This document shows, piece by piece, positions 1 to 64,000 of a stretch of 64,000 nt of DNA. The stretch covers positions 1,178,001-1,242,000 of the forward strand of contig NZ_CP049715.1 in assembly GCF_011082725.1 (NCBI RefSeq), given 5' to 3'. Position numbers and translations under genes: made by a program. Source of the stretch: Apibacter sp. B3706. GTDB taxonomy: Bacteria > Bacteroidota > Bacteroidia > Flavobacteriales > Weeksellaceae. Numbering within the stretch: the first letter of the stretch is position 1; the number at the start of each line of letters is the position of its first letter. Under the pieces are notes generated by a model, which saw only the letters and a list, made by a program, of their open reading frames with translations, searched no databases and was not told the origin of the DNA.

Positions 1-225
1 TACCCTTTTAAGCCAATTAAGACCTATAGCCCCTACCCCTTCAAAGCTTCCGGGTTTAGTACGAGGTTTCCAAATACCGGCACGAAACACCTGCATATAA
101 TTCCGATCCATTCGCTCAGCTATTTCCATAACTTGCTTTTCACTTTCTGCACTGCACGGCCCTGCTATTACTAACGGCTTTTCGAATTGTTTAATCCAAT
201 TCTGGTCTAAATCTTGTAAACTCAT
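1..225 (-). CDS. Bifunctional DAHP synthase / chorismate mutase, N-terminal 75 residues (runs off the window)
   Basis: The gene starts at the ATG at 225 and stays open to base 1, so only the N-terminus is present. Residues 19-28 read VIAGPCSAES, the hallmark of the KDPG-aldolase-like DAHP synthase family, followed by FRAGIWKPRTKPGSFEG near residues 50-65. These enzymes condense phosphoenolpyruvate and erythrose-4-phosphate as the first shikimate step. In Bacteroidota this type usually carries a type II chorismate mutase domain at the C-terminus. That part lies outside the window, so the fusion is inferred from the family and not seen. Confidence 0.85.
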   Translation of the reverse strand, partial: MSLQDLDQNWIKQFEKPLVIAGPCSAESEKQVMEIAERMDRNYMQVFRAGIWKPRTKPGSFEGVGAIGLNWLKRV

Positions 226-518
226 AAATATGTTTTCTAAAAGTATGTAAATCTAAAATTTTTTTATTAAATGTCATAAAGTATTTTGCATTTTAAATGA
301 ATTTTTTATGTTTATATGAGAAGTGTTTTAGTAAAAACTGCAAAAGAGAATGAAATAAAATAATTTGCTTCTTCGTTTTTCTACCATACGAAATATAAGT
401 TGTACATAATTCATGTTTGATAAGTTTACATGATTGCTAATAAATTTTATTAATTGTAGTTTGCTTCTCAAAAAAATTAGAATTTGTAATTGTATTTTTG
501 TTAACTATTTAAAAAATT
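226..518. other. AT-rich divergent intergenic region
   Basis: This separates the minus-strand aromatic synthesis gene from the plus-strand DMT transporter. A -7-like TATTTTTG lies at 493-500, 18 bases before the transporter ATG, but no TTTG at the right distance upstream was seen. No gene is visible here. Confidence 0.5.
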
Positions 519-1367
519 ATGAAAGAAATTATAATTAGTATTTTTTTCAATATAGTTGTTTCAATCCTATTAAAACTATATAATAAGAAATCTAAAGGGG
601 TTTCTTTAGTGATTACGTACAATTATTTATTTTCAGCAATTTTTTGCTATATACTTTTCAAACCCGATCTACCTTCTTTAAATTATTCATCGGCTCCGTG
701 GCTCATTTATTTTCTAATGAGTATTTTAATGCCTGTAGTTTTTTTATTGATTGCTGAATCTATTAAATATACGGGAATTGCACGAACGGACATAGCGCAA
801 AGAATGTCTTTACTATTAACAGTGAGTGCTTCTTTTTTATTTTTTAATGAGTCTATCAATTCTCTTAAAACCTTGGGATTATTGATTGGATTTATCTCAA
901 TACTCTTTATATTTTACGCTAAAAAAGGAGATCAAACTTTTCCTTATACTAAATTGTATCTCCTTATTCTTATATTTTTCGGATTAGGGATTATTAACAT
1001 CTTATATAAATTAATAGCGGTAAATCAAAATTTTTCGTTTACAACTTCCACCTTTTTTATTTTCATTGGTTCTTTTATAGTTGGTTGTATTATTACTTTC
1101 GCACAAAAAATACGGTTTACTTTTAAAGAAATTTTATGGGGAATTGCTTTAGGTATTTTTAATTTCGGAAATGTATATTTTTATTTAAAAGCGCATCAAA
1201 CTTTTAAAGATAATCCATCTCTTGTTTTTGCTTCGATGAATTTAGGAGTAATTGTATTGGGCAGCCTAGTTGGAATATTAGTTTTTAAGGAAAAAATGAA
1301 TAAACTCAATTATTTGGGATTGGTACTTGCGCTAGCAGCCATTACAATAATTTCTTTATCCACTTAA
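519..1367 (+). CDS. EamA/DMT-family transporter
   Basis: A 282-residue protein made almost entirely of about ten hydrophobic helices separated by short loops, the size and layout of the drug/metabolite transporter superfamily (two EamA repeats). The C-terminal half has the small-residue-rich stretch around NLGVIVLGSLVGILVFKE that is typical of the second repeat. Its substrate cannot be read from sequence. Its stop codon overlaps by 4 bases the stop of the convergent gene at 1364-2137. It is not in an obvious operon. Confidence 0.8.
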   Translation: MKEIIISIFFNIVVSILLKLYNKKSKGVSLVITYNYLFSAIFCYILFKPDLPSLNYSSAPWLIYFLMSILMPVVFLLIAESIKYTGIARTDIAQRMSLLLTVSASFLFFNESINSLKTLGLLIGFISILFIFYAKKGDQTFPYTKLYLLILIFFGLGIINILYKLIAVNQNFSFTTSTFFIFIGSFIVGCIITFAQKIRFTFKEILWGIALGIFNFGNVYFYLKAHQTFKDNPSLVFASMNLGVIVLGSLVGILVFKEKMNKLNYLGLVLALAAITIISLST

Positions 1368-2137
1368 CTTGAAAATTTTTCGAAAACTCCCAGTCCGAAT
1401 AATGCAAAATCATATTTCACGGGATCATCGGCATCCAGCATTTTTAAGTTTTTCATGAGAAGGGAAACCGATTTCCAATCATTTTGAGTTCTGGACAACA
1501 AGTTTAAAGATCTTGCCACATTACCGGAATGTACATCCAGTGGACAAACCAATTGGGATGGAGAAATGGAATTCCATAATCCAAAATCAACTTTATTAGG
1601 ATCGTTTCGTACCATCCATCGAAGAAACATATTAATTCTCTTAGCTGATGAATTTTTGGCCGGACTGCTTATATGTTTTTGGGTTCGCTGTAAATGTTCT
1701 ATTTCGAAAAATCGTTTTCTAAATCGTTCTATTACTAAGAAAGTGTCTTCTTCTTCTTTTTCTGCAGAAAAAACTTTTTCAAGTCCTCCGTGATTTTTAT
1801 AAATATTTTGCAGGGATTTGATAAAAAACACTAAATCGTGTGAATTAAAAGTTCTGTGTATACTTCCTTCAATCTTTTTTAAATCTTGTAAAGTATGATT
1901 TAAGATAAAATCATGGGGTGCATGGTCTAAAATATGCATTATTTTTTCTGCATTTTTAATTATAGACTTTCTATTTCCCCAGGCTATAATTGCTGTTAGA
2001 AAACCTGAAATTTCAATATCTTCTTTTTTACTAAATCGATGAGGAATTTGAATGGGATCTGTTTCAATAAAATTGATTGTATTATATTGTTCTACCTTTT
2101 CATCTAAAAAGGGCTTCAATTTCAGAATTTTTTCCAC
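1364..2137 (-). CDS. TIGR02757 (DUF2400) family protein
   Basis: 257 residues, recognised as the TIGR02757/DUF2400 family, which is common in Bacteroidota and has no assigned function. Features seen are a GFLTAIIAWGNRKSIIKNA block near residues 45-63, an FLRWMVRNDPNKVDFGLW block, and a late LDVHSGNVAR block. The weak resemblance to helix-hairpin DNA glycosylases (the LDVH...VAR stretch) is my inference only. The start is GTG at 2137. It lies 26 bp after the ferredoxin gene on the same strand and is probably the last gene of that operon. Confidence 0.75.
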   Translation of the reverse strand: MEKILKLKPFLDEKVEQYNTINFIETDPIQIPHRFSKKEDIEISGFLTAIIAWGNRKSIIKNAEKIMHILDHAPHDFILNHTLQDLKKIEGSIHRTFNSHDLVFFIKSLQNIYKNHGGLEKVFSAEKEEEDTFLVIERFRKRFFEIEHLQRTQKHISSPAKNSSAKRINMFLRWMVRNDPNKVDFGLWNSISPSQLVCPLDVHSGNVARSLNLLSRTQNDWKSVSLLMKNLKMLDADDPVKYDFALFGLGVFEKFSS

Positions 2138-2163
2138 GTTAATTATTTACCCAATAATGTAAA

Positions 2164-2496
2164 TTAGCTAAAAGGAGCGATTTGAATTTCTAACCCATTT
2201 AGATCATTGGTAATTGGAATCTGACATCCTAAGCGACTATTTTCTTTAACATGAAATGCTTCTGAGAGCATGGCCTCTTCCTCATCTCCTTTTTCCGGTA
2301 AAGGAATATTGTTGCTCAAAATATAGATTTGGCATGATGCACACATCGCCATACCTCCACAAATTCCAATCGTTCCTTCAGGCACTAATTCATAAGCTCG
2401 TATTAATTCCATGATATTCATGGACATATCCGTCGGCGCTGAAACCGCATGTTTATTTCCTTCCCTATCGGTGATATTGATGGTTACTTCTGACAT
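2164..2496 (-). CDS. Adrenodoxin-type 2Fe-2S ferredoxin
   Basis: 110 residues with the four cluster ligands of vertebrate/bacterial-type 2Fe-2S ferredoxins: C46, C52, C55 (CGGMAMCASC) and C91 (LGCQIP). It is a small soluble one-electron carrier. Only 14 bp separate it from the flavoprotein reductase gene upstream, so the two almost certainly form a reductase-ferredoxin pair in which NADPH electrons pass via FAD to this cluster. The final acceptor is not identifiable here. Confidence 0.9.
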   Translation of the reverse strand: MSEVTINITDREGNKHAVSAPTDMSMNIMELIRAYELVPEGTIGICGGMAMCASCQIYILSNNIPLPEKGDEEEAMLSEAFHVKENSRLGCQIPITNDLNGLEIQIAPFS

Positions 2497-2510
2497 ATAA
2501 TTTGTTAAAA

Positions 2511-3563
2511 TTACTGAATTGATTTAACAACCGGTTTTTCTGCTTCTTTTACTGTTCCGTCAAATCCTTGTACACCTCCAACGGTAGTATATTTTAAAAC
2601 GTATTTTCTGTCGGGATATATTTTACTGTAAATACTTTGACACATCAAGGTGGCCTCATGAAAACCGCAAAGAATTAATTTTAATTTTCCCGGATATATG
2701 TTGATATCTCCAATGGCATAAATCCCCTCAATATTGGTTTGGTAATCCAACGCATTATTTACCTTGATAGCATTTTTTTCAATTTCCAATCCCCAATCGG
2801 CAATAGGTCCCAATTTAGGAATAAGGCCAAATAAAGGAATAAAATAATCCACTTCTTTATCAAATGTTTGCCCTTCCTTTTCAATTACTAAGGATTCTAC
2901 CTTACCGTTCCCCTTGATTCCTACAATTTCGGCAGGAGTGATTAAATTTACTTTTCCTTGATTTTTTAATGATTGAACTTTCTCAACGGAATCAAGAGCG
3001 CCTCTAAATTCATTTCTACGATGAACCAATGTTACTTCTTTAGCGATATCTGCTAAAACAATGGTCCAATCCAACGCCGAATCTCCTCCTCCTGCAATTA
3101 CTATTTTTTTATCCTTATATTTTTCGGGATCTTTTACAAAGTATTCAACTCCTTTTTCTTCATAATCGGCAATATTATCTATCAAAGGTTTTCTAGGTTC
3201 AAAACTCCCTAATCCGGCTGCAATCGCTACAGCTTTAGCATGATGCCGGGTACCTTTATCTGTAGTAACAATAAAAGTTCCGTCTGCTTGTTTATCAATG
3301 GTTTTAGCTGTTTCATTGAGAGTAAATCCGGGTTGAAATTGCTTGATTTGTTCGCGTAAATTTTTAACTAATTCACCTGCCTGAATGGAAGGATATCCCG
3401 GAATATCAAAGATCGGTTTTTTAGGATAGAGTTCTGTTAATTGCCCTCCAATGTTTGGAAGCGCATCAATAATATGACATCTTAATTTTAATAATCCCGC
3501 TTCAAATACAGCAAAAAGTCCTGTAGGACCTGCTCCTATTATCAAAATATCTGTTTCAATCAT
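2511..3563 (-). CDS. Ferredoxin--NADP+ reductase, thioredoxin-reductase-like type
   Basis: 350 residues with two dinucleotide-binding folds. The N-terminal FAD motif is GAGPTG at residues 10-15 and a second glycine-rich motif, IVIAGGGDSALDW, lies near residue 160. A late ATxGD-like IYAIGDIN closes the FAD site. It lacks the CxxC redox pair of thioredoxin reductase, which together with its length fits the FNR type of Bacteroidota and Bacillus. It is followed directly by a 2Fe-2S ferredoxin, its likely partner. OxyR is encoded just upstream, so a role in the redox-stress response is plausible but inferred. Confidence 0.88.
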   Translation of the reverse strand: MIETDILIIGAGPTGLFAVFEAGLLKLRCHIIDALPNIGGQLTELYPKKPIFDIPGYPSIQAGELVKNLREQIKQFQPGFTLNETAKTIDKQADGTFIVTTDKGTRHHAKAVAIAAGLGSFEPRKPLIDNIADYEEKGVEYFVKDPEKYKDKKIVIAGGGDSALDWTIVLADIAKEVTLVHRRNEFRGALDSVEKVQSLKNQGKVNLITPAEIVGIKGNGKVESLVIEKEGQTFDKEVDYFIPLFGLIPKLGPIADWGLEIEKNAIKVNNALDYQTNIEGIYAIGDINIYPGKLKLILCGFHEATLMCQSIYSKIYPDRKYVLKYTTVGGVQGFDGTVKEAEKPVVKSIQ

Positions 3564-3721
3564 AATTTTTTCTAAATATTTTTATATAATAACAATGTAT
3601 ACAAGGTTTATTTAAAATCTATTTCTTCTAAGTAAAATAAGTTCTTATTTTTTATCTTCTTAATGATAAAACATTTTTAAATAATGCTGAAACTTACAGA
3701 TAACTTATTTCCAAATAAATA

Positions 3722-4666
3722 TTAAATTACTTTTAATTGGGGCTTATGTTCTATTTTATCTTCCAAAAACAATTTCCCTCTTAAAATACTTTTAATTAAA
3801 TCCACAAATTTCTCTGCAAAAGTCGTTCTAATTTGATTGGTAGAATAAATTAATGATATTTCCCTGGAGGGTGAAGATGAAAAATATCTGATATTTTTCT
3901 TTTCTTCTTCCGATAAATTTTCTGATTCTAATAAAGGTAAAATGGTAAATCCGAACCCTTCATTAACTAAGTTAATCAGTGTAGTAAAACTTCCTCCTTC
4001 TAATTTTATATTAGAATTAATGGCTTCTCTATGCTTGCAAAGATCCAACACAACATCCCGAAAGCAATGGCCTTCTTCCAACATTAAAAGATAATTAAAG
4101 TCTAATTTATCAACATCTAAAACTGTTTCTTTATACATTTTCGCATCTTGCGGAGAAACGTAAGCTACTAATGGCTCTTTGTAAATAGGTTTTTCAATAA
4201 TTTGATTGTCATGTAAAGGTGTACTTGCAATTCCAAAATCCAAATAGCCTTCTTTGATGCCTTTTAAAATGTCCTCAGTTTTCATTTCTTTAATAACCAA
4301 GTCAGATTCCGGATATTTACTCCTAAAAGTTTTATAGAAAAGTGGCACTAAGGTGGGGGTTATTGTAGGTATAATACCAATGACAACCGTTCCGTTCATA
4401 CTTTTTTTATCTTCTTCTACAATTTGTGATAATTTATTAGCTTCAGATAAAATTATTTTGGCCTGTTCTACAATTTTCTTTCCTATAGGAGTTATTTTTA
4501 TAGGATTAGTTGTTCTGTCGAAAAGCTCAACTCGTAACGTTTTTTCAAGCTTTTGTATCTGCATACTCAAAGTAGGCTGACTTACGAAAGCTTTTTCTGC
4601 TGCTATCGTAAAATTTTTATATTCGGCAACAGTTAATACATATTGTAGTTGAATTAAGGTTATCAT
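3722..4666 (-). CDS. oxyR: LysR-family peroxide sensor OxyR
   Basis: 314 residues: an N-terminal LysR winged helix (residues 1-60, with FTIAAEKAFVSQPTLSMQIQ as the recognition region) and a periplasmic-binding-protein-like sensor domain. Two cysteines, C201 and C210, sit in EEGHCFRDVVLDLC, matching C199 and C208 of E. coli OxyR, the pair that forms the regulatory disulfide with peroxide. This makes OxyR more likely than a metabolite-sensing LysR protein. It is transcribed away from rpoD and upstream of the ferredoxin reductase gene. Confidence 0.88.
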   Translation of the reverse strand: MITLIQLQYVLTVAEYKNFTIAAEKAFVSQPTLSMQIQKLEKTLRVELFDRTTNPIKITPIGKKIVEQAKIILSEANKLSQIVEEDKKSMNGTVVIGIIPTITPTLVPLFYKTFRSKYPESDLVIKEMKTEDILKGIKEGYLDFGIASTPLHDNQIIEKPIYKEPLVAYVSPQDAKMYKETVLDVDKLDFNYLLMLEEGHCFRDVVLDLCKHREAINSNIKLEGGSFTTLINLVNEGFGFTILPLLESENLSEEEKKNIRYFSSSPSREISLIYSTNQIRTTFAEKFVDLIKSILRGKLFLEDKIEHKPQLKVI

Positions 4667-4786
4667 TTAAGATAATGTTTAATTATTCTTTGCAATTTAA
4701 CAAGATTATTCGAAATATTCACAAATTAATGCAGGTATTGTAACCTTTTACAAGTAATTTTCGTATATATAAATAAGTAAGTATAA

Positions 4787-4819
4787 TTTGTAGGTGAGTA
4801 AACAGTTCATCTACTTTTG
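4787..4819 (+). promoter_or_regulatory. Bacteroidetes-type promoter of rpoD
   Basis: TTTG at 4787-4790 and TACTTTTG (TAnnTTTG) at 4812-4819 with a 21-bp spacer, 26 bases before the rpoD ATG. This fits the known -33/-7 promoter of Bacteroidota housekeeping sigma factors, with a spacer slightly longer than the usual 19 bp. Confidence 0.6.
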
Positions 4820-4845
4820 TTTAAGATAAAAAGAGTTACTATTAA

Positions 4846-5712
4846 ATGAGACAATTAAAGATTACTAAGCAGGTAACGAACAGAGAAACAGCCTCTCTTG
4901 ACAAGTATTTACAAGAAATTGGAAAAGTGGATCTAATTACTGCTGATGAAGAAGTTGATTTGGCACAGCGTATTAAAGCGGGTGACAGGGTGGCTTTGGA
5001 AAAATTAACTAAAGCAAACCTGAGGTTTGTTGTTTCTGTGGCTAAACAATACCAAAATCAAGGACTTAGTTTACCTGACTTAATTAATGAAGGAAATTTA
5101 GGATTAATTAAAGCGGCTAAACGCTTTGATGAAACCCGAGGTTTCAAATTCATTTCTTATGCTGTTTGGTGGATTCGTCAATCCATACTTCAAGCATTAG
5201 CAGAACAATCCAGAATTGTACGTCTGCCCTTAAACAAAATCGGTTCTATTAATAAGATTAATAAAGCATATGCCCATCTTGAACAAGAACATGAAAGGGC
5301 ACCCTCTGCTGCCGAATTAAGTGAGGTATTGGATATGAGTGAGGACGATATTAAAGAATCCATGAAAAATTCAGGTCGCCACTTATCTATGGATGCTCCT
5401 TTAGTGGAAGGGGAAGATTCTAATTTATACGACGTTTTACGTTCGGGTGAATCTCCAAGTCCTGATAAAGAATTGATGTTGGAATCTCTTCAGATTGAAA
5501 TTGAAAGATCTCTTTCTACCTTAACTCAAAGAGAAGCCGATTTAATCCGTTTATATTTCGGTTTAAGCGGTCAACATCCGATGACCTTAGAAGAAATTGG
5601 TGAAACTTTTGACCTTACTCGTGAAAGGGTTAGACAAATAAAAGAAAAAGCTATTCGCCGATTAAAACATACCAGTAGAAGTAAAATTTTAAAATCTTAT
5701 TTAGGAAAATAA
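4846..5712 (+). CDS. rpoD: Primary sigma factor RpoD (SigA)
   Basis: 288 residues. Region 1.2 begins near residue 18 ([20 protein letters not shown]), region 2 holds the [17 protein letters not shown] and [10 protein letters not shown] blocks, and region 4 ends with the helix-turn-helix [20 protein letters not shown] near residues 245-264. Region 1.1 and the long non-conserved insert of proteobacterial sigma-70 are absent, as expected for Bacteroidota RpoD. It directs RNA polymerase to the TTTG/TAnnTTTG promoters noted elsewhere in this window. A hairpin terminator follows. Confidence 0.95.
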
Positions 5713-5739
5713 TTTTTTATTTACCTGATACTAAAGTAC

Positions 5740-5775
5740 AAAGGCTATTTATTGTATAAATAGCCTTTATTTTTT
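5740..5775 (+). terminator. Rho-independent terminator after rpoD
   Basis: A 12-bp perfect stem (AAAGGCTATTTA at 5740-5751, paired with 5757-5768) with a 5-base loop, followed by a T-rich run, 28 bases after the rpoD stop. Confidence 0.8.
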
Positions 5776-5785
5776 GTATTTAAAA

Positions 5786-5816
5786 TTTGCAGTAATAAAT
5801 TAAATAACTATATTTG
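5786..5816 (+). promoter_or_regulatory. Promoter of the CAU tRNA
   Basis: TTTG at 5786-5789, an exact 19-bp spacer, and TATATTTG at 5809-5816. This is a full match to the Bacteroidetes -33/-7 consensus, placed so that transcription would begin about 10-15 bases before the mature tRNA. Confidence 0.75.
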
Positions 5817-5834
5817 CAAACGCAAAGCAGCAGC

Positions 5835-5908
5835 GGTCCCATAGCTCAGTTGGTTAGAGCATCTGACTCATAATCAGAGGGTCCTTGGTTCGAGCCCAAG
5901 TGGGACCA
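5835..5908 (+). tRNA. tRNA with CAU anticodon (elongator Met, or Ile2 read with lysidine)
   Basis: A complete cloverleaf: acceptor GGTCCCA pairs with TGGGACC, the D arm has AGTTGGTTA, the anticodon stem TCTGA/TCAGA holds CTCATAA, and the T arm is CTTGG-TTCGAGC-CCAAG. The discriminator is A and the 3' CCA is not encoded. The acceptor lacks the unpaired first base of initiator tRNA. Elongator Met and Ile2 (CAU modified by TilS) cannot be separated safely by eye. An accessory island begins immediately downstream, and tRNA 3' ends are common integration sites. Confidence 0.92.
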
Positions 5909-5918
5909 CATTAAAATT

Positions 5919-5949
5919 AAAATCCTTACAAAGTTGTAAGGATTTTTTT
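5919..5949 (+). terminator. Terminator after the tRNA
   Basis: Stem AATCCTTACAA / TTGTAAGGATT with a 2-base loop, followed by a run of seven T, beginning about 11 bases after the tRNA. Confidence 0.75.
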
Positions 5950-6043
5950 GTTTTATTATTTATTGATTAGTTTTTTATCTAAGACGTTTCAATTATTCTA
6001 TTTTTACTTACCTAAAAAAATTTAAATGATTTTAGATGAAATA

Positions 6044-7870
6044 TTATAAAATGTCAAGTAATTCTGAAATTCCTTTTTCGTCTTTTTCTATTTCTTGTTC
6101 TAATTTTTCAATATAGTTCCAAATTTCAGTATAACAATTATATATTACATCTATAATTCCATGTATTTTTATAAAGTCAACAACTTGCTGATCCATGTGA
6201 TTAATATCTTCAAGCTTAACACTAAAAGTATGCTTTTCAAAATATTTAAGTCGTTTCTCATTGTGAGAATATCTTTTTAAAAATGTTATGAAATTTTCTT
6301 GTAATATATCGGGGAATTTTAACATTATCTTATCAATTTCAGGTGCGTTGAAAAATAAATCATTATATTTTGTAGATGAAAAATGGATTAATCCAGATTC
6401 AATTTTTTCATATTCGTTTCTAATAAATAGAAAATTTAAACAAATCTTATCACAAATTATATTAAATATTTCATTTTTATCATTTTTATTTTCAGGAAAA
6501 GCTAATTTTAACTGAGGAATTAAAAAAAATTTCAAAAAATTAACTTTATCTAATTCATAACATAATTTATAAAAGTTTGTATTACCTCCACTACTAAAAT
6601 CAAAAAATTTTGAGAACCTTTCTGTATATATTTTATTTTTTTGATCATTGTCAAGAGATTTTATTAAAGATGCTGCAAAATATTCTTGCAAAGATTTATG
6701 AGGGAAAGTATATTCTATGCCATCTTTTATTATAATTGAAATAGATGTGGTTAGATCGTACAGAACATTATCAAAATCAATATGTATACTCAGTTTAGTA
6801 CTAATTTTTTTTAATAAATCACTTAAATATTTTTCATCAAAATTATAATTTCCTTCAAGTAAAGAAAAATAAGAAAACCACTTTAATATTGTTTCTAATT
6901 CATCATTTTTTAAACCGGACTTTCGTTCATGTTGCCATCCCCCTGCTTTAGTAAAAGAATCATGCTTACTACACAACGTATCAAAAACATTCCAATAAAA
7001 TTTACTTCTTTGTTTAGGGAGTTCCGGATAATTATTAAATGTGAAAATAAACATTGATAATAACAGTGGACTAGATAAATATTCTCTATACTCATCATTT
7101 TCATGTTTATTAATTTCATAAATAATTTTTCTTTCTAACTCATCATTTTCTTGTAAACTTAGTTGCATTTTTATAAATTCATGTATGTCTCCCCCTTTTA
7201 AAGATTGTACTTCAAAATTATCAAATCTTGTTAGAGATTCCGCATTGGCCCCCGGTCGTGAGGTTACGATAAATACATTTTTGTTATATCTGTCTACAAA
7301 ATTTTCAATATCTGTTGTAATCTTGTCTTTATTTTCTGAATAAATTTCATCATAACCATCTAATAAAAAAATGAAATTACCTTCTTTTAAAATTCTTTCT
7401 GTAATTTTATGGTTAGGAGATATTTTATTTTGTGATATAATTCTAGTAATATATTCTTCAATTGTTTCTTTACAATTATTTAGATTTCTCAATTCTATAA
7501 TAATCGGTATATGTTTACAATTTTCTGCTGATAATAGAAAAATATGTCTTGTTAACATACTTTTACCACTTCCGGCATTACCTATTATTGTTAAATATTG
7601 ATAATTTTCAAATATTTCATCAAAATCATTTATCTCAATCGATTTCTTTTTATTTTGAATTTTTATCGGATAATAAATATCATAAAAATTAACTTTTTCA
7701 TCTCTATAAATAAATGTTTTAATTGATGAATATTTTTCATAAAAATTATTTATATAATCTATAAGTCCATTTTTATAGATAAAAAGATATTCATCTTTTA
7801 TATTGTTACCTAAATTTAATAATTGATCTTTAAAAGTCTCAATTAATTTTGCTCCAACAGATAAATCCAT
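6044..7870 (-). CDS. NACHT-domain NTPase, candidate anti-phage (bNACHT-type) protein
   Basis: 608 residues. The N-terminal 90 residues are helical with no recognised effector domain. The NACHT module follows: Walker A GNAGSGKS at 97-104, Walker B FLLDGYDEI at 168-176 with the family's DGxDE signature, and a sensor-like IVTSRPG at 201-207. The C-terminal 200-250 residues look helical and unclassified. NACHT proteins are STAND NTPases related to animal NLRs, and bacterial members are known anti-phage factors, so defence is a family-based inference. It stands alone on its strand between a tRNA and a 683-bp gene-free stretch. GC is very low (AAA/ATT/GAT codons dominate), consistent with transfer. 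Confidence 0.75.
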   Translation of the reverse strand: MDLSVGAKLIETFKDQLLNLGNNIKDEYLFIYKNGLIDYINNFYEKYSSIKTFIYRDEKVNFYDIYYPIKIQNKKKSIEINDFDEIFENYQYLTIIGNAGSGKSMLTRHIFLLSAENCKHIPIIIELRNLNNCKETIEEYITRIISQNKISPNHKITERILKEGNFIFLLDGYDEIYSENKDKITTDIENFVDRYNKNVFIVTSRPGANAESLTRFDNFEVQSLKGGDIHEFIKMQLSLQENDELERKIIYEINKHENDEYREYLSSPLLLSMFIFTFNNYPELPKQRSKFYWNVFDTLCSKHDSFTKAGGWQHERKSGLKNDELETILKWFSYFSLLEGNYNFDEKYLSDLLKKISTKLSIHIDFDNVLYDLTTSISIIIKDGIEYTFPHKSLQEYFAASLIKSLDNDQKNKIYTERFSKFFDFSSGGNTNFYKLCYELDKVNFLKFFLIPQLKLAFPENKNDKNEIFNIICDKICLNFLFIRNEYEKIESGLIHFSSTKYNDLFFNAPEIDKIMLKFPDILQENFITFLKRYSHNEKRLKYFEKHTFSVKLEDINHMDQQVVDFIKIHGIIDVIYNCYTEIWNYIEKLEQEIEKDEKGISELLDIL

Positions 7871-8553
7871 AAATAGTTAATTTTAATTAGTTAAAATTTT
7901 ATTTAGAATAAAATTATAAAAATAATCCAGGATAAAATTATTTTTTTTAATTAAATTTTTAAAAGATTCGAAATTTTTTTTCTTTTAACTAAGTGAAATT
8001 TATATTTCATATCCATACATTTGCTTTATATATTTTAGCGCGATTAAATCGAGTTACTCTTCTTCTTATCCAATTAGTTAAATTTTTAATTTATAAGATA
8101 ACATGGGCGATAAATTATTTTAAATTTTTAATTTTATATATATAATTTTATCCAAACAAGTAGAGATATTATCGTTATACGCAAAAAGTTAACTTCTGAA
8201 ATGAATAAAACTTAAAAGATAATTTTAAAAATTAAAAAATTAAAATTAAATCACTACGACTCGTAAAAAATAAAAAGAAATGTATAAAATCTATAATACT
8301 AAAATACTAAGATGCAAAATCAAAAAATCTTTTAAAATCTAATTCGAGTTTTAAGTCATCTAAAGATGATTATATATTAAATTTTATACTTATAATTCAT
8401 ATTAATTTTTAAATATTAAAAATCCGTATATTGATTAATTGCTTAGAAAAATTTTATTTTTTTTCTCATTCTTATATTCATAAGTAAAATTTTAATACGA
8501 TAATTTGGGAAAATGAACATAATTTTTCTACCGATTTATTTCATATTATTAAT
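7871..8553. other. Gene-free, extremely AT-rich spacer
   Basis: 683 bases between the NACHT gene and the helicase gene. Composition is mostly A/T runs with scattered stops in all frames. No coding stretch, tRNA, terminator with a clear GC stem or promoter with both elements could be recognised. Confidence 0.6.
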
Positions 8554-11500
8554 TTATTTTAAAGTTTGATTGAATGAAGAACTCCTTACCGATATACTAT
8601 TTTTTAAAATCTTAATTTCATCAATTAATTTCTTGTTTTTTCCCTGATAAACTAAAGATGTTTCATGTCTTACATAATTTCCTTTCCTTTGTGCACTTAG
8701 CCAATTAAATGATCCTATACATAGCAAATCTTCATCTTTAATAACAATTTTGCTGTGTACCTTAGTTATAAAATAAACATTTATTCCTTTACTTATTAGC
8801 TTAAAAAGAAATTGTTTTTTTTCTTCATTATCACCTAATAAATTGAGTTCATCATCAGTATAAATTGATATTTTAATGCCTTTTTGTTGAATCACTGATT
8901 CCATAAATGGCAATATATTGCTATTATTTACGGCATTTATTGAAAACCAAGGAGATACTATATAAATTTCTTTGACAGCATTATTTATTACATTTTTAAG
9001 AAACGAGTCGTGTTCATTCAAATTTTTAAGAACTTGAAAACCAACATTTCCTGATTCTAATAAATCTTTTCTTTCTATATATTCAAAATATAGACTATTT
9101 TTCTCACAAGAAAAAAGATAACGCGCTAAAATTCCTCTTGGCGTTTTTAACTTCGGATCGAATATATCCATATCTCCGAAAACCAAGAAGCTATCTTTTG
9201 CTCGAGATACGGCAACATTTAACATACTTGGCGGATTATCTATAAAAGTCCCATCGACATGTTTAGAGTAGACGGCAGAAAAAATTATTAATTTTCTTTC
9301 GGCTCCTTGAAAAGAATGAACCGTACCGATTGTTAAAAGATCTTCACCTTTATCTACATTTACATTTGCTTTAGAATTTCGTATAGCCCGTTTTATTTCG
9401 TTAACTTGAGCTCCAAATGGTGTGATAATCCCTACAATCTCATTCAAGGGCTGATTATATTTTTGTTCTAACTTTTGTTTATTTTCAATTATCCAATTAG
9501 CAATAACTCTTGCTTCTAATAAATTATAACGACTGCCTGATCCCGAATCTTGACATATTCCGTCAATATGTAAATATCCTAAGGCCGGAAAAAGTGAGTC
9601 TTTAGGTGAAATTCCTCGTTTTGGCAATAACTTTCCTTTATATATCAATTCATTACAATAACCAATAATTTCATTATAACAACGTCTATGTTCATATAAA
9701 TACATTCCCGGTTCCAAATCAGGATCATAACGATATCTGGATGCATTTTGTGCAATCTTCATCACACTGCCCGATGAAGCCGTTTTTCCTAAATCAGTTA
9801 ATTTTTCATATTCGTCTTCCACATTATCACTATTCAGAAGTTTAGCCTCCAAAAAATTTCCCACATCCACTTTTGGAGAAACGGACCAAATTGGTTCAAT
9901 TTGATGAATATCTCCAATTACCAGAGCTTTTTTACTGAGAGAAAATGAAGCTCCGGCAACTTCCGGTAATACCTGACCTGCTTCATCAACGATTAATAAA
10001 TCAGCCAAATTATATAAATAATCTTTAACGTAACCTGCTCCCGCATAAATAAAATGAGTAGGAAGCACATAGAAAGTTGAAACTACACAAGGAGTCAATT
10101 TCATCCTTAGATTCCATCGTTTAATTATGGCAGATTCTGCGTTTTTTTTATTCCATTTTTCTAAATTGGGAAGTAAATCTTCCATTTCAATTAACCAACG
10201 CCCTTCCCAATAATGGGTCGTTAACAAAAAAATATCAAATCGTATTTTAGTGTCCGCCTCAATATCCGCTTGATTAAGTGTTACCTTCTCAGAATTCTTT
10301 GTAACATGTAATGGTGCTAAAGCAATAGTCCAATTCGCTAAACAGGTTTCTAAATTTTGTATTAATTTTTTTATAATTTCTAAAATTCTCTCATTTTCGA
10401 GTATTGATTCACTTAGTGAAACCTTTTTATTTTCAATATATTCTGAAATTGAAATAAGGGTTTTAAATTGAAATTTTTCTTCTTTATCCCACACATCAGC
10501 AAGGTAAATCTTAGCCTTAAGCATACGTTTTTTAGCTACAAAAGGCATCCAAGAAAAAACTTGATACCATATATTTTCCCCAGCTTGAAATTGTTCCCAT
10601 TTAGATCGAATATTACTCCATAAATTTCTCTTTTCTTTCAAATTTTTTTCTTGACGTTCATAAAGCTCTAATTTTTCATAAGGGTTATTACCCAATTCTT
10701 GATGAACCTGCAAACGTATGTTATATAAAGCGTTCCATGATTCTTCCAAACATTTTAATTGTTTTGTTTTCGTAAGAATTTCTTTATGTAATCGTTTGAC
10801 GACATCTTCTATGGTTATATTTTTACTTTCAAGCTTTGGAAATGCTTTCGCTGCACATTCTTTATAAAAATATTTTGCTTTTTCAAAATATTCCTTGTCC
10901 TCCACTTGATTAAAGAATTTTTCAGTTTGAAAATTCTTTTCAGCTTGTTGAGCCTTACTTTTAGCCGGAAAATAAGCACCAAAACTGTCCATATTAGGTA
11001 ACCATCTGCCTGAAAAAGGACCTTCACCCTTTGAAAAATCTTTTCCAAATGCATCAATTATATTAGTCACTGCTTGATTATTTGTAGAAGCTGCAATAAT
11101 AATGGGGGGTTCAGACCCTTCCAATGCTCGCATTGCCCACAAAGAGGCAACTACGGAAAGTAACAGGGTCGTTTTACCCGTACCCGGAGGACCATTTACC
11201 GCAAGAATTTCTCCGGTTTCAGCATTTAATAAATGATTTAGTGCGTCGCGTTGCGCTTGAGCTAAAGGAAAAGTATTACTTGAATGAGCCAACCGCTTTG
11301 AAAAAAAACTATTACTTTCGAGACACGGTTGTTGGGGAGTAGAGGCTACAGAAGCATAACGTTCAAATAGAGGAATACTTTTAGAGCTATTTCGTAATTG
11401 TTCATATAAAGGAAATATATGTATTGCCGCATTTTTGACAAGATCTTGTTTTATTATATAACTGTGATCTAATCGTTCATAAGATCTGTTTTCTTTAATC

Positions 11501-12066
11501 CATTTTTTTGCCACCGTATTTAATAATGAATCGATAGTATTACAATATTTTTTCCAAGCATCAAAATATTTTTCATCACTTAATTTTGAATCTCCATCTT
11601 CAAATTCATTATAATTTATACCGGATATAGAATATGTGGATAGATAAACATCTAAATCATACATGGATCCAATTGCATAGGAACCATTAACTAAAGGTTT
11701 CAGTATATCTCGAGATATAAATGTACTGTCACTTTTAGGATAACATCTTCCGTCTCTGGCCAAAAAAGCAGCAGTTGATATAGGGACAAGGTATTCCGGA
11801 GTTTCATTAAATTTACCAAAACAATGTTCTGTAATATGATGATAAACTATAGGTCTTAAAATAATTTCAATAACTTTACAATCAGATGATTCATTTTTAA
11901 ACAGTTCTGTAGTTTTTTTCTCATCTAATTTTCCTGACGTTAGAAATTCCTTAGAACAAAATATCATTGATTCGGTATCTTTTTTATTTAATCCTCCCTT
12001 TGTAAAAGTGGCATCAGCTAAAGAATTACGCCAATATTTTGCAAAATTTTGTGATTTTGTGTCCAT
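8554..12066 (-). CDS. SF1 (DNA2/NAM7-like) helicase fused to a C-terminal phospholipase-D-type nuclease
   Basis: 1170 residues. Residues 1-260 are an uncharacterised N-terminal domain. SF1 helicase motifs follow: Q-motif PLAQAQRDAL 267-276, Walker A GPPGTGKTT 292-300, Walker B IVDEAGQ 692-698, motif III GDIHQIEPI 718-726, motif V GTVHSFQGAE 914-923 and motif VI VAVSRAKD 951-958. About 390 residues, partly coiled-coil-like, separate Walker A from Walker B. The C-terminal 150 residues carry one PLD motif, H1104-x-K-x4-D1111 (HSKIVIKD), followed by GSFN; one HKD motif implies a dimeric nuclease. Unwinding coupled to nuclease action is typical of defence-island proteins, but the specific system is not recognised. 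It is intact and beside a NACHT gene. Confidence 0.8.
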   Translation of the reverse strand: MDTKSQNFAKYWRNSLADATFTKGGLNKKDTESMIFCSKEFLTSGKLDEKKTTELFKNESSDCKVIEIILRPIVYHHITEHCFGKFNETPEYLVPISTAAFLARDGRCYPKSDSTFISRDILKPLVNGSYAIGSMYDLDVYLSTYSISGINYNEFEDGDSKLSDEKYFDAWKKYCNTIDSLLNTVAKKWIKENRSYERLDHSYIIKQDLVKNAAIHIFPLYEQLRNSSKSIPLFERYASVASTPQQPCLESNSFFSKRLAHSSNTFPLAQAQRDALNHLLNAETGEILAVNGPPGTGKTTLLLSVVASLWAMRALEGSEPPIIIAASTNNQAVTNIIDAFGKDFSKGEGPFSGRWLPNMDSFGAYFPAKSKAQQAEKNFQTEKFFNQVEDKEYFEKAKYFYKECAAKAFPKLESKNITIEDVVKRLHKEILTKTKQLKCLEESWNALYNIRLQVHQELGNNPYEKLELYERQEKNLKEKRNLWSNIRSKWEQFQAGENIWYQVFSWMPFVAKKRMLKAKIYLADVWDKEEKFQFKTLISISEYIENKKVSLSESILENERILEIIKKLIQNLETCLANWTIALAPLHVTKNSEKVTLNQADIEADTKIRFDIFLLTTHYWEGRWLIEMEDLLPNLEKWNKKNAESAIIKRWNLRMKLTPCVVSTFYVLPTHFIYAGAGYVKDYLYNLADLLIVDEAGQVLPEVAGASFSLSKKALVIGDIHQIEPIWSVSPKVDVGNFLEAKLLNSDNVEDEYEKLTDLGKTASSGSVMKIAQNASRYRYDPDLEPGMYLYEHRRCYNEIIGYCNELIYKGKLLPKRGISPKDSLFPALGYLHIDGICQDSGSGSRYNLLEARVIANWIIENKQKLEQKYNQPLNEIVGIITPFGAQVNEIKRAIRNSKANVNVDKGEDLLTIGTVHSFQGAERKLIIFSAVYSKHVDGTFIDNPPSMLNVAVSRAKDSFLVFGDMDIFDPKLKTPRGILARYLFSCEKNSLYFEYIERKDLLESGNVGFQVLKNLNEHDSFLKNVINNAVKEIYIVSPWFSINAVNNSNILPFMESVIQQKGIKISIYTDDELNLLGDNEEKKQFLFKLISKGINVYFITKVHSKIVIKDEDLLCIGSFNWLSAQRKGNYVRHETSLVYQGKNKKLIDEIKILKNSISVRSSSFNQTLK

Positions 12067-12229
12067 GAATTGTTCCTTTTTGTTTTGCTGTTTTAATTAT
12101 TTTATGAAGAAGCGTTTACTTAATTGAATGATCCTATTATTTAATTTCATTAGTGGTCATTTATTATTGATAGGTTTTACCAATTTTTTATCTAATGATT
12201 AAGTGCATTCGTTAGCTTTAAACATATAT

Positions 12230-12604
12230 TTAATTCTTAAAAATAATAGTATCTATTTTTTGCTCAATACGACTGTTTCTTTCACGCCCCCTACTTATCC
12301 ATCGGTTAGCCGCTTCTTCTTGTGAAAAAATACATAGGATGTTGTCTTCAATATTATAATCAAAAAGTTAGAATATAGAATTTTGAAAACTTTCGATTAT
12401 AAAAGATTGATATTCTACTAAATCATTATTAGATAATTTAGGAGTTAGAGCCGGTTGACTTCTATGTAAAATTTTCTTTATTTAAGTTATAGTAAAATTT
12501 TTAAAATCTGATTGATCTAATTGTTTAATAGTTTCTATTCGGGTAATAATATCTTCTTTTTCATTTAATATGATGGAAATTTTATCAGAATTTCGATTAC
12601 TCAT
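12230..12604 (-). pseudogene. Decayed 124-codon gene with two in-frame stops
   Basis: One frame runs from an ATG at 12604 to a TAA ending at 12230 and reads as coherent protein (MSNRNSDKISIILNEKEDII at the start, CIFSQEEAANRWISRGRE late) but is broken by TAA after residue 40 and again after the SFQNSIF stretch. Both look like simple nonsense substitutions, with no shift of frame. The product is not recognised. It could be a gene silenced after transfer, or a rare stop-containing remnant. Real coding origin is inferred from composition and frame length in very AT-rich DNA. Confidence 0.4.
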
Positions 12605-12761
12605 TTTTTTATTAATTAGTTAAATTGTGTCTTATAATAACGTTCAAATTAGCTTCATAGTACTATTCAAACAACTAGTTTTTTACCATTTAATCTTGTT
12701 AAAAAGCTATAAACACAGCAGGATAAGAAACAATGATTTTAGCTTGAGCGGAATTGCAACT

Positions 12762-12955
12762 TTATAAGATTCGGGTATTACAAAAAATATTTACCAACGG
12801 TAGCGGCTCCAGCGAGGGAATCAATCCTTTTAAAATATTCTCCGGCAAATCTAAAAAGGAAAATACTGCACTAACATCAAAATTTTGATGGATTCTTGTA
12901 TCAAAATTAATAGTTGTATACGCCTAAGGAAACTTAGAATTTACCGATTGTGAAG
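12762..12955 (-). pseudogene. Decayed gene fragment
   Basis: A minus-strand frame reads SSSQSVNSKFP, a TAG, then a clean stretch of about 53 codons containing VFSFLDLPENILKGLIPSLE before its stop at 12762. Codon choice and residue pattern look coding, yet no usable start exists and an internal stop is present. It lies directly downstream of another broken gene on the same strand, so the two may be parts of one decayed operon. Function not recognised. Confidence 0.35.
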
Positions 12956-12967
12956 ATGAATGTTTTT

Positions 12968-13273
12968 TTATAGTTGCCGTTTTTCCTCTGTTTGAAATTG
13001 GATATACCCATCGGCATATCTCGGATTTAAATTAATTCTGTCTAAGGTCCATTCCGGATAATGGCATATGTGCTTTTGATTATGCTCTTCAAACATCGGC
13101 CGGGTAATTCGTTTGTTTACATCCCATACTCGCATTCCATTTTTTTCCCATTGAACCAAGTTATACATTTCAGTGTTGTCTGCTTCATTAACAAAAAATT
13201 CTGCCGAAAATTCATTATTGGAGTAAATGATTAATTCGTTTACATTATGAAATCTACTGTACTAGTTTTTCAT
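12968..13273 (-). pseudogene. Decayed hypothetical gene (premature TAG at codon 4)
   Basis: From an ATG at 13273 the frame reads MKN, TAG, then about 97 sense codons, containing FFVNEADNTEMYNLVQWEKN and PRYADGYIQF, to a stop at 12968. An internal ATG at 13168 could still give a 66-residue product. Upstream, at about 13275-13325, the same strand and frame hold another coherent tail (VIHPDDLFRRRFIPNY then stop), suggesting a preceding gene now lost. I recognise no family. The 66-residue form might be expressed, but the longer reading is the more protein-like one. Confidence 0.4.
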
Positions 13274-13504
13274 TTAATAATTAGGTATAAATCGGCGTCT
13301 AAATAAATCGTCCGGGTGTATAACATTATTAGATTTATAGTAAGGTTAAATTTGAATCTTTCTTTATAAGAAAAAAGTTTCAAACAAATTTGTAGAAATA
13401 GTTAGCCAACATGCAACTATAATATTTAAGCCAAATTAAAATTTTTCCCTAATTCACTTCCTTTTTCTTTTCTGTTGTCGTTTAGATCAAATGTTTATTA
13501 AAAG

Positions 13505-14257
13505 TTATTTAAAATTTTCAATCTTACTCTTTATTTCACTTATAAAATCGGTTGCTAAAGTACTATTAAGTACATGTTCTTCAAAAGTCATGGTTAAATT
13601 CATAATAACTTTATAAAACTTTTCATTATTTTTTATGATCGGAATATTTTTTAACTTATCTAAACTTATACTCATTGTTGAGTTCAAAAATAGGGCTTCT
13701 GTAACTAAATCTTTATCTTTTAGCGAAGTGATCATAAAACTTCCCTGAATCCGGTGTCTTTTAGCTAAATTGTGATATGACAGATAAGAAATTAAACGTC
13801 TCAAATATTTAGGTTGATTTTCTATTAATCTGGTTTCTTTAAAAAAGATGGAAGTCTTATAATCAGAAAATTTACATTTATCTATTATTTCTTGAATTTC
13901 TTCAAGAGTTTTTTTATCAGAATTTTTAACCACACAAGGCATAACCTTATTTTCTCCATTAATCTTTCTGTCTAACATAAATTTTGCATTTATGGATTCG
14001 TATTCTACCACTTTCGGAAAAAATTTGGAGCGTTTGATGGCTATATTTAGTTCCGGAAAACATCTTAATACATCTGATATTATATATATCATATAAGCAG
14101 TATAAGAAATTTTTTTTCTTGTATTGTTATTTCTATGCTCAACGAGATTAGTACCATCTACGGGTACTGTGAGATGGATGGCATTTATTTTTTTGGTATA
14201 TTGTAAAAAACTATATACTCCCTTAATTTGTCGTGAAATAGGCTTTATTGGGTTCAT
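13505..14257 (-). CDS. Standalone E2-type (2-oxoacid dehydrogenase / CAT-like) acyltransferase with altered active site
   Basis: 250 residues matching the catalytic fold of lipoyl acyltransferases and chloramphenicol acetyltransferase: an N-terminal MNPIKPISRQIKGVYSFLQY, central SYTAYMIYIISDVLRCFPELN and C-terminal MTFEEHVLNSTLATDFISEI. No lipoyl or E1-binding domain is present. The catalytic HxxxDG of E2/CAT appears as HVLNST near residue 228: the His is kept but Asp and Gly are replaced, so activity may be changed or lost. It is 11 bp after a small gene on the same strand, likely co-transcribed. Acyl donor and acceptor are unknown. Confidence 0.65.
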   Translation of the reverse strand: MNPIKPISRQIKGVYSFLQYTKKINAIHLTVPVDGTNLVEHRNNNTRKKISYTAYMIYIISDVLRCFPELNIAIKRSKFFPKVVEYESINAKFMLDRKINGENKVMPCVVKNSDKKTLEEIQEIIDKCKFSDYKTSIFFKETRLIENQPKYLRRLISYLSYHNLAKRHRIQGSFMITSLKDKDLVTEALFLNSTMSISLDKLKNIPIIKNNEKFYKVIMNLTMTFEEHVLNSTLATDFISEIKSKIENFK

Positions 14258-14268
14258 TTTTTTATTAT

Positions 14269-14484
14269 TTAAATGTTAGAATCTTTTAGCGATAAACTCT
14301 TTACATTCTTTATTAATAAAAAATATTTATTTGAAAATATCTTTACTCCTTTTTCAACATACGCAACTATCTCTAATGGAAATAAAGAATTCCATTTTTC
14401 ACCTATTTGTGGTATTGCTCCAAATATGACCACTTTGTATAGCAATCCTTGCAAAAATTCACCTAATTTTTGAGTTTTATTCAT
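14269..14484 (-). CDS. Small hypothetical protein upstream of the acyltransferase
   Basis: 71 residues from an ATG at 14484. The middle is hydrophobic (LLYKVVIFGAIPQIGEKW) and the C-terminal half is basic. No family is recognised. It is assigned to this strand because it is 11 bp ahead of the acyltransferase in the same direction, whereas the opposing frame over the same bases has no neighbour to support it. It could be a fragment of a formerly longer gene. Confidence 0.4.
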   Translation of the reverse strand: MNKTQKLGEFLQGLLYKVVIFGAIPQIGEKWNSLFPLEIVAYVEKGVKIFSNKYFLLIKNVKSLSLKDSNI

Positions 14485-15706
14485 AAGTATTATTTTTTAA
14501 TAGTTTAAATTTAGTTTTATTGAATTTCGAGTGGTTAGCAGATTCTCTTATTTATTATTTATTTTTTTCTCATATCATTGTGTATTTTTTTTATTTTAAG
14601 CCATATATGAATTAACTAACGAACCTGTTTTTTGCCATAAAAACACATTCAATCTAATCCTAGTAATAACAGGAAAATTTTTCCGTAATTATTTTTTTAA
14701 AATAAATTAGTTTCATTCACTACTGCGTTCCCTATATTTAGGATTATCTATCTTTAAAAGAATAGCACCTATTTAATTTCTATTTTTTTATAATTCTTAT
14801 TGAAATCACCTATATTCTATCTGATATGAGCAAATCAATACTACATAAATGTCTTACTTAATTTTTACATTTCAAGTCGGATATACTAAATTTATGGCTG
14901 ATTATATATCCTTTATATTATCATGATATGTGATCTTCTATTTATAAATAATAATTGTTAACGCTTTTAATTAAATTTTTAATTGAATTAATCGAATTAA
15001 CCTACCCGCTAACATGTCTTTCTTTTAGAATTTAAATACTTACTTTTTGATATTAATTTCATTAAATTATATTTTATGTTAGTATAAATCAAATATATGA
15101 AAATAAATATACAATATTTTATTTATTTTTCATTTTTTTAATATATACAAGATATTTATACATTTTAAAATATAAAAATAGTTTTATTTACATATATTTA
15201 TTTATATATAATAAATAGTATAATTTGATTTTTTATTTAACAAAATTGTTTTTTTATAATTAATTTATAAAAAAACAATTATTATGTATAAAATATAATA
15301 CTTCTCTATAAAATAAAAAATATATATATCAATAATATATAAATAAATACATTAAATAAAATTATATAAATTTTAACTTGTATATTTTTTATTAATTTTA
15401 AAATAAAATTTTAAAATTTATATGTATTATTGCGTAATAAATAGTTTAATTTTAAAATGATTTATATGAATGTTCATAAATTAATCCCTATGGATTAAAT
15501 GTGTATTTAGTCAGTAAACTTATTTTATCTAACATGATAAAATTGTATTATCTTATTTATAGTTATAGATTTTTTAATAAAACCAATTTCTAAAATTAAG
15601 CATACATTATATACTGCCTAGTAAGGAGTAATTATTTATACCAACCGGATACGATTAAAATAATTACGATAAATATTATTGAATAAATATAATTTAATAT
15701 ATAAAA
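14485..15706. other. 1.2-kb gene-free, extremely AT-rich stretch
   Basis: By eye this is the lowest-GC part of the window, with long A/T runs such as those near 15110-15400. Stops are frequent in all frames, and no RNA gene, GC-stem hairpin or two-part promoter was seen. It forms the right edge of the accessory island between the tRNA and the secreted hydrolase. Confidence 0.6.
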
Positions 15707-16765
15707 ATGAAAATGAAAAATAAAATTATCTTAGCTTTTTTATGTTTATTACTTAATAGTATTAATTTATCTGCCCAATCGTTATCAAATTCTAAAAAAG
15801 ATATCTACAAAACAGGATTCCGTGAAATAAATATAAATGATTATTTAAGACCGCTTCAAATTGCTTTGATATATCCAACCTCGGCAAAACATCCCATTGC
15901 AAGAATTGGAGATAATGAATATATCATCGGTGAAAATGTAATTTATGATGCGAAAATATCCGATAAAAGCTTTCCTTTGGTTATTTTTTCTCATGGACTG
16001 AATGGGTCTTGGGATAATCATATTTGGTTAGCTGCAGCTTTAAGTAAAAGGGGATTTATTGTGGCAATGCCTAATCATCCCGGAACTACCTTGCAAGATA
16101 TGGATCCGCAACTTGCTCGAGATATGTTAGCCCGTCCGGAAGATATTCGTCGTACAATCAGTTATTTATTGGAAACTAAACAATTTTCAGATCATATAGA
16201 TGCTAATAATATCTCTATTATCGGGCATTCTTATGGAGGATGGACTGCAGTGGAAGCTATTGGCGGTAAATCTTCTGCTAAAGTTTTCAAAAAAGAATGT
16301 CGTAAATATCCCATCATGTTAGCTTGTGACATTTTTAATGAGCAAATGAAAGGTTTGGATGAAAGATCAGATTTTCTGAAATTAGATAAAGACATGAAAG
16401 ATCCCCGTATCAAAAGAGCAGTAATCTTAGATATAGGATTTGGCCGCATGTTTATTCCGTCCAGCTTATCGGAAATAAAAATTCCGGTTTTAGTCTATTC
16501 CGCCGGACCATTTGTAGAAAGAATACCGGCAGAATTAGAAACCGGTTATTTAACTAAATATCTACCGGAAAAAACTTCCAAACACATAGTTTTGAATAAT
16601 GCTACCCATTATAGCTTTATGGCTATCTGCAGAAAAAATGCAATAGAACTATTTAAAAAAGACAGACCGGATCAAGTTCCTACTTGTGAATTTGATACAA
16701 ATGAGCGTGCAAATATTCATACTCAATTGATTAAGCAAATAAGCAGTTTCTTAGTAAATAACTAG
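15707..16765 (+). CDS. Secreted alpha/beta hydrolase (dienelactone hydrolase / PAF-acetylhydrolase-like)
   Basis: 352 residues with an N-terminal signal peptide (hydrophobic residues 6-20, likely cut after LSAQ). The fold's markers are an oxyanion strand (LVIFSHGLNG), the nucleophile elbow GHSYGG and a late catalytic-His candidate in NNATHYSF. The size and PTSAKHPIARIG-like N-terminus recall PAF-acetylhydrolase/dienelactone-type esterases. It probably acts in the periplasm or outside on an ester substrate that cannot be named. A terminator follows, and it appears monocistronic. Confidence 0.75.
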   Translation: MKMKNKIILAFLCLLLNSINLSAQSLSNSKKDIYKTGFREININDYLRPLQIALIYPTSAKHPIARIGDNEYIIGENVIYDAKISDKSFPLVIFSHGLNGSWDNHIWLAAALSKRGFIVAMPNHPGTTLQDMDPQLARDMLARPEDIRRTISYLLETKQFSDHIDANNISIIGHSYGGWTAVEAIGGKSSAKVFKKECRKYPIMLACDIFNEQMKGLDERSDFLKLDKDMKDPRIKRAVILDIGFGRMFIPSSLSEIKIPVLVYSAGPFVERIPAELETGYLTKYLPEKTSKHIVLNNATHYSFMAICRKNAIELFKKDRPDQVPTCEFDTNERANIHTQLIKQISSFLVNN

Positions 16766-16785
16766 AAGCTTTAAAAAAATTTCAT

Positions 16786-16833
16786 AAATGGCAAGAGTAT
16801 AAAAAAACTATTTTATAGCCTTGCCATTTTTTA
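16786..16833 (+). terminator. Terminator after the secreted hydrolase
   Basis: AAATGGCAAG at 16786-16795 pairs perfectly with CTTGCCATTT at 16820-16829, followed by a T run, 20 bases after the stop. The loop is long and AT-rich. Confidence 0.65.
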
Positions 16834-17069
16834 TATATACCATCTCAATAAAATTAGTAAAAAATTACCGATAATTATATATAAGTTACTTGATCTTTAA
16901 AAACATGACTTAACTTCTATTGCTGTTATGATATCCTCAAAACCCTTTTCCTTATTTCGTTTTTAATCTCTACTAAAAAAGTGTGAAATTTTATCCCTGA
17001 ATTTTAAAATAATAATCTTATTTTTGCAGGCAATACAAAGACAACAACACAACACTAAAAAGTTTTATT
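16834..17069. other. Leader region of the response-regulator gene
   Basis: A -7-like TATTTTTG lies at 17019-17026, 43 bases before the ATG; no matching TTTG was seen 19 bp upstream. Nothing else is recognisable between the hydrolase terminator and this gene. Confidence 0.45.
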
Positions 17070-17723
17070 ATGTTTGAAAAGATTCTTATTGCAGAGAATT
17101 TCTCTAACGATAATTTTGCTGTTAAAAAGATAGTTGAAGAACTAAATATTCCTCATATTGACCAAGCAAATTATTGTGACGATGCCATTTCTAAAATTCG
17201 AAAGTCTTTTTCTAATAATTTACCTTATGGACTATTAATTACAGACTTAACATTTGACCCTAATCAAGAACATGCCATTACATCAGGGGAAGAACTTATT
17301 AAAGTAGCCAAAGAGGAATTTCCCGATCTTAAAATTATTGTTTTTTCCATTGAAGACAGACAGCCTATTATTAATTCTTTTTTTGAAAAATATAATATAG
17401 ATGCTTTTATAACGAAAGGCGCAGAAAGTGCAAAAGAATTAAAGAAAGCTATAGAAGATGTATATGAAAATAAAATATACCTGTATTCCAACAAATCTCA
17501 AAAAGGCGGATTATTTGAGTTCACAAATAATGACCTGGAATTAGTGCGCCTATTATCGGTTGGTATGAATGTACCTGAAATTTCAGTCAAATTCAAAACA
17601 GAAAAGGTATATCCCAACAGTGAAAGTTATTTAAATAAAAGATTGGTATCGATTCGACAACATGCCGGAGCTGCAACTACTTTACATTTACTTACTTTAT
17701 TTTCAGATTGGAACTTAATATAA
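17070..17723 (+). CDS. Orphan NarL-like response regulator
   Basis: 217 residues. The receiver domain covers about 1-130, with D59 in LLITDL as the likely phosphoacceptor and K116 in FITKGAES as the conserved lysine. The C-terminal 70 residues form a degenerate LuxR/NarL-type helix-turn-helix (NNDLELVRLLSVGMNVPEIS) ending in a hydrophobic tail. No histidine kinase is adjacent, so it is an orphan regulator in this window. Target genes are unknown. Confidence 0.8.
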   Translation: MFEKILIAENFSNDNFAVKKIVEELNIPHIDQANYCDDAISKIRKSFSNNLPYGLLITDLTFDPNQEHAITSGEELIKVAKEEFPDLKIIVFSIEDRQPIINSFFEKYNIDAFITKGAESAKELKKAIEDVYENKIYLYSNKSQKGGLFEFTNNDLELVRLLSVGMNVPEISVKFKTEKVYPNSESYLNKRLVSIRQHAGAATTLHLLTLFSDWNLI

Positions 17724-17924
17724 ATCGTACGGTAAAATTTATTAAAAAATATTTTATAACCTAATTGATTTATTTTCAATTATATATGAAAGTTTAATGC
17801 ATATATTCATGAAATCCATCAATTAAACAGTAAATATCCGATCCCTATATCCTTTCGGTATATAAATGATTGTTGAAACAGTTAGCACCTCATAAATATG
17901 CCTTTATTTTATTAAGGATATATC

Positions 17925-17947
17925 ATTGATATTATCTAAATATCAAT
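17925..17947. promoter_or_regulatory. Perfect 9-5-9 inverted repeat upstream of umuD
   Basis: ATTGATATT, ATCTA, AATATCAAT: a symmetrical 23-bp palindrome about 43 bp upstream of the umuD -7 element. It has no T-tract after it and is not at the end of a gene, so it looks more like a repressor or activator site than a terminator. A role in DNA-damage control of umuDC is an inference from position only. Confidence 0.45.
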
Positions 17948-17989
17948 CAAATTGCTATTTTATCGCTTCTTTTTCAACATAATTCATAA

Positions 17990-17997
17990 TAAATTTG
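17990..17997 (+). promoter_or_regulatory. -7 element of umuD giving a near-leaderless transcript
   Basis: TAAATTTG (TAnnTTTG) ends only five bases before the umuD ATG at 18003. If transcription starts at the usual distance, the mRNA would have a leader of zero to about two bases. This also rules out the longer reading frame that begins upstream at 17952. Confidence 0.6.
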
Positions 17998-18002
17998 CAT
18001 TT

Positions 18003-18419
18003 ATGAAGCGAAAAGATAATTTATCTTTATGGTTTGCAGGAGACATCAAAGCCGGATTTCCTTCGGCAGCAGATGATTTTCATTTGGAACGAATTAATTT
18101 GAACGACGAATTAATAAGAGATCCCGAAACCACTTTCTTGGCACGAGTAAATGGGGATTCTATGAAAGATATGAGGATTTATAACGGAGATCTTATTATC
18201 GTGGATAAAGCATTGGAACCTAAAAACGGCAATATTGCCGTATGTTATATAGACGGGGAATTTACGTTAAAAAGACTAAAGGTAGTAAAGGAAAAAGGAA
18301 TAGTAAAAGAAATTATTCTCCTGCCGGAAAACAAGGAATACGAACCGATCCGGGTTACTCCTGATCAAGATTTTATTATTTGGGGAATACTTACCCATAC
18401 TATTATAAAATTTTCATAG
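18003..18419 (+). CDS. umuD: UmuD-type S24 peptidase, translesion polymerase V accessory subunit
   Basis: 138 residues from the ATG at 18003, chosen over an ATG at 17952 because a -7 promoter element lies between them. The likely self-cleavage site is the Ala-Gly of KAGFPSAADD. The Ser-Lys dyad is seen as GDSMKD and in TLKRLK. After RecA-stimulated self-cleavage, UmuD' binds UmuC to form polymerase V. It has no N-terminal DNA-binding domain, so it is UmuD and not LexA. One base separates it from umuC. Confidence 0.9.
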   Translation: MKRKDNLSLWFAGDIKAGFPSAADDFHLERINLNDELIRDPETTFLARVNGDSMKDMRIYNGDLIIVDKALEPKNGNIAVCYIDGEFTLKRLKVVKEKGIVKEIILLPENKEYEPIRVTPDQDFIIWGILTHTIIKFS

Positions 18420-18420
18420 C

Positions 18421-19683
18421 ATGTATGCTTTATTAGATTGTAATAACTTTTATGCTTCTTGCGAAAGAGTGAGTAATCCCTCTTTAACAGGTAAACCTGT
18501 TTGTGTGCTTTCAAATAACGACGGCTGCGTAATTGCCCGCTCCAATGAGGCAAAGGCCCTCGGCATCCCTATGGGAGCTCCTGCATTTAAATATGAAAAA
18601 GTATTTGAAGAAAATCAAATATTCCTCTATTCCGCCAATTTTCCCCTTTATGGTGATTTAAGTAACCGTGTAATGAATATCATCGGGCGTTATTGCAAAG
18701 AAGTTGAAATATATTCTATCGATGAAGCATTTATGAACTTTAACGGCTATATGCAATTGAATTTGCGGGAACATTGTTTAGATTTAAGAAAATATATACT
18801 TAAGGGTGTAGGCATTCCTACCAGCATAGGAATTGCTCCTACTAAAACACTTGCCAAAGTAGCTAACAGGATAGCCAAAAAATATCCTGAGCAAACCCAT
18901 AATGTATATGTTATTGATTCTCCCGAAAAAATTGAAAAAGCACTCAAGTGGTTGCATATTGGAGACATATGGGGAATTGGAAGAAGATTAAACAAACGAT
19001 TTCAGGCAAAAGGTATTCGTAAAGCTTATGAATTGGTTAATCTTCCGGAAACATTTATACGTCAAGAAATGGGAATAGTAGGAATCCGCATGATTAATGA
19101 ATTAAAGGGAATTCCTCAGCTTGATATAGATTTGCCGGCTCGTAAAAAGTCCATTGCCACTACCCGCACCTTCGATTACATGACCGACAAACTAGAAGAT
19201 TTAAAAGAAAGAATAGCTACCTTTGCCGTGAAATGTTCAGAAAAATTACGCGCACAACAAAGTTGTTGTAATTATGTGACTGTATTCCTGCATACAAATT
19301 TTTATAGGGGCGATTTAATTCAACATCACCCCGCTGTCACTTTAACGCTGTCTAATCCCCACAATTCAGCTATTGAGTTAAGTAAATGCGCTCAAAAAGC
19401 ATTGGAAACCATATATAAAAAGGGGTATCAATACAAAAAAGCAGGAGTTATTGTTTCCGGTCTAATCCCTGAATCGGAAAGACAAATTTCTTTGTTTGAC
19501 GAGGATTATTACCTGAAGCACCAACCTATTATGAAGATTATGGATAAGTTGAACCATAAATACCATGAAGATAAACTGAAATTGGGTTGTCAAGATATTA
19601 AAAGGACTTGGAAGATGAAGCAGACCCGACTTTCTAAACGTTTCTCTACCGATATGAGGGAACTTATACAAGTTAAGGTATAA
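18421..19683 (+). CDS. umuC: Y-family DNA polymerase V catalytic subunit UmuC
   Basis: 420 residues. Catalytic carboxylates are seen in DCNNFYASCERV at the N-terminus and YSIDEAFMNF near residue 103. Helix-hairpin regions (LHIGDIWGIGRRL) and the little-finger domain follow. The C-terminus has the UmuC-specific extension, with a QISLFDE beta-clamp-binding-like motif near residue 357. It performs error-prone synthesis across damaged DNA. It is transcribed with umuD (1-bp gap) and is followed 48 bp later by a GIY-YIG nuclease gene. Confidence 0.93.
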   Translation: MYALLDCNNFYASCERVSNPSLTGKPVCVLSNNDGCVIARSNEAKALGIPMGAPAFKYEKVFEENQIFLYSANFPLYGDLSNRVMNIIGRYCKEVEIYSIDEAFMNFNGYMQLNLREHCLDLRKYILKGVGIPTSIGIAPTKTLAKVANRIAKKYPEQTHNVYVIDSPEKIEKALKWLHIGDIWGIGRRLNKRFQAKGIRKAYELVNLPETFIRQEMGIVGIRMINELKGIPQLDIDLPARKKSIATTRTFDYMTDKLEDLKERIATFAVKCSEKLRAQQSCCNYVTVFLHTNFYRGDLIQHHPAVTLTLSNPHNSAIELSKCAQKALETIYKKGYQYKKAGVIVSGLIPESERQISLFDEDYYLKHQPIMKIMDKLNHKYHEDKLKLGCQDIKRTWKMKQTRLSKRFSTDMRELIQVKV

Positions 19684-19731
19684 GGAAGATCCGGCTAAAT
19701 ATCATCCGATGATAATTTTATAAAAAACAGA

Positions 19732-20520
19732 GTGAATATGCGTGAGGATTTAAAAAAGATGGTTTCCGATTTACCCACCGTTCCGGGAGTATATTATATT
19801 TATACCCATGAAGAACGATTGATTTATATCGGAAAAAGCAATAATATCAAAAAAAGATTAAGCCAACATTTTACCTGTACCGACCGTAAATCGGTAAAAA
19901 TACAAAACTTTGCTTCCAAAGTCAGGTATGAACCTACAGGAAGCGAATTAATTGCCCTGCTTATGGAATCTGAGGAAATAAAACACCACAAACCTATTTA
20001 TAATAGAGCGCAAAGGCACAGCATTTTTTATTATGGCTTATATCCCGAAATAACTCAAGAAGGGTATATATCTTTACAATTGAAAAAGATAGATAACCGA
20101 TCACAGGAAATTAATTCTTACTTGAGCTTAAAGCAAGGAAAAGAAGATTTATTCCGCATTACGGAAACTTATAAACTTTGCCAAAAAATAAACGGATTGT
20201 ATAAATCCAAGGCTCAATGTTTCCAATATACGCTACACGAGTGTTTAGGCGCCTGCGTTAATGAAGAACCCGTAGATGATTATAACAAGCGTGTGCATCA
20301 ATATTTAGAAAAAAATTCTTTTCCACAAGAAACCGTATTATTAAAACTTCCGGGAAGAACAAAGGATGAAAAGGGATTAGTTTTAATTGAAAACGGAATT
20401 TATAAAGGATTCGGATTCTGCCCGAAAAGATCTCGAAAAGATCCGTTAACGTTTATTATGCCTAAATCGGATAACAAAGATGCAAGAAGAATTTTAAGAA
20501 GCTATTTGAAAAAACAATAA
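19732..20520 (+). CDS. GIY-YIG endonuclease (Cho / UvrC N-terminal-like)
   Basis: 262 residues counted from a GTG at 19732; an in-frame ATG at 19738 is an equally good start. The GIY-YIG module lies at the N-terminus: GVYYIY, then LIYIGKSNNIKKRLSQHF, then a conserved Glu in the GSELIALLMESEEIKHHKP segment. The remainder resembles the Cho/UvrC family, with a CLGAC stretch. Cho-type nucleases make the 3' incision in nucleotide excision repair. Its position after umuDC suggests a joint DNA-damage operon. No DEDD exonuclease domain is attached, unlike many Bacteroidota relatives. Confidence 0.8.
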   Translation: MNMREDLKKMVSDLPTVPGVYYIYTHEERLIYIGKSNNIKKRLSQHFTCTDRKSVKIQNFASKVRYEPTGSELIALLMESEEIKHHKPIYNRAQRHSIFYYGLYPEITQEGYISLQLKKIDNRSQEINSYLSLKQGKEDLFRITETYKLCQKINGLYKSKAQCFQYTLHECLGACVNEEPVDDYNKRVHQYLEKNSFPQETVLLKLPGRTKDEKGLVLIENGIYKGFGFCPKRSRKDPLTFIMPKSDNKDARRILRSYLKKQ

Positions 20521-20672
20521 AACAGGTTTACTACAAACCCAATAATTTTGTTTTCAATCAATTATTATTTTCACACCGGTAATGTACTGTATTTTTTACC
20601 CCCGTTAAATACAGACAATTGTTTACGTTTAATAGAATGTTTTTTAGCGTTATATTATTTTGCCTAATAATC

Positions 20673-20891
20673 CTAATAATCATTTATTTTAAAAAAATTT
20701 TCAAGATATCTTTTATAAATTTTTACATGAAAAATTAATAATAAAATAAAAATCATACTAGATAAAAAAGTAAACCATAAAGGCGAAAAAACTATCAACC
20801 AAGACCACTCTATAATATTTATAACTTTTAAAATAATAAAAGTAATTGTAAAAAATCCCGGCAAAGAAGAAAGAAAAATTAATAGTTTCAT
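20673..20891 (-). CDS. Small two-helix membrane protein
   Basis: 72 residues with two hydrophobic helices (about 3-24 and 29-55) separated by IIEWSW, and a basic C-terminal tail. The ILKxxxxIEWSWLIVFSPLWF pattern recalls small phage and bacterial membrane proteins labelled transmembrane Fragile-X-F-like. A -7-like element for this strand (TATCTTTG, read at 20951-20958) lies about 60 bases upstream, which supports a real gene. Function unknown. Confidence 0.5.
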   Translation of the reverse strand: MKLLIFLSSLPGFFTITFIILKVINIIEWSWLIVFSPLWFTFLSSMIFILLLIFHVKIYKRYLENFFKINDY

Positions 20892-20950
20892 TTATCTAGA
20901 AGTTAGTTTTAATTTTTCAATTATATTGTGAAAAATTTATTTAGTGCACA

Positions 20951-20958
20951 CAAAGATA
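20951..20958 (-). promoter_or_regulatory. -7 element for the small membrane protein
   Basis: On the minus strand this reads TATCTTTG (TAnnTTTG). No clear TTTG 19 bp upstream was found, so support is partial. Confidence 0.35.
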
Positions 20959-21039
20959 CAAATTTCTAAAAAAATATACGAATTATAATAAAAATACATT
21001 TATTTTATACAAAAAGATAAAATAAAATATAATATAATA

Positions 21040-21696
21040 TTAAGAATTCTTGATAAGTCGAATTTGATCGTATTCCATATATAAAACACACTGAGCCATT
21101 TTATTAACTTCGTCTTGATCGTGAGAAACTACTAAGGTAGTAGAATCAAAAACAGCATGTGCCTTTAAAATTTCATTTTGAAGTTTTATCCTCATCGTCG
21201 AATCTACAGAAGACAAAGGTTCATCCAGAAGTAATAGATCCGCTTTTTTAGCCAAAGTTCTTGCAAGAGCAGTTCTTTGTTTTTGTCCTCCTGAAAGTTT
21301 ATCAGGTTTCTGATATCGTAAAGCATCTAATCCATAAGACTTAATTAGAGTATCCACCCATGCTTTATCTTTTACTTTATTTTGTGCAAAAGATATATTT
21401 TCTTCCACCGTCATATTAGGAAATAAAGCATAATCTTGAAACATGAAACCTATGTTTCTTTTTTGCGGACTTAAATTTATGTTATTTAAAGAATCGTAGA
21501 AAATGCGATCTCCTACTTGAATTATTCCCCTATCGGGTTTTGTTAAACCGGCAATCATTCTAAGAAGTGTAGTTTTTCCTATTCCCGAAGGCCCGGAAAT
21601 ACATATTAATTGATTTACGGGAAGTTCAGTTTGGACAGATAGAATACGACTTCCTTCTGAGGTTAAAATTCTATATTCAATATCAATATATATCAT
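21040..21696 (-). CDS. modC: Molybdate ABC transporter ATP-binding protein, ModC-like without Mop domain
   Basis: 218 residues with Walker A GPSGIGKTT near residue 35, the ABC signature LSGGQKQRTALA and Walker B DLLLLDEPLSS. ModC normally has about 350 residues and ends in a molybdate-binding Mop/TOBE domain that inhibits transport; here it is missing. The ModC assignment rests on its place directly after modA and modB. It is the last gene of the large nitrate/molybdenum operon. Confidence 0.85.
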   Translation of the reverse strand: MIYIDIEYRILTSEGSRILSVQTELPVNQLICISGPSGIGKTTLLRMIAGLTKPDRGIIQVGDRIFYDSLNNINLSPQKRNIGFMFQDYALFPNMTVEENISFAQNKVKDKAWVDTLIKSYGLDALRYQKPDKLSGGQKQRTALARTLAKKADLLLLDEPLSSVDSTMRIKLQNEILKAHAVFDSTTLVVSHDQDEVNKMAQCVLYMEYDQIRLIKNS

Positions 21697-21704
21697 TAAG
21701 AAAA

Positions 21705-22382
21705 TTATATAGTTTTAATTTTAAAACCTTTATTAATGCTATAAATGAGAGTAAGCAATATAAATGAAATTAAAAATAAAATAAATGAATATTGATTTGC
21801 GGTTTTATAATCTAATGCTTGTACCTGATCGTATATGGCAATAGAAGCTATACGAGTTTCTCCGGGGATATTTCCTCCAACCATTAATACAATTCCAAAT
21901 TCTCCTATACAATGCGCAAAAGTTAATGCTACACCGGTGATAAGAGAAGGCTTTATATTAGGTAATAAAACTTTGAAAAATGTAGTTGTTTTGGATTTTC
22001 CTAAAGTATAGGCAGCTTCTCTGTAACTTACAGGAAGAGACGAAAATCCATTTTGAAGAGATTGTATCATAAAGGGCAAACCTGCTATAATACTTGCTAT
22101 AATTATGCCTTCAAAAGTAAAAGCTAATCTTGTATTAAAATGTTTCTCTAAAAAAGCGCCCGGCATGTTTTGGGGACTAAAGGCCACCAATAAATAATAA
22201 CCCAGTACCGTGGGAGGAAGAACTAAAGGCATACAGATCAAAGCTTCTACCAGGGGTTTTATTTTGAAATGCGTATATGCCAACAGGTAGGCAACCGGCA
22301 ACCCTATAAACAATAAGAAAACGGTTGATAGAGTTGCCAACTTACCTGTAAGCCAAAGAGTGTTTATAAAATCTTCGCTCAA
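21705..22382 (-). CDS. modB: Molybdate ABC transporter permease ModB
   Basis: 225 residues with five or six membrane helices and the permease EAA loop (YREAAYTLGKSKTTTFFKV) that docks on the ATPase. The length matches ModB. It is 8 bp from modC and 4 bp from modA in one operon, so the transporter is complete. Confidence 0.92.
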   Translation of the reverse strand: MSEDFINTLWLTGKLATLSTVFLLFIGLPVAYLLAYTHFKIKPLVEALICMPLVLPPTVLGYYLLVAFSPQNMPGAFLEKHFNTRLAFTFEGIIIASIIAGLPFMIQSLQNGFSSLPVSYREAAYTLGKSKTTTFFKVLLPNIKPSLITGVALTFAHCIGEFGIVLMVGGNIPGETRIASIAIYDQVQALDYKTANQYSFILFLISFILLTLIYSINKGFKIKTI

Positions 22383-22386
22383 TTAA

Positions 22387-23151
22387 TTAATCTTTTTTTG
22401 CTAAACCGTATCCGTATTTTTTCCAAATATTGTCACATTTGGAACTGATAATATAATCCAAGAAACGAGAGGCTTCACCGTTCTTTTCCCACCCATTTAT
22501 AAGTACGGCAGCCTGTGCTATCGGTGGACATATATCTTCCGGTAATACATAATAGTGCCCCTTATTTTTCATTTCAGGTGCTAAGGCCAGCGATAAAGCA
22601 ATAAACCCTATTTCTGCATTCCCTGAAAATGCATATTGAGCCGTCTGATTAATATTTTCTCCCCATACAATACGTTTACTTATTTTATCGTATAAATCCT
22701 CCTTTTTAAGTGCATTAACAGAATTTAAACCATAGGGAGCATTGTCCGGGTTAGCAATGGCTATTTTTTTAACTTCCGGTAATAAAACGGCTGACAATCC
22801 TTGCGATAAATTCAATGTAGAACTCCACATGGCTACTCTTCCGTAACAATAGTTAACTGCCGATGCAGAAGTTAACCCTCGATCTTCTAATTTGCCGGGA
22901 AATTTAGTATCTGCAGACATAAAAAGATCAAAAGGGGCTCCATTAATAATTTGTTGGGTTAGAGTTCCTGAAGATCCATAAGTAATTTGGAGATCTGCAC
23001 CCGGGTAATCTTTAAGATATTGTTCTTTAATTTCTTCCAGTACATATCTTAAATTAGCAGCAGCGGCAATAGTAGCTTTACGTTCTTTTGTACAAGATAT
23101 TAAGCCGAATAAAAATAGTAATATCGGCAAAAAAACTAGCTTACGTTTCAT
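22387..23151 (-). CDS. modA: Molybdate-binding lipoprotein ModA
   Basis: 254 residues. The signal peptide ends in the lipobox LISC, with C20 as the lipidated residue, so the protein is membrane-anchored in the periplasm. Type II binding-protein features follow: IAAAANLRYVLEEI, GSSGTLTQQI and PFDLFMSAD are the oxyanion-contact segments of ModA. It captures molybdate for ModB/ModC and supplies the metal for the cofactor genes upstream in the same operon. Confidence 0.92.
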   Translation of the reverse strand: MKRKLVFLPILLFLFGLISCTKERKATIAAAANLRYVLEEIKEQYLKDYPGADLQITYGSSGTLTQQIINGAPFDLFMSADTKFPGKLEDRGLTSASAVNYCYGRVAMWSSTLNLSQGLSAVLLPEVKKIAIANPDNAPYGLNSVNALKKEDLYDKISKRIVWGENINQTAQYAFSGNAEIGFIALSLALAPEMKNKGHYYVLPEDICPPIAQAAVLINGWEKNGEASRFLDYIISSKCDNIWKKYGYGLAKKD

Positions 23152-23166
23152 GATTATATAAAATTT

Positions 23167-24075
23167 TTAGTGTTGTGCTCCTTCAATTATTTTGAAAATA
23201 TGCAGTATCGAAGGAAAAACTGCATCCATAGATTCTTCTGCTCCTTTGGTAGAACCCGGCATAGTAATAACTAAAGTATTTCCGATTAATCCGGCTATGC
23301 TTCTGGATAACATGGCTAAAGGCGTTCTATTTTGCCCATAGCTTCTTATCGCTTCAGCCACTCCCGGAATTTCTCTTTCCAGTAAAGGTTGAACCGCCTC
23401 AGGGGTAACATCCCTCTTAGATAATCCGGTACCGCCGGTTACCAAAATTAAATTTACTCCTTTCCGGTGATATTCTTTAATTTTGGTTTGTATATCCTCT
23501 TTTTCGTCCGGAATAATTTCATAATCGGAAACATCTACTCCTATGGTTTGAAGTTTTTCCATAATTACTTTACCTGCACGGTCTTTTTTATCACCCTTAG
23601 AAATGCTGTCAGAACAAACCAATATGGATGCAGTTAATGGTAAATCAAATGAATTACTTTTATCTGATTTTCCTCCTCTTTTTTCCAGTAATTTAATTTG
23701 TTGGATTTCGACATTCTTATCAATGGGTTTAAGCATATCATACATCGTTAGGGCAACTACCGATGCCGCATGCATAGCTTCCACTTCAACTCCTGTCTTA
23801 TAAATGGTATGTATTTCAGCATAAATATAAATCTCTAACTCTTTCATTTCATAGGTTATGGAAGTATATTCTATGGGCAACGGATGACAATCAGGGATCA
23901 TGTCACTTGTTTTCTTTGCCGCAAATAAACCGGCAACTTTTGCCATTTCAAAAATATTTCCTTTGGGAACTTTGTTATCCTTAATAGTTTGAATAGTTTG
24001 TTGAGATCCCACCTTAACCACCGCTTGAGCTATGGCTTTTCGTAAAGAATTACTTTTATGCGTTATATTTACCAC
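23167..24075 (-). CDS. MoaC-MoaB fusion, molybdenum cofactor biosynthesis
   Basis: About 302 residues from a GTG at 24075 (VVNITHKSN). A longer frame beginning at 24153 would overlap the porin gene by some 60 bases and adds no family sequence, so the GTG, 17 bp after the porin stop, is preferred. Residues 1-150 are MoaC (PDCHPLPIEYTSI, GVEVEAMHAASVVALTMYDM), the cyclic pyranopterin monophosphate synthase. Residues 160-302 are MoaB/MogA (VTGGTGLSKRDVTPEA, ITMPGSTKG), which adenylates molybdopterin. The fusion joins two separate pathway steps. Confidence 0.9.
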   Translation of the reverse strand: MVNITHKSNSLRKAIAQAVVKVGSQQTIQTIKDNKVPKGNIFEMAKVAGLFAAKKTSDMIPDCHPLPIEYTSITYEMKELEIYIYAEIHTIYKTGVEVEAMHAASVVALTMYDMLKPIDKNVEIQQIKLLEKRGGKSDKSNSFDLPLTASILVCSDSISKGDKKDRAGKVIMEKLQTIGVDVSDYEIIPDEKEDIQTKIKEYHRKGVNLILVTGGTGLSKRDVTPEAVQPLLEREIPGVAEAIRSYGQNRTPLAMLSRSIAGLIGNTLVITMPGSTKGAEESMDAVFPSILHIFKIIEGAQH

Positions 24076-24092
24076 TTTTTTATTTTTTAAAA

Positions 24093-25352
24093 TTATTTTT
24101 CTGCTTTGGTTGAAAAGAATACCGGTTTGAAAGTAATCATGATATAAGCCCATTGTGGAAACTTGGTATCAACTCCCAATTGATCTTTTAGTATTCTTGT
24201 TCCCTTATTTTTCATATAAGTACTCCAACCTGCTTGTAAAGATAATGTTTGAGAAACTGTATAATCTGCCAATAAATCTATTTCAGATCCTATGCCTTTG
24301 TTATTTCGGTTATCCATTTTTTCAGCAGTTGAGAAAGTATGGAATCCTCCGTCAAAACTTAATTTTGAATTTGCTTTTACAGACACTCCACCGTATAAAT
24401 CAAGTAACCCTTGCTTAGGTAAGGTTGCCCAATACTCCATAGATCCATTAAAAGAATGGTTAGCTCCATAAAGTTTATTAAAGGTGTGATCTTTAGATTT
24501 TGATAACATGGATTTGGAACCTGAATAATAATCAACCCCTACGTTAGCTGAAATGAAATCGGAGAATCTGTACTTAGTTTTCAATGCTAATAAAGAAGCA
24601 TCTAATTTACTGTCAGATCTGTCATATCCAAACTGGTAATATCCGGTTGCATAAAATGAAAAAGGAATGCTGCGATCATCTAATCCAAAGTTAGCTCCTA
24701 CTGTATTTCTAAAGATAGAAGTTTTTACTTCTTCAGGAACTTCTCCTTTTTGGAAACCTTCATTAACCCATATGGCAGAAGCTGTAAATTTTCCAATTGG
24801 TTTATATAACCAAGTATAGAATAATGATTTATAACTTTTGTCATACACAGATTCATAAAGGACATCTGCCGCATTGTTCCAACCTCCTCCGACATGTGCT
24901 TTAAATTTAGAAGTTTCGTATTTTAATTTTAAAAGGTCATGTGCATTAGGGGTATTGCTCCAATTACCGGATGAAAAAAGACGCTTGTCGTCATATTCTA
25001 ATATTTGACGTCCTAAAACTCCTGAAAATTCAGGGGTAAAGAAATATTCTGCCCAAGCTTCGTATACTCCTAAATTATTTCCGGTTTTATTTATTCCATT
25101 TGATCCGTACGTTTCCGTATCTTGTAAAGTAATTTTAACTTTATAATCTTTTTCAGAATAAGTAGCACCCAATCGTACCCTTAAGTTATTCACATAAGCA
25201 GCATCTAAAGAATCTGCCAAAGGCTTACGAAAACCACTTCTTAATTCTCCTCTGGTTCTCAGTTCTCCGTCAATTTTAATTTTCTGTGCAGTTAAGAGAC
25301 TTAAACTCCCTAAACTAAAAAACAACAAATACCAAATTTTTTTGTGTTTCAT
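24093..25352 (-). CDS. Outer-membrane beta-barrel porin (alginate-export-like family)
   Basis: 419 residues: a signal peptide ending at LLTAQ, then alternating amphipathic strands rich in aromatic residues with turns every 10-15 residues, starting IDGELRTRGELRSGF and including VLGRQILEYDDKRLF. The ending in KPVFFSTKAEK is less canonical than the usual terminal aromatic residue. The family is the alginate-export-like barrel. Placed between the MOSC gene and moaC-moaB in the nitrate operon, it may admit nitrate or molybdate; the substrate is inferred only from context. Confidence 0.75.
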   Translation of the reverse strand: MKHKKIWYLLFFSLGSLSLLTAQKIKIDGELRTRGELRSGFRKPLADSLDAAYVNNLRVRLGATYSEKDYKVKITLQDTETYGSNGINKTGNNLGVYEAWAEYFFTPEFSGVLGRQILEYDDKRLFSSGNWSNTPNAHDLLKLKYETSKFKAHVGGGWNNAADVLYESVYDKSYKSLFYTWLYKPIGKFTASAIWVNEGFQKGEVPEEVKTSIFRNTVGANFGLDDRSIPFSFYATGYYQFGYDRSDSKLDASLLALKTKYRFSDFISANVGVDYYSGSKSMLSKSKDHTFNKLYGANHSFNGSMEYWATLPKQGLLDLYGGVSVKANSKLSFDGGFHTFSTAEKMDNRNNKGIGSEIDLLADYTVSQTLSLQAGWSTYMKNKGTRILKDQLGVDTKFPQWAYIMITFKPVFFSTKAEK

Positions 25353-25383
25353 AAATTTAATTTTAGTTAATAATTAATTTTCT

Positions 25384-26073
25384 CTATTTAAACAATCGTT
25401 TATCCCAATTTTCAATGGTTCCATTTTCTAAACGATTGCTAAATATTTTTTTCCAACTTAGTGCTAATGATTTTATCTTTAATAATTTGTTTAAAATTTC
25501 CTTATCTAAACAATTTTCTTTTTTATATAAAATAGTTAATAAATAGGTTAAACTATACTCGGGGTATGGCCGATCTATTAGCTCAATAGTATCTCCTTGT
25601 TTCAAACTTCCTTCTTCCAATACACGATAATACCATCCTGTTTTTAAACTTTCTTGTACTCTAAGCGACATATCACTGCATTGAAAATGATAATTTAATT
25701 TCCAACACGGTTGTCTGGCTTGACTTACTTCTAACACGCAGCTGCCTATTTTATAAATATCTCCGATCATAACCGTTTCTTCCGTCATTCCTAATGAGGA
25801 AATATTTTCGCCGAATGCTCCTGATTTCTCTAATAAAGGAAGTTCAGGCAAAGACGTTTTCCAATATTCATAATTTTCAAAGGCATATTGATGTACCGCT
25901 TTTTCTTCTCCTCCATGATTGATCTTATCACTCTGTTCATCATTAATTAATCCCAATTTGGATACTTTTTGCGAATCGGTAACTTTTTTTTTGTTAATGG
26001 CGCTTTGATATTCTGTGTTAGCCAAGCGTTGTATTTTACCCGCATGTAAAGAGCTAATTAAAGGTTTTTTCAT
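25384..26073 (-). CDS. MOSC-domain protein (YiiM-like)
   Basis: 229 residues with the MOSC fold markers: DKINHGGEEKAVHQYAFENY early, GAFGENISSLG near residue 90, and the conserved cysteine in ARQPCWKL near residue 120. MOSC proteins bind sulfurated or thiol-ligated molybdenum cofactor; YiiM-type members reduce N-hydroxylated compounds. It sits between moaE and the porin gene with short gaps, so it belongs to the molybdenum operon. Confidence 0.85.
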   Translation of the reverse strand: MKKPLISSLHAGKIQRLANTEYQSAINKKKVTDSQKVSKLGLINDEQSDKINHGGEEKAVHQYAFENYEYWKTSLPELPLLEKSGAFGENISSLGMTEETVMIGDIYKIGSCVLEVSQARQPCWKLNYHFQCSDMSLRVQESLKTGWYYRVLEEGSLKQGDTIELIDRPYPEYSLTYLLTILYKKENCLDKEILNKLLKIKSLALSWKKIFSNRLENGTIENWDKRLFK

Positions 26074-26077
26074 GGTT

Positions 26078-26515
26078 TTATTGTTTGTTTTCTTTCCATT
26101 GGTAGCTGTTATCGCTAAATATTTCTTTACCCCAAATGGGAAGTTCTTTTTTTATTCTCTCAACTAATTCGTCACTAGCCAGCATAGCAGGTTTTCTATG
26201 TTTAGATGATGTAAAAACAAAAAGACAAATTCCGCCTTTTTTTACCAAACCGAGGCTATGATATACATGCATGCACAACAAATCGTATTTAGAAAATATT
26301 TCTTCCCGTAGTTGTGAAAGTTTTTCAACGGCCATTTCTTGATAGGCGGTAAATTCTATTCCTTCAACTTCCTTTCCTTCAACTATATCTGCTCTAACTT
26401 GTCCTAAAAAAATACTATGTCCTCCAATATCTTTTTTATGAGTATGGCTTTGAATACTTTCAGAAATAAATTCAGCGGGTATAGCTCCCTCTAAAAATGG
26501 ATATATTTTTTTCAT
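26078..26515 (-). CDS. moaE: Molybdopterin synthase catalytic subunit MoaE
   Basis: 145 residues, the usual MoaE length, with GGHSIFLGQVRAD, IEFTAYQEMAVEKL, VYHSLGLVKKGG and SSKHRKPAMLASDELVERIK. It receives sulfur from the thiocarboxylated C-terminus of MoaD and makes the dithiolene of molybdopterin. The neighbouring moaD (27634-27864) supplies its partner; the adenylyltransferase gene lies between them. Confidence 0.93.
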   Translation of the reverse strand: MKKIYPFLEGAIPAEFISESIQSHTHKKDIGGHSIFLGQVRADIVEGKEVEGIEFTAYQEMAVEKLSQLREEIFSKYDLLCMHVYHSLGLVKKGGICLFVFTSSKHRKPAMLASDELVERIKKELPIWGKEIFSDNSYQWKENKQ

Positions 26516-26527
26516 ATAATTTTCTAT

Positions 26528-27613
26528 TTAAAAAATCGTGTCAATTCCGTTTCGAATATGCCATACAGCTTTATTGGGAAACAATTCTTTGGCTATCTCG
26601 ACAGCTCGGCTGCTGCGTATTCCCGTTTTACAAACAAATACAATTGTGTCAAATTTTTCAAGAATAGGTATATTTTCTTCAATCACAGACAACGGAATTT
26701 GTATATAGTCGAAACCGGAAATTTTGGGTAGTTCATTTTCATTTCTTACATCAACCAGTATCGATTTTTCATTGGAAAGTACTTCTTCCAACCGGGAAAG
26801 ATTTTCAATTTCATTTTCGGATGAAAAAATTCCACAACTACATTCATAATCGACTGCTTTAAATTCATCTTCATTTTTTGGAGTTGAATTTTTTTCCGAC
26901 TCGGCAAAATTAATAATTCGAGTACTATAATACAAGATGTTAAATATCATTAATTTATGTACTAAAGGTTCTCCGATACCTGTAATTAATTTTATAACTT
27001 CTTGGGCTTGAATAGTGCCAATTATACCCGTCAGAGTGCCCAAAACTCCTGTCTCATTGCAGGTTGGAACTTCTGAAGGTTTGGGTGGATCAGGAAACAA
27101 ATCTCTGTAATTGGTTTTCATTTTATCTTTTTCCACATTGAATACAGAAACTTGACCTTCATATTGGTAAATGGCTCCATATACTAAGGGAATATTTTTT
27201 AAGGTACAAATATCATTAAGAAGGTACCGTACCTGAAAATTATCTGTACAATCTACAACGATTTCATAGAAATTTATAAGTTTATAAACGTTTTTTGAAG
27301 TAACCTTTTCCTTGAAAGAGATAATTTTAATAGTTGAGTTCATTTCTTCCAACCTTTCTTTTGCTGCTTCCGATTTAAACTTTCCTATATCGCCTTCTTT
27401 GAATAAAATTTGTCTATGTAAATTGGTTAATTCAACAGTATCATAATCAACAATTCCCAATTGTCCAACTCCGGCTGAAGCTAAATATTGAAGCACGGGG
27501 CAACCCAATCCTCCTGCTCCCACCACCAATACACGAGACTTACAAAGTTTATTCTGGGCTTCCAGACCAAATCCGGACAAAATTATTTGTCTGTTATATC
27601 TTTTAAAATCCAT
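26528..27613 (-). CDS. moeB: MoeB-type sulfur-carrier adenylyltransferase with C-terminal rhodanese domain
   Basis: 361 residues. Residues 1-245 form a ThiF/E1-like domain with nucleotide motif GAGGLGCPV, the LTNLHRQILF block and the DCTDNFQVRYLLND catalytic Asp region. Residues 265-361 are a rhodanese domain whose catalytic cysteine is in VFVCKTGIRSSRAVE. The enzyme adenylates the Gly-Gly end of MoaD, and the rhodanese half can deliver the sulfur, as in MOCS3-like proteins. It lies 20 bp after moaD. Confidence 0.9.
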   Translation of the reverse strand: MDFKRYNRQIILSGFGLEAQNKLCKSRVLVVGAGGLGCPVLQYLASAGVGQLGIVDYDTVELTNLHRQILFKEGDIGKFKSEAAKERLEEMNSTIKIISFKEKVTSKNVYKLINFYEIVVDCTDNFQVRYLLNDICTLKNIPLVYGAIYQYEGQVSVFNVEKDKMKTNYRDLFPDPPKPSEVPTCNETGVLGTLTGIIGTIQAQEVIKLITGIGEPLVHKLMIFNILYYSTRIINFAESEKNSTPKNEDEFKAVDYECSCGIFSSENEIENLSRLEEVLSNEKSILVDVRNENELPKISGFDYIQIPLSVIEENIPILEKFDTIVFVCKTGIRSSRAVEIAKELFPNKAVWHIRNGIDTIF

Positions 27614-27633
27614 CGATTGATTAAATTAAATTT

Positions 27634-27864
27634 TTATCCTCCGGAATATGGCGGAAGTAAAGCTATTTCTGCACCTTCCGGTATCGGGTCTGTTTCTTTT
27701 GTATTTTGGTTATTAACAATAATCAAATAATTTAAAGATTTTAATTCAGGAAAATAAGTTTCCAATATTTCTTTAAGTTCTGAAACAGTATTAACTTTAT
27801 CATTTAGTTGATATTTTTCATTCTGAAAAATATCGGTTAATTTCCCGAAAATTTTAATATTCAT
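27634..27864 (-). CDS. moaD: Molybdopterin synthase sulfur carrier MoaD
   Basis: 76 residues with a beta-grasp pattern and the diagnostic C-terminal Gly-Gly (ALLPPYSGG), which is adenylated and thiocarboxylated. Its start overlaps the end of mobA by 4 bases. With MoeB and MoaE in the next two genes, the full molybdopterin synthase module is present. Confidence 0.92.
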   Translation of the reverse strand: MNIKIFGKLTDIFQNEKYQLNDKVNTVSELKEILETYFPELKSLNYLIIVNNQNTKETDPIPEGAEIALLPPYSGG

Positions 27865-28427
27865 ATTGTTTTAAAATTTTTTTCAATTTTCTTAAATTCT
27901 TCTTGGGTATTTATATTTGAAAAGATATCTTTTTCAATTATCTCAGTTAGGTCAATTACTTTAGATTCGGATTCTATAATAAATTCCGTCAATTTTAATT
28001 GGTTATCAGTTAGTTTATCTTCAATAAATTGTAGTGCATCATAAGTATAAATTCCAAACAATGGTTGAATTCTTCCGTTATAACTTGCTATGGTGGCTAA
28101 ATTAGTACTGAGGTTGTTAACTAGATAATTAATTGCTTCGTGGGTAATAAAAGGCATATCACAACTTACAACAAATACATCTTTCTTTGAGTAATCTAAT
28201 GCTGCATGAATTCCTCCCAATGGTCCTTTATTTTTAATCTTATCTGCAACCAATTCTAAACCGAATTGTTTATATTCTTCTTTATCCGTATTAATTTTAA
28301 CCGATGGAAAACATTGGGATAAAACTTCAATGCTGTATTGTATTATAGGAATTCCGTTTAGTTTTTTTAAACCTTTATCCTCTCCCATGCGAGTACTTTT
28401 TCCTCCTGCAAGGATATAAGCTTCCAT
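27861..28427 (-). CDS. mobA: Molybdenum cofactor guanylyltransferase MobA
   Basis: 188 residues with the nucleotidyltransferase signature LAGGKSTRMGEDKGL at residues 6-20, GPLGGIHAAL and VVSCDMPFI. It attaches GMP to Mo-molybdopterin to make the guanine dinucleotide cofactor used by nitrate reductases of the DMSO-reductase family, which fits the molybdoenzyme encoded in this operon. Confidence 0.92.
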   Translation of the reverse strand: MEAYILAGGKSTRMGEDKGLKKLNGIPIIQYSIEVLSQCFPSVKINTDKEEYKQFGLELVADKIKNKGPLGGIHAALDYSKKDVFVVSCDMPFITHEAINYLVNNLSTNLATIASYNGRIQPLFGIYTYDALQFIEDKLTDNQLKLTEFIIESESKVIDLTEIIEKDIFSNINTQEEFKKIEKNFKTI

Positions 28428-28429
28428 TG

Positions 28430-28753
28430 TTATAAAGTTTTGGTTTTAAACAAATTAAACTGTCCGTTTATTTTTTTATATTCTTCCACAATTTTTTTCC
28501 CTTCTTTAGTCAAGAAAGCACCTCCCCCATTTTTACCTCCCAGATTTTTAAAAACCAGCGGTGTATTGGAATATTCGTTCATTTCTCTTACCATTCCCCA
28601 AGCTTTTCTATAAGGTATGCCGATTTCTCTGGCCGCTGCGGCTATAGAACCGGTCTCCTCAATACTGTTCAATAGTTCGGCCCGTCCCCTGCCTATTTTT
28701 AAGCCGTGGGTAGTTTCTAACCAAATATATCCTTCTATTTTTAAATTCTCCAT
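28430..28753 (-). CDS. ModE-type winged-helix regulator, DNA-binding domain only
   Basis: 107 residues from the ATG at 28753 (MENLKIEGYIWL). A longer frame to 28813 lies inside moeA and adds nothing recognisable. The protein matches the ModE N-terminal winged helix: GRGRAELLNSIEETGSIAAAAREIGIPYRKAWGMV. The C-terminal di-Mop molybdate-binding domain of classical ModE is absent, so molybdate sensing, if any, needs another route. It overlaps the end of moeA by 13 bases. Confidence 0.8.
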   Translation of the reverse strand: MENLKIEGYIWLETTHGLKIGRGRAELLNSIEETGSIAAAAREIGIPYRKAWGMVREMNEYSNTPLVFKNLGGKNGGGAFLTKEGKKIVEEYKKINGQFNLFKTKTL

Positions 28754-29934
28754 ACTGTAACTTTTTCCCCTTGACGGATCATTCTTTCCTCTCCCGATAT
28801 TTCTACTATACAATTCGCGCTACTGAATGAGTTCATTTTATAGGATTCTTGAGAGGATGTTATGCTTACCTCTCCATTTTTTAAATGCCCTTTTAAAAAA
28901 TTAGTGAGTTTATTTTTTTTGTTAAAGTCATTTAGCAACTGGGCATCTTCATAGGAATTAAAAATATGATTTTCCCCTTTCAATCCTTTTAAGAAAGGAC
29001 GAACATATTGATAAAAACACGTTAAAACGGATGCGGGATTACCGGGTAAGGCAAATACATAATGTTGATCTTTTTTACCAAAATATAGTGGTTTACCCGG
29101 TTTTTGCTGAATTTTATAAAAAAGTTGGTGTATCTCTGCTCTTTCTAAGCTTTCTTTTACATAATCATAATCTCCTACAGAAATACCTCCTGTAAGCAAT
29201 AATACATCAACTTCAGCTATTCTTGTTTGGATTTCACGAAATGTTTTTTCTTTATCATCAGAAACTTTTACTATAAATTCAACTGAAATATCCATTTCTT
29301 TTAAAGCAGATTGCAGCGTAATTGAGTTACTCTCATATATTTGTCCTTTTTTTAAAGGTGTTCCTGCCGTAACTAATTCATTCCCTGTAACAATAATACC
29401 AATTTTTGGTGAAGAAAAAACGTGTACCTTTTCAATTCCAAAACCTGCTAACATACCTATAACACCCGGTGTAATCAATGTGTTTTCTGCTGCCACTAAT
29501 TCACCCTTTTTTGTTTGAGAACCTAGGGGGCGTATGTTATCTCCTTTTTGAAATTCTCCTTTTTGAACTATTAATTTATTATTTTCAACGGTTGCTTTTT
29601 CTTGCATGACTACTATATCTGCGCCGATCGGAATCATTGCTCCGGTAAATATTCGAGCTGCTTCTCCTCTCTTTAGAGTTGGCAATTCAGTTTGTCCCGC
29701 TTGTATGATGTATTTAACCGTTATTTCATTTTTATCCATCCAATCTTGATAACAAAAAGCGTATCCGTCCATCGCTGAATTGGTAAAATTCGGTACGTCT
29801 ATGGGTGCATATATCGGTTTAGCTATATACGAATGCAAAGAATCGCTCAAATTCTTCTCACGAATGGGACATTTAATACGTATTTCATTGGAAATAAGGG
29901 TTCTCGCTTCAGATACTGTTATAAATTCATTCAT
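28741..29934 (-). CDS. moeA: Molybdopterin molybdenumtransferase MoeA
   Basis: 397 residues with MoeA landmarks in order: DVPNFTNSAMDGYAF, ARIFTGAMIPIGADIVVMQE, GIIVTGNELV, LLTGGISVGDYD and FALPGNPASVLTCFYQ. It inserts molybdenum into adenylylated molybdopterin, the step after MoaB/MogA, which is encoded as a fusion further down the operon. Confidence 0.95.
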   Translation of the reverse strand: MNEFITVSEARTLISNEIRIKCPIREKNLSDSLHSYIAKPIYAPIDVPNFTNSAMDGYAFCYQDWMDKNEITVKYIIQAGQTELPTLKRGEAARIFTGAMIPIGADIVVMQEKATVENNKLIVQKGEFQKGDNIRPLGSQTKKGELVAAENTLITPGVIGMLAGFGIEKVHVFSSPKIGIIVTGNELVTAGTPLKKGQIYESNSITLQSALKEMDISVEFIVKVSDDKEKTFREIQTRIAEVDVLLLTGGISVGDYDYVKESLERAEIHQLFYKIQQKPGKPLYFGKKDQHYVFALPGNPASVLTCFYQYVRPFLKGLKGENHIFNSYEDAQLLNDFNKKNKLTNFLKGHLKNGEVSITSSQESYKMNSFSSANCIVEISGEERMIRQGEKVTVWRI

Positions 29935-29972
29935 GTTTCAATAGGTTTTTTTTAGCATATCGAAAAGAAAAG

Positions 29973-30956
29973 TTAACCGCCAATTTTAATCATACTCCTG
30001 TTTTTAAGATATTCGGGATTTAATTTTACAAAATTTTCAAATTGACCTCCCATCTTTTTATGTTTGTTTTTTAGAAAGGATTGTATGATTGGTTCTATGT
30101 CTTCACCTTTTCGTAAGGTTCCTAAAATATCAAATTCATCTTTACCAAAGAGACAATTTTTCATCTTTCCGTCAGCGGTAATTCTCATTCTATTACATCC
30201 TTGACAAAAAGGTTGACTCATGGTTGTTATAAAGGCAAAAGTTCCTTCATAACCTTTAACTTTGAATTTTTTGGTTGTATCGTGGTTGTGATCCTGAATT
30301 TTCTCATAAATAAAATGAGAATCTATTTCATCCAACATTTCGTCCATAGTAATTACCTTATTTTTTTCCCATTGATTTCCATTAAAGGGCATAAATTCTA
30401 TAAAACGAACTTGTATAGGAAAATTTTTGGTTAATGAGATGAAGTCTTTTATTTCGTCATCATTAACATTTTTCATTAATACTGTGTTGAGCTTAACTTG
30501 AAAACCTCGGTTTACGAAAAGTAAAATATTATTCCAAACTTGAGAGAATGCATTACGCTTTGTAAGGAATTTAAATTTTTCTTCTTGTAAACTGTCAATG
30601 CTGATATTTACTGTATGCAATCCTATCTCTTTTAATAAATCCGCATACTTATGTAAAAGCACCCCGTTGGTTGTTAAATTCAATTCTACCGGTAAAGTAG
30701 ACAACCTTTTAACTATTTCTTCAAAATCACGTCTTACCAAAGGTTCTCCTCCGGTAAGACGTATTTTATTTATTTGATATTTAGTAAACGTTTTAGCTAT
30801 GCTGAAAATTTCATCCGGACTCATTAATTTTCCGTAAGGCAAACACTGCATTTTTTCATTGGGCATGCAATAAATGCAACGAAAATTACAACTGTCTGTA
30901 AGAGAAATTCTCAAATAATTATGAATTCGATTATAACTATCAACTAGTTTATTCAT
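29973..30956 (-). CDS. moaA: GTP 3',8-cyclase MoaA (radical SAM)
   Basis: 327 residues. The radical SAM cluster motif is CNFRCIYC near residues 23-30, and the second 4Fe-4S cluster uses three C-terminal cysteines in FCQGCNRMRIT and KNCLFG. The C-terminal Gly-Gly (SMIKIGG) needed for MoaA activity is present. It makes the first cofactor intermediate from GTP, with MoaC. Its start overlaps the preceding small membrane protein gene by 8 bases. Confidence 0.94.
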   Translation of the reverse strand: MNKLVDSYNRIHNYLRISLTDSCNFRCIYCMPNEKMQCLPYGKLMSPDEIFSIAKTFTKYQINKIRLTGGEPLVRRDFEEIVKRLSTLPVELNLTTNGVLLHKYADLLKEIGLHTVNISIDSLQEEKFKFLTKRNAFSQVWNNILLFVNRGFQVKLNTVLMKNVNDDEIKDFISLTKNFPIQVRFIEFMPFNGNQWEKNKVITMDEMLDEIDSHFIYEKIQDHNHDTTKKFKVKGYEGTFAFITTMSQPFCQGCNRMRITADGKMKNCLFGKDEFDILGTLRKGEDIEPIIQSFLKNKHKKMGGQFENFVKLNPEYLKNRSMIKIGG

Positions 30957-31221
30957 ATTTATTATTCGGATCTTTTTTTAGATTTTTAGGTGGTTCCGGT
31001 AAATATCTTAGTAAAAAGACAGCCGAGAAGAAAAGAAAAACCGAACCTCCAAATGTTGCCCATGCAAACGCCTGGTTGTCATCTAACGCATTGTTCAATG
31101 CTCCATACATCATCCATACCTGCAAGGTTAAAATTAATATTAATATAACAATAATTGCAGACATTAATGTATTAATTTTATTAGAATTTGCTGAATTTTG
31201 AACTTCTTTGAAATTATTCAT
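30949..31221 (-). CDS. Small two-helix membrane protein of the nitrate cluster
   Basis: 90 residues with two hydrophobic helices (about 18-40 and 52-70) separated by ALDDNQAFAWATFGG, and a charged tail. No catalytic motif or cofactor ligand is evident. It lies 4 bp after the Rieske gene and overlaps moaA, so it is firmly inside the operon. A structural or accessory membrane subunit of the reductase complex is plausible, but that is inference. Confidence 0.65.
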   Translation of the reverse strand: MNNFKEVQNSANSNKINTLMSAIIVILILILTLQVWMMYGALNNALDDNQAFAWATFGGSVFLFFSAVFLLRYLPEPPKNLKKDPNNKYE

Positions 31222-31225
31222 ATTC

Positions 31226-31741
31226 TTAGGCTTTATCTTTATCTGTTACGTATACTTTTCCATCTCTTATTACAACAGACAGTTGTGGTAAGGGTCTTGG
31301 CGGCGGACCTTGCAGTACTTCTCCTGTTTCAGGATTAAAAAACCCTTTATGACAAGGACAAACGATTTTATTTTGATCGTGATCATATAATACCGCACAA
31401 GATAAATGAGTACATTTTTGTTCAAAACATCTCCATTTATCTTCACCTAAATGTATAAGTATATAGGGTACTTTATGGTTTTCATTAATTACAAAGGCTT
31501 TCATCTTTCCAATAGGAACTTCTGTTGAATTACAAACAAAATATTCTTCATCCAGCCTTTTTTTAGGAAATAATAAAGATTTAGCAGCTATTGCACCGTT
31601 TCCTATAGCTAATCCACCGGATAGTAGGCATAAAAACTTTGCAAATTCTCTTCTTGAAACATGCGTTGCTTCATCCTGCTTTATAGGAAAATCTGTTTTC
31701 CAAATGGGTTTCTCTTTATCTTTTTTTGACATTTTCTTCAA
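31226..31741 (-). CDS. Rieske 2Fe-2S protein with a Tat-like N-terminal anchor
   Basis: 171 residues. The Rieske ligands are CTHLSC and CPCHKGFF (two Cys, two His). The N-terminus has SRREFAKFLCLLSGGLAIGNGA, where the RR and following hydrophobic stretch resemble a Tat signal anchor. It is likely an electron carrier on the outer face of the inner membrane linked to the neighbouring cytochrome-like protein. It lies between the 4Fe-4S protein and a small membrane protein gene. Confidence 0.85.
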   Translation of the reverse strand: MKKMSKKDKEKPIWKTDFPIKQDEATHVSRREFAKFLCLLSGGLAIGNGAIAAKSLLFPKKRLDEEYFVCNSTEVPIGKMKAFVINENHKVPYILIHLGEDKWRCFEQKCTHLSCAVLYDHDQNKIVCPCHKGFFNPETGEVLQGPPPRPLPQLSVVIRDGKVYVTDKDKA

Positions 31742-31746
31742 TATTA

Positions 31747-32334
31747 TTAGTGAACTTTTAACTCGGTACTTCCTTTTGGCATCATAATATTTACTTTGGT
31801 AACTACTTCTTGTTTACCAAAAATAAACTTATTCACCGGTGTACTGTTCGGACGTTTTGCTTCTATTTCTTCTAAAGTTCCATAGAATAGTGCTCCACTA
31901 GGACAAACCGTTGCGCACATAGGTTTTAGTCCTGCACTGGTACGGTCGTAACACATATTACATTTCATCATTAGTTCTGCTTCTTCCATTTTTTTAGGTA
32001 CTCCGAATGGACAAGCCATTACGCAGTTAGAACATCCGATACAACGAGAAGTATTTGCTGAATGTACTACACCGAAAGTATCTTTAGTTATGGCATCAGC
32101 CGGACAAACATTAGCACAAACGGGGTCATCGCAGTGCATACAAACCTGTACAGTGGTTTGTATGGTATGTTTACGATCAACATAATGGATATTGATCATA
32201 CTGTCCTGTCCGTTAGTTTCACATTCAGCACACGCCATTTCACATGCATGACATCCAATACACCTTTGCATGTCCACGAAAAAGCCTACATTTTTATTAT
32301 ATTCTGTACTTACCATATTTTCTAATTTATCCAA
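31747..32334 (-). CDS. 4Fe-4S electron-transfer subunit (NrfC/DmsB-like)
   Basis: 195 residues with four cysteine groups: [35 protein letters not shown] and [16 protein letters not shown]...C. This is the layout of subunits that carry up to four Fe-S clusters and pass electrons to molybdoenzymes. No signal peptide is visible, so it is cytoplasmic like the catalytic subunit, whose gene end overlaps its start by 8 bases. Confidence 0.9.
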
Positions 32335-34549
32335 TTGAACTTTGGAATGCTTTGGATTCTTCTTCTTTTGATAATTTTTTACCTGTATTAATTAATTTAC
32401 ATGCACATACTTTAAATTCGGGCATTTTGGAAACAGCATCTAAAGTTGATATTGTTAATTGATTCACCGAATGTTTTCCTCCCCAGTGATACGGTATAAA
32501 TACGGTATCTTCTCTGATGGTTTCTACTACATTGGCAGGAACTATCATTTCTCCTCTTCGAGTTACTACTCGAATTAAATCACTATCTTGTATACCGTAT
32601 TTTTGTGCCAGATTAGGATGTATTTCTAATAAAGGTTCAGGATATTGGTCCACCAATTTTCCGATCCTTCTGGTTTGCGTACCGCTTAGATATTGAGAAA
32701 CAACCCGTCCTGTAGTTAAAATAATCGGATATTCTTCATCGGTCATTTCTGAAGATAAGCGATAAGGGGCCGGATTGAAATGTGCTTTTCCATCAGGTGT
32801 TTTAAATTTATAATCTTCCCAAAGCCTAGGAGTACCCGGATGTCCAATTTCGGGACAAGGCCAAAAAACTCCCATTTCTTTTTCAATTCGATCATAAGTT
32901 ATTCCATAATAATCAGCTCTACTATTTCTGGAAGCTATTCTCAATTCATTGAAAATTTCTTCGCTGTTTTTATACGGAAAATAAGATTCTACACCTAACC
33001 TTCTGGCTAATTCCAAAATAATACTGGTATCGGTTCTGGCATCTCCCGGAGGGGTTACACATTGACGCACACGAACTACCCTTCCTTCTGCTGTGGTAAC
33101 CGTACCTTCTTCTTCTTCCTGCAGGGATCCTGCCAAAACTAAATCGGCATAACGTGCGGTTTCACTTAAAAAGAAGTCTATGGCTACATAGAATTCTAAT
33201 TTTTCTAAGGCAGAACGTACGTAATTATTATTAGGTAAAGAAACTAAAGGATTAAAGCAAATGGATATAAGTCCTTTAATTTCTCCTCTATGGATTGCCT
33301 CAATAATTTCCCAAGCACTGTATCCTTTGTGCGGTAAATCTTTTTCATCGATTCCCCATATTTCGGAAACTACTTTTCTGTCTTCAGGATTTTCAATATC
33401 TCTGTTTCCGGGAAGTTGATCACATTTGTGTCCGTGCTCTCTACCTCCTTGTCCGTTTCCTTGACCTGTTATGGTACCATAACCACAATAAGGTTTTCCA
33501 AGTCTTCCGGTTGCCAACACTAAATTAATGCATCCAACTACATTATCTACCCCTTTGGAATGTTGCTCGATTCCTCTGGCATGTAATAAGAAGCTGGTTT
33601 TGGCTTTACCCCATATTTCGGCTGCTTTTCGTATTTTATCTGCTGAAACACCGGTTACCTCTTCAGCCCATTCTACCGTATGATCTTGAATTGACTGTAA
33701 GGTTTCTTCTAAACCTGAGGTGTGTTTTTCTATAAATTCATGGTCTACCCAATCATTGTCAAATAAGATTTTAAGTATAGCTCCATATAAAGCAGAGTCT
33801 GTACCCGGACGTAAATCTAAATGTAAGTCTGCAGTTCTGGCAAACGGGGTGACTCTTGGATCGACTACCACTAACTTTGCACCGTTATCTCTGGCTTCCC
33901 AAAGTCGATAAGTTAAAGTAGGAAACGTTTCACTCACATTTGCTCCGGCTACCATGATAACTTCCGCATGTTTTAAATCTGCCCAACTGTTGGAAGATCG
34001 GTCCATTCCGAATGCTTTTTTATTACCTGCACCGGCACTAACCATACAAAGTCTTCCGTTGTAGTCCAAATTAGCTGTTTTTAAAGCTACACGAGCAAAT
34101 TTACCGATCATGTAACTCTTTTCATTGGTTAGTGAAACTCCTGAAAGCATAGCAAAGGCATTGTTTCCATATTGCCCTTGAATTCTATGAATTTCTGAAA
34201 TTATCTTGTCAAATGAATCATCCCAAGAAATAGGCTTAAAACCTTCGTTTTCAACCCTTTGCATCGGATGAAGTAATCGATCCGGATGATTATCTTGCAG
34301 ATAACGCTGAACACCTTTTGGACAAAGTCTTCCTTCATTAAAAGGAAACTCTTTCCAAGGTTCGAATCCGATTACTTTATTATCTTTTACTTTTAGCTGA
34401 ATACCACATTGCATTCCGCAAAAACAACAATGTGTTTTTACAAGTTTATCCGGATCTGAAATTCCTTTGAAACCTTCTTTAGGTGTATAATTTTTATGAG
34501 GTCCAAATTGCTCTATAATTTTATCTCCATCTACAGGTAATTTAGCCAT
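32327..34549 (-). CDS. Molybdopterin oxidoreductase, NasA/NapA-type nitrate reductase catalytic subunit
   Basis: 740 residues. An N-terminal 4Fe-4S site has C41-x2-C44-x3-C48-x27-C76. The likely Mo ligand is the cysteine in [11 protein letters not shown] (near residue 193), matching the CMxSA block of NapA/NasA and excluding the Asp of NarG. Bis-MGD segments ([35 protein letters not shown]) follow. There is no Tat signal, unlike NapA, so it should work in the cytoplasm. Nitrate as substrate is supported by two NarK-type genes upstream; a formate dehydrogenase is a less likely alternative. NapB, NarH and NarJ are not encoded here. Confidence 0.85.
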
Positions 34550-34596
34550 ATAATTAATTTTATTTTATCATTATAATTACTATAGTTTCTATTTTA

Positions 34597-35652
34597 TTAT
34601 CCGAAGAAACTACCGGATTCTTTTCTAGCTTTGAGGTGAGCGATTGCAAGGGCTGATCGTTTTCCTTCCGGGCTATAGTCTAAATGACTGCTACCGTCTT
34701 CTAAGGTAAAGTCAAATCCCAATTCTTTGGTAACAGTTTTAAGGTCATTAACGTGCATTTTGGTAGCAAATTCCTCTTTGGTGTGAGGACACACCGCCAT
34801 ACCTTGTCTTATACCTTCTGTTTTATATATATTGGCACCTAGTTGCGCCGGACGTTGGAATATGTGGAAAAATTTTCCAAACGGCATCCATACTAAAAAT
34901 AATATCACAGTAACCGCGTGAGAAACTGACATGAATTGATTGGTTTTTCCGTCCAAATAGGTATAGTCGAAAACAATTCCTATTCCTGTTAATGATATGG
35001 CTATCAACAAAAGTAGCGGTAACCAATCTCCGTCAAATGTTTGCGTTGCTATTAAGCCTCCGTTGGTAAGCCTTCTTTTCATCATCATAATTGAACCGAT
35101 GATAACTAATATAGAACACCAAACCAAGGCATGAAATACTAAAAAAGCAAAGAAAGATCCTAATTGAAAATCCATTACTTTAAAACCAAACATATGAGCT
35201 TCATAGGTGGACATTGAACCTGATTCTAAGGTAAAATGTATCCAACCGAAAGTTAGCGGAAAAGTTATACAAAATGCGATCAAACAACCGGTGGCTAACA
35301 TAAAATGTCCTATCCATCGGGTTCGACCTCTCGGGTATATAAATTTTTGAAAAAGTATATTTTGACAAAATAATTTAAGTCCTCTTATTGCATAAGCGAT
35401 AAAATGCTTACTGAAAAAAAACTGCCAAGAACGTCTCCAATACATTTTAGTTGGCGGACGTTGCAACCAAATGGAATACCGATAGGTTACTCCAAATACA
35501 CAAAAGACAGCTCCAAATAAATAGGCTATTAATGCGGCGTCAAAATTTTGAAGATTGCGCGAACCTATAAAAACTAAGGCAATAATTAAGAGTGTAGCAA
35601 TAGTTGCTTTTAATAATGCCGGTTTATTAAGTGTACTAAATGATTTAAACAT
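34597..35652 (-). CDS. Cytochrome-b-like membrane subunit of the nitrate reductase system
   Basis: 351 residues with about seven membrane helices. Histidines lie in or next to helices: RWIGHFMLATG, FLVFHALVW, SVSHAVTVILF and FFHIFQRP are candidate heme b ligands, as in NarI-like subunits. The C-terminal 60 residues are soluble, with an HLDYSPEGKR stretch. It is not NarI by length or order. I infer that it takes electrons from quinol for the reductase. It lies between narK and the catalytic gene. Confidence 0.72.
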   Translation of the reverse strand: MFKSFSTLNKPALLKATIATLLIIALVFIGSRNLQNFDAALIAYLFGAVFCVFGVTYRYSIWLQRPPTKMYWRRSWQFFFSKHFIAYAIRGLKLFCQNILFQKFIYPRGRTRWIGHFMLATGCLIAFCITFPLTFGWIHFTLESGSMSTYEAHMFGFKVMDFQLGSFFAFLVFHALVWCSILVIIGSIMMMKRRLTNGGLIATQTFDGDWLPLLLLIAISLTGIGIVFDYTYLDGKTNQFMSVSHAVTVILFLVWMPFGKFFHIFQRPAQLGANIYKTEGIRQGMAVCPHTKEEFATKMHVNDLKTVTKELGFDFTLEDGSSHLDYSPEGKRSALAIAHLKARKESGSFFG

Positions 35653-35668
35653 AATTTTTATGATTTAT

Positions 35669-37024
35669 TTAGCTTGGTCTTTCAGCTCCTTTTCTTTGAT
35701 AATAATACCAATTTATAGCAGTTGCTAAAAGTGAAAATATAAGTATTCCCCAGAAAAAAGAATTTACACTTTTCAATCCTGAAGCTTTAGATGATTGTAA
35801 TTCAGCTCCAATAATCATTGAAAAGATAAACGGTCCGTAGGCTGCGATAGCTGCTGTCCACCCTATTACTCCTGCAGAATATACCGGATTATCTTTGAAA
35901 ATGATAGGAAATTGTCTGAAAGTTCCCGCATTTCCCATTCCTGAGAAAAAGAATATGGTTAACATCATAGCTAAAAATAAAGGAAATTGATCTATGGAAG
36001 TCGGTGCTACCAATCCCATAGTAATCATAACTGCAATACAACCGGCAAATCCTAGACCTGTAATTGTTGTTAATACGGCTCCTCCTACTCTATCTGCAAC
36101 GAATCCAAAAGCTACTCTACTGGCAGAACCGATTAATGGACCATAAAATGCATATTTTAACGGATCCGGAGCTCCCGGAAAGTCTCCATATAATGATTTT
36201 ATCATTAAAGGAAATGCTGCTGCAAGTCCGGAGAAAGTTCCGAATGTCATAAAATAGGTAATTGTACAAAACCAAGTATGTTTGATTTTGAAAATCCCTA
36301 ATTGTTCTTTAAAAGATGATTTTAAAGGGATGCTTCGTAAGCCAAACCAACAAACTAAAGTCATTATTATTAGTATCGGTGCATATATTAAAGCCGGGCT
36401 TTGTAGATAAATTGGTTTGGTCGTTACTTCATGAGTAATAGGATCGGTAGTTTTTAAAATTTCCGGAGCTCCTACAATGGCTACTCCCAATAAAGCCGGA
36501 GTTAAAAATTGTACGATACTTACTCCAAAATTACCAATACCTGCTTGTACTCCTAAAGCTGTTCCTTTTAAACGAGCCGGGAAAAACATATTGGTTGAAG
36601 GCATAAAAGATGAAAAGTCTCCACCTCCGAATCCCATGGTAAAAGCCAATACAGCAAATACCCAAAATGGAGTTTCAGGATTCATTACTGCTAAAGCTAT
36701 ACCGATTACCGGTATTAATTTTATTAAGGTAGAAAATGTAACCGTATGTCTTGTCCCGTAAATTGGGATTAAGAAAGTATGGACAATACGCAAAGTTCCG
36801 GCTGCTAATCCGGGAAGTGAAGCTAACCAGAATAGCTCTTTTTCGGTAAAGTTAAAACCTATACCCGGAAGTTTAGTTACAATACCACTCATTAAATACC
36901 ATACGATAAATGATAGTGTTAGGGATATTGTAGTTATTGTCAATGTTCTCCAAGCTATTTTCTTACCTGTAGATTCCCAAAAATTATTGTCTTCAGGCTT
37001 CCATTCTTTTAGCCATGTACCCAT
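35669..37024 (-). CDS. narK: NarK-type nitrate/nitrite MFS transporter (second copy)
   Basis: 451 residues, 12 predicted membrane helices. It has the NarK-family glycine-rich signature in helix 5 (LGVQAGIGNFGVSIVQFL) and GMGNAGTFRQFP in the C-terminal half, both seen in nitrate/nitrite carriers. A second NarK paralogue precedes it by 34 bp. The pair may split into nitrate uptake with protons and nitrate/nitrite exchange, as in other bacteria; which copy does which cannot be told here. Confidence 0.88.
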   Translation of the reverse strand: MGTWLKEWKPEDNNFWESTGKKIAWRTLTITTISLTLSFIVWYLMSGIVTKLPGIGFNFTEKELFWLASLPGLAAGTLRIVHTFLIPIYGTRHTVTFSTLIKLIPVIGIALAVMNPETPFWVFAVLAFTMGFGGGDFSSFMPSTNMFFPARLKGTALGVQAGIGNFGVSIVQFLTPALLGVAIVGAPEILKTTDPITHEVTTKPIYLQSPALIYAPILIIMTLVCWFGLRSIPLKSSFKEQLGIFKIKHTWFCTITYFMTFGTFSGLAAAFPLMIKSLYGDFPGAPDPLKYAFYGPLIGSASRVAFGFVADRVGGAVLTTITGLGFAGCIAVMITMGLVAPTSIDQFPLFLAMMLTIFFFSGMGNAGTFRQFPIIFKDNPVYSAGVIGWTAAIAAYGPFIFSMIIGAELQSSKASGLKSVNSFFWGILIFSLLATAINWYYYQRKGAERPS

Positions 37025-37058
37025 ATTTGAATTTATTTTAAGTTATAATTTGATTCTT

Positions 37059-38534
37059 TTATTTTTTTTCTATATCATTATAAATTTCAGGCATTTTCTC
37101 ACGAGTCATTTTTAATATTACTCTGTGCATACAAATTAGACAGGTTAATGAAATAATAAATATTAATATCCAAGAACTGGTCCACAATCCTGTATAATTA
37201 AGAAAATATCCAAAAATAATTGGTCCGATGAATCCTCCCAATCCACCGATAAGGCCTACCATGCCTCCTACCACTCCAACTTCATTAGGAAAATATTCAG
37301 GTATATGTTTGTAAACAGCTGCTTTTCCTATTCCCCAAGAAATTCCTATACATATTACCAATACTAAATAAACCCACATATTTGCATCAAAACTGATTTC
37401 AGTAATTCCTTTGGCTAATAAATCTTTTTTGTTAACCTGCTGGTTTTCTTTTACAACAATTTCTTGCCAAGATTCTTTAGTTGGAAATATATCTTTTTTC
37501 TTGTCTGCTCTATCTTCTTTTTCTTTAATTACATATTCTTTAGTATCAACAGTTACGCTATTTGCCGTAATTTTAGTTACTATTCCTTTTTTGGCTGCAG
37601 AAACTCCTTGTCCATCCGTATAAATATCCATTTTAGGGAACATTAATAAGAAACTTAATGCGACAGAAGAGCCTAATACCCAATACATAACTTTCCTTGC
37701 TCCAAATTTATCTGAAAGATATCCCCCAAAGGCTCTAATTACTCCTGAAGGAAGACTAAAGTAAGAAGCAAACATTCCTGCTACTACTAGAGACGTTCCA
37801 TAAACGTTCATGAAGTTGGGAACCAACCATTGAGAATAAGCTACGAAAAAACCGAATACTAATAAATAATATAAACCGAAACGCCATACTCTCCCTTTTT
37901 TTAATGGAGATAACATCTGATTCAAATTTCTGGCATTTCCAGCCGGTTTTTTATTTTTTGCAAATAGTAAAAATAAAATTCCTATAACCAACAACACTGT
38001 TGCATAAGTTATCGGAAGCATTTTCCATCCGTTATCGGGATCATTTTTTGAAAAATAGTTTAAAAGAGTCGGTGCAAAAAAAGTGGTTAAAGCTGCTCCT
38101 GCATTCCCCATTCCAAAAATTCCCAAAGCTCTTCCCTGCCATTCTTTAGGATACCAAACAGAGGTATACCCTACTCCTATAGCAAAGCTTGTTCCTACAA
38201 ATCCAAATAAAAAGCTTAATAAAGCAAATACCCAAAATGATTTGGCCATAGGCAGTAAAAATAAAGGAATGGAACAAAACAGAAGTAAACCTGCAAATAC
38301 ATATTTACCGCCGAATTTATCCGTTAAAATTCCGATAGGTAGTCGTAAAAGTGACCCTGTTAAAACAGGAATTCCCAACAGCCATCCCGTTTCTACCACA
38401 GAAAAATCAAATATGCCTTTATCTACTAAGTAAGTTACTAAAACACCATTGAGTGTCCAACAGGCAAAGCAAACCGTAAAGGCTAATGTATTTAAAAAAA
38501 GTATTTTGTGAGATTGAAGTAATTTAGTGCTCAT
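37059..38534 (-). CDS. narK: NarK-type nitrate/nitrite MFS transporter (first copy, with soluble insert)
   Basis: 491 residues with 12 predicted helices and the family signature ALGIFGMGNAGAALTTFF near residue 135. Between helices 8 and 9 there is an unusual charged insert of about 70 residues (around VTKITANSVTVDTKEY to DLLAKGITEI) that probably folds as a small soluble domain. It is the first gene of the long minus-strand run; an 18-bp tandem repeat lies just before its start. Nitrate import in exchange for nitrite or protons is the family role. Confidence 0.88.
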   Translation of the reverse strand: MSTKLLQSHKILFLNTLAFTVCFACWTLNGVLVTYLVDKGIFDFSVVETGWLLGIPVLTGSLLRLPIGILTDKFGGKYVFAGLLLFCSIPLFLLPMAKSFWVFALLSFLFGFVGTSFAIGVGYTSVWYPKEWQGRALGIFGMGNAGAALTTFFAPTLLNYFSKNDPDNGWKMLPITYATVLLVIGILFLLFAKNKKPAGNARNLNQMLSPLKKGRVWRFGLYYLLVFGFFVAYSQWLVPNFMNVYGTSLVVAGMFASYFSLPSGVIRAFGGYLSDKFGARKVMYWVLGSSVALSFLLMFPKMDIYTDGQGVSAAKKGIVTKITANSVTVDTKEYVIKEKEDRADKKKDIFPTKESWQEIVVKENQQVNKKDLLAKGITEISFDANMWVYLVLVICIGISWGIGKAAVYKHIPEYFPNEVGVVGGMVGLIGGLGGFIGPIIFGYFLNYTGLWTSSWILIFIISLTCLICMHRVILKMTREKMPEIYNDIEKK

Positions 38535-38550
38535 TTAATAAAGTAGTTTA

Positions 38551-38586
38551 ATAATAGTTAATAGTTGTATAATAGTTAATTGTTAG
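38551..38586. repeat. Two tandem 18-bp repeats before the first narK
   Basis: ATAATAGTTAATAGTTGT at 38551-38568 is followed at once by ATAATAGTTAATTGTTAG at 38569-38586; the first 16 bases differ at one position. The repeats span the end of the Rrf2 gene and the space before narK, so they could be binding sites for an operon regulator. They could also be a chance low-complexity duplication. Confidence 0.45.
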
Positions 38587-38972
38587 ACTTCTAAGGTTGA
38601 ATCCAAAACATAATTTTTAAAATCGTCTTTAATTTTATAAAATTTATGATGTAAAGGACAAGGGTTTTCTGAAGAACAATCTTTTAAACCTAAAAGGCAT
38701 CGATTTATAGATTTTTCTCCGTCTACCGCTATAACTATATCAGAAATCTTGATTTCCCCCAGTTCTCTGCTTAAAGTGAACCCGCCGTTTTTACCTTTCA
38801 TTGAAAACAATAAACCTGCTTTAACCAATTGCTGCAAAATTTTAGCAGTAAATGGCCCGGGAGTGCCTAATGCTTCACTTACCTCTTTGACTTGACGCAA
38901 ATTATCTACTGTACTGTTAGCACTTAGATATATCATAATTTTAATTGCGTATTCACTTGTTTTTGAAAACAT
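38583..38972 (-). CDS. Rrf2-family Fe-S transcriptional regulator (nitrate operon side)
   Basis: 129 residues with an N-terminal winged helix (MFSKTSEYAIKIMIYLS; recognition region GPFTAKILQQLVKAGLLFS) and three clustered cysteines, CLLGLKDCSSENPC (C-x6-C-x5-C), as in IscR/NsrR proteins that bind a 2Fe-2S cluster. It lies 48 bp upstream of the first narK in the same direction. NO or redox control of the nitrate operon is likely but inferred. A paralogue is encoded divergently. Confidence 0.85.
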   Translation of the reverse strand: MFSKTSEYAIKIMIYLSANSTVDNLRQVKEVSEALGTPGPFTAKILQQLVKAGLLFSMKGKNGGFTLSRELGEIKISDIVIAVDGEKSINRCLLGLKDCSSENPCPLHHKFYKIKDDFKNYVLDSTLEV

Positions 38973-39335
38973 TATTTTCTAATGCAGAAATTAAACATAG
39001 TTTTATTTCTACAAATATACAAATTTAAAAATTATAATAAGACTTTTATATCCTATTATCTTCAATATTTAAAAAGATTATAAATAACTGATTCATTTTC
39101 AATTTCTTAACTTAATACACCATTTAATATTATTATGTTTTTTTAAGATACATGTATGAATATTTTATATTTATTTTACAATTTATATATTAATATTTAC
39201 CTTAATTTAATTTATTATTCTGTAAATCAAGTATTTTTATCCCATATAAATATTGATAATTTTCTATATAATAAAAGATATTTTTGTCCTTTATTATTTT
39301 TTTTATACCTTTGGCACAATTTAAATATCTAGAAA
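38973..39335. other. Divergent control region between two rrf2-type genes
   Basis: 363 AT-rich bases. For the minus gene, two overlapping -7-like elements are read at 39012-39027 (TATATTTG and TAAATTTG on that strand). A symmetrical ATACATGTAT lies at 39148-39157, a possible regulator site. The plus gene has a full promoter at 39283-39313. No coding stretch is seen. Confidence 0.5.
39283..39313 (+). promoter_or_regulatory. Promoter of the rrf2-ric operon
   Basis: TTTG at 39283-39286, an exact 19-bp spacer and TACCTTTG at 39306-39313. This is a complete match to the Bacteroidetes consensus, 22 bases ahead of the TTG start codon. Confidence 0.75.
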
Positions 39336-39776
39336 TTGTTTTCGAAGAGCTGTGAATATGCTATTAGAGCGACGATATTTGTTGGTGCGCAATCTTTTAA
39401 AGGAAATAAACCGGGTTTGAAAGATATTTCTGCAGAAATTAATTCTCCGGAGGCGTTTACCGCTAAAATCTTACAAACTTTAGTTAGGCATCATATAATT
39501 ACTTCCCATAAAGGACCTTCGGGTGGGTTTAGTATTCCTATTAATTCTTTATCGGAAATTAAAGTATACGACATTGTATCAGCTACTGATGGAGATTCAA
39601 TTTTTACGGGATGTGCATTGGGATTACCCAAATGCTCGGAGAATCACCCTTGCCCTGCTCACCATAAATTTAAGGCTATTCGGAATCAATTACAGGATAC
39701 TCTCCAATCAATCAGTATTGAAGATATGATTAGGGATGTAATTTCCGGTTTAACTTTTTTAAAAATAACAAATTAA
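39336..39776 (+). CDS. Rrf2-family Fe-S transcriptional regulator (RIC operon side), TTG start
   Basis: 146 residues. The start is TTG at 39336: the resulting MFSKSCEYAIRATIFVG aligns with MFSKTSEYAIKIMIYLS of the divergent paralogue, and the promoter leaves no room for an upstream start. Cluster cysteines appear as CALGLPKCSENHPC (C-x6-C-x5-C). It is 7 bp upstream of the iron-sulfur repair gene, matching the frequent NsrR-RIC arrangement, so it probably senses NO and controls that gene. Confidence 0.87.
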   Translation: MFSKSCEYAIRATIFVGAQSFKGNKPGLKDISAEINSPEAFTAKILQTLVRHHIITSHKGPSGGFSIPINSLSEIKVYDIVSATDGDSIFTGCALGLPKCSENHPCPAHHKFKAIRNQLQDTLQSISIEDMIRDVISGLTFLKITN

Positions 39777-39783
39777 TTATAAT

Positions 39784-40503
39784 ATGGAACATAATTGGAA
39801 CGCAACTATTGGAGAAATTGTAGCAGAAAATTATCAAACAGCTTCCGTTTTCTCAAAATACGGTATCGATTTTTGTTGTAAAGGAGATAGAACCATCGAA
39901 CAAGCTTGTGATAAAAAATCAATTGATATCAAAGAATTAACCGATCAACTCAATGAAGCAATAGCTGTTCGCGAGGAAAACATTGATTTTAAATCTTGGC
40001 CGCTGGATTTATTGGCAGATTATATTGAAAAAATCCATCATCAATATATTCGTGAAAAAAGTCCTTCATTGTTAAAGTTTTTAAATAAAGTACAAAAAGT
40101 TCATGGTTTTAGGCATCCCGAATTAGTAGAAGTTTATCATTTATTTGAAGCCTCTGTAAACGATTTAGAAGCACATATACAAAAGGAGGAAAGAATTTTA
40201 TTTCCTTTTATCCGTCAATTAAATGAAGCTAAAAATAAAAATTTACCCTTTGTAACTCCTCATTTTGGTACTGTACAAAATCCTATTGAGATGATGAAGC
40301 ACGATCATGACATTGAAGGTGAACGATTTAAAAGAATTTGCGAATTAACTCAAAATTATACTCCTCCCATGGAGGCTTGCAATACGTATCGTGTATCTTT
40401 TGCTATGCTGGATGAATTTGAGCAAAATTTACACAAACATATTCATTTGGAAAATAATATTTTATTTCCAAAAGCTATACAATTGGAATCTTCTTTGAAC
40501 TGA
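39784..40503 (+). CDS. ric: Iron-sulfur cluster repair di-iron protein RIC/ScdA/YtfE
   Basis: 239 residues. The N-terminal ScdA domain has CCKGD near residue 31; a hemerythrin-like di-iron domain follows with histidines and glutamates in DYIEKIHHQY, FRHPELVEVYHLFE, IQKEERILFPFI, MKHDHDIEGE and LHKHIHLENNILFPKA. It repairs Fe-S clusters damaged by NO or peroxide. Encoded after an Rrf2 sensor and next to the nitrate operon, it fits protection from NO made during nitrate and nitrite metabolism. Confidence 0.93.
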   Translation: MEHNWNATIGEIVAENYQTASVFSKYGIDFCCKGDRTIEQACDKKSIDIKELTDQLNEAIAVREENIDFKSWPLDLLADYIEKIHHQYIREKSPSLLKFLNKVQKVHGFRHPELVEVYHLFEASVNDLEAHIQKEERILFPFIRQLNEAKNKNLPFVTPHFGTVQNPIEMMKHDHDIEGERFKRICELTQNYTPPMEACNTYRVSFAMLDEFEQNLHKHIHLENNILFPKAIQLESSLN

Positions 40504-40514
40504 TAATACAAACG

Positions 40515-41753
40515 ATGATTAAAAAGTGGATATTTGTAAGCTTTTTAAATGTATTTGTTGCCGGAGTTCTGGGATTTTTACTCAGGATATTTCAATACTA
40601 TGAGGTAAGTTTTCCGTATGGTAATTTTTTACATACTCATTCTCATATTGCTATGCTGGGAGGATTGTATCAAATATATTATGTATTAATCTATCTGTAT
40701 TTTATCCCTCAAAACAAAAAAAATTTATCCTCCTATTCTGCCTTATTTTGGATTACTCAAATAACTATTTTGGGAATGTTATTGAGCTTTCCGATTCAAG
40801 GTTATGGCTTGTTTTCTATATTGTTTTCCGGTATATATATTTTATGTTCTTATTATTTCTGCTTTATAACTTTTAAGAATCTTACTCAAGAGAATGATTT
40901 GAATTCTATTTTTCTTAGATCTGCATTAACTTGTATGCTCATATCTTCTTTTGGAATTTGGGGACTGGGGATTACAATGGGAACATTAGGTAAGAACTCT
41001 GTATTGTATTCTATTTGCATACAATTTTATCTACATTTCCAAATCAACGGTTGGTTTTTATTGGGCTCTTTGGCTTTATTATTACGATTGATTACAATAA
41101 AATCTTTAAGGATTCCGCCTAAAATTGCCAGGTATTTTTATATTTTGATTTTAGGAGGTATACTTTTAACATTTGGCTTACCTCTTAGCTGGTATTTTCA
41201 TTCGATTTATATTTATTTTGTATACTCTTTAGGGATTCTTTGTAACATTGCCGCTTTAGTATTGTATTTAAAGTATATTCATCCTTTTTTTGTAAAAATT
41301 AGTAAAAAAAATGATTATATCCTATATCTTTTATACGGTTGTTTTGTAATTTCCTTTGTTGCAAAAAACGTTCTCCAACTGTTTCTTTTAGTACCGGAAA
41401 TGGCTCAATTATCTCATGAAATTAAAAATTTACGTATAGGATTTATACATTTGGAAGTTCTTGGAATGTATACAACTTTAGCTGTTGTTTTACTCTTGAT
41501 ACAATGTCAATGGATTAACTGCAGAAATAATCTTATACAGATCGGTACTTTCTTTTTCTTACTTTTCTTCTTTATTTCGGAAAGTTTATTATTTATACAA
41601 GGATTTTACATTTATTTAGATAAAGGTTCAATTCCTTATTATTCTTGTGTTTTGTCTTGGATCAGCTTGTTATTTCCTTTAAGTTTTGGATTATATTTGA
41701 TGTATTTATATCAAGCTAATCTTTCTTTAAAAAGCAATAGCCAAATCCAGTAA
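40515..41753 (+). CDS. 12-helix membrane protein co-transcribed with ric (heme-copper-oxidase/NnrS-like)
   Basis: 412 residues, about 12 hydrophobic helices with little soluble sequence. Conserved-looking histidines lie in helices: H40, H42 and H44 in LHTHSHIAMLGG, one in YLHFQINGWFLLG and one in IHLEVLGMY. The HTHSHIAMLGG block recalls helix II of subunit-I-like heme-copper oxidases and NnrS-type NO-response proteins. No full set of copper-site ligands is confirmed, so catalysis is uncertain. It starts 11 bp after ric, so a role in NO metabolism is likely. Confidence 0.6.
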   Translation: MIKKWIFVSFLNVFVAGVLGFLLRIFQYYEVSFPYGNFLHTHSHIAMLGGLYQIYYVLIYLYFIPQNKKNLSSYSALFWITQITILGMLLSFPIQGYGLFSILFSGIYILCSYYFCFITFKNLTQENDLNSIFLRSALTCMLISSFGIWGLGITMGTLGKNSVLYSICIQFYLHFQINGWFLLGSLALLLRLITIKSLRIPPKIARYFYILILGGILLTFGLPLSWYFHSIYIYFVYSLGILCNIAALVLYLKYIHPFFVKISKKNDYILYLLYGCFVISFVAKNVLQLFLLVPEMAQLSHEIKNLRIGFIHLEVLGMYTTLAVVLLLIQCQWINCRNNLIQIGTFFFLLFFFISESLLFIQGFYIYLDKGSIPYYSCVLSWISLLFPLSFGLYLMYLYQANLSLKSNSQIQ

Positions 41754-41797
41754 AGTATCGAATAATAAAAATTAAAAAAGGGTTAAAAAAGGCAGAA

Positions 41798-42208
41798 CTA
41801 GCTTAATATAGTAGCAACCAGTTTTCTGTTTCCTCCTCTATTTCTAAATTCACATAAATATAGGCCTTGCCAAGTTCCTAAATTAAGTTTACCATTGGTT
41901 ATAGGTATCGATACACTCGCTCCTGAAAGTATGGATTTAGCATGGGAAGGCATATCATCTTCCCCTTCATAAATATGGGTATAGTAAGGTTCTCCTTCTT
42001 TAACTAGATGATTAAAAATATTTTCTAAATCGAATCTGACATCGGGATCGGCATTTTCATTGATGGCTAAGCCTGCAGATGTATGTTTTATAAAAAGATG
42101 GAGTATTCCGATCGGAGGAAGGGGTGGTAATTTATTGATTATTTCATCCGTAATCAAATGAAAACCTCTGGCTCGTTCTTTCAGCACAATTTCTATTTGA
42201 GATACCAT
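41798..42208 (-). CDS. YjbQ-family protein (secondary thiamine-phosphate synthase-like)
   Basis: 136 residues, the usual YjbQ size, with RGFHLITDEI, LHLFIKHTSAGLAINENADPDV, DDMPSHAKSILSG and GTWQGLYLCEFRNRGGNRK. The family has weak thiamine-phosphate synthase activity in vitro and unclear biological role. It is the third gene of a likely porP-idi-yjbQ run. Confidence 0.88.
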   Translation of the reverse strand: MVSQIEIVLKERARGFHLITDEIINKLPPLPPIGILHLFIKHTSAGLAINENADPDVRFDLENIFNHLVKEGEPYYTHIYEGEDDMPSHAKSILSGASVSIPITNGKLNLGTWQGLYLCEFRNRGGNRKLVATILS

Positions 42209-42227
42209 CGGATTTAATGTTTAAAAA

Positions 42228-42752
42228 TTAACCGGTGCAATGTTCAATATATTTTTCATATTTGTCGAATATGATCTTAAACCATTCAGTATAATTAGAG
42301 GGATGCAAAACAATATCTTTTTTTAAATCTGTTAAGTTTATCCACTTTATGGACTCTACTTCTAAGGGATTGATAACTATCTCTCCGTCGTATTGGCCTA
42401 TGAAAACATAATCATATTCATGTTCAATAAGCCCGTCCCCTACCTCTGCTTTATAAATAAAATCGAACTTTTTGTGCAATTCACAATCAAATCCTAATTC
42501 TTCTTTAAGTCTTCGATGCGCTCCATCTAAATAACTTTCACCAATTCTAGGATGGCTGCAACAAGTATTGGTCCATTTTAAAGAGGAATGATATTTTATT
42601 TTTGCTCTTTGTTGAATTAAAAGTTCCTTTTTTTTATTGAAAATAAATATTGAAAATGCTCGATGCAATTCACCCTTTATATGGGCTTCTTGCTTTTCCA
42701 TTTCACCTACTATCTCATCTTTCTCATTCACTAAAACTACGTATTCTGTCAT
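42228..42752 (-). CDS. idi: Isopentenyl-diphosphate delta-isomerase, type I
   Basis: 174 residues of the Nudix fold with Idi-specific active-site segments: the catalytic cysteine in TNTCCSHPR near residue 68, the Nudix-like RRLKEELGFDC, and the Glu in VGDGLIEHEYDYVF. It interconverts isopentenyl and dimethylallyl diphosphate for isoprenoids. It is 19 bp from yjbQ and 16 bp from the PorP/SprF gene on the same strand. Confidence 0.92.
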   Translation of the reverse strand: MTEYVVLVNEKDEIVGEMEKQEAHIKGELHRAFSIFIFNKKKELLIQQRAKIKYHSSLKWTNTCCSHPRIGESYLDGAHRRLKEELGFDCELHKKFDFIYKAEVGDGLIEHEYDYVFIGQYDGEIVINPLEVESIKWINLTDLKKDIVLHPSNYTEWFKIIFDKYEKYIEHCTG

Positions 42753-42768
42753 CTTTTCAAAAATTCTT

Positions 42769-43734
42769 CTATCTGTAACGAAATCCTTGCGGATTTATAA
42801 AGTTTTCTATATTATATCCTAAACCTACCATTAATCCATCACCTCCTTTTTTGAAAACGTCTGTAATTCCAAAATTATATCCAAAAGTAAAATTTAACCC
42901 ACCTAATTCTGCTTGTAAAAATGGTGTTACGGAAAGACCGCCGCTAACTTGAGAATCTTTGGCTGTTCTATAACTAACTCCTAAAGCAAAAGCATTGAAA
43001 TCATCTTTATATTTAGCTTTCAAATTTAAATCCATCATTCTTTCGGAATTTGTATTTAAGCTCATCATAAATGAGGGTTCTAAAAAAAAGGATTCCACTA
43101 ATTCCCAATTATAGCCTAAATTCAAATAATACCAAGAAGGTGAAGGTTCTATGGAGTTTACCACCGGTTTGTTTTTCCCTAAAGGTATGTCTTGTACAGA
43201 GACTCCTGCAAAGAAACCTTCGTAGGCTACGGACATCCCTAAATTCAGGTAAGGCAAAAATACAGATTTATCACCATATAATAGAGGATCATTCGCATCT
43301 TCGGGTCTCAATTTGGAATATTCAAATGATTGTGAAAAAAAACTGAACGAAGTACCGAATGAAAACTGACTTTCCGATCTGTTCTCTTCATCCGTTAAAG
43401 GAATATGATAGGCTCCAGAAATATTAGCTCCTGTTAGTGTAATCGGACCGTTTTCGTCCCTAAAAAAGTAAGCCCCCAATCCTACCCTGTCAAAAGCATT
43501 GAAATGGGTACTGATGGTTTGGGTATTCGGACTTTCATTAAAATTGCTAAATTGTTGATGATACGTAGCTTTTAATACAATATCATCGGTAGATCCTGTA
43601 TACGACGGATTAATCAACACTTTATCCGACAAGAGATATTGTTGATCAAAAGGAATACTTTGTTGTCCATATAATTTTACTTTAGTTAGAAAAAATGATA
43701 GCATTAAAAATAAAAAAAGTCGAAATGATCTCAT
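42769..43734 (-). CDS. PorP/SprF family outer-membrane protein (type IX secretion associated)
   Basis: About 321 residues from the ATG at 43734; a TTG two codons upstream is less likely. A signal peptide ends near KLYGQQ, followed by the family opening PFDQQYLLSDKVLINPSYTG and a beta-strand-rich barrel, ending NFINPQGFRYR. PorP/SprF proteins anchor and help secrete gliding and adhesion proteins through the T9SS in Bacteroidota. An adjacent SprB-like partner, common for this family, is not seen. Confidence 0.88.
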   Translation of the reverse strand: MRSFRLFLFLMLSFFLTKVKLYGQQSIPFDQQYLLSDKVLINPSYTGSTDDIVLKATYHQQFSNFNESPNTQTISTHFNAFDRVGLGAYFFRDENGPITLTGANISGAYHIPLTDEENRSESQFSFGTSFSFFSQSFEYSKLRPEDANDPLLYGDKSVFLPYLNLGMSVAYEGFFAGVSVQDIPLGKNKPVVNSIEPSPSWYYLNLGYNWELVESFFLEPSFMMSLNTNSERMMDLNLKAKYKDDFNAFALGVSYRTAKDSQVSGGLSVTPFLQAELGGLNFTFGYNFGITDVFKKGGDGLMVGLGYNIENFINPQGFRYR

Positions 43735-43779
43735 TAGCAATTATTAAATTAGAATCTAAATAAACGTTTATATATTGTA

Positions 43780-43787
43780 CAAACTTA
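43780..43787 (-). promoter_or_regulatory. -7 element of the PorP/SprF gene
   Basis: On the minus strand this reads TAAGTTTG, about 45 bases before the ATG. No clear -33 TTTG was found. Confidence 0.35.
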
Positions 43788-43851
43788 CTAAAAAAAGAAA
43801 TATTTTAAGTATTAGTAATGTTTTAATTTTTTTTTCATCAATTTTTATTAT

Positions 43852-44556
43852 TTATTCATTTAATATTATATTTTCTAATGCTTTATTCACTTTTTTTGGT
43901 AATTCCAATACTAAAAGATGGGATCCTTTTTCTATTATTTCAAGATGGGGTTGTTGGGTAGTAGCATAACTGGTATGTATCTTCTTGAATGGAAAAATAA
44001 GATCTTTTGTTCCATGAATTTGATATATTTTTTCACATTCTTTTTCGGGTAACCAATTTACAATTTGATCAATGGACCATTTAAAATACTCTGAATTTAA
44101 ATTTACCATAAATTCGTCTAACTTAATTTGATTTCTTTTTTGTTTTTTGGATGGTATTGTATTAAAATAGACGGATCTCATAAATGCATATGAAAGCATT
44201 TTCTTTCCTGTAAAAAATTTCATGGGAAACCATTTTGCGAATTTAATTTTCTTTAAGATTTTAAATAATTCAGGAATTTGGATTTTATCTTTCATACTTG
44301 CTATCAGTATGGTTTTTTCCGGTTTCATAAACTTATTCATTTCTTGAACAATGACACCGCCAAAAGAATAACCGACTAATATAAAAGGTTCGGATTGATC
44401 TATTTTTTCTGACATCTTTCGGACATAAGTAGATAAACTATCATTTTTTTCAGGAAGATGCCATTCTATATATATTTTTTCAAATCCTTCAGGTAGCTTA
44501 ATGAACTTGAAACATTGACATTTTGCTCCTAATCCCGGAATGAAATATACCTTCAT
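43852..44556 (-). CDS. Alpha/beta hydrolase
   Basis: 234 residues. It begins with a strand ending MKVYFIPGLGAKCQ (oxyanion region), has the nucleophile elbow GYSFGG near residue 83 and an acid/histidine arrangement with QIHGTKDLIFP and EKGSHLLV near the C-terminus. The fold is clear but the substrate is not; it has no signal peptide and is probably cytoplasmic. It is transcribed divergently from the NSUN-family RNA methyltransferase gene. Confidence 0.8.
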   Translation of the reverse strand: MKVYFIPGLGAKCQCFKFIKLPEGFEKIYIEWHLPEKNDSLSTYVRKMSEKIDQSEPFILVGYSFGGVIVQEMNKFMKPEKTILIASMKDKIQIPELFKILKKIKFAKWFPMKFFTGKKMLSYAFMRSVYFNTIPSKKQKRNQIKLDEFMVNLNSEYFKWSIDQIVNWLPEKECEKIYQIHGTKDLIFPFKKIHTSYATTQQPHLEIIEKGSHLLVLELPKKVNKALENIILNE

Positions 44557-44597
44557 AGTTTTATTTATTTTGTAGTTAAGTAATTACTGTTATAATA

Positions 44598-44605
44598 CAA
44601 ATGTA
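44598..44605 (-). promoter_or_regulatory. -7 element of the alpha/beta hydrolase
   Basis: On the minus strand this reads TACATTTG (TAnnTTTG), 41 bases ahead of the ATG. Support from the -33 side is weak. Confidence 0.35.
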
Positions 44606-44660
44606 TTTTTTATTGTACAATGCATTAGCTTAAATATTGATACATGTTATAATTAACCTA

Positions 44661-44668
44661 TATATTTG
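44661..44668 (+). promoter_or_regulatory. -7 element of the NSUN-family RNA methyltransferase gene
   Basis: TATATTTG ends 18 bases before the ATG at 44687, with ATTG at 44636-44639 as an imperfect -33 element. It overlaps a possible upstream TTG start at 44666, which is therefore rejected. Confidence 0.5.
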
Positions 44669-44686
44669 CAAATATTTTCATACGAA

Positions 44687-45901
44687 ATGATTCCAAAGAT
44701 AAAGTTACACAGAAATTTAATAATAGGTTTACATAAAGCCTTAGAAGAAAGTTTTTTCGAGCCAAATAAATACGCGGACAAGGTGCTGGAAAGAACCCTG
44801 AAATTCAATAAAAAATGGGGCAGCAAAGACCGTGGCTTTGTTTCTGAATCATTTTATGAGATTATACGTTGGAAAAACCAATTGGAATTTTTTGCAAATA
44901 AGAAGCTATCTCCCGAATCTATTGATAGTATAATCGCCACGTATTTACTCCGTAATAAAATTGAGCTTCAACCTTTTCCTGAATTCGAAAAAGTATATAT
45001 AAAAAAGATTAAGGATCGTTTTAAACTTCCCTTTCCCACTCTAGCCATAAAATATTCTATTCCTGAATGGATGCAAAAAGTGTTGGAATCAGAATTGGGC
45101 GATTCATGGAGCCAAGAAATAAAAGCTTTAAACGTTCCGGCACAAACTATCTTAAGAGCTAATACTCTTAAAATCACAGCAGAAGAACTTAAAGACGTTT
45201 TGAGTGAAGAAAATATAACTGTTGATTTTATCAGGGGATACAAAAATGCTCTTATAATGGAAGAGAAGAAAAATATTTTCAAAACACAAGCTTTTAAAGA
45301 CGGTTTATTTGAAATTCAAGATGCGTCTTCACAAAGAGTGGGAGAATTTGTTGACGTAAAACCCGGGATGAGAGTTATCGATTCATGTGCAGGAGCCGGT
45401 GGTAAAACATTACAACTTGCAGCTTTAATGGAAAACAAAGGCCAAATTATTGCCATGGATATTCATGAATGGAAATTGCAAACGTTAAAACAAAGAGCTC
45501 GCAGAAATGGTGCTCACAATATACAAACTAAAGTTATTGAAGATTCTAAAACATTAAAAAGACTTGAAAATAGCGCAGATAGAGTACTCATTGACGCTCC
45601 GTGTTCCGGTTTGGGAGTGTTAAGACGTAATCCGGATGCAAAATGGAAATTAAATGAAGAGTTTATAAGCCGTGTTAGAGAGGAACAAAGACAAATCTTG
45701 CAAAACCATTCCAAACTTGTTAGAAAAGACGGAATCTTAGTTTATGCAACTTGTTCCATTTTACCATCTGAGAATTCTTTACAAGTAAAAAACTTTTTGA
45801 AAGAAAATTCTAATTATCAGTTGATTGAAGAGAAAAAATTGATGCCATCCGTTTGTGGTTTTGATGGGTTTTATATGGCTAAAATCGTCCGAACTAGCTA
45901 G
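44687..45901 (+). CDS. RsmB/NOP2-family RNA (cytosine-5) methyltransferase
   Basis: 404 residues from the ATG at 44687. An N-terminal NusB-like helical part is followed by a SAM-dependent methyltransferase with motif I RVIDSCAGAGGKTLQL, motif IV VLIDAPCSGLGVLRRNPD and motif VI VYATCSILPSENS, which holds the catalytic cysteine. It methylates a cytosine in rRNA or tRNA; the 16S C967 target of RsmB is possible but unproven. Its stop overlaps the convergent coaE by 8 bases. Confidence 0.9.
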   Translation: MIPKIKLHRNLIIGLHKALEESFFEPNKYADKVLERTLKFNKKWGSKDRGFVSESFYEIIRWKNQLEFFANKKLSPESIDSIIATYLLRNKIELQPFPEFEKVYIKKIKDRFKLPFPTLAIKYSIPEWMQKVLESELGDSWSQEIKALNVPAQTILRANTLKITAEELKDVLSEENITVDFIRGYKNALIMEEKKNIFKTQAFKDGLFEIQDASSQRVGEFVDVKPGMRVIDSCAGAGGKTLQLAALMENKGQIIAMDIHEWKLQTLKQRARRNGAHNIQTKVIEDSKTLKRLENSADRVLIDAPCSGLGVLRRNPDAKWKLNEEFISRVREEQRQILQNHSKLVRKDGILVYATCSILPSENSLQVKNFLKENSNYQLIEEKKLMPSVCGFDGFYMAKIVRTS

Positions 45902-46493
45902 TCTGTTTGCATTTACTTTTTAAGATATTGACGGTTTGAATGACCTGATTCTTTAAATTTTCATAATCCGAATCATTATTTATATGAAAGGTGGATAATT
46001 TTACAATTTTACTCTGAGGCCATTGATGTTGAATACGTTCTTTAACTTCAGTTTCGGATAAATGATCTCTGGATAGTATTCTTTGCATCCGTAGAGAATC
46101 GGGAGAAGTAACAGCTATCGTAAAATCGCAATCCTTGTAAGAACCACTTTCAAATAAAATGGCTGCTTCTTTGATTCCAAATAGGGCATTCTGTTTACTT
46201 TTCCATAACTGAAAGTCTTGTTGCAAAGCAGTATGAACTAAAAGATTCTGCTTTTTAAGAAGTTCTTTATCGGTAAAGATTTTTTTTGCTATATATTTTC
46301 GGTTCAATGTGTCTCCTTCATAAGCCTCTTGCCCTAAAAGTGAAATTATATTCCTTTTGAGCTCATCATTTTCAACCATTAGTTCCTTTGCTCTTGTATC
46401 GGAATTAAACACCGGAAAACCAAAATCTTCAAATAAATTGGCTACCGTCGATTTTCCTACCCCCATTCCTCCTGTTAATCCAACTATTTTCAT
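45894..46493 (-). CDS. coaE: Dephospho-CoA kinase
   Basis: 199 residues with P-loop GLTGGMGVGKST at residues 5-16, PVFNSDTRAKELM, the LLVHTALQQDF stretch and the lid region RILSRDHLSETEVKERIQHQWP. It catalyses the last step of coenzyme A synthesis. It is 7 bp after the PAQR membrane protein gene. Confidence 0.94.
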   Translation of the reverse strand: MKIVGLTGGMGVGKSTVANLFEDFGFPVFNSDTRAKELMVENDELKRNIISLLGQEAYEGDTLNRKYIAKKIFTDKELLKKQNLLVHTALQQDFQLWKSKQNALFGIKEAAILFESGSYKDCDFTIAVTSPDSLRMQRILSRDHLSETEVKERIQHQWPQSKIVKLSTFHINNDSDYENLKNQVIQTVNILKSKCKQTS

Positions 46494-46500
46494 TAAAAAT

Positions 46501-47127
46501 TTATATAATATAGTATACCATAGCGTAATGGGATGCGCTTCCTCCTAAAACAAATAAATGCCATATAAAATGAGCATAAGGCATCTTATCCCTTGCATAA
46601 AATATAGTTCCCAGAGTGTATAAGACTCCTCCCAGAACTAAAAAAAGCAAAGCCTGAGAAGTCATAGAATTTGCGATATTCTTAATGTCGAATACCAAAA
46701 GCCAACCCATAACCAAATAAAGAAGTAAAGATAACTTATCAACCTTGCCGGTCAAAAAAATTTTCATGATAATACCTAAAGCTGCTATGGTCCAAACGAT
46801 AGTAAAAAGCGTCCATCCCGAACTTTTTTCCAATGTAATCAGGCAAATCGGCGTATATGTTCCTGCAATCAGTAAAAATATACTCATGTGATCTAAAACG
46901 CGAGCTTTTTTTTTCCAATTTTCATTCACAAAAAAATGATAGATGGTTGAAGAGGTATATAAGATGATGAGCGAAAGACCAAACGTCCAAATGCTTAAAG
47001 TACTGTATATACTACTATTATTATTTTTTACTAATAGAAATATTAGTCCGACAATACCCAATACAATTCCCATTCCATGCGAAATAGTATTTAAAATTTC
47101 TTGTTTATCTCTGGCTATTTGAGTCAT
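46501..47127 (-). CDS. Hemolysin III / PAQR-family membrane protein
   Basis: 208 residues, seven predicted helices. Family markers are NTISHGMGIVLGIVG, SSTIYHFF, VLDHMSIFLLIAGTYTPICL and the C-terminal YAHFIWHLFVLGGSASHYAMV; the Ser/His/His/Asp set forms a likely zinc site as in PAQR hydrolases. The cellular role is unclear, with lipid hydrolase activity possible. A TAnnTTTG element lies upstream at 47144-47151. Confidence 0.88.
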   Translation of the reverse strand: MTQIARDKQEILNTISHGMGIVLGIVGLIFLLVKNNNSSIYSTLSIWTFGLSLIILYTSSTIYHFFVNENWKKKARVLDHMSIFLLIAGTYTPICLITLEKSSGWTLFTIVWTIAALGIIMKIFLTGKVDKLSLLLYLVMGWLLVFDIKNIANSMTSQALLFLVLGGVLYTLGTIFYARDKMPYAHFIWHLFVLGGSASHYAMVYYII

Positions 47128-47143
47128 TACCTTTAACTTTTAA

Positions 47144-47151
47144 CAAAGTTA
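47144..47151 (-). promoter_or_regulatory. -7 element of the PAQR-coaE operon
   Basis: On the minus strand this reads TAACTTTG, 16 bases ahead of the ATG. The -33 element is not clear. Confidence 0.4.
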
Positions 47152-47248
47152 CTAAATATATTTATCTGAAATTTAATTTTGTAATTTTTAACACTTCTTA
47201 TTCATGAAAGCTTTATTCATACATACCGGCTATTACATTTATTATAAG

Positions 47249-47256
47249 TAATTTTG
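47249..47256 (+). promoter_or_regulatory. -7 element of the hemG-like gene
   Basis: TAATTTTG, 25 bases before the ATG at 47282; no convincing TTTG 19 bp upstream. Confidence 0.4.
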
Positions 47257-47281
47257 CAGTCACTAAAAACTTTATTGTCAT

Positions 47282-47821
47282 ATGTCATCAAAAGAAAAAA
47301 AAGTTTTGATTATATATTCTACTACCGATGGTCATACCATTAAAATTTCCAAGTTTATTGCTGCTAATTTAAAGGCGACGGTAACTATAGTATCAATTAA
47401 TGATCCAATTCCCTCTCTTTCTAACTTTGATGGTGTAATTATCGGGGCTAGTATTCGGTATGGATTCCATAGAAATAAAGTAAAAAATTATATCAATACT
47501 CATTCTCAAGAACTAAGTTCGATGCCGAATGCTTTTTTCTCAATAAGTTTAATAGCAAGAAATAAAGAAAGAAGATTGGTTGAAAATAATCCATACGCTA
47601 AAAAATTTTTAAATAAAATTAAATGGAAACCAAACCTTATAGGTTTATTTGGTGGCTTATTAAATTATCCTGCCTATTCAACTTTCGACAGGCTCATGAT
47701 TCAGCTAATTATGACAATGACTAAAGGTCCTACTGACTCTTCAACCGTAATTGAATACACAGATTGGAAACAGGTTAAAAATTTTGCCAACGAGTTTAAT
47801 TCTCAAATTGATGCTATTTGA
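47282..47821 (+). CDS. hemG: Flavodoxin-domain protoporphyrinogen IX dehydrogenase (HemG-like)
   Basis: 179 residues. The FMN-binding loop is YSTTDGHTIKIS at the N-terminus, followed by FDGVIIGASIRYGFHRNKVKNYI and a long loop, then FGGLLNYPAY, all as in HemG. HemG oxidises protoporphyrinogen using menaquinone or another respiratory acceptor. hemD and hemW are in the same 5-kb neighbourhood, which supports a heme role. Confidence 0.85.
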   Translation: MSSKEKKVLIIYSTTDGHTIKISKFIAANLKATVTIVSINDPIPSLSNFDGVIIGASIRYGFHRNKVKNYINTHSQELSSMPNAFFSISLIARNKERRLVENNPYAKKFLNKIKWKPNLIGLFGGLLNYPAYSTFDRLMIQLIMTMTKGPTDSSTVIEYTDWKQVKNFANEFNSQIDAI

Positions 47822-47846
47822 ACACTATAATTTATAAAATATAACT

Positions 47847-47854
47847 TATTTTTG
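47847..47854 (+). promoter_or_regulatory. -7 element of the aguB operon
   Basis: TATTTTTG, 35 bases before the ATG at 47890. No strong -33 element was seen. Confidence 0.4.
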
Positions 47855-47889
47855 TAAGTGAAAAAACCTTGAAAATATATTTTTAAGTA

Positions 47890-48765
47890 ATGGCAAAAGT
47901 AAAAATCGGATTGGTACAATCCAGCTGTTCCAATAATATTGAGAATAACATAGAGAAAGCAATTGAAGGAATTAAAAAAGCAGCTTCACAAGGTGCTCAA
48001 ATAGTTTGTCTTCAAGAGTTATTTACATCCCTGTATTTTTGTGATGTTGAAAATTACGATAATTTTAAAATAGCTGAAACTATTCCCGGCCCCACTACGG
48101 ACCGATTGGGAAAAGTAGCAGCTGAATTAAATGTAGTTATTGTTGCTTCTCTTTTTGAGAAAAGAGCCAAAGGATTATACCATAATACTACTGCAATTAT
48201 TGATGCCGATGGTCAATATTTGGGAAAATACCGCAAAATGCATATTCCTGATGATCCTGCTTATTATGAAAAATTTTATTTTACTCCGGGTGACTTAGGA
48301 TACAAGGTTTTTCAAACCAAATATGCTAAAATTGGAGTATTAATTTGTTGGGATCAATGGTATCCCGAAGCTTCTCGTATTACGGCTTTATTGGGTGCTG
48401 AAATTCTATTTTATCCTACAGCTATTGGTTGGGCTTCTACTCAAGATGAAGACACCAACATCGAACAATATAATGCATGGCAAACCATTCAAAGAAGTCA
48501 TGCAATTGCCAACGGAGTGCATACAGTAAGTGTTAATCGTGTGGGATATGAACAAGACGGCGCGATGAAATTTTGGGGTGGATCTTTTGTTTCTAATCCA
48601 TTCGGCACTATTTTACAACAAGCTTCTCATGAAAACGAAGAGGTTATGGTTGTGGAAATTGAAACCGAACAATCTGACAGTTACCGAGTGCATTGGCCTT
48701 TTTTAAGAGATCGTCGTATTGACTCTTATTCTCCTATTACCAAACGTTTTATTGATGAAGATTAA
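47890..48765 (+). CDS. aguB: N-carbamoylputrescine amidase
   Basis: 291 residues of the nitrilase superfamily. The Glu-Lys-Cys triad is visible in CLQELFTSLYFC, YRKMHIPDD and VLICWDQWYPEASR. Sequence and length match AguB, which releases ammonia and CO2 from N-carbamoylputrescine to give putrescine. Agmatine deiminase, its usual partner, is not adjacent in this window. Confidence 0.9.
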   Translation: MAKVKIGLVQSSCSNNIENNIEKAIEGIKKAASQGAQIVCLQELFTSLYFCDVENYDNFKIAETIPGPTTDRLGKVAAELNVVIVASLFEKRAKGLYHNTTAIIDADGQYLGKYRKMHIPDDPAYYEKFYFTPGDLGYKVFQTKYAKIGVLICWDQWYPEASRITALLGAEILFYPTAIGWASTQDEDTNIEQYNAWQTIQRSHAIANGVHTVSVNRVGYEQDGAMKFWGGSFVSNPFGTILQQASHENEEVMVVEIETEQSDSYRVHWPFLRDRRIDSYSPITKRFIDED

Positions 48766-48789
48766 TTTATAGAGTAAATCATCTAAATT

Positions 48790-49431
48790 TTGGAAATAAC
48801 AAAAATACCTTTAGGGGACAATCTGGTAAATTTTATTCTCTTAGGATCTTTACTATTATTGATTATTTCGAGATTTTTATTAATTCCTAAAGATGAACCC
48901 ATTTTCCGTTTTAGGTCCATACCTACCGAAAATGAGAATTTTACTTTGTATGTTGCTATATGTAGTTTTGTTTATACAGTTATTTTAGCTTTAACTCTTC
49001 TTCCTTTTTTTACGGTAGTAATTCCTTTTTACAATACGGAAGCTTTAAAATTAATCTCATTATTTGTAATTTTAACCATATATCAAGTATCTTCTTATAC
49101 GTTAGGAAACGGCTTTCTTTTGATATTAGGAAAAAACAAAGAATATCAGATTAATTATAATAATCGATTTATCTTTTTGTTTATCAAATTGTTTATTACA
49201 ATACTACTTTGTTTTACAATATATTATACAGATATTTCGGTTCAATATGCTCCTTATCTTGTGGTAGGAACGCTATCATTTTTACTGGTTACAGAATGGA
49301 TTTGGCTGATGTTCTTCATTAAAAATCAAATAAAACTTCCTGGTTATTATGAATTTTTGTACCTTTGCGCTTTCGAAATCTTACCGGCACTATATGTTTT
49401 AAAATTAGTGTTTTTAGGAGATAAATTTTAA
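48790..49431 (+). CDS. DUF4271 membrane protein, TTG start
   Basis: 213 residues with about six hydrophobic helices, no cofactor motif. The only suitable start is TTG at 48790 (MEITKIPLGDNLVNF). It belongs to the Bacteroidota-specific DUF4271 family, which is usually found just before hemD as it is here (6-bp gap). Function unknown. Confidence 0.8.
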   Translation: MEITKIPLGDNLVNFILLGSLLLLIISRFLLIPKDEPIFRFRSIPTENENFTLYVAICSFVYTVILALTLLPFFTVVIPFYNTEALKLISLFVILTIYQVSSYTLGNGFLLILGKNKEYQINYNNRFIFLFIKLFITILLCFTIYYTDISVQYAPYLVVGTLSFLLVTEWIWLMFFIKNQIKLPGYYEFLYLCAFEILPALYVLKLVFLGDKF

Positions 49432-49437
49432 TTTATT

Positions 49438-50175
49438 ATGAAAATAAAATCCGTTTTAATCTCTCTATCAAAGCCCGCTGGCGATAGTTCACCATATTTT
49501 GACATTGAAAAAAAGCATAAAATAAAAATTGATTTTTGTCCTTTTATCCATGTGCAGGGCGCTGATGCAAAAGATGTTAGATTACAAAAAATCGATTTTT
49601 CTAATTTTACCGCAATCATATTTACCAGCCGCAACGCGATCGATCATTTTTTTAGACTGGCCGATGAAATGCGATTTACGGTACCCGATTCCATGAAATA
49701 TGTTTGTCAATCTGAGGCTATTGCTTTATATCTTCAAAGATATATTGTATACCGAAAAAGAAAAATCTATTTTGGAGAGAAAGAGGCGGAAGATATGATT
49801 CCTCTTTTGAAGAAGAATCCTAATGAAAAATATCTTTTACCAACTTCTGATGTGCTTAATCAGGATATCCCTGATGCATTAGACAAATCAGGAGTAGATT
49901 ATACCCGAGCTATACTTTTCCGTACAGTAAGTAGCGATGTGGCTTCACAAATTAAAGATATTAAAGAATACGATGCTTTAGTATTTTTTAGTCCTTCCGG
50001 TATCAAATCCTTATTTGATAATTATAAAGATTTTAAACAAGATTCCATAAGTATCGGTATATTTGGTCATTCCACCAAACAAGCTGCTGAAGAAACAGGA
50101 TTAACTGTTAACTTCTTTGCACCAACCAAAGAAAGTCCATCAATGGCAAAAGCTTTGGATGATTTTTTACAATAA
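49438..50175 (+). CDS. hemD: Uroporphyrinogen-III synthase
   Basis: 245 residues with the two-domain HemD pattern: N-terminal SLSKPAGDSSPYFD, FTAIIFTSRNAIDHFF, then LLPTSDVLNQDIPDAL, YDALVFFSPSGIKSLF and SIGIFGHSTKQAAEETG. It closes and inverts the tetrapyrrole ring to uroporphyrinogen III. HemD sequences diverge strongly, but the DUF4271-hemD neighbourhood supports the call. A strong terminator follows. Confidence 0.88.
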   Translation: MKIKSVLISLSKPAGDSSPYFDIEKKHKIKIDFCPFIHVQGADAKDVRLQKIDFSNFTAIIFTSRNAIDHFFRLADEMRFTVPDSMKYVCQSEAIALYLQRYIVYRKRKIYFGEKEAEDMIPLLKKNPNEKYLLPTSDVLNQDIPDALDKSGVDYTRAILFRTVSSDVASQIKDIKEYDALVFFSPSGIKSLFDNYKDFKQDSISIGIFGHSTKQAAEETGLTVNFFAPTKESPSMAKALDDFLQ

Positions 50176-50191
50176 ATTTATAAAATATATA

Positions 50192-50228
50192 AAGCTCAAA
50201 TTTAAAATTAAATTTGAGCTTTTTTTTA
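50192..50228 (+). terminator. Terminator after hemD
   Basis: A 14-bp stem (AAGCTCAAATTTAA / TTAAATTTGAGCTT) with a 2-base loop and a run of eight T, beginning 16 bases after the hemD stop. Confidence 0.85.
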
Positions 50229-50516
50229 CTTTATTTTAGTTCTTACTTGCATATTAACTTTGCGTTACTTATTCCCTATTTAAATACTTGTAAGGCAGAC
50301 TTACCTCTTTAGCTTCCGATATCAATTAAACTTATTCATTGATAATACACATTTTTTAACTTTCTACTTTTTATAACTGAATTTAATCAACATTATACTA
50401 TTTATCAGGTATTATGACATAACCATTTGCTTAAAAAGCATTTATTAATTTAAGTTAAATTAATTAAAATGATTCAACATTTCCTTGAGTTATAATATCT
50501 TTGCAATGATTTTACT
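50229..50516. other. Intergenic region before hemW
   Basis: Nothing coding is seen in these 288 bases (341 bases from the hemD stop to hemW, counting the terminator). A -7 element TATCTTTG lies at 50496-50503, 13 bases before the hemW ATG, without a clear -33 partner. Confidence 0.5.
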
Positions 50517-51650
50517 ATGTCAGGACTTTATATTCATATTCCTTTTTGTGTAAAAAAATGTAATTATTGTAATTTTCATTTTTCAACTCAATTCAACTAT
50601 AAATCACAATTGATACAAGCTATAGGTAAAGAATTGATTTTAAGAAAAAATGAATTGATTAGCCCCATTGAGACCATATATTTTGGTGGTGGAACTCCTT
50701 CAATCCTTAATTATAAAGAACTTGAATACTTATTTACTATAATTAAGGAACATTACGATATGTCTGAAACAAAGGAAATTACTTTTGAGGCAAATCCGGA
50801 TGATTTATCTGTAGAATATCTTCAATTCCTCAAAAATCAAACTCCTGTAAATCGACTAAGTGTTGGGATTCAATCTTTTATTGATGAGGATATCAAATTT
50901 ATGAATCGAAACCACAATGCAGATGAAGCAATTCAATCTATTCGATCCGCTCAAGATATTGGTTTTAACAACATTACGATTGATTTGATTTATGGGGCAC
51001 AAACTACTACCCATGAAAGATGGATGTATACTCTTGAAAAAGCTATCTCTTTAGGAATTCCTCATATTTCATCCTATGCGCTTACAGTTGAACCAAAAAC
51101 CGCTTTTGAAGCTCAAATCAGAAAAAATAAACTTCCACCAATTGATGAGGAAAAACAAGCGATTCAATTTGAAACGCTTAGAAATAAATTAATTGAGCAT
51201 AAGTATATCCAATATGAATTTTCAAATTTTGGTAAAGAAACATTTTTTTCTCAACATAATACTTCCTATTGGAAAAATAAACCTTATTTGGGAATAGGCC
51301 CTTCCGCCCACTCCTATAATGGAAAAGATAAAAGAAGCTGGAATGTTTCCCATAATATAAAATACCTCAAAGCAATCGAAAAGAATATACTCAATTATGA
51401 GGAAGAAGTTATTAGTGAAAAAGATCGTTTTAATGAAAAAATCATGTTGGGACTACGTACTCTTTGGGGGATCAATATTGATGAATTGGAGAAAGAATTT
51501 TCATCTTCTTTGATGAAACACTTTTATAAAGAACTAAAGAAACTTGAAGCAACTAAAAAAGTAAGAATATCCAATCAAATAGTAACTATTCATCCGGAAT
51601 CTTTATTTTTTACGGATGGAATTATTGCCCAATTTTTTTTCATTGATTAA
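50517..51650 (+). CDS. hemW: HemW, heme chaperone-like radical SAM protein
   Basis: 377 residues with the radical SAM motif CVKKCNYC near residue 12, IYFGGGTPSIL, FEANPDDLSVEYL and NRLSVGIQSF, as in HemW. Members were long misannotated as oxygen-independent coproporphyrinogen oxidase; the short N-terminus without the HemN-specific extension favours HemW, which hands heme to membrane targets. It is 28 bp upstream of murI. Confidence 0.9.
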   Translation: MSGLYIHIPFCVKKCNYCNFHFSTQFNYKSQLIQAIGKELILRKNELISPIETIYFGGGTPSILNYKELEYLFTIIKEHYDMSETKEITFEANPDDLSVEYLQFLKNQTPVNRLSVGIQSFIDEDIKFMNRNHNADEAIQSIRSAQDIGFNNITIDLIYGAQTTTHERWMYTLEKAISLGIPHISSYALTVEPKTAFEAQIRKNKLPPIDEEKQAIQFETLRNKLIEHKYIQYEFSNFGKETFFSQHNTSYWKNKPYLGIGPSAHSYNGKDKRSWNVSHNIKYLKAIEKNILNYEEEVISEKDRFNEKIMLGLRTLWGINIDELEKEFSSSLMKHFYKELKKLEATKKVRISNQIVTIHPESLFFTDGIIAQFFFID

Positions 51651-51665
51651 TAACTTATAAACACT

Positions 51666-51673
51666 TATTTTTG
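51666..51673 (+). promoter_or_regulatory. -7 element giving a near-leaderless murI transcript
   Basis: TATTTTTG ends five bases before the murI ATG at 51679; ATTG at 51642-51645 is a partial -33 element with a 20-bp spacer. The geometry is the same as at umuD, implying a leader of zero to about two bases. Confidence 0.5.
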
Positions 51674-51678
51674 CACCA

Positions 51679-52500
51679 ATGAAAGAAGAAGATCGACCTA
51701 TTGGTATTTTTGACTCCGGAATGGGAGGACTTACTATTGCGAAGGAAATAAAACGTTTGTTACCTCATGAAAGTCTAATTTATTACGGAGATTCAAAGCA
51801 TTTGCCTTATGGAGATAAATCTAAAGAAGTTATAACCGAATATTCGATAAAAATAACTAAATTTTTACTCGAAAATAATTGCAAAGCTATTGTTATTGCC
51901 TGTAATACTGCTACTGCCAACGCTTTAAAAGAAGTGATTGCATTGGCAAATGAAAAAAATGTGCCGGTATATGATGTTATTTCACCCGTAGCTGAAAAAG
52001 TAGCCTTCACTTTTAATCAAAATGTAGGTGTGTTAGCTACCAAATCTACCATATCTTCTCATATATATAAAAAAAGCATTCAAAAACTAAATCCACATAT
52101 TAATGTTCATGAACTAGCTGCTCCCCTGCTGGTTCCGGTAATTGAAGAAGGTTTTAATAATCATGAAATATCATCTATAGTTCTTAAAACGTATTTAACT
52201 AATAAAAAGCTACAAAATATAGATTCTTTAATTTTAGGGTGTACTCATTATCCTATCATTATTAATGAAGTTAAAAATTTCTATTTAAATAAAATACAGG
52301 TTATTGATTCTCCGCTGATCGTTGCCAATTACATTAAACAAGACCTTGAAAATAAAAAATTGACTTCACAATCTAAAAATCCTTTCTATGAATTTTATGT
52401 TTCCGATTTAACGCCTACTTTTTCTAAATTGGCAAAGAAATTTTTTGGAAGCTGCATTCATCTTAAAATTGTTGATATTTTTAATATTATTAGAAATTAA
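51679..52500 (+). CDS. murI: Glutamate racemase
   Basis: 273 residues with the N-terminal IGIFDSGMGGLTIAKEI, YYGDSKHLPYG, and both catalytic cysteines in IVIACNTATAN and LILGCTHYP. It supplies D-glutamate for peptidoglycan. Transcription probably starts right at its ATG. Confidence 0.95.
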   Translation: MKEEDRPIGIFDSGMGGLTIAKEIKRLLPHESLIYYGDSKHLPYGDKSKEVITEYSIKITKFLLENNCKAIVIACNTATANALKEVIALANEKNVPVYDVISPVAEKVAFTFNQNVGVLATKSTISSHIYKKSIQKLNPHINVHELAAPLLVPVIEEGFNNHEISSIVLKTYLTNKKLQNIDSLILGCTHYPIIINEVKNFYLNKIQVIDSPLIVANYIKQDLENKKLTSQSKNPFYEFYVSDLTPTFSKLAKKFFGSCIHLKIVDIFNIIRN

Positions 52501-52652
52501 TTTATCAACAAAAAAGGATTTTATTAATTTATATAAATAAAAGTTCCTTTATACCCCTAAAATAAATATCTATTAAAAAATTCTAAAAAAAATTCGTAAA
52601 TTGCATTGTTATTTCAGTATTTACTATGTTTTCATTGAGTAATATATAATTT

Positions 52653-53273
52653 ATGGATTTAATTCGACTACATATTAGAGGTATTTCATACAGCCAAACT
52701 CAATCCGGAGCTTATGCTCTTATTTTAGAAGAAGATTTTGGTAAAAGGAAAATTCCTGTAATTATAGGAAACTTTGAAGCACAATCCATTGCTTTAGCAT
52801 TACAGAAAGATCTTCCTCCTCCCCGACCAATTACTCATGATTTATTTGCTAACTTTGCAAAAAGTTTACATTTTGTTGTAAAAGCTGTTTTTATATATAA
52901 ATTGAAAGACGGAGTATTTTACTCCAATATTTTATTTCAAAACATAGATACCGATGAGGAAATTGAAATAGATTCTCGCACTTCTGATGCCATTGCATTA
53001 GCCGTGCGTTTTGAAGCTCCCGTGTATGCCAATAAAGAAATTTTGGAAAAAGCAGGGGTATATATGGAAATGAATGAAGAAGAATTATCCAATGAATCAA
53101 CTTTTGAAAAGGCGTTAGATACCATTGAAAATCAATTAAATACCAATGATATTGAAGATTCATTTGCCCATTTAACCGATTTTGAGATTAATGATTTAAT
53201 TTCTAAAGCTATAGAAAATGAAGATTATGAGACTGCAGCGAAATTAAGAGATGAACTCGTTAAACGAAAATAA
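52653..53273 (+). CDS. Bifunctional-nuclease (DUF151/BFN) domain protein with C-terminal UVR motif
   Basis: 206 residues. Residues 1-145 match the BFN/DUF151 fold (RKIPVIIGNFEAQSIALAL and IDSRTSDAIALAVRFEAPVY), a family reported to cut DNA and RNA in some members. The last 35 residues (INDLISKAIENEDYETAAKLRDEL) are a UVR motif, the helix pair through which UvrB and UvrC touch. It is the second-last gene before uvrB, on the same strand. A link to excision repair is a reasonable inference. Confidence 0.85.
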   Translation: MDLIRLHIRGISYSQTQSGAYALILEEDFGKRKIPVIIGNFEAQSIALALQKDLPPPRPITHDLFANFAKSLHFVVKAVFIYKLKDGVFYSNILFQNIDTDEEIEIDSRTSDAIALAVRFEAPVYANKEILEKAGVYMEMNEEELSNESTFEKALDTIENQLNTNDIEDSFAHLTDFEINDLISKAIENEDYETAAKLRDELVKRK

Positions 53274-53549
53274 ACTATCTCGCAACGTGTTTAAATTTAT
53301 CATTATTTTATAATATTTTAACATCCTTTAATTGATTATTATTTATAAATTTAAGTTTCAAACTTTAAATTTATTATCTTCCTTATTTAAGTAAATAAAA
53401 CATTACTTAATTTAATGTAACATTTTTTTTGAAACCTAGGTTTCAAATGATATTTAATGCCTTAACATGTTTTTTTATACAGTAAAAAACCTTTTTTAGT
53501 AAAAAGAGTACTATCAATATATATTTTATTACATTTATATTTTTAATAT

Positions 53550-55556
53550 ATGAAATTTCAAGTAGTTTCTCAATTTAAGCCTACAGGCGATCAGCCTCAG
53601 GCTATTGAATCACTTTCCAAAGGAATATTAAAAAATGAAAAGTATCAAACTCTATTAGGAGTAACCGGTTCGGGTAAAACTTTCACTATTGCCAATGTGG
53701 TTGAAAAAATTCAACGTCCGACTATCATCCTGGCGCATAATAAAACGTTGGCAGCCCAACTTTATATGGAATTTAAAGAATTCTTTCCAAATAATGCAGT
53801 AGAATATTTTGTTTCATATTACGATTATTATCAGCCTGAAGCATTTATGCCTACTACCAATACGTATATAGAGAAAGATTTATCCATTAATGAAAATCTT
53901 GAAAAATTACGTTTAAGCGCTACTTCTGCCCTGCTTTCCGGCAGACGAGATGTATTGGTGGTTTCTTCTGTTTCTTGTTTATATGGTATTGGAAATCCGG
54001 TAGAATTTAAAAGTAGCATGGTTTCATTAAAAGTGGGTCAGGCTATTTCAAAAACAAAATTACTGCAATCTTTAGTAAATGCCTTATATTCACGCTCAGA
54101 AATCAATTTTGGAAGAGGAAATTTTAGAGTCAAAGGGGATGTAATCGATGTTTTTCCTGCTTATTCAGATACAGGAATACGAATTCAATTTTTCGGAAAT
54201 GAGATTGAACGTATTGAAAATGTTGATTATGTTTCTAATAATGTAATTGATTCTATTGAAAGTATCAATATATATCCGGCTAACCTATTTGTGACATCTC
54301 CGGAAACATTAAATAATGCTATACGAAACATACAAATTGATTTAGGTAAGCAGGTCGACTATTATAATGAAGTAGGTAAAAATCTGGAAGCTCACCGCTT
54401 AAAAGAACGAACTGAATTTGACCTGGAAATGATTAAAGAGTTAGGATATTGTTCGGGTATTGAAAATTATTCTCGATATCTCGACGGTCGTCTACCCGGA
54501 ACCCGGCCTTTCTGTTTATTAGACTATTTTCCTGAAGATTATTTAATGGTAATTGATGAAAGTCACGTTACTTTACCTCAGGTTCATGCCATGTACGGAG
54601 GAGACCGAAGCAGAAAAGAAACGTTGGTAGAACATGGTTTCAGACTTCCTGCCGCACTAGACAACCGTCCTTTAAAATTTGAGGAATTTGAAATGATGCA
54701 GAATCAGGTCATTTATGTTAGCGCTACTCCAGCTGATTATGAATTGCAGAAAAGTGAAGGAATATACATCGAACAAATTATTCGTCCGACCGGATTACTG
54801 GATCCTGTAATTGAAGTGAGACCTTCTTTAAATCAAATTGATGATTTGATGGCTGAAATTCAAAAAAGAATTGAAGAGGATGAAAGGGTATTAGTTACTA
54901 CGCTAACTAAACGTATGGCGGAGGAATTAACTAAATATCTTACGAAATTTGGGATTAGAACTCGATTTATTCATTCAGATATTGATACGTTGGAACGTGT
55001 TGAAATTATGCAGGATTTACGTATTGGTAAATTCGATGTTTTAGTTGGTGTTAATTTATTACGTGAAGGATTAGATCTTCCCGAAGTTTCTTTAGTTGCT
55101 GTACTTGACGCCGATAAAGAAGGTTTTTTACGTTCGCATCGTTCTCTAACGCAAACTGCGGGTAGAGCCGCTCGTAATATTCACGGTAAGGTTATTATGT
55201 ATGCGGATAAAATGACGGATAGTATGAAAAAAACGATCGATGAAACTGCCAGAAGAAGAGAAATTCAAAATCAATATAATTTAGAACATCATATTACTCC
55301 TCAACCATTAAATAAAAAAATAACCAATATTTCCATTAATAACTTGGATAATGAAGTGAAATCGTATGCTCCAAGACATGAAATTAAAAAAGTGGCAGAG
55401 GATGAACCTCAATATAAATCAGAAGATTTAGAAAAAATTATTTCTAAAAAACAAAAAGAAATGGAAAAAGCGGCTAAAAATTTAGATTTCTTAACGGCTG
55501 CTCAATATAGAGACGAAATACAGGCTTTAAAGGATAAAATGAATTTATCTAATTAA
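53550..55556 (+). CDS. uvrB: Excinuclease ABC subunit B
   Basis: 668 residues, the normal UvrB length. The start has [14 protein letters not shown], Walker A GVTGSGKT, the beta-hairpin region [15 protein letters not shown], Walker [32 protein letters not shown] and the C-terminal UVR motif ([21 protein letters not shown]). It verifies DNA damage delivered by UvrA and loads UvrC. Its stop overlaps the stop of the convergent RHS remnant. Confidence 0.96.
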
Positions 55557-57113
55557 ATAGTATTTTTTAGCACGTACATCTGGTTCAATACGCTCAATAC
55601 ATTGCTAACAGCGTCATAGGTATATTTGTTACTAATGATCTGAGTTCTTACTCCTGTTCCTTGCGTTTTTGGTGATACCCAAACTTGTAGATCACTAAGT
55701 CTTCTTCTTTCAGGATCATATGTATAAGTGGTTTCCGAGCCGTTGCAATATTTTAGATAATTTCTTTGTTCGAATTTATCATAGCCTATTTTATTTACAT
55801 AGTCATAGCTATAGGCCTTGCTTCCCCTGATTCCGGTTAACAGACCTGCCGTATTATAAATATAATCTACTTTTTCTTGATCCGGATAAATAATCTGCTC
55901 TAGTTTATTCCATGTATCGTACTTGGTTTGGGTTACATAGATAGCGATTGCTTGATTAGGAATTATAACCGTACGGCGCACTTCGGTGATTTCTCCTAGC
56001 GTACCGTATTTATACTCTTGAGCACCGGTAGCATCTTCAACCAAAGATACTCTTCCTACTCGATTGTATTTGGCGTTTTTATTTCCGTAATGGTAGGTAA
56101 CATTGTTTTGAGGATTAGGAATAAAATCATAATCTGAAAAATAACTAATGCTTTTTAATCGATTATATTCATACTCATAGGTGGTACGTTTTTTCTCCTT
56201 CATCCATTTTTTGATGAACTATAAGGTTTCCTGAAGGATCATACTTCAATAGAATTTCTCCGATACTTGGGTGCCTTAATATTCTTCTTCTACCTGCCAT
56301 ATCGTAATCTGAAAAAGTTATTTGGCCTTCTGTATCTTTTACCTCATATAATTGATTAATCCCATCATATTTATAAAGGGTAGTAATCACTCCTGAAGGA
56401 CCGGATAATTGTTCGGTCTTAACGGTAAGCCCCGAACCGTTGGCGTAGGTTTTCTGTTTTCCTCCCATAGCATCCGTAACGATAGTTACTTGTTGTCTCT
56501 CAGTCGGATTAATCGTATATTCGGTTGTATTGGTAGCTGAATCGGGTAGTATGGTAGCTACGGTACGATCCATGATGTCGTATTTGCTGATTGTAGGGGA
56601 AACTTTATCAAATTCACGATTAAATATTCTAGCTTGAGTAGAATCTTCGGTTATCGGATAATAGGTTTTTACTACTCGTCCGAATGGATCCAGCATAGTT
56701 CTTCCGCTTACAATAAGTACCTTTTCGTCCTGAGGATTACTTCTGTTTGCATCGGCATGTGTTATCACTCCGTCTTTTTTTACCTGCAAGGTTCTTCCTA
56801 CTCCGTCAACAAAACTAAACGTTTTTATATCCTCTGTTGGGTGTTGCGGATTGTAATGATAGGTTATTGCATAAGCAGGATTTTCAATGTCTCCATCTGA
56901 ATTTAAAACTACTGACGGATTATACTTATATTTTATGGTATAAGGTAAATCCAATTCCAATTCATTTGGTCCGGTAATGGTCTCAATTCTTCCCAGATTA
57001 TCTATTGTGGTTTCTGTGAAATATCCGTTGATATCTTTGCTGGTTAACGGTATTCCATAACGATAATCATAATTTTCTAATAAACCGGTATATCCATTTG
57101 TTAATTTGAAAAA
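55553..57113 (-). pseudogene. RHS-repeat core fragment, headless, frameshifted and cut off
   Basis: About 520 codons of RHS/YD-repeat protein (KYKYN..., YDIMDRTVA, GEITEVRRT, TYTYDPERRRLSDLQVWVS). The open frame begins directly after a TAA at 57114-57116 with no start. It shifts frame at a run of six T (56189-56194); with five T, the two halves (57113-56175 and 56203-55553) join perfectly. After SNVLSVLNQ the RHS homology stops and a foreign 8-residue tail ends it. It is probably a piece of a larger RHS gene displaced by rearrangement, and not functional as it stands. Confidence 0.8.
55591..55689. repeat. RHS core direct repeat, copy A (copy B at 61093-61191)
   Basis: These 99 bases align without gaps to 61093-61191 and clearly share ancestry (both encode the LQVWVSPKTQ...YDAVSNVLSV segment). 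The two RHS pieces overlap only here, so the repeat is a candidate recombination point. Confidence 0.75.
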
Positions 57114-57123
57114 TTAATAATAT

Positions 57124-57159
57124 AATCAAAAAACCTCGCATTATGCGAGGTTTTTGATT
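57124..57159 (-). terminator. Terminator of RHS module 1
   Basis: Stem AAAAACCTCGCA / TGCGAGGTTTTT with loop TTA, nearly symmetrical and flanked by A/T tracts, directly after the stop of the module 1 immunity-like gene. Confidence 0.8.
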
Positions 57160-57160
57160 T

Positions 57161-57571
57161 CTATTTACCTTTTGCCCATTCGGGACGTTCTTTCCAGCCT
57201 CCCGGCGGAGCTTGCTTTATGCTATCCGGTACTGGAATATCCTGGTATATTTTTGAATAACTATTATCCTCCAATGAAAATTGGACCAAATAATACCTCC
57301 CTTTTTTAGGATTTGCATCTTCATCATGTATATTACTATTTGAATATTTTTTACCATTTACGGTATATTCATAACTTACTTTTTTATAAGATATTATAGG
57401 CCAATAGATCCGATCTATATACCCTATCGTGTAATTGCCATAATCTACAGGATTATGTTTGTAACTTATATACATATACAGCAAAATAAAAGGTATTATA
57501 ATAAATAAATAATTCCATTTTGATTCCTTTTCAACTAAATAATAGCGTAAAGTTTCTATAAACTTATTCAT
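57161..57571 (-). CDS. Probable immunity protein of RHS module 1 (one-helix membrane protein)
   Basis: 136 residues with one membrane helix at about 20-37 (YLFIIIPFILLYMYIS) and an outside or periplasmic part with a YEYTVNGKKYSNSN stretch. No known family is recognised. It starts 12 bp after the RHS-tip toxin gene on the same strand and is closed by a terminator, the standard place of an immunity gene. A membrane-anchored antidote suggests that its toxin acts at the membrane or in the periplasm; this is inference. Confidence 0.6.
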   Translation of the reverse strand: MNKFIETLRYYLVEKESKWNYLFIIIPFILLYMYISYKHNPVDYGNYTIGYIDRIYWPIISYKKVSYEYTVNGKKYSNSNIHDEDANPKKGRYYLVQFSLEDNSYSKIYQDIPVPDSIKQAPPGGWKERPEWAKGK

Positions 57572-57583
57572 TAGGGTTATTTT

Positions 57584-58540
57584 CTAATCCAATTTATTTT
57601 GAATCACATTGACTCCATAATCCGGTGCATTCATAAATACAGTTGCGGCTTTGCTTCCTGCTGTTTGACCAAAGCGTACGCTGGTTTGCATATATGTCCC
57701 GATTACGGTTCCTTTAAATAATTGTGAACCACTGATTCCTGTAGCTGCAGCTCCTCCTATCATTCCTAAGGCTGCCTGGCTTAAAAACTTATCTCCTTTA
57801 AGTGTTCCATTAAATATGGATTTCATTTTTTCATTCATTGTTATTGGAGTTGATGAAGAAAGCAAGGCATTACCTACATAATTCATTCCTAGACCCGCTA
57901 ATCCGCTCTGGGTAAGGTTGACGTCTCCTATAGCTTTGGTCAAATCTCCGCCGTTTGTAGTCATGTTTGCCGCCGTTTGTACAGCTGCATCTGTGCCTAC
58001 TCTACCTAAAACGGCTGTAGTTGTTGCTCCTCCGGATAAACTAAAGAATCCTGCTGCTATGCCTTCATAAGCCGCAAACGGTCCGAAAATCACGCCTAAT
58101 GCTCCTAACGTCCAGTTCTTTACATCATCTGTATGCATTAAGGGTTTTCCGCCATAGGCATCCAAATATCGTTGATAGGCTTCTCTTGAGCGTCTTTCTT
58201 TTTCCTGCTGTTGCTTGGTTACTTCATCGTTGGACGGTCTTCTTTTTCCTATTACTTCTATTTCTGGTAATACTGTCTCATTCTCTGGATCTACGCCTTC
58301 TGTTTTCATTCCTGTTGGATCTGTATACTTTATTGGGTTCTGATAGGTATACTGATATATTAACATTGTTTTATCATATAAGGAATCTACACTTAAAAAG
58401 ATACTTTCTCGCGGATTATAGTATCTTGCTCCATAATAATACTCATCCAACTCAGTTCTGCGTGCGTTTCCTTCGTCTAAAGCCGTGTGATTCTTCCTCA
58501 GAAATAGTGAATAATAGGGATTCTTTCTAATGATCATCAT
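57584..58540 (-). CDS. RHS module 1: orphan RHS tip with unknown C-terminal toxin domain
   Basis: 318 residues. After about 30 unrelated residues, the conserved RHS tip (YYYGARYYNPRESIF...YQNPIKYTDPTG) appears, then a linker (LPEIEVIGKRRPSNDEV) and a C-terminal part of 200 residues rich in Gly/Ala helices (GALGVIFGPFAAYEG, GMIGGAAATGISG) ending in VIQNKLD. The RHS core is missing, so the gene is a displaced cassette. The hydrophobic C-terminus resembles pre-toxin segments more than an enzyme. No catalytic motif is recognised. Confidence 0.7.
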   Translation of the reverse strand: MMIIRKNPYYSLFLRKNHTALDEGNARRTELDEYYYGARYYNPRESIFLSVDSLYDKTMLIYQYTYQNPIKYTDPTGMKTEGVDPENETVLPEIEVIGKRRPSNDEVTKQQQEKERRSREAYQRYLDAYGGKPLMHTDDVKNWTLGALGVIFGPFAAYEGIAAGFFSLSGGATTTAVLGRVGTDAAVQTAANMTTNGGDLTKAIGDVNLTQSGLAGLGMNYVGNALLSSSTPITMNEKMKSIFNGTLKGDKFLSQAALGMIGGAAATGISGSQLFKGTVIGTYMQTSVRFGQTAGSKAATVFMNAPDYGVNVIQNKLD

Positions 58541-58625
58541 AATGATAAAAATACTTTTTTTTGATATAAAATATTTTTTTATCTTTTTGTTAAAAGTTTT
58601 TCTTTTTTTTATTTTAATTACTAGT

Positions 58626-58652
58626 AAAAACCCCGCTAAAGGCGGGGTTTAG
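58626..58652 (-). terminator. Terminator of RHS module 2
   Basis: AAACCCCGC pairs with GCGGGGTTT around a 5-base loop, with a T-rich tract on the minus-strand exit side, about 50 bases after the module 2 immunity gene. Confidence 0.8.
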
Positions 58653-58701
58653 GGTTTATTTTTCTCGTTAACGAAAAAGGATTTAATTATGATATATTTT
58701 A

Positions 58702-59124
58702 TTATATCTTTATATAACTAACAAATCCATCATGTCTTATTGAAATAATCCAATTTAAACTTTCATCAAATATATCTATATCATCTGAACTTGGAAACCA
58801 AATATCATAAAAGTATTTATTAAAATCAACTAAATTAAATAAATCTATATCATCAAATTTATACCAATTAATATATATTTTTGATAAAGGAGATAACTCT
58901 ATTATTTCAAAAATTCTACTAATATCAAAATTTTCTTCAACATTAATATCTTCCAACGGTAATTCTATAGAACTTAATTCTTTATTTAATGAATGGATAG
59001 ATAAATTATACTTCCCAGATATCTTAGAACGTATACTAAAACTATCTTGTTCAGACAAATGCAAATATGACGGAAAATTAATTTTATATTCTTTCTCAAA
59101 TAATTCTATTTTAAAATCTTGCAT
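58702..59124 (-). CDS. Probable immunity protein of RHS module 2
   Basis: 140 residues, acidic, soluble, no membrane helix (contains IELPLEDINVEENFDISRIF and WFPSSDDIDIFDES). It begins 2 bases after the stop of the RHS toxin gene and is followed by a terminator. Its strong negative charge contrasts with the Lys/Arg-rich toxin tip, as expected of a directly binding antidote. Family not recognised. Confidence 0.65.
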   Translation of the reverse strand: MQDFKIELFEKEYKINFPSYLHLSEQDSFSIRSKISGKYNLSIHSLNKELSSIELPLEDINVEENFDISRIFEIIELSPLSKIYINWYKFDDIDLFNLVDFNKYFYDIWFPSSDDIDIFDESLNWIISIRHDGFVSYIKI

Positions 59125-59126
59125 AA

Positions 59127-60878
59127 CTATTCTTTTATTGGTACAGCACCAGATTTTCCACCAGTTCCTCTCTTACCATTAGTATAATCCCAAAAATTTA
59201 TATGCGGATATTCTTCACCTGAACCAGGTTTAGCATTTGGATGAGATGGATCTAAACGATATCCTTTTTTACCATCTCCTCTCTGAGGACTTCCAAATTT
59301 TCCTTCTTTCCCTTTTGGTAAACTTTCTCCTGATTTTAAACCAATTTCTTGTTTAGCTTTTTCTAAAGCTTTTTTTGTTCCACTCAAAGATCCTTTTGAT
59401 GCTCCCTTTAAAGCACTTTTACCCTCTTCTAAAAGAAGTATAGAACTAGATTTACCAGCCTTCCCAAAAAGAACTCCTTCAGGTCCTCCTATTAAAGCTA
59501 AGCCTATAGTGGCAACATCGCCTATCGAGTTTACAATCTGTTCACCAAAACTTTCAGCAGGCATATCCGTGACTAAAGTAAGTCTACCACTTCCTGATAC
59601 TATATATCTAGGAGTAACTGTTTCTTTCTCAGTAAAAAGATTAATAACTCTACTTGCTATGTTAGAAACTGCTGATCTAACCTCATTAATAGCAGCTCCT
59701 GTTAATTCAGCTGGACTTAAATATGCATCATGAAATTCCGTCTGCTTTCCGTTGGGATCTACTAATAGAACAGGATTTTGATAACAATACCCATACGTAT
59801 TTAGGTTAAATGAATTATAAATTCCTCCATTATGTTGACCATCTATATAATGCTCGGTTTCATTATTCGGGTTATATCCACTTAACGGATCTGCACTTAA
59901 CCATACACTTTCCCTTGGATTATAGTATCTTGCTCCATAATAATACAGTCCTGTTTCTTCATCTAACTCTTTTCCATTAAACAAGTAAGGGGTATTCCAA
60001 CTGTTGTTTCTCTCCTCTATAAATACTTCTCCAAACGGTACATATTCTACATGCTGTACTATTTCACCGTCTAAGTTAGTGATATAACTTGAGCTGCCCA
60101 AATGATCCGGGTGATAATAATACTGCATTTTCTCATAGTTCACATTGCCGATTCCTATCCCTGCTCTTAACGCTGTATTCTGAGAACAACAGAAGCCTTC
60201 CCCGTTAATGTAATCATCATTGTCCTTTCCGTTATACGGTACTTCAAAGTACGCATAGTTCCCTTTTAAGTCTTCAATGCTTCTTTGGTATTTCGCTTTC
60301 CAGTTGATCGTTACTCCGGGTACGGTTGATCCTGCATATTCTATTCTTCTAGGATCTGCGCCAAAGCTTTCTATATCTCCCAGCTTACTTACTATTCGTT
60401 GGTTTCCTGCGTAGTAATGTTTGGTATATTTTCCATTAGGACTTACTACTAAGTAAGGGTTGATATAGGCTGTGAATCCTTGTGTTTCGGTATTGCCGCC
60501 TGAGAATAAGGAATTAATATACACTTGTTCGCTCTCGCCGCTTGTTTTGATTACCCGTTCTCCTGTGGCATCGTATACATAGTTACTTACATACCCATTA
60601 TCATCTATGGACATTAATCGGTTTTCTTCATCCCATAGTAGTTTTCTTTCATGGGTCTTTGATGAACTATTTAAATCTTTCTTCTCTAAATCTGTACTTA
60701 CATAGATAAGGTTTCCGGTAAATTCGTATTCGTAATTCTTTTCTTCAATACTTTTTACTTCCGGTTGACCTTCTTCCCGGCGATAATTTTCTTCTAAGAT
60801 ACTTTGAATTTGATTCTTATTATAACCATTGTAGGTATATTCTAATTCATATCCTGCTTTCAATCCGCCTTGGAACAT
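59127..60878 (-). CDS. RHS module 2: RHS core C-terminal part with basic C-terminal toxin tip
   Basis: 583 residues from an ATG at 60878, but the true protein probably began upstream: one missing T at 60903-60907 separates it from the RHS frame at 60893-61216. Core repeats lead to HPDHLGSSSYITNLDG and the RHS tip ELDEETGLYYYGARYYNPRES near residue 310. The final 80 residues are basic and ordered (KKGYRLDPSHPNAKPGSGEE then PHINFWDYTNGKRG), containing His, Asp and Arg typical of nuclease-like toxins. I cannot name the toxin family. An immunity gene follows directly. Confidence 0.75.
   Translation of the reverse strand: MFQGGLKAGYELEYTYNGYNKNQIQSILEENYRREEGQPEVKSIEEKNYEYEFTGNLIYVSTDLEKKDLNSSSKTHERKLLWDEENRLMSIDDNGYVSNYVYDATGERVIKTSGESEQVYINSLFSGGNTETQGFTAYINPYLVVSPNGKYTKHYYAGNQRIVSKLGDIESFGADPRRIEYAGSTVPGVTINWKAKYQRSIEDLKGNYAYFEVPYNGKDNDDYINGEGFCCSQNTALRAGIGIGNVNYEKMQYYYHPDHLGSSSYITNLDGEIVQHVEYVPFGEVFIEERNNSWNTPYLFNGKELDEETGLYYYGARYYNPRESVWLSADPLSGYNPNNETEHYIDGQHNGGIYNSFNLNTYGYCYQNPVLLVDPNGKQTEFHDAYLSPAELTGAAINEVRSAVSNIASRVINLFTEKETVTPRYIVSGSGRLTLVTDMPAESFGEQIVNSIGDVATIGLALIGGPEGVLFGKAGKSSSILLLEEGKSALKGASKGSLSGTKKALEKAKQEIGLKSGESLPKGKEGKFGSPQRGDGKKGYRLDPSHPNAKPGSGEEYPHINFWDYTNGKRGTGGKSGAVPIKE
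59746..59946. repeat. RHS-tip direct repeat, copy A (copy B at 62366-62566)
   Basis: 201 bases that align without gaps, with scattered differences, to 62366-62566. They encode the YYYGARYYNPRES to DPNGKQ segment just before the variable toxin tip, the usual site where RHS tips are exchanged. Confidence 0.8.
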
Positions 60879-60892
60879 AATATCATTTTGCG

Positions 60893-61216
60893 TCAGATGT
60901 TGTTTTTAGTTATTATGTTATGAAGGTTATCGTATGACATTTCAAGCGTATAGCTTGCCGTTTTAGCATCGGCTCCGGTGTACGTTCCATTAGCCTGAAT
61001 CAAACGATAAAGTCCGTCGTAGGCATATTCATGTTTCATTTGTCCGCCCGGATTATTTTTGTTATTTTCCGGTAGTGGAGAGCCATTAAATACACTCAAT
61101 ACATTACTAACTGCGTCATACGCATATTTGTTATTAATGATCTGATTTCTTACTCCTCCTCCTTGTGTTTTCGGTGATACCCAAACTTGTAATTTTACAC
61201 CTAGTAGAATTCCATG
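60893..61216 (-). pseudogene. RHS core piece upstream of module 2, separated by a one-base lesion
   Basis: Open from after a TGA (61217-61219), it encodes LQVWVSPKTQGGGVRNQI, YDAVSNVLSVFNGS, MKHEYAYDGLYRLIQANG and LHNIITKNN, then stops at 60893. Adding one T to the run at 60903-60907 restores ...KQHLTQNDIMFQGG and joins module 2 (59127-60878). Upstream of LQVWVS the RHS similarity ends abruptly, marking a rearrangement junction near 61192. Confidence 0.75.
61093..61191. repeat. RHS core direct repeat, copy B
   Basis: Partner of 55591-55689. The plus-strand reading ends in ggtgatacccaaacttgta in both copies; sequence beyond that point is unrelated. Confidence 0.75.
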
Positions 61217-61257
61217 TCATCGAACTGATTTTTTTGTTAAATTAACCCTTTTTCACC

Positions 61258-61518
61258 ATGACATCCCAAAAAAGTCTTTAACCCTAAGGATTTCTTAGTT
61301 ACTTTAGAAAACCTTAAATCTATTCCTGAATACAAAACTTAGGCTTTACCCTCAAATCCCTCTGTAAAATTATCCAAAGCGCTTTATTAACGGAAATCTC
61401 TTTCCCCAACTACACCGAACATATTCAATGGAATATTTACAATATTCTATCCTTTATTCGCTCACTTAACTCTATAGATGAGTTTGAACTCTTGGATTTA
61501 ATGTATAAAAAATCTTAA
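61258..61518 (+). pseudogene. Small plus-strand gene with two compensating homopolymer lesions
   Basis: From an ATG at 61258 to a TAA at 61516-61518 the sequence encodes an 86-residue protein if one A is removed from the six-A run at 61268-61273 and one added to the four-A run at 61334-61337: MTSQKVFNPKDFLVTLENLK... then NYTEHIQWNIYNILSFIRSL, ending LLDLMYKKS. Every segment reads as normal protein. It opposes all RHS genes around it and lies at the RHS breakpoint. The family is not recognised; it could be a mobile-element remnant. Confidence 0.45.
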
Positions 61519-61523
61519 AAGAT

Positions 61524-61546
61524 AAACCCCGCTAATAGCGGGGTTT
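61524..61546. terminator. Bidirectional terminator between the plus-strand remnant and RHS module 3
   Basis: AAACCCCGCT pairs with AGCGGGGTTT around AAT. It can serve the minus-strand immunity gene at 61571 and the plus-strand remnant ending at 61518. Its CCCCGCTA core matches the module 2 terminator. Confidence 0.8.
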
Positions 61547-61570
61547 GGACTTTTGTTTACATTTATGTGG

Positions 61571-61798
61571 TTAAATGAATAGTTCATTTAATATTATAAA
61601 TATTCCGACTATTACAGCAAAATATCCACCTATATATAAATTTAATCGAACAGATTTGTCTATTGAATATTTATTATCTTCACTTTCTTTTGTTCTTGTC
61701 TTTTTATCATATTTCATATAAGCCAAACATCCAATTCCTATAACTATAGAAAATATGCCCCATAATAAATTTTCATATTTTGCTATTATATTTTCCAT
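61571..61798 (-). CDS. Probable immunity protein of RHS module 3 (two-helix membrane protein)
   Basis: 75 residues with helices at about 10-27 (LLWGIFSIVIGIGCLAYM) and 53-72 (LYIGGYFAVIVGIFIILN), and a charged middle. It starts 5 bp after the module 3 toxin gene and ends at a terminator. An integral-membrane antidote suggests a membrane-active toxin. Family not recognised. Confidence 0.55.
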   Translation of the reverse strand: MENIIAKYENLLWGIFSIVIGIGCLAYMKYDKKTRTKESEDNKYSIDKSVRLNLYIGGYFAVIVGIFIILNELFI

Positions 61799-61803
61799 TT
61801 ATT

Positions 61804-62568
61804 TTATTGGTCTTTTGATTTTTCTTCAGTCTTTATATTTGATTTTTGATCTTGTACATAATTATATAAACGTTCTGTACCTTTTATTTTTACATTTACA
61901 TTTTGCTTTAATATTTCTTTAGTCAGTTTATTTGCTCCAGGGATTTTATCTAATTTCTTATTTATCTGATTTTGAATTGTTTCAACTACTATTGTTTTTG
62001 CAATATTTTTTATTGATTGATCTATTTTTCCTTCCAACAAATCTGACGACATTTCAATATATCCCCCAACAGTAGATACAGCATTTCCTGCTCCAGAAAG
62101 AGGAATTCCCAATTCTGATCCTACTCCAGTTAATGTTAAAAAATAATCTGAAAATGACATTCCATCTCCTATGTCTTGAGCTACTTTACCTGTAAAACGA
62201 AGTGATTTTGAAACTGCATTTTCCGTAAGATTAGATAAATCTTTTTTAACTCCTGACAGGACATCTTTGATAACGTCTGATGTCATTGGTTTTTGGGGGT
62301 ATTGTTGATTCATAGCCGCTGCCTGCATCGCCGATTGATTAAACATTCCTTGGAAATATGCTTGTTTTCCGTTGGGATCTACTAACTTAACCGGATTATG
62401 ATAACAATAAATATTGGTATTTAGGTTAAATGAATTATAAACTCCTCCATTATGTTGACCATCTATATAATGCTCGGTTTCATTATTCGGATTATATCCG
62501 CTTAATGGGTCCGCACTTAACCATACACTCTCTCTTGGATTATAGTATCTTGCTCCGTAATAATACAT
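61804..62568 (-). CDS. RHS module 3: orphan RHS tip with unknown toxin domain
   Basis: 254 residues that begin exactly at the RHS tip (M-YYYGARYYNPRESVW), so the whole core is missing. The tip repeat runs to VDPNGKQ near residue 70. The variable part has GVGSELGIPLSGAGNAVSTVGGY and an amphipathic, Lys-rich C-terminus (NINKKLD-like KIPGANKLTKEILK, then TEEKSKDQ). No enzyme motif is seen; a pore-forming or membrane-acting toxin fits the two-helix immunity protein. Without a core or signal it is probably a silent donor cassette, though intact. Confidence 0.7.
   Translation of the reverse strand: MYYYGARYYNPRESVWLSADPLSGYNPNNETEHYIDGQHNGGVYNSFNLNTNIYCYHNPVKLVDPNGKQAYFQGMFNQSAMQAAAMNQQYPQKPMTSDVIKDVLSGVKKDLSNLTENAVSKSLRFTGKVAQDIGDGMSFSDYFLTLTGVGSELGIPLSGAGNAVSTVGGYIEMSSDLLEGKIDQSIKNIAKTIVVETIQNQINKKLDKIPGANKLTKEILKQNVNVKIKGTERLYNYVQDQKSNIKTEEKSKDQ
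62366..62566. repeat. RHS-tip direct repeat, copy B
   Basis: Partner of 59746-59946. It forms the first 67 codons of module 3; a third, shorter and more diverged copy is seen at about 58400-58455 in module 1. Confidence 0.8.
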
Positions 62569-62589
62569 TTTTTCAAATAAATCAGTTAG

Positions 62590-62745
62590 CTAAATTAGCT
62601 TTTTTATCATTATTTCTGAAATCAATTTATCTTTTGAATCATACAAAATTCTCATTTCTATAAAATACCTCTTTAATGTTGCTAATTCTTTTTTATCTAG
62701 ACTGTGAATCATCCAGAGCTCTCGGAATACAGCTTCTTGATTATT
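62590..62745 (-). pseudogene. Remnant of a small gene before RHS module 3
   Basis: A minus-strand frame gives about 51 coherent codons (FRELWMIHSLDKKELATLKR, then YDSKDKLISEIMIKKLI) to a TAG at 62590-62592, preceded by a stop and no good start. A second coherent run (SLFVKAYKIIKKL) in another frame lies just upstream, suggesting frameshift decay. By position it could be a lost immunity gene from an earlier cassette. Confidence 0.35.
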
Positions 62746-62827
62746 TTATATGCTTTTACAAATAAGCTGGCTTTTATCCCCACGATGAACTGGAATTGTG
62801 AAATATGAGAAATAAGTAAACTTCAAT

Positions 62828-62857
62828 AAAAAAGAGGAGTAAATGCTCCTCTTTTTT
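62828..62857 (-). terminator. Terminator of RHS module 4
   Basis: AAAAAAGAGGAG pairs with CTCCTCTTTTTT around a 6-base loop, about 23 bases after the stop of the module 4 immunity-like gene. Confidence 0.8.
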
Positions 62858-62879
62858 ATTATCCAAAATAAAATTAAAT

Positions 62880-63620
62880 CTAATTTTTACTTTTTAATTC
62901 CGAAATAGTTGATAAAGTAGGTGATGTTGGAAATATTTCTCCATCTATAACATCAATTCTTGAAGATAAAATCATTAGATATACATCATTATTATCCTTA
63001 TATATCAATATATTGACATTCTGATTTCTATAGGACTTAAATGTCATATCTTCCTCTAATGTATTATTAAAACTAAATGAAATTTCATTTGAATCAGTAT
63101 TTAATTCTAATAAATTATCATTATTTATACTATTATATACTTTCATATTCTGTTTAGTATAAACCGATATAGTACCTAACTCTACTGGAAATGTATGAGT
63201 ATTAAAATCTATAAAATATGGATTATAAATACTTTTTGAATATTTAATAATAAAACTATTTCTTGTAAAGTAATTCTCTCGATTACTTACTGAAAAAGGC
63301 TTAGATGAAATACTGATAACATCAGAAATAGGCCTGTATTTATCTTTTAAATTTCCTATCCTAATTACTATAAAATAATATTTATCATCTACCATACCTT
63401 CTGATGAAAAAAATTTATCCTTGAAATTATATTCACCGAAGTACTTTATCCTATCTTCCGTTATATTTAATATTTTACCTATTTTGTATATTTTTATATC
63501 GTGCATATCAACTAATTTGCTGGCAGACCAAAAATAATATATAAAACTATAGACAATATAAATTAAACCCAATAAGATAAATCCTCTTAAAACCTTTCTA
63601 AATAAATTTATATTTTTCAC
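62880..63620 (-). CDS. Probable immunity protein of RHS module 4 (membrane-anchored)
   Basis: 246 residues with one N-terminal helix (about 10-31, LRGFILLGLIYIVYSFIYYF) and a beta-rich, probably periplasmic remainder (FIVIRIGNLKDKYRPISDVI; FNNTLEEDMTFKSY). It starts 11 bp after the end of the next RHS-type gene and is closed by a terminator, as in modules 1-3. No family is recognised. Confidence 0.55.
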   Translation of the reverse strand: MKNINLFRKVLRGFILLGLIYIVYSFIYYFWSASKLVDMHDIKIYKIGKILNITEDRIKYFGEYNFKDKFFSSEGMVDDKYYFIVIRIGNLKDKYRPISDVISISSKPFSVSNRENYFTRNSFIIKYSKSIYNPYFIDFNTHTFPVELGTISVYTKQNMKVYNSINNDNLLELNTDSNEISFSFNNTLEEDMTFKSYRNQNVNILIYKDNNDVYLMILSSRIDVIDGEIFPTSPTLSTISELKSKN

Positions 63621-63631
63621 AATCTCCTAAA

Positions 63632-64000
63632 TTAATTTACTGCTGGTTGCAAAATTGGAGGTGGAGTTAAATTTCCACTTCTGGCTGTACCTATTAATAT
63701 GAGAGCTCCTGCAGGTTTTATACCTATATTTAATCCTGTACTGGTATTATCTCTATTTATATTTTCTGAAATCCCAATATTAATTTCAGAATTTAATATA
63801 TCTGGTGTTAATTTCATCCCAACAGAAACATCATAAACTCCTAACAATGACACACCAACACTTGCAGAAATATCACTTTTGCTAAATCCTACATTACTTT
63901 TAAATATTCCTAAATCTGCCTGGTTTTCATATGACGTTGATTTTCCACTTGTAACTTTAACATCTGAATTAAAAATTCCTGGACTTCCTTTTGTTGTCGT
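63632..64000 (-). CDS. RHS module 4: C-terminal toxin region (5' end outside the window)
   Basis: The frame is open to base 64000, giving the last 122 residues. It is rich in Gly, Ser and short alternating strands (FKSNVGFSKSDISASVGVSL; LNSEINIGISENINRD) and ends in LTPPPILQPAVN. The pattern resembles the strand-rich tails seen at some RHS C-termini. RHS identity rests on position and strand within the array and on the downstream immunity-like gene; no RHS core is visible inside the window. Confidence 0.5.
   Translation of the reverse strand, partial: TTTKGSPGIFNSDVKVTSGKSTSYENQADLGIFKSNVGFSKSDISASVGVSLLGVYDVSVGMKLTPDILNSEINIGISENINRDNTSTGLNIGIKPAGALILIGTARSGNLTPPPILQPAVN

Follow-up and report, generated by a model that had tools for sequence, protein, structure and literature searches.

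The mkoC locus and its genomic slot

The window analyzed here is a 64,000-nucleotide stretch of the Apibacter sp. B3706 genome. Positions 8554 to 12066, for which the coordinates of the original prediction were exact, hold one uninterrupted open reading frame (ORF) of 1,170 codons that is read on the minus strand from 12066 to 8554 (the original prediction gave no strand), and the plus strand across the same interval is full of stops. We refer to the gene as mkoC, for reasons given below (Table 1). Pfam analysis of the product indicated AAA_11 (residues 269 to 489), AAA_12, and a C-terminal PLDc_2 domain, in that order within a single chain and all exceeding the curated cut-offs. The sequence and its alignment also contained the helicase motifs Walker A (GPPGTGKTT, 292 to 300), Walker B, III (GDIHQ, 718 to 722), V (GTVHSFQGAE, 914 to 923), and VI (VAVSRAK, 951 to 957). 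The HKD pattern, H1104-x-K1106-x4-D1111, occurs once per chain, and HSKIVIKD is followed by GSFNW, such that the HxKx4D pattern and the downstream GS and N residues of Nuc-like single-HKD PLD nucleases are all present. Pfam and motif reading confirmed that SF1 helicase motifs and a single C-terminal HKD nuclease share one 1,170-residue chain, as had been predicted, and the motif positions bore out the predicted spacing of about 390 residues between Walker A and Walker B. The Walker A lysine, earlier given as K299, was placed at K298 by the alignment.

Table 1. Features of the mkoC locus, with coordinates in the window
Feature	Position	Strand	Basis
tRNA-Met, left border of variable slot	5835..5909	+	ARAGORN; homology to congeners stops around 5955
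Variable slot: mkoC, NACHT gene, 2-oxoacid-dehydrogenase-acyltransferase-like gene, fragments	5954..15670		Flanks shared with congener G011, which has unrelated DNA between them
NACHT gene with C-terminal SNaCT8	6044..7870	-	Pfam PF05729, PF22714; without PADLOC match
mkoC, very probably a complete Mokosh type II protein, 1170 aa	8554..12066	-	PADLOC PDLC03924 MkoC, 1344.7 bits, residues 1-1158
PLDc_2 nuclease domain, residues 1023-1142	8641..9000	-	Pfam PF13091, E=4.7e-10; profile matches to PDB 1byr, 6ehi, 4ggj
HKD motif HSKIVIKD, H1104, K1106, D1111	8734..8757	-	Among 45 PLD-bearing homologues, all keep H and K and 44 keep D
AAA_12, helicase second half, residues 789-966, motifs V and VI	9169..9702	-	Pfam PF13087, E=8.9e-23
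Walker B DEAGQ, residues 694-698	9973..9987	-	D694, E695 invariant in 91 homologues
Long alpha-helical insert separating Walker A and Walker B, about residues 369-640	10147..10962	-	AlphaFold2 model
Walker A region GPPGTGKTTL, residues 292-301, catalytic K298	11164..11193	-	K298 kept in all 91 homologues, 45 with and 46 without PLD
MkoC N-terminal region, residues 1-262	11281..12066	-	20 invariant columns among 23 homologues

The gene lies in a 9.7-kb slot with tRNA-Met on one side and a conserved hydrolase gene on the other. The flanks of the slot, 4118 to 5953 (a sigma-factor gene at 4846 to 5712 plus the tRNA-Met) and 15671 to 16767 (the hydrolase gene), are common to the window and congener G011, where the 12.6 kb between them is unrelated DNA (L150). 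The same tRNA-Met is followed by a type I restriction-modification system in congener G007 (L152) and by a type II methyltransferase in congener G004 (L151). Because the flanks are conserved and the contents differ between congeners, some of which carry restriction-modification genes, we conclude from the sequence comparison that the slot downstream of tRNA-Met is a variable site used by defense genes in this genus. In G004, the 3′ end of the tRNA-Met is repeated at L151:15554-15610, 13.7 kb downstream of the tRNA, and the repeat is likely the attachment site of an integrated element; no convincing attachment-site repeat bounding the island was found within the window.

Two further observations concern the slot and one concerns the window beyond it. 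A stand-alone protein of 250 amino acids encoded at 13505 to 14257 matched the catalytic domain of 2-oxoacid dehydrogenase acyltransferases, the fold of which is common to chloramphenicol acetyltransferases. Upstream of mkoC, positions 12080 to 13500 contain short ORFs only, perhaps gene remnants. Elsewhere, positions 55553 to 62568 contain several RHS/YD-repeat-like ORFs with differing C-terminal ends and small genes between them, an arrangement that by eye alone resembles a polymorphic-toxin cassette.

Assignment to Mokosh type II

Mokosh type II consists of one gene, mkoC, the product of which has an RNA helicase at the N terminus and a PLD domain at the C terminus (PMC10013915; PMC11672841). 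The PADLOC MkoC profile PDLC03924 matched the window protein with an E value of 0, pairing residues 1 to 1158 with profile positions 1 to 1132 of 1136, and the match was collinear through the N terminus, the insert, and the PLD domain. The weaker PADLOC matches included MkoA (127.6 bits) and MkoB (49.7 bits), consistent with a related helicase and a related PLD domain in Mokosh type I. Type I, however, divides these functions between genes and includes a serine/threonine kinase domain (PMC11672841), whereas in the window one chain carries both and no kinase gene adjoins mkoC, the neighbors being the NACHT gene and the acyltransferase-like gene, both of which lacked PADLOC matches. Membership in type I was rejected on these grounds. 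With type II, the window copy shares the single gene, the full-length profile match, the retained catalytic residues, and the lack of a kinase partner, and no important difference was found.

The original prediction had matched the protein to no named defense system, had singled out its long insert, and had left its N terminus unassigned. The MkoC profile fits the protein almost end to end, and both the profile and the family alignment run through the insert, which is thereby ruled out as a novelty of this copy. Since the N terminus and the insert both fall inside the profile, they are normal family anatomy rather than peculiarities of the window protein. Predicted alone (mean pLDDT of 79.1), residues 1 to 262 of the conserved N terminus showed no clear similarity to a known fold, with a best fold-search Z score of 3.1 and zero Foldseek matches at E values of ≤0.001, a result that does not speak for a new fold.

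Conservation was assessed in an alignment of six PLD-bearing proteins first and then in one that covered 91 homologues, 45 of them with and 46 without the PLD domain. The window protein is approximately 28 to 48% identical to the other aligned PLD-bearing homologues, and its helicase and HKD catalytic residues are all intact. Like K298, D694, and E695, residues Q722, R795, and R955 were present in all 45 PLD-bearing and all 46 PLD-less homologues, and E923 was substituted in only one homologue of the combined set.

An AlphaFold2 model of MkoC built with 39 sequences (mean pLDDT of 88.7, pTM of 0.82) resolved the insert into four helices of 35 to 50 residues (419 to 458, 462 to 496, 537 to 586, and 597 to 640). 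The best solved relatives of the model were IGHMBP2 (Z score of 24.3, root mean square deviation [RMSD] of 5.9, 483 residues aligned) and UPF1 (Z score of 23.7, RMSD of 4.8, 478 residues aligned), and the predicted helicase core is a UPF1/IGHMBP2-like SF1 fold. UPF1, IGHMBP2, and Sen1 share this core fold but have no PLD nuclease, and UPF1 has a much shorter segment where MkoC carries its helical insert. The PLD part of the MkoC alignment profile matched Nuc endonuclease (1byr), NucT (6ehi), and mitochondrial cardiolipin hydrolase (Zucchini; 4ggj), which likewise have a PLD nuclease domain with a single HKD motif but are stand-alone enzymes rather than helicase fusions. We conclude that the window gene is, with high confidence, mkoC, the one gene that makes up the anti-phage system Mokosh type II; judged by its sequence, its product is an ordinary copy of an already known single-protein defense system in which a UPF1-like helicase and a PLD nuclease are joined. 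The defense role anticipated by the original prediction is very probable.

Distribution, origin, and alternative explanations

Matches to the MkoC profile were found in 2 of the 9 genomes from the genus and in 16 of the 320 from the family, and MkoC relatives occurred in 66 plasmid records, 50 of them with coverage of at least 80%. Relatives in genome contigs were recovered with an alignment query; a single-sequence query with the window protein returned no relatives from the contigs, probably because its patterns were too specific. QatA lies directly downstream of a PLD-bearing relative in one genome (G001), and another such relative (G006) has genes for type I methyltransferase and specificity subunits as neighbors. 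A DpdF/PsyrT profile match in G006 was not accepted as a defense gene, since RecQ helicases match profiles of this kind as well. Among 106 neighbors of PLD-bearing relatives (PADLOC, E values of ≤1e-20), at least five matched type I methyltransferases and at least five matched specificity subunits, figures that cover the 25 commonest families and are lower bounds. The association with other defense genes that the original prediction proposed to look for was found, in the form of restriction-modification and Qat neighbors. Homologues might have proved to be mainly stand-alone core genes without defense neighbors; the PLD-bearing family is instead patchy, present on plasmids, and accompanied by such neighbors.

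A helicase tree was built with FastTree; its deep branching, and with it the number of PLD gains and losses, is tentative. The window protein paired with a protein of the bumblebee gut symbiont "Ca. Schmidhempelia bombi" (60 to 61% identity, support of 100), and the two fell inside a 14-member gammaproteobacterial group of Mokosh II proteins (support of 97), while other PLD-bearing Bacteroidota proteins fell elsewhere. The "Ca. Schmidhempelia bombi" copy (L057:712-3744), the closest relative, stops before the PLD domain, and no PLD domain was found in the frames that follow it. The simplest reading of a gammaproteobacterial placement beside a bumblebee-gut symbiont is horizontal acquisition, and we conclude that the window mkoC was probably acquired from gammaproteobacteria.

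The same data bear on whether the gene serves defense at all. The helicase core resembles those of UPF1, IGHMBP2, Sen1, and Dna2, and the PLD domain is absent from many relatives, as might be expected of a UPF1/COG1112-type housekeeping helicase of RNA or DNA metabolism that happens to bear a PLD domain. Such a role is most improbable given the sparse distribution in genus and family, the plasmid-borne relatives, the location of the window copy in a variable slot, a tree discordant with species, and a full-length match to a defense profile. Alternatively, mkoC could be intact in sequence but a non-functional relic in a decaying island, which would suit the low G+C content, the fragments just upstream of the gene, and the truncation of its nearest relative. 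We consider a relic very unlikely, however, as the ORF is full length, every catalytic residue is kept, and the profile match runs end to end.

The original prediction had suggested an accessory or combined system formed with the adjacent NACHT gene, which lies on the same strand within the same slot. A 683-bp stretch of A+T-rich DNA separates the two genes, and linkage was not seen elsewhere: no NACHT relative occurred near any of the 15 other MkoC-type loci of the same family, and no MkoC occurred near five NACHT homologues examined in context. Relatives of the NACHT gene were found in 13 of 320 family genomes, and genomes with both matches were limited to G000, G071, and G172, the NACHT match being weak and on a different contig from the MkoC match in the latter two. 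One combined MkoC-NACHT system is thus barely credible, and the lack of linkage at those loci leads us to regard the NACHT gene as separate. The known phage-defense proteins bNACHT02 and bNACHT12 are among the SNaCT-bearing bacterial NACHT proteins (PMC12169576), and the NACHT-SNaCT8 protein of the window is probably a stand-alone bNACHT defense gene. We conclude that a one-gene Mokosh type II system remains the preferred reading of mkoC.

Proposed action of MkoC and its PLD-less relatives

No mechanistic study of MkoC was found in the literature searched, and a passage of PMC11291487 relays from other work that Mokosh degrades viral transcripts. Based on its domains, we infer that the MkoC helicase recognizes phage nucleic acid and thereby permits the PLD nuclease to act. 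The helicase part would bind and translocate on nucleic acid made or exposed in phage infection, and ATP hydrolysis would either switch on the PLD domain or deliver substrate to it. The activated PLD domain would then cut nucleic acid, with phage transcripts, phage genomes, or the host's own nucleic acid being lost as a result. Because each chain has only one HKD motif, MkoC is probably dimeric, with the PLD domain working as a Nuc-like dimer. Recognition and control would most likely reside in the N terminus and in the insert. A comparable arrangement is found in Hachiman, in which a sensor helicase governs an effector nuclease (PMC12278908). The comparison is one of mode of action and not of homology. 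Hachiman uses two proteins, the nuclease HamA and the helicase HamB, rather than a single chain; its helicase is SF2-type and its nuclease differs from PLD.

Of the 16 genomes of the family that the MkoC profile matched, 12 have a shorter, PLD-less helicase. At four such loci, a 441-amino-acid protein is encoded 7 to 8 bp downstream of the helicase gene (L034:10931-12256, L035:10642-11967, L037:6732-8057, and L038:10958-12283). The one that was scanned contained a HEPN_Apea domain with the RxxxxH motif RDAITH, and the other three are 94 to 99% identical. One tentative and rather doubtful reading is that the MkoC helicase serves as a general sensor with an exchangeable effector, which would be the fused PLD domain in Mokosh II and, in relatives that lack this domain, a separate HEPN RNase. 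All four loci come from one genus, and thus the pairing may be a local arrangement rather than general effector exchange; the reading concerns the PLD-less relatives and not the mkoC gene of the window.

A protein that looked unassigned is very probably a Mokosh type II system of the standard kind, carried by a Bacteroidota host, and the slot downstream of tRNA-Met would be a place to look for further exchangeable defense systems in the genus.
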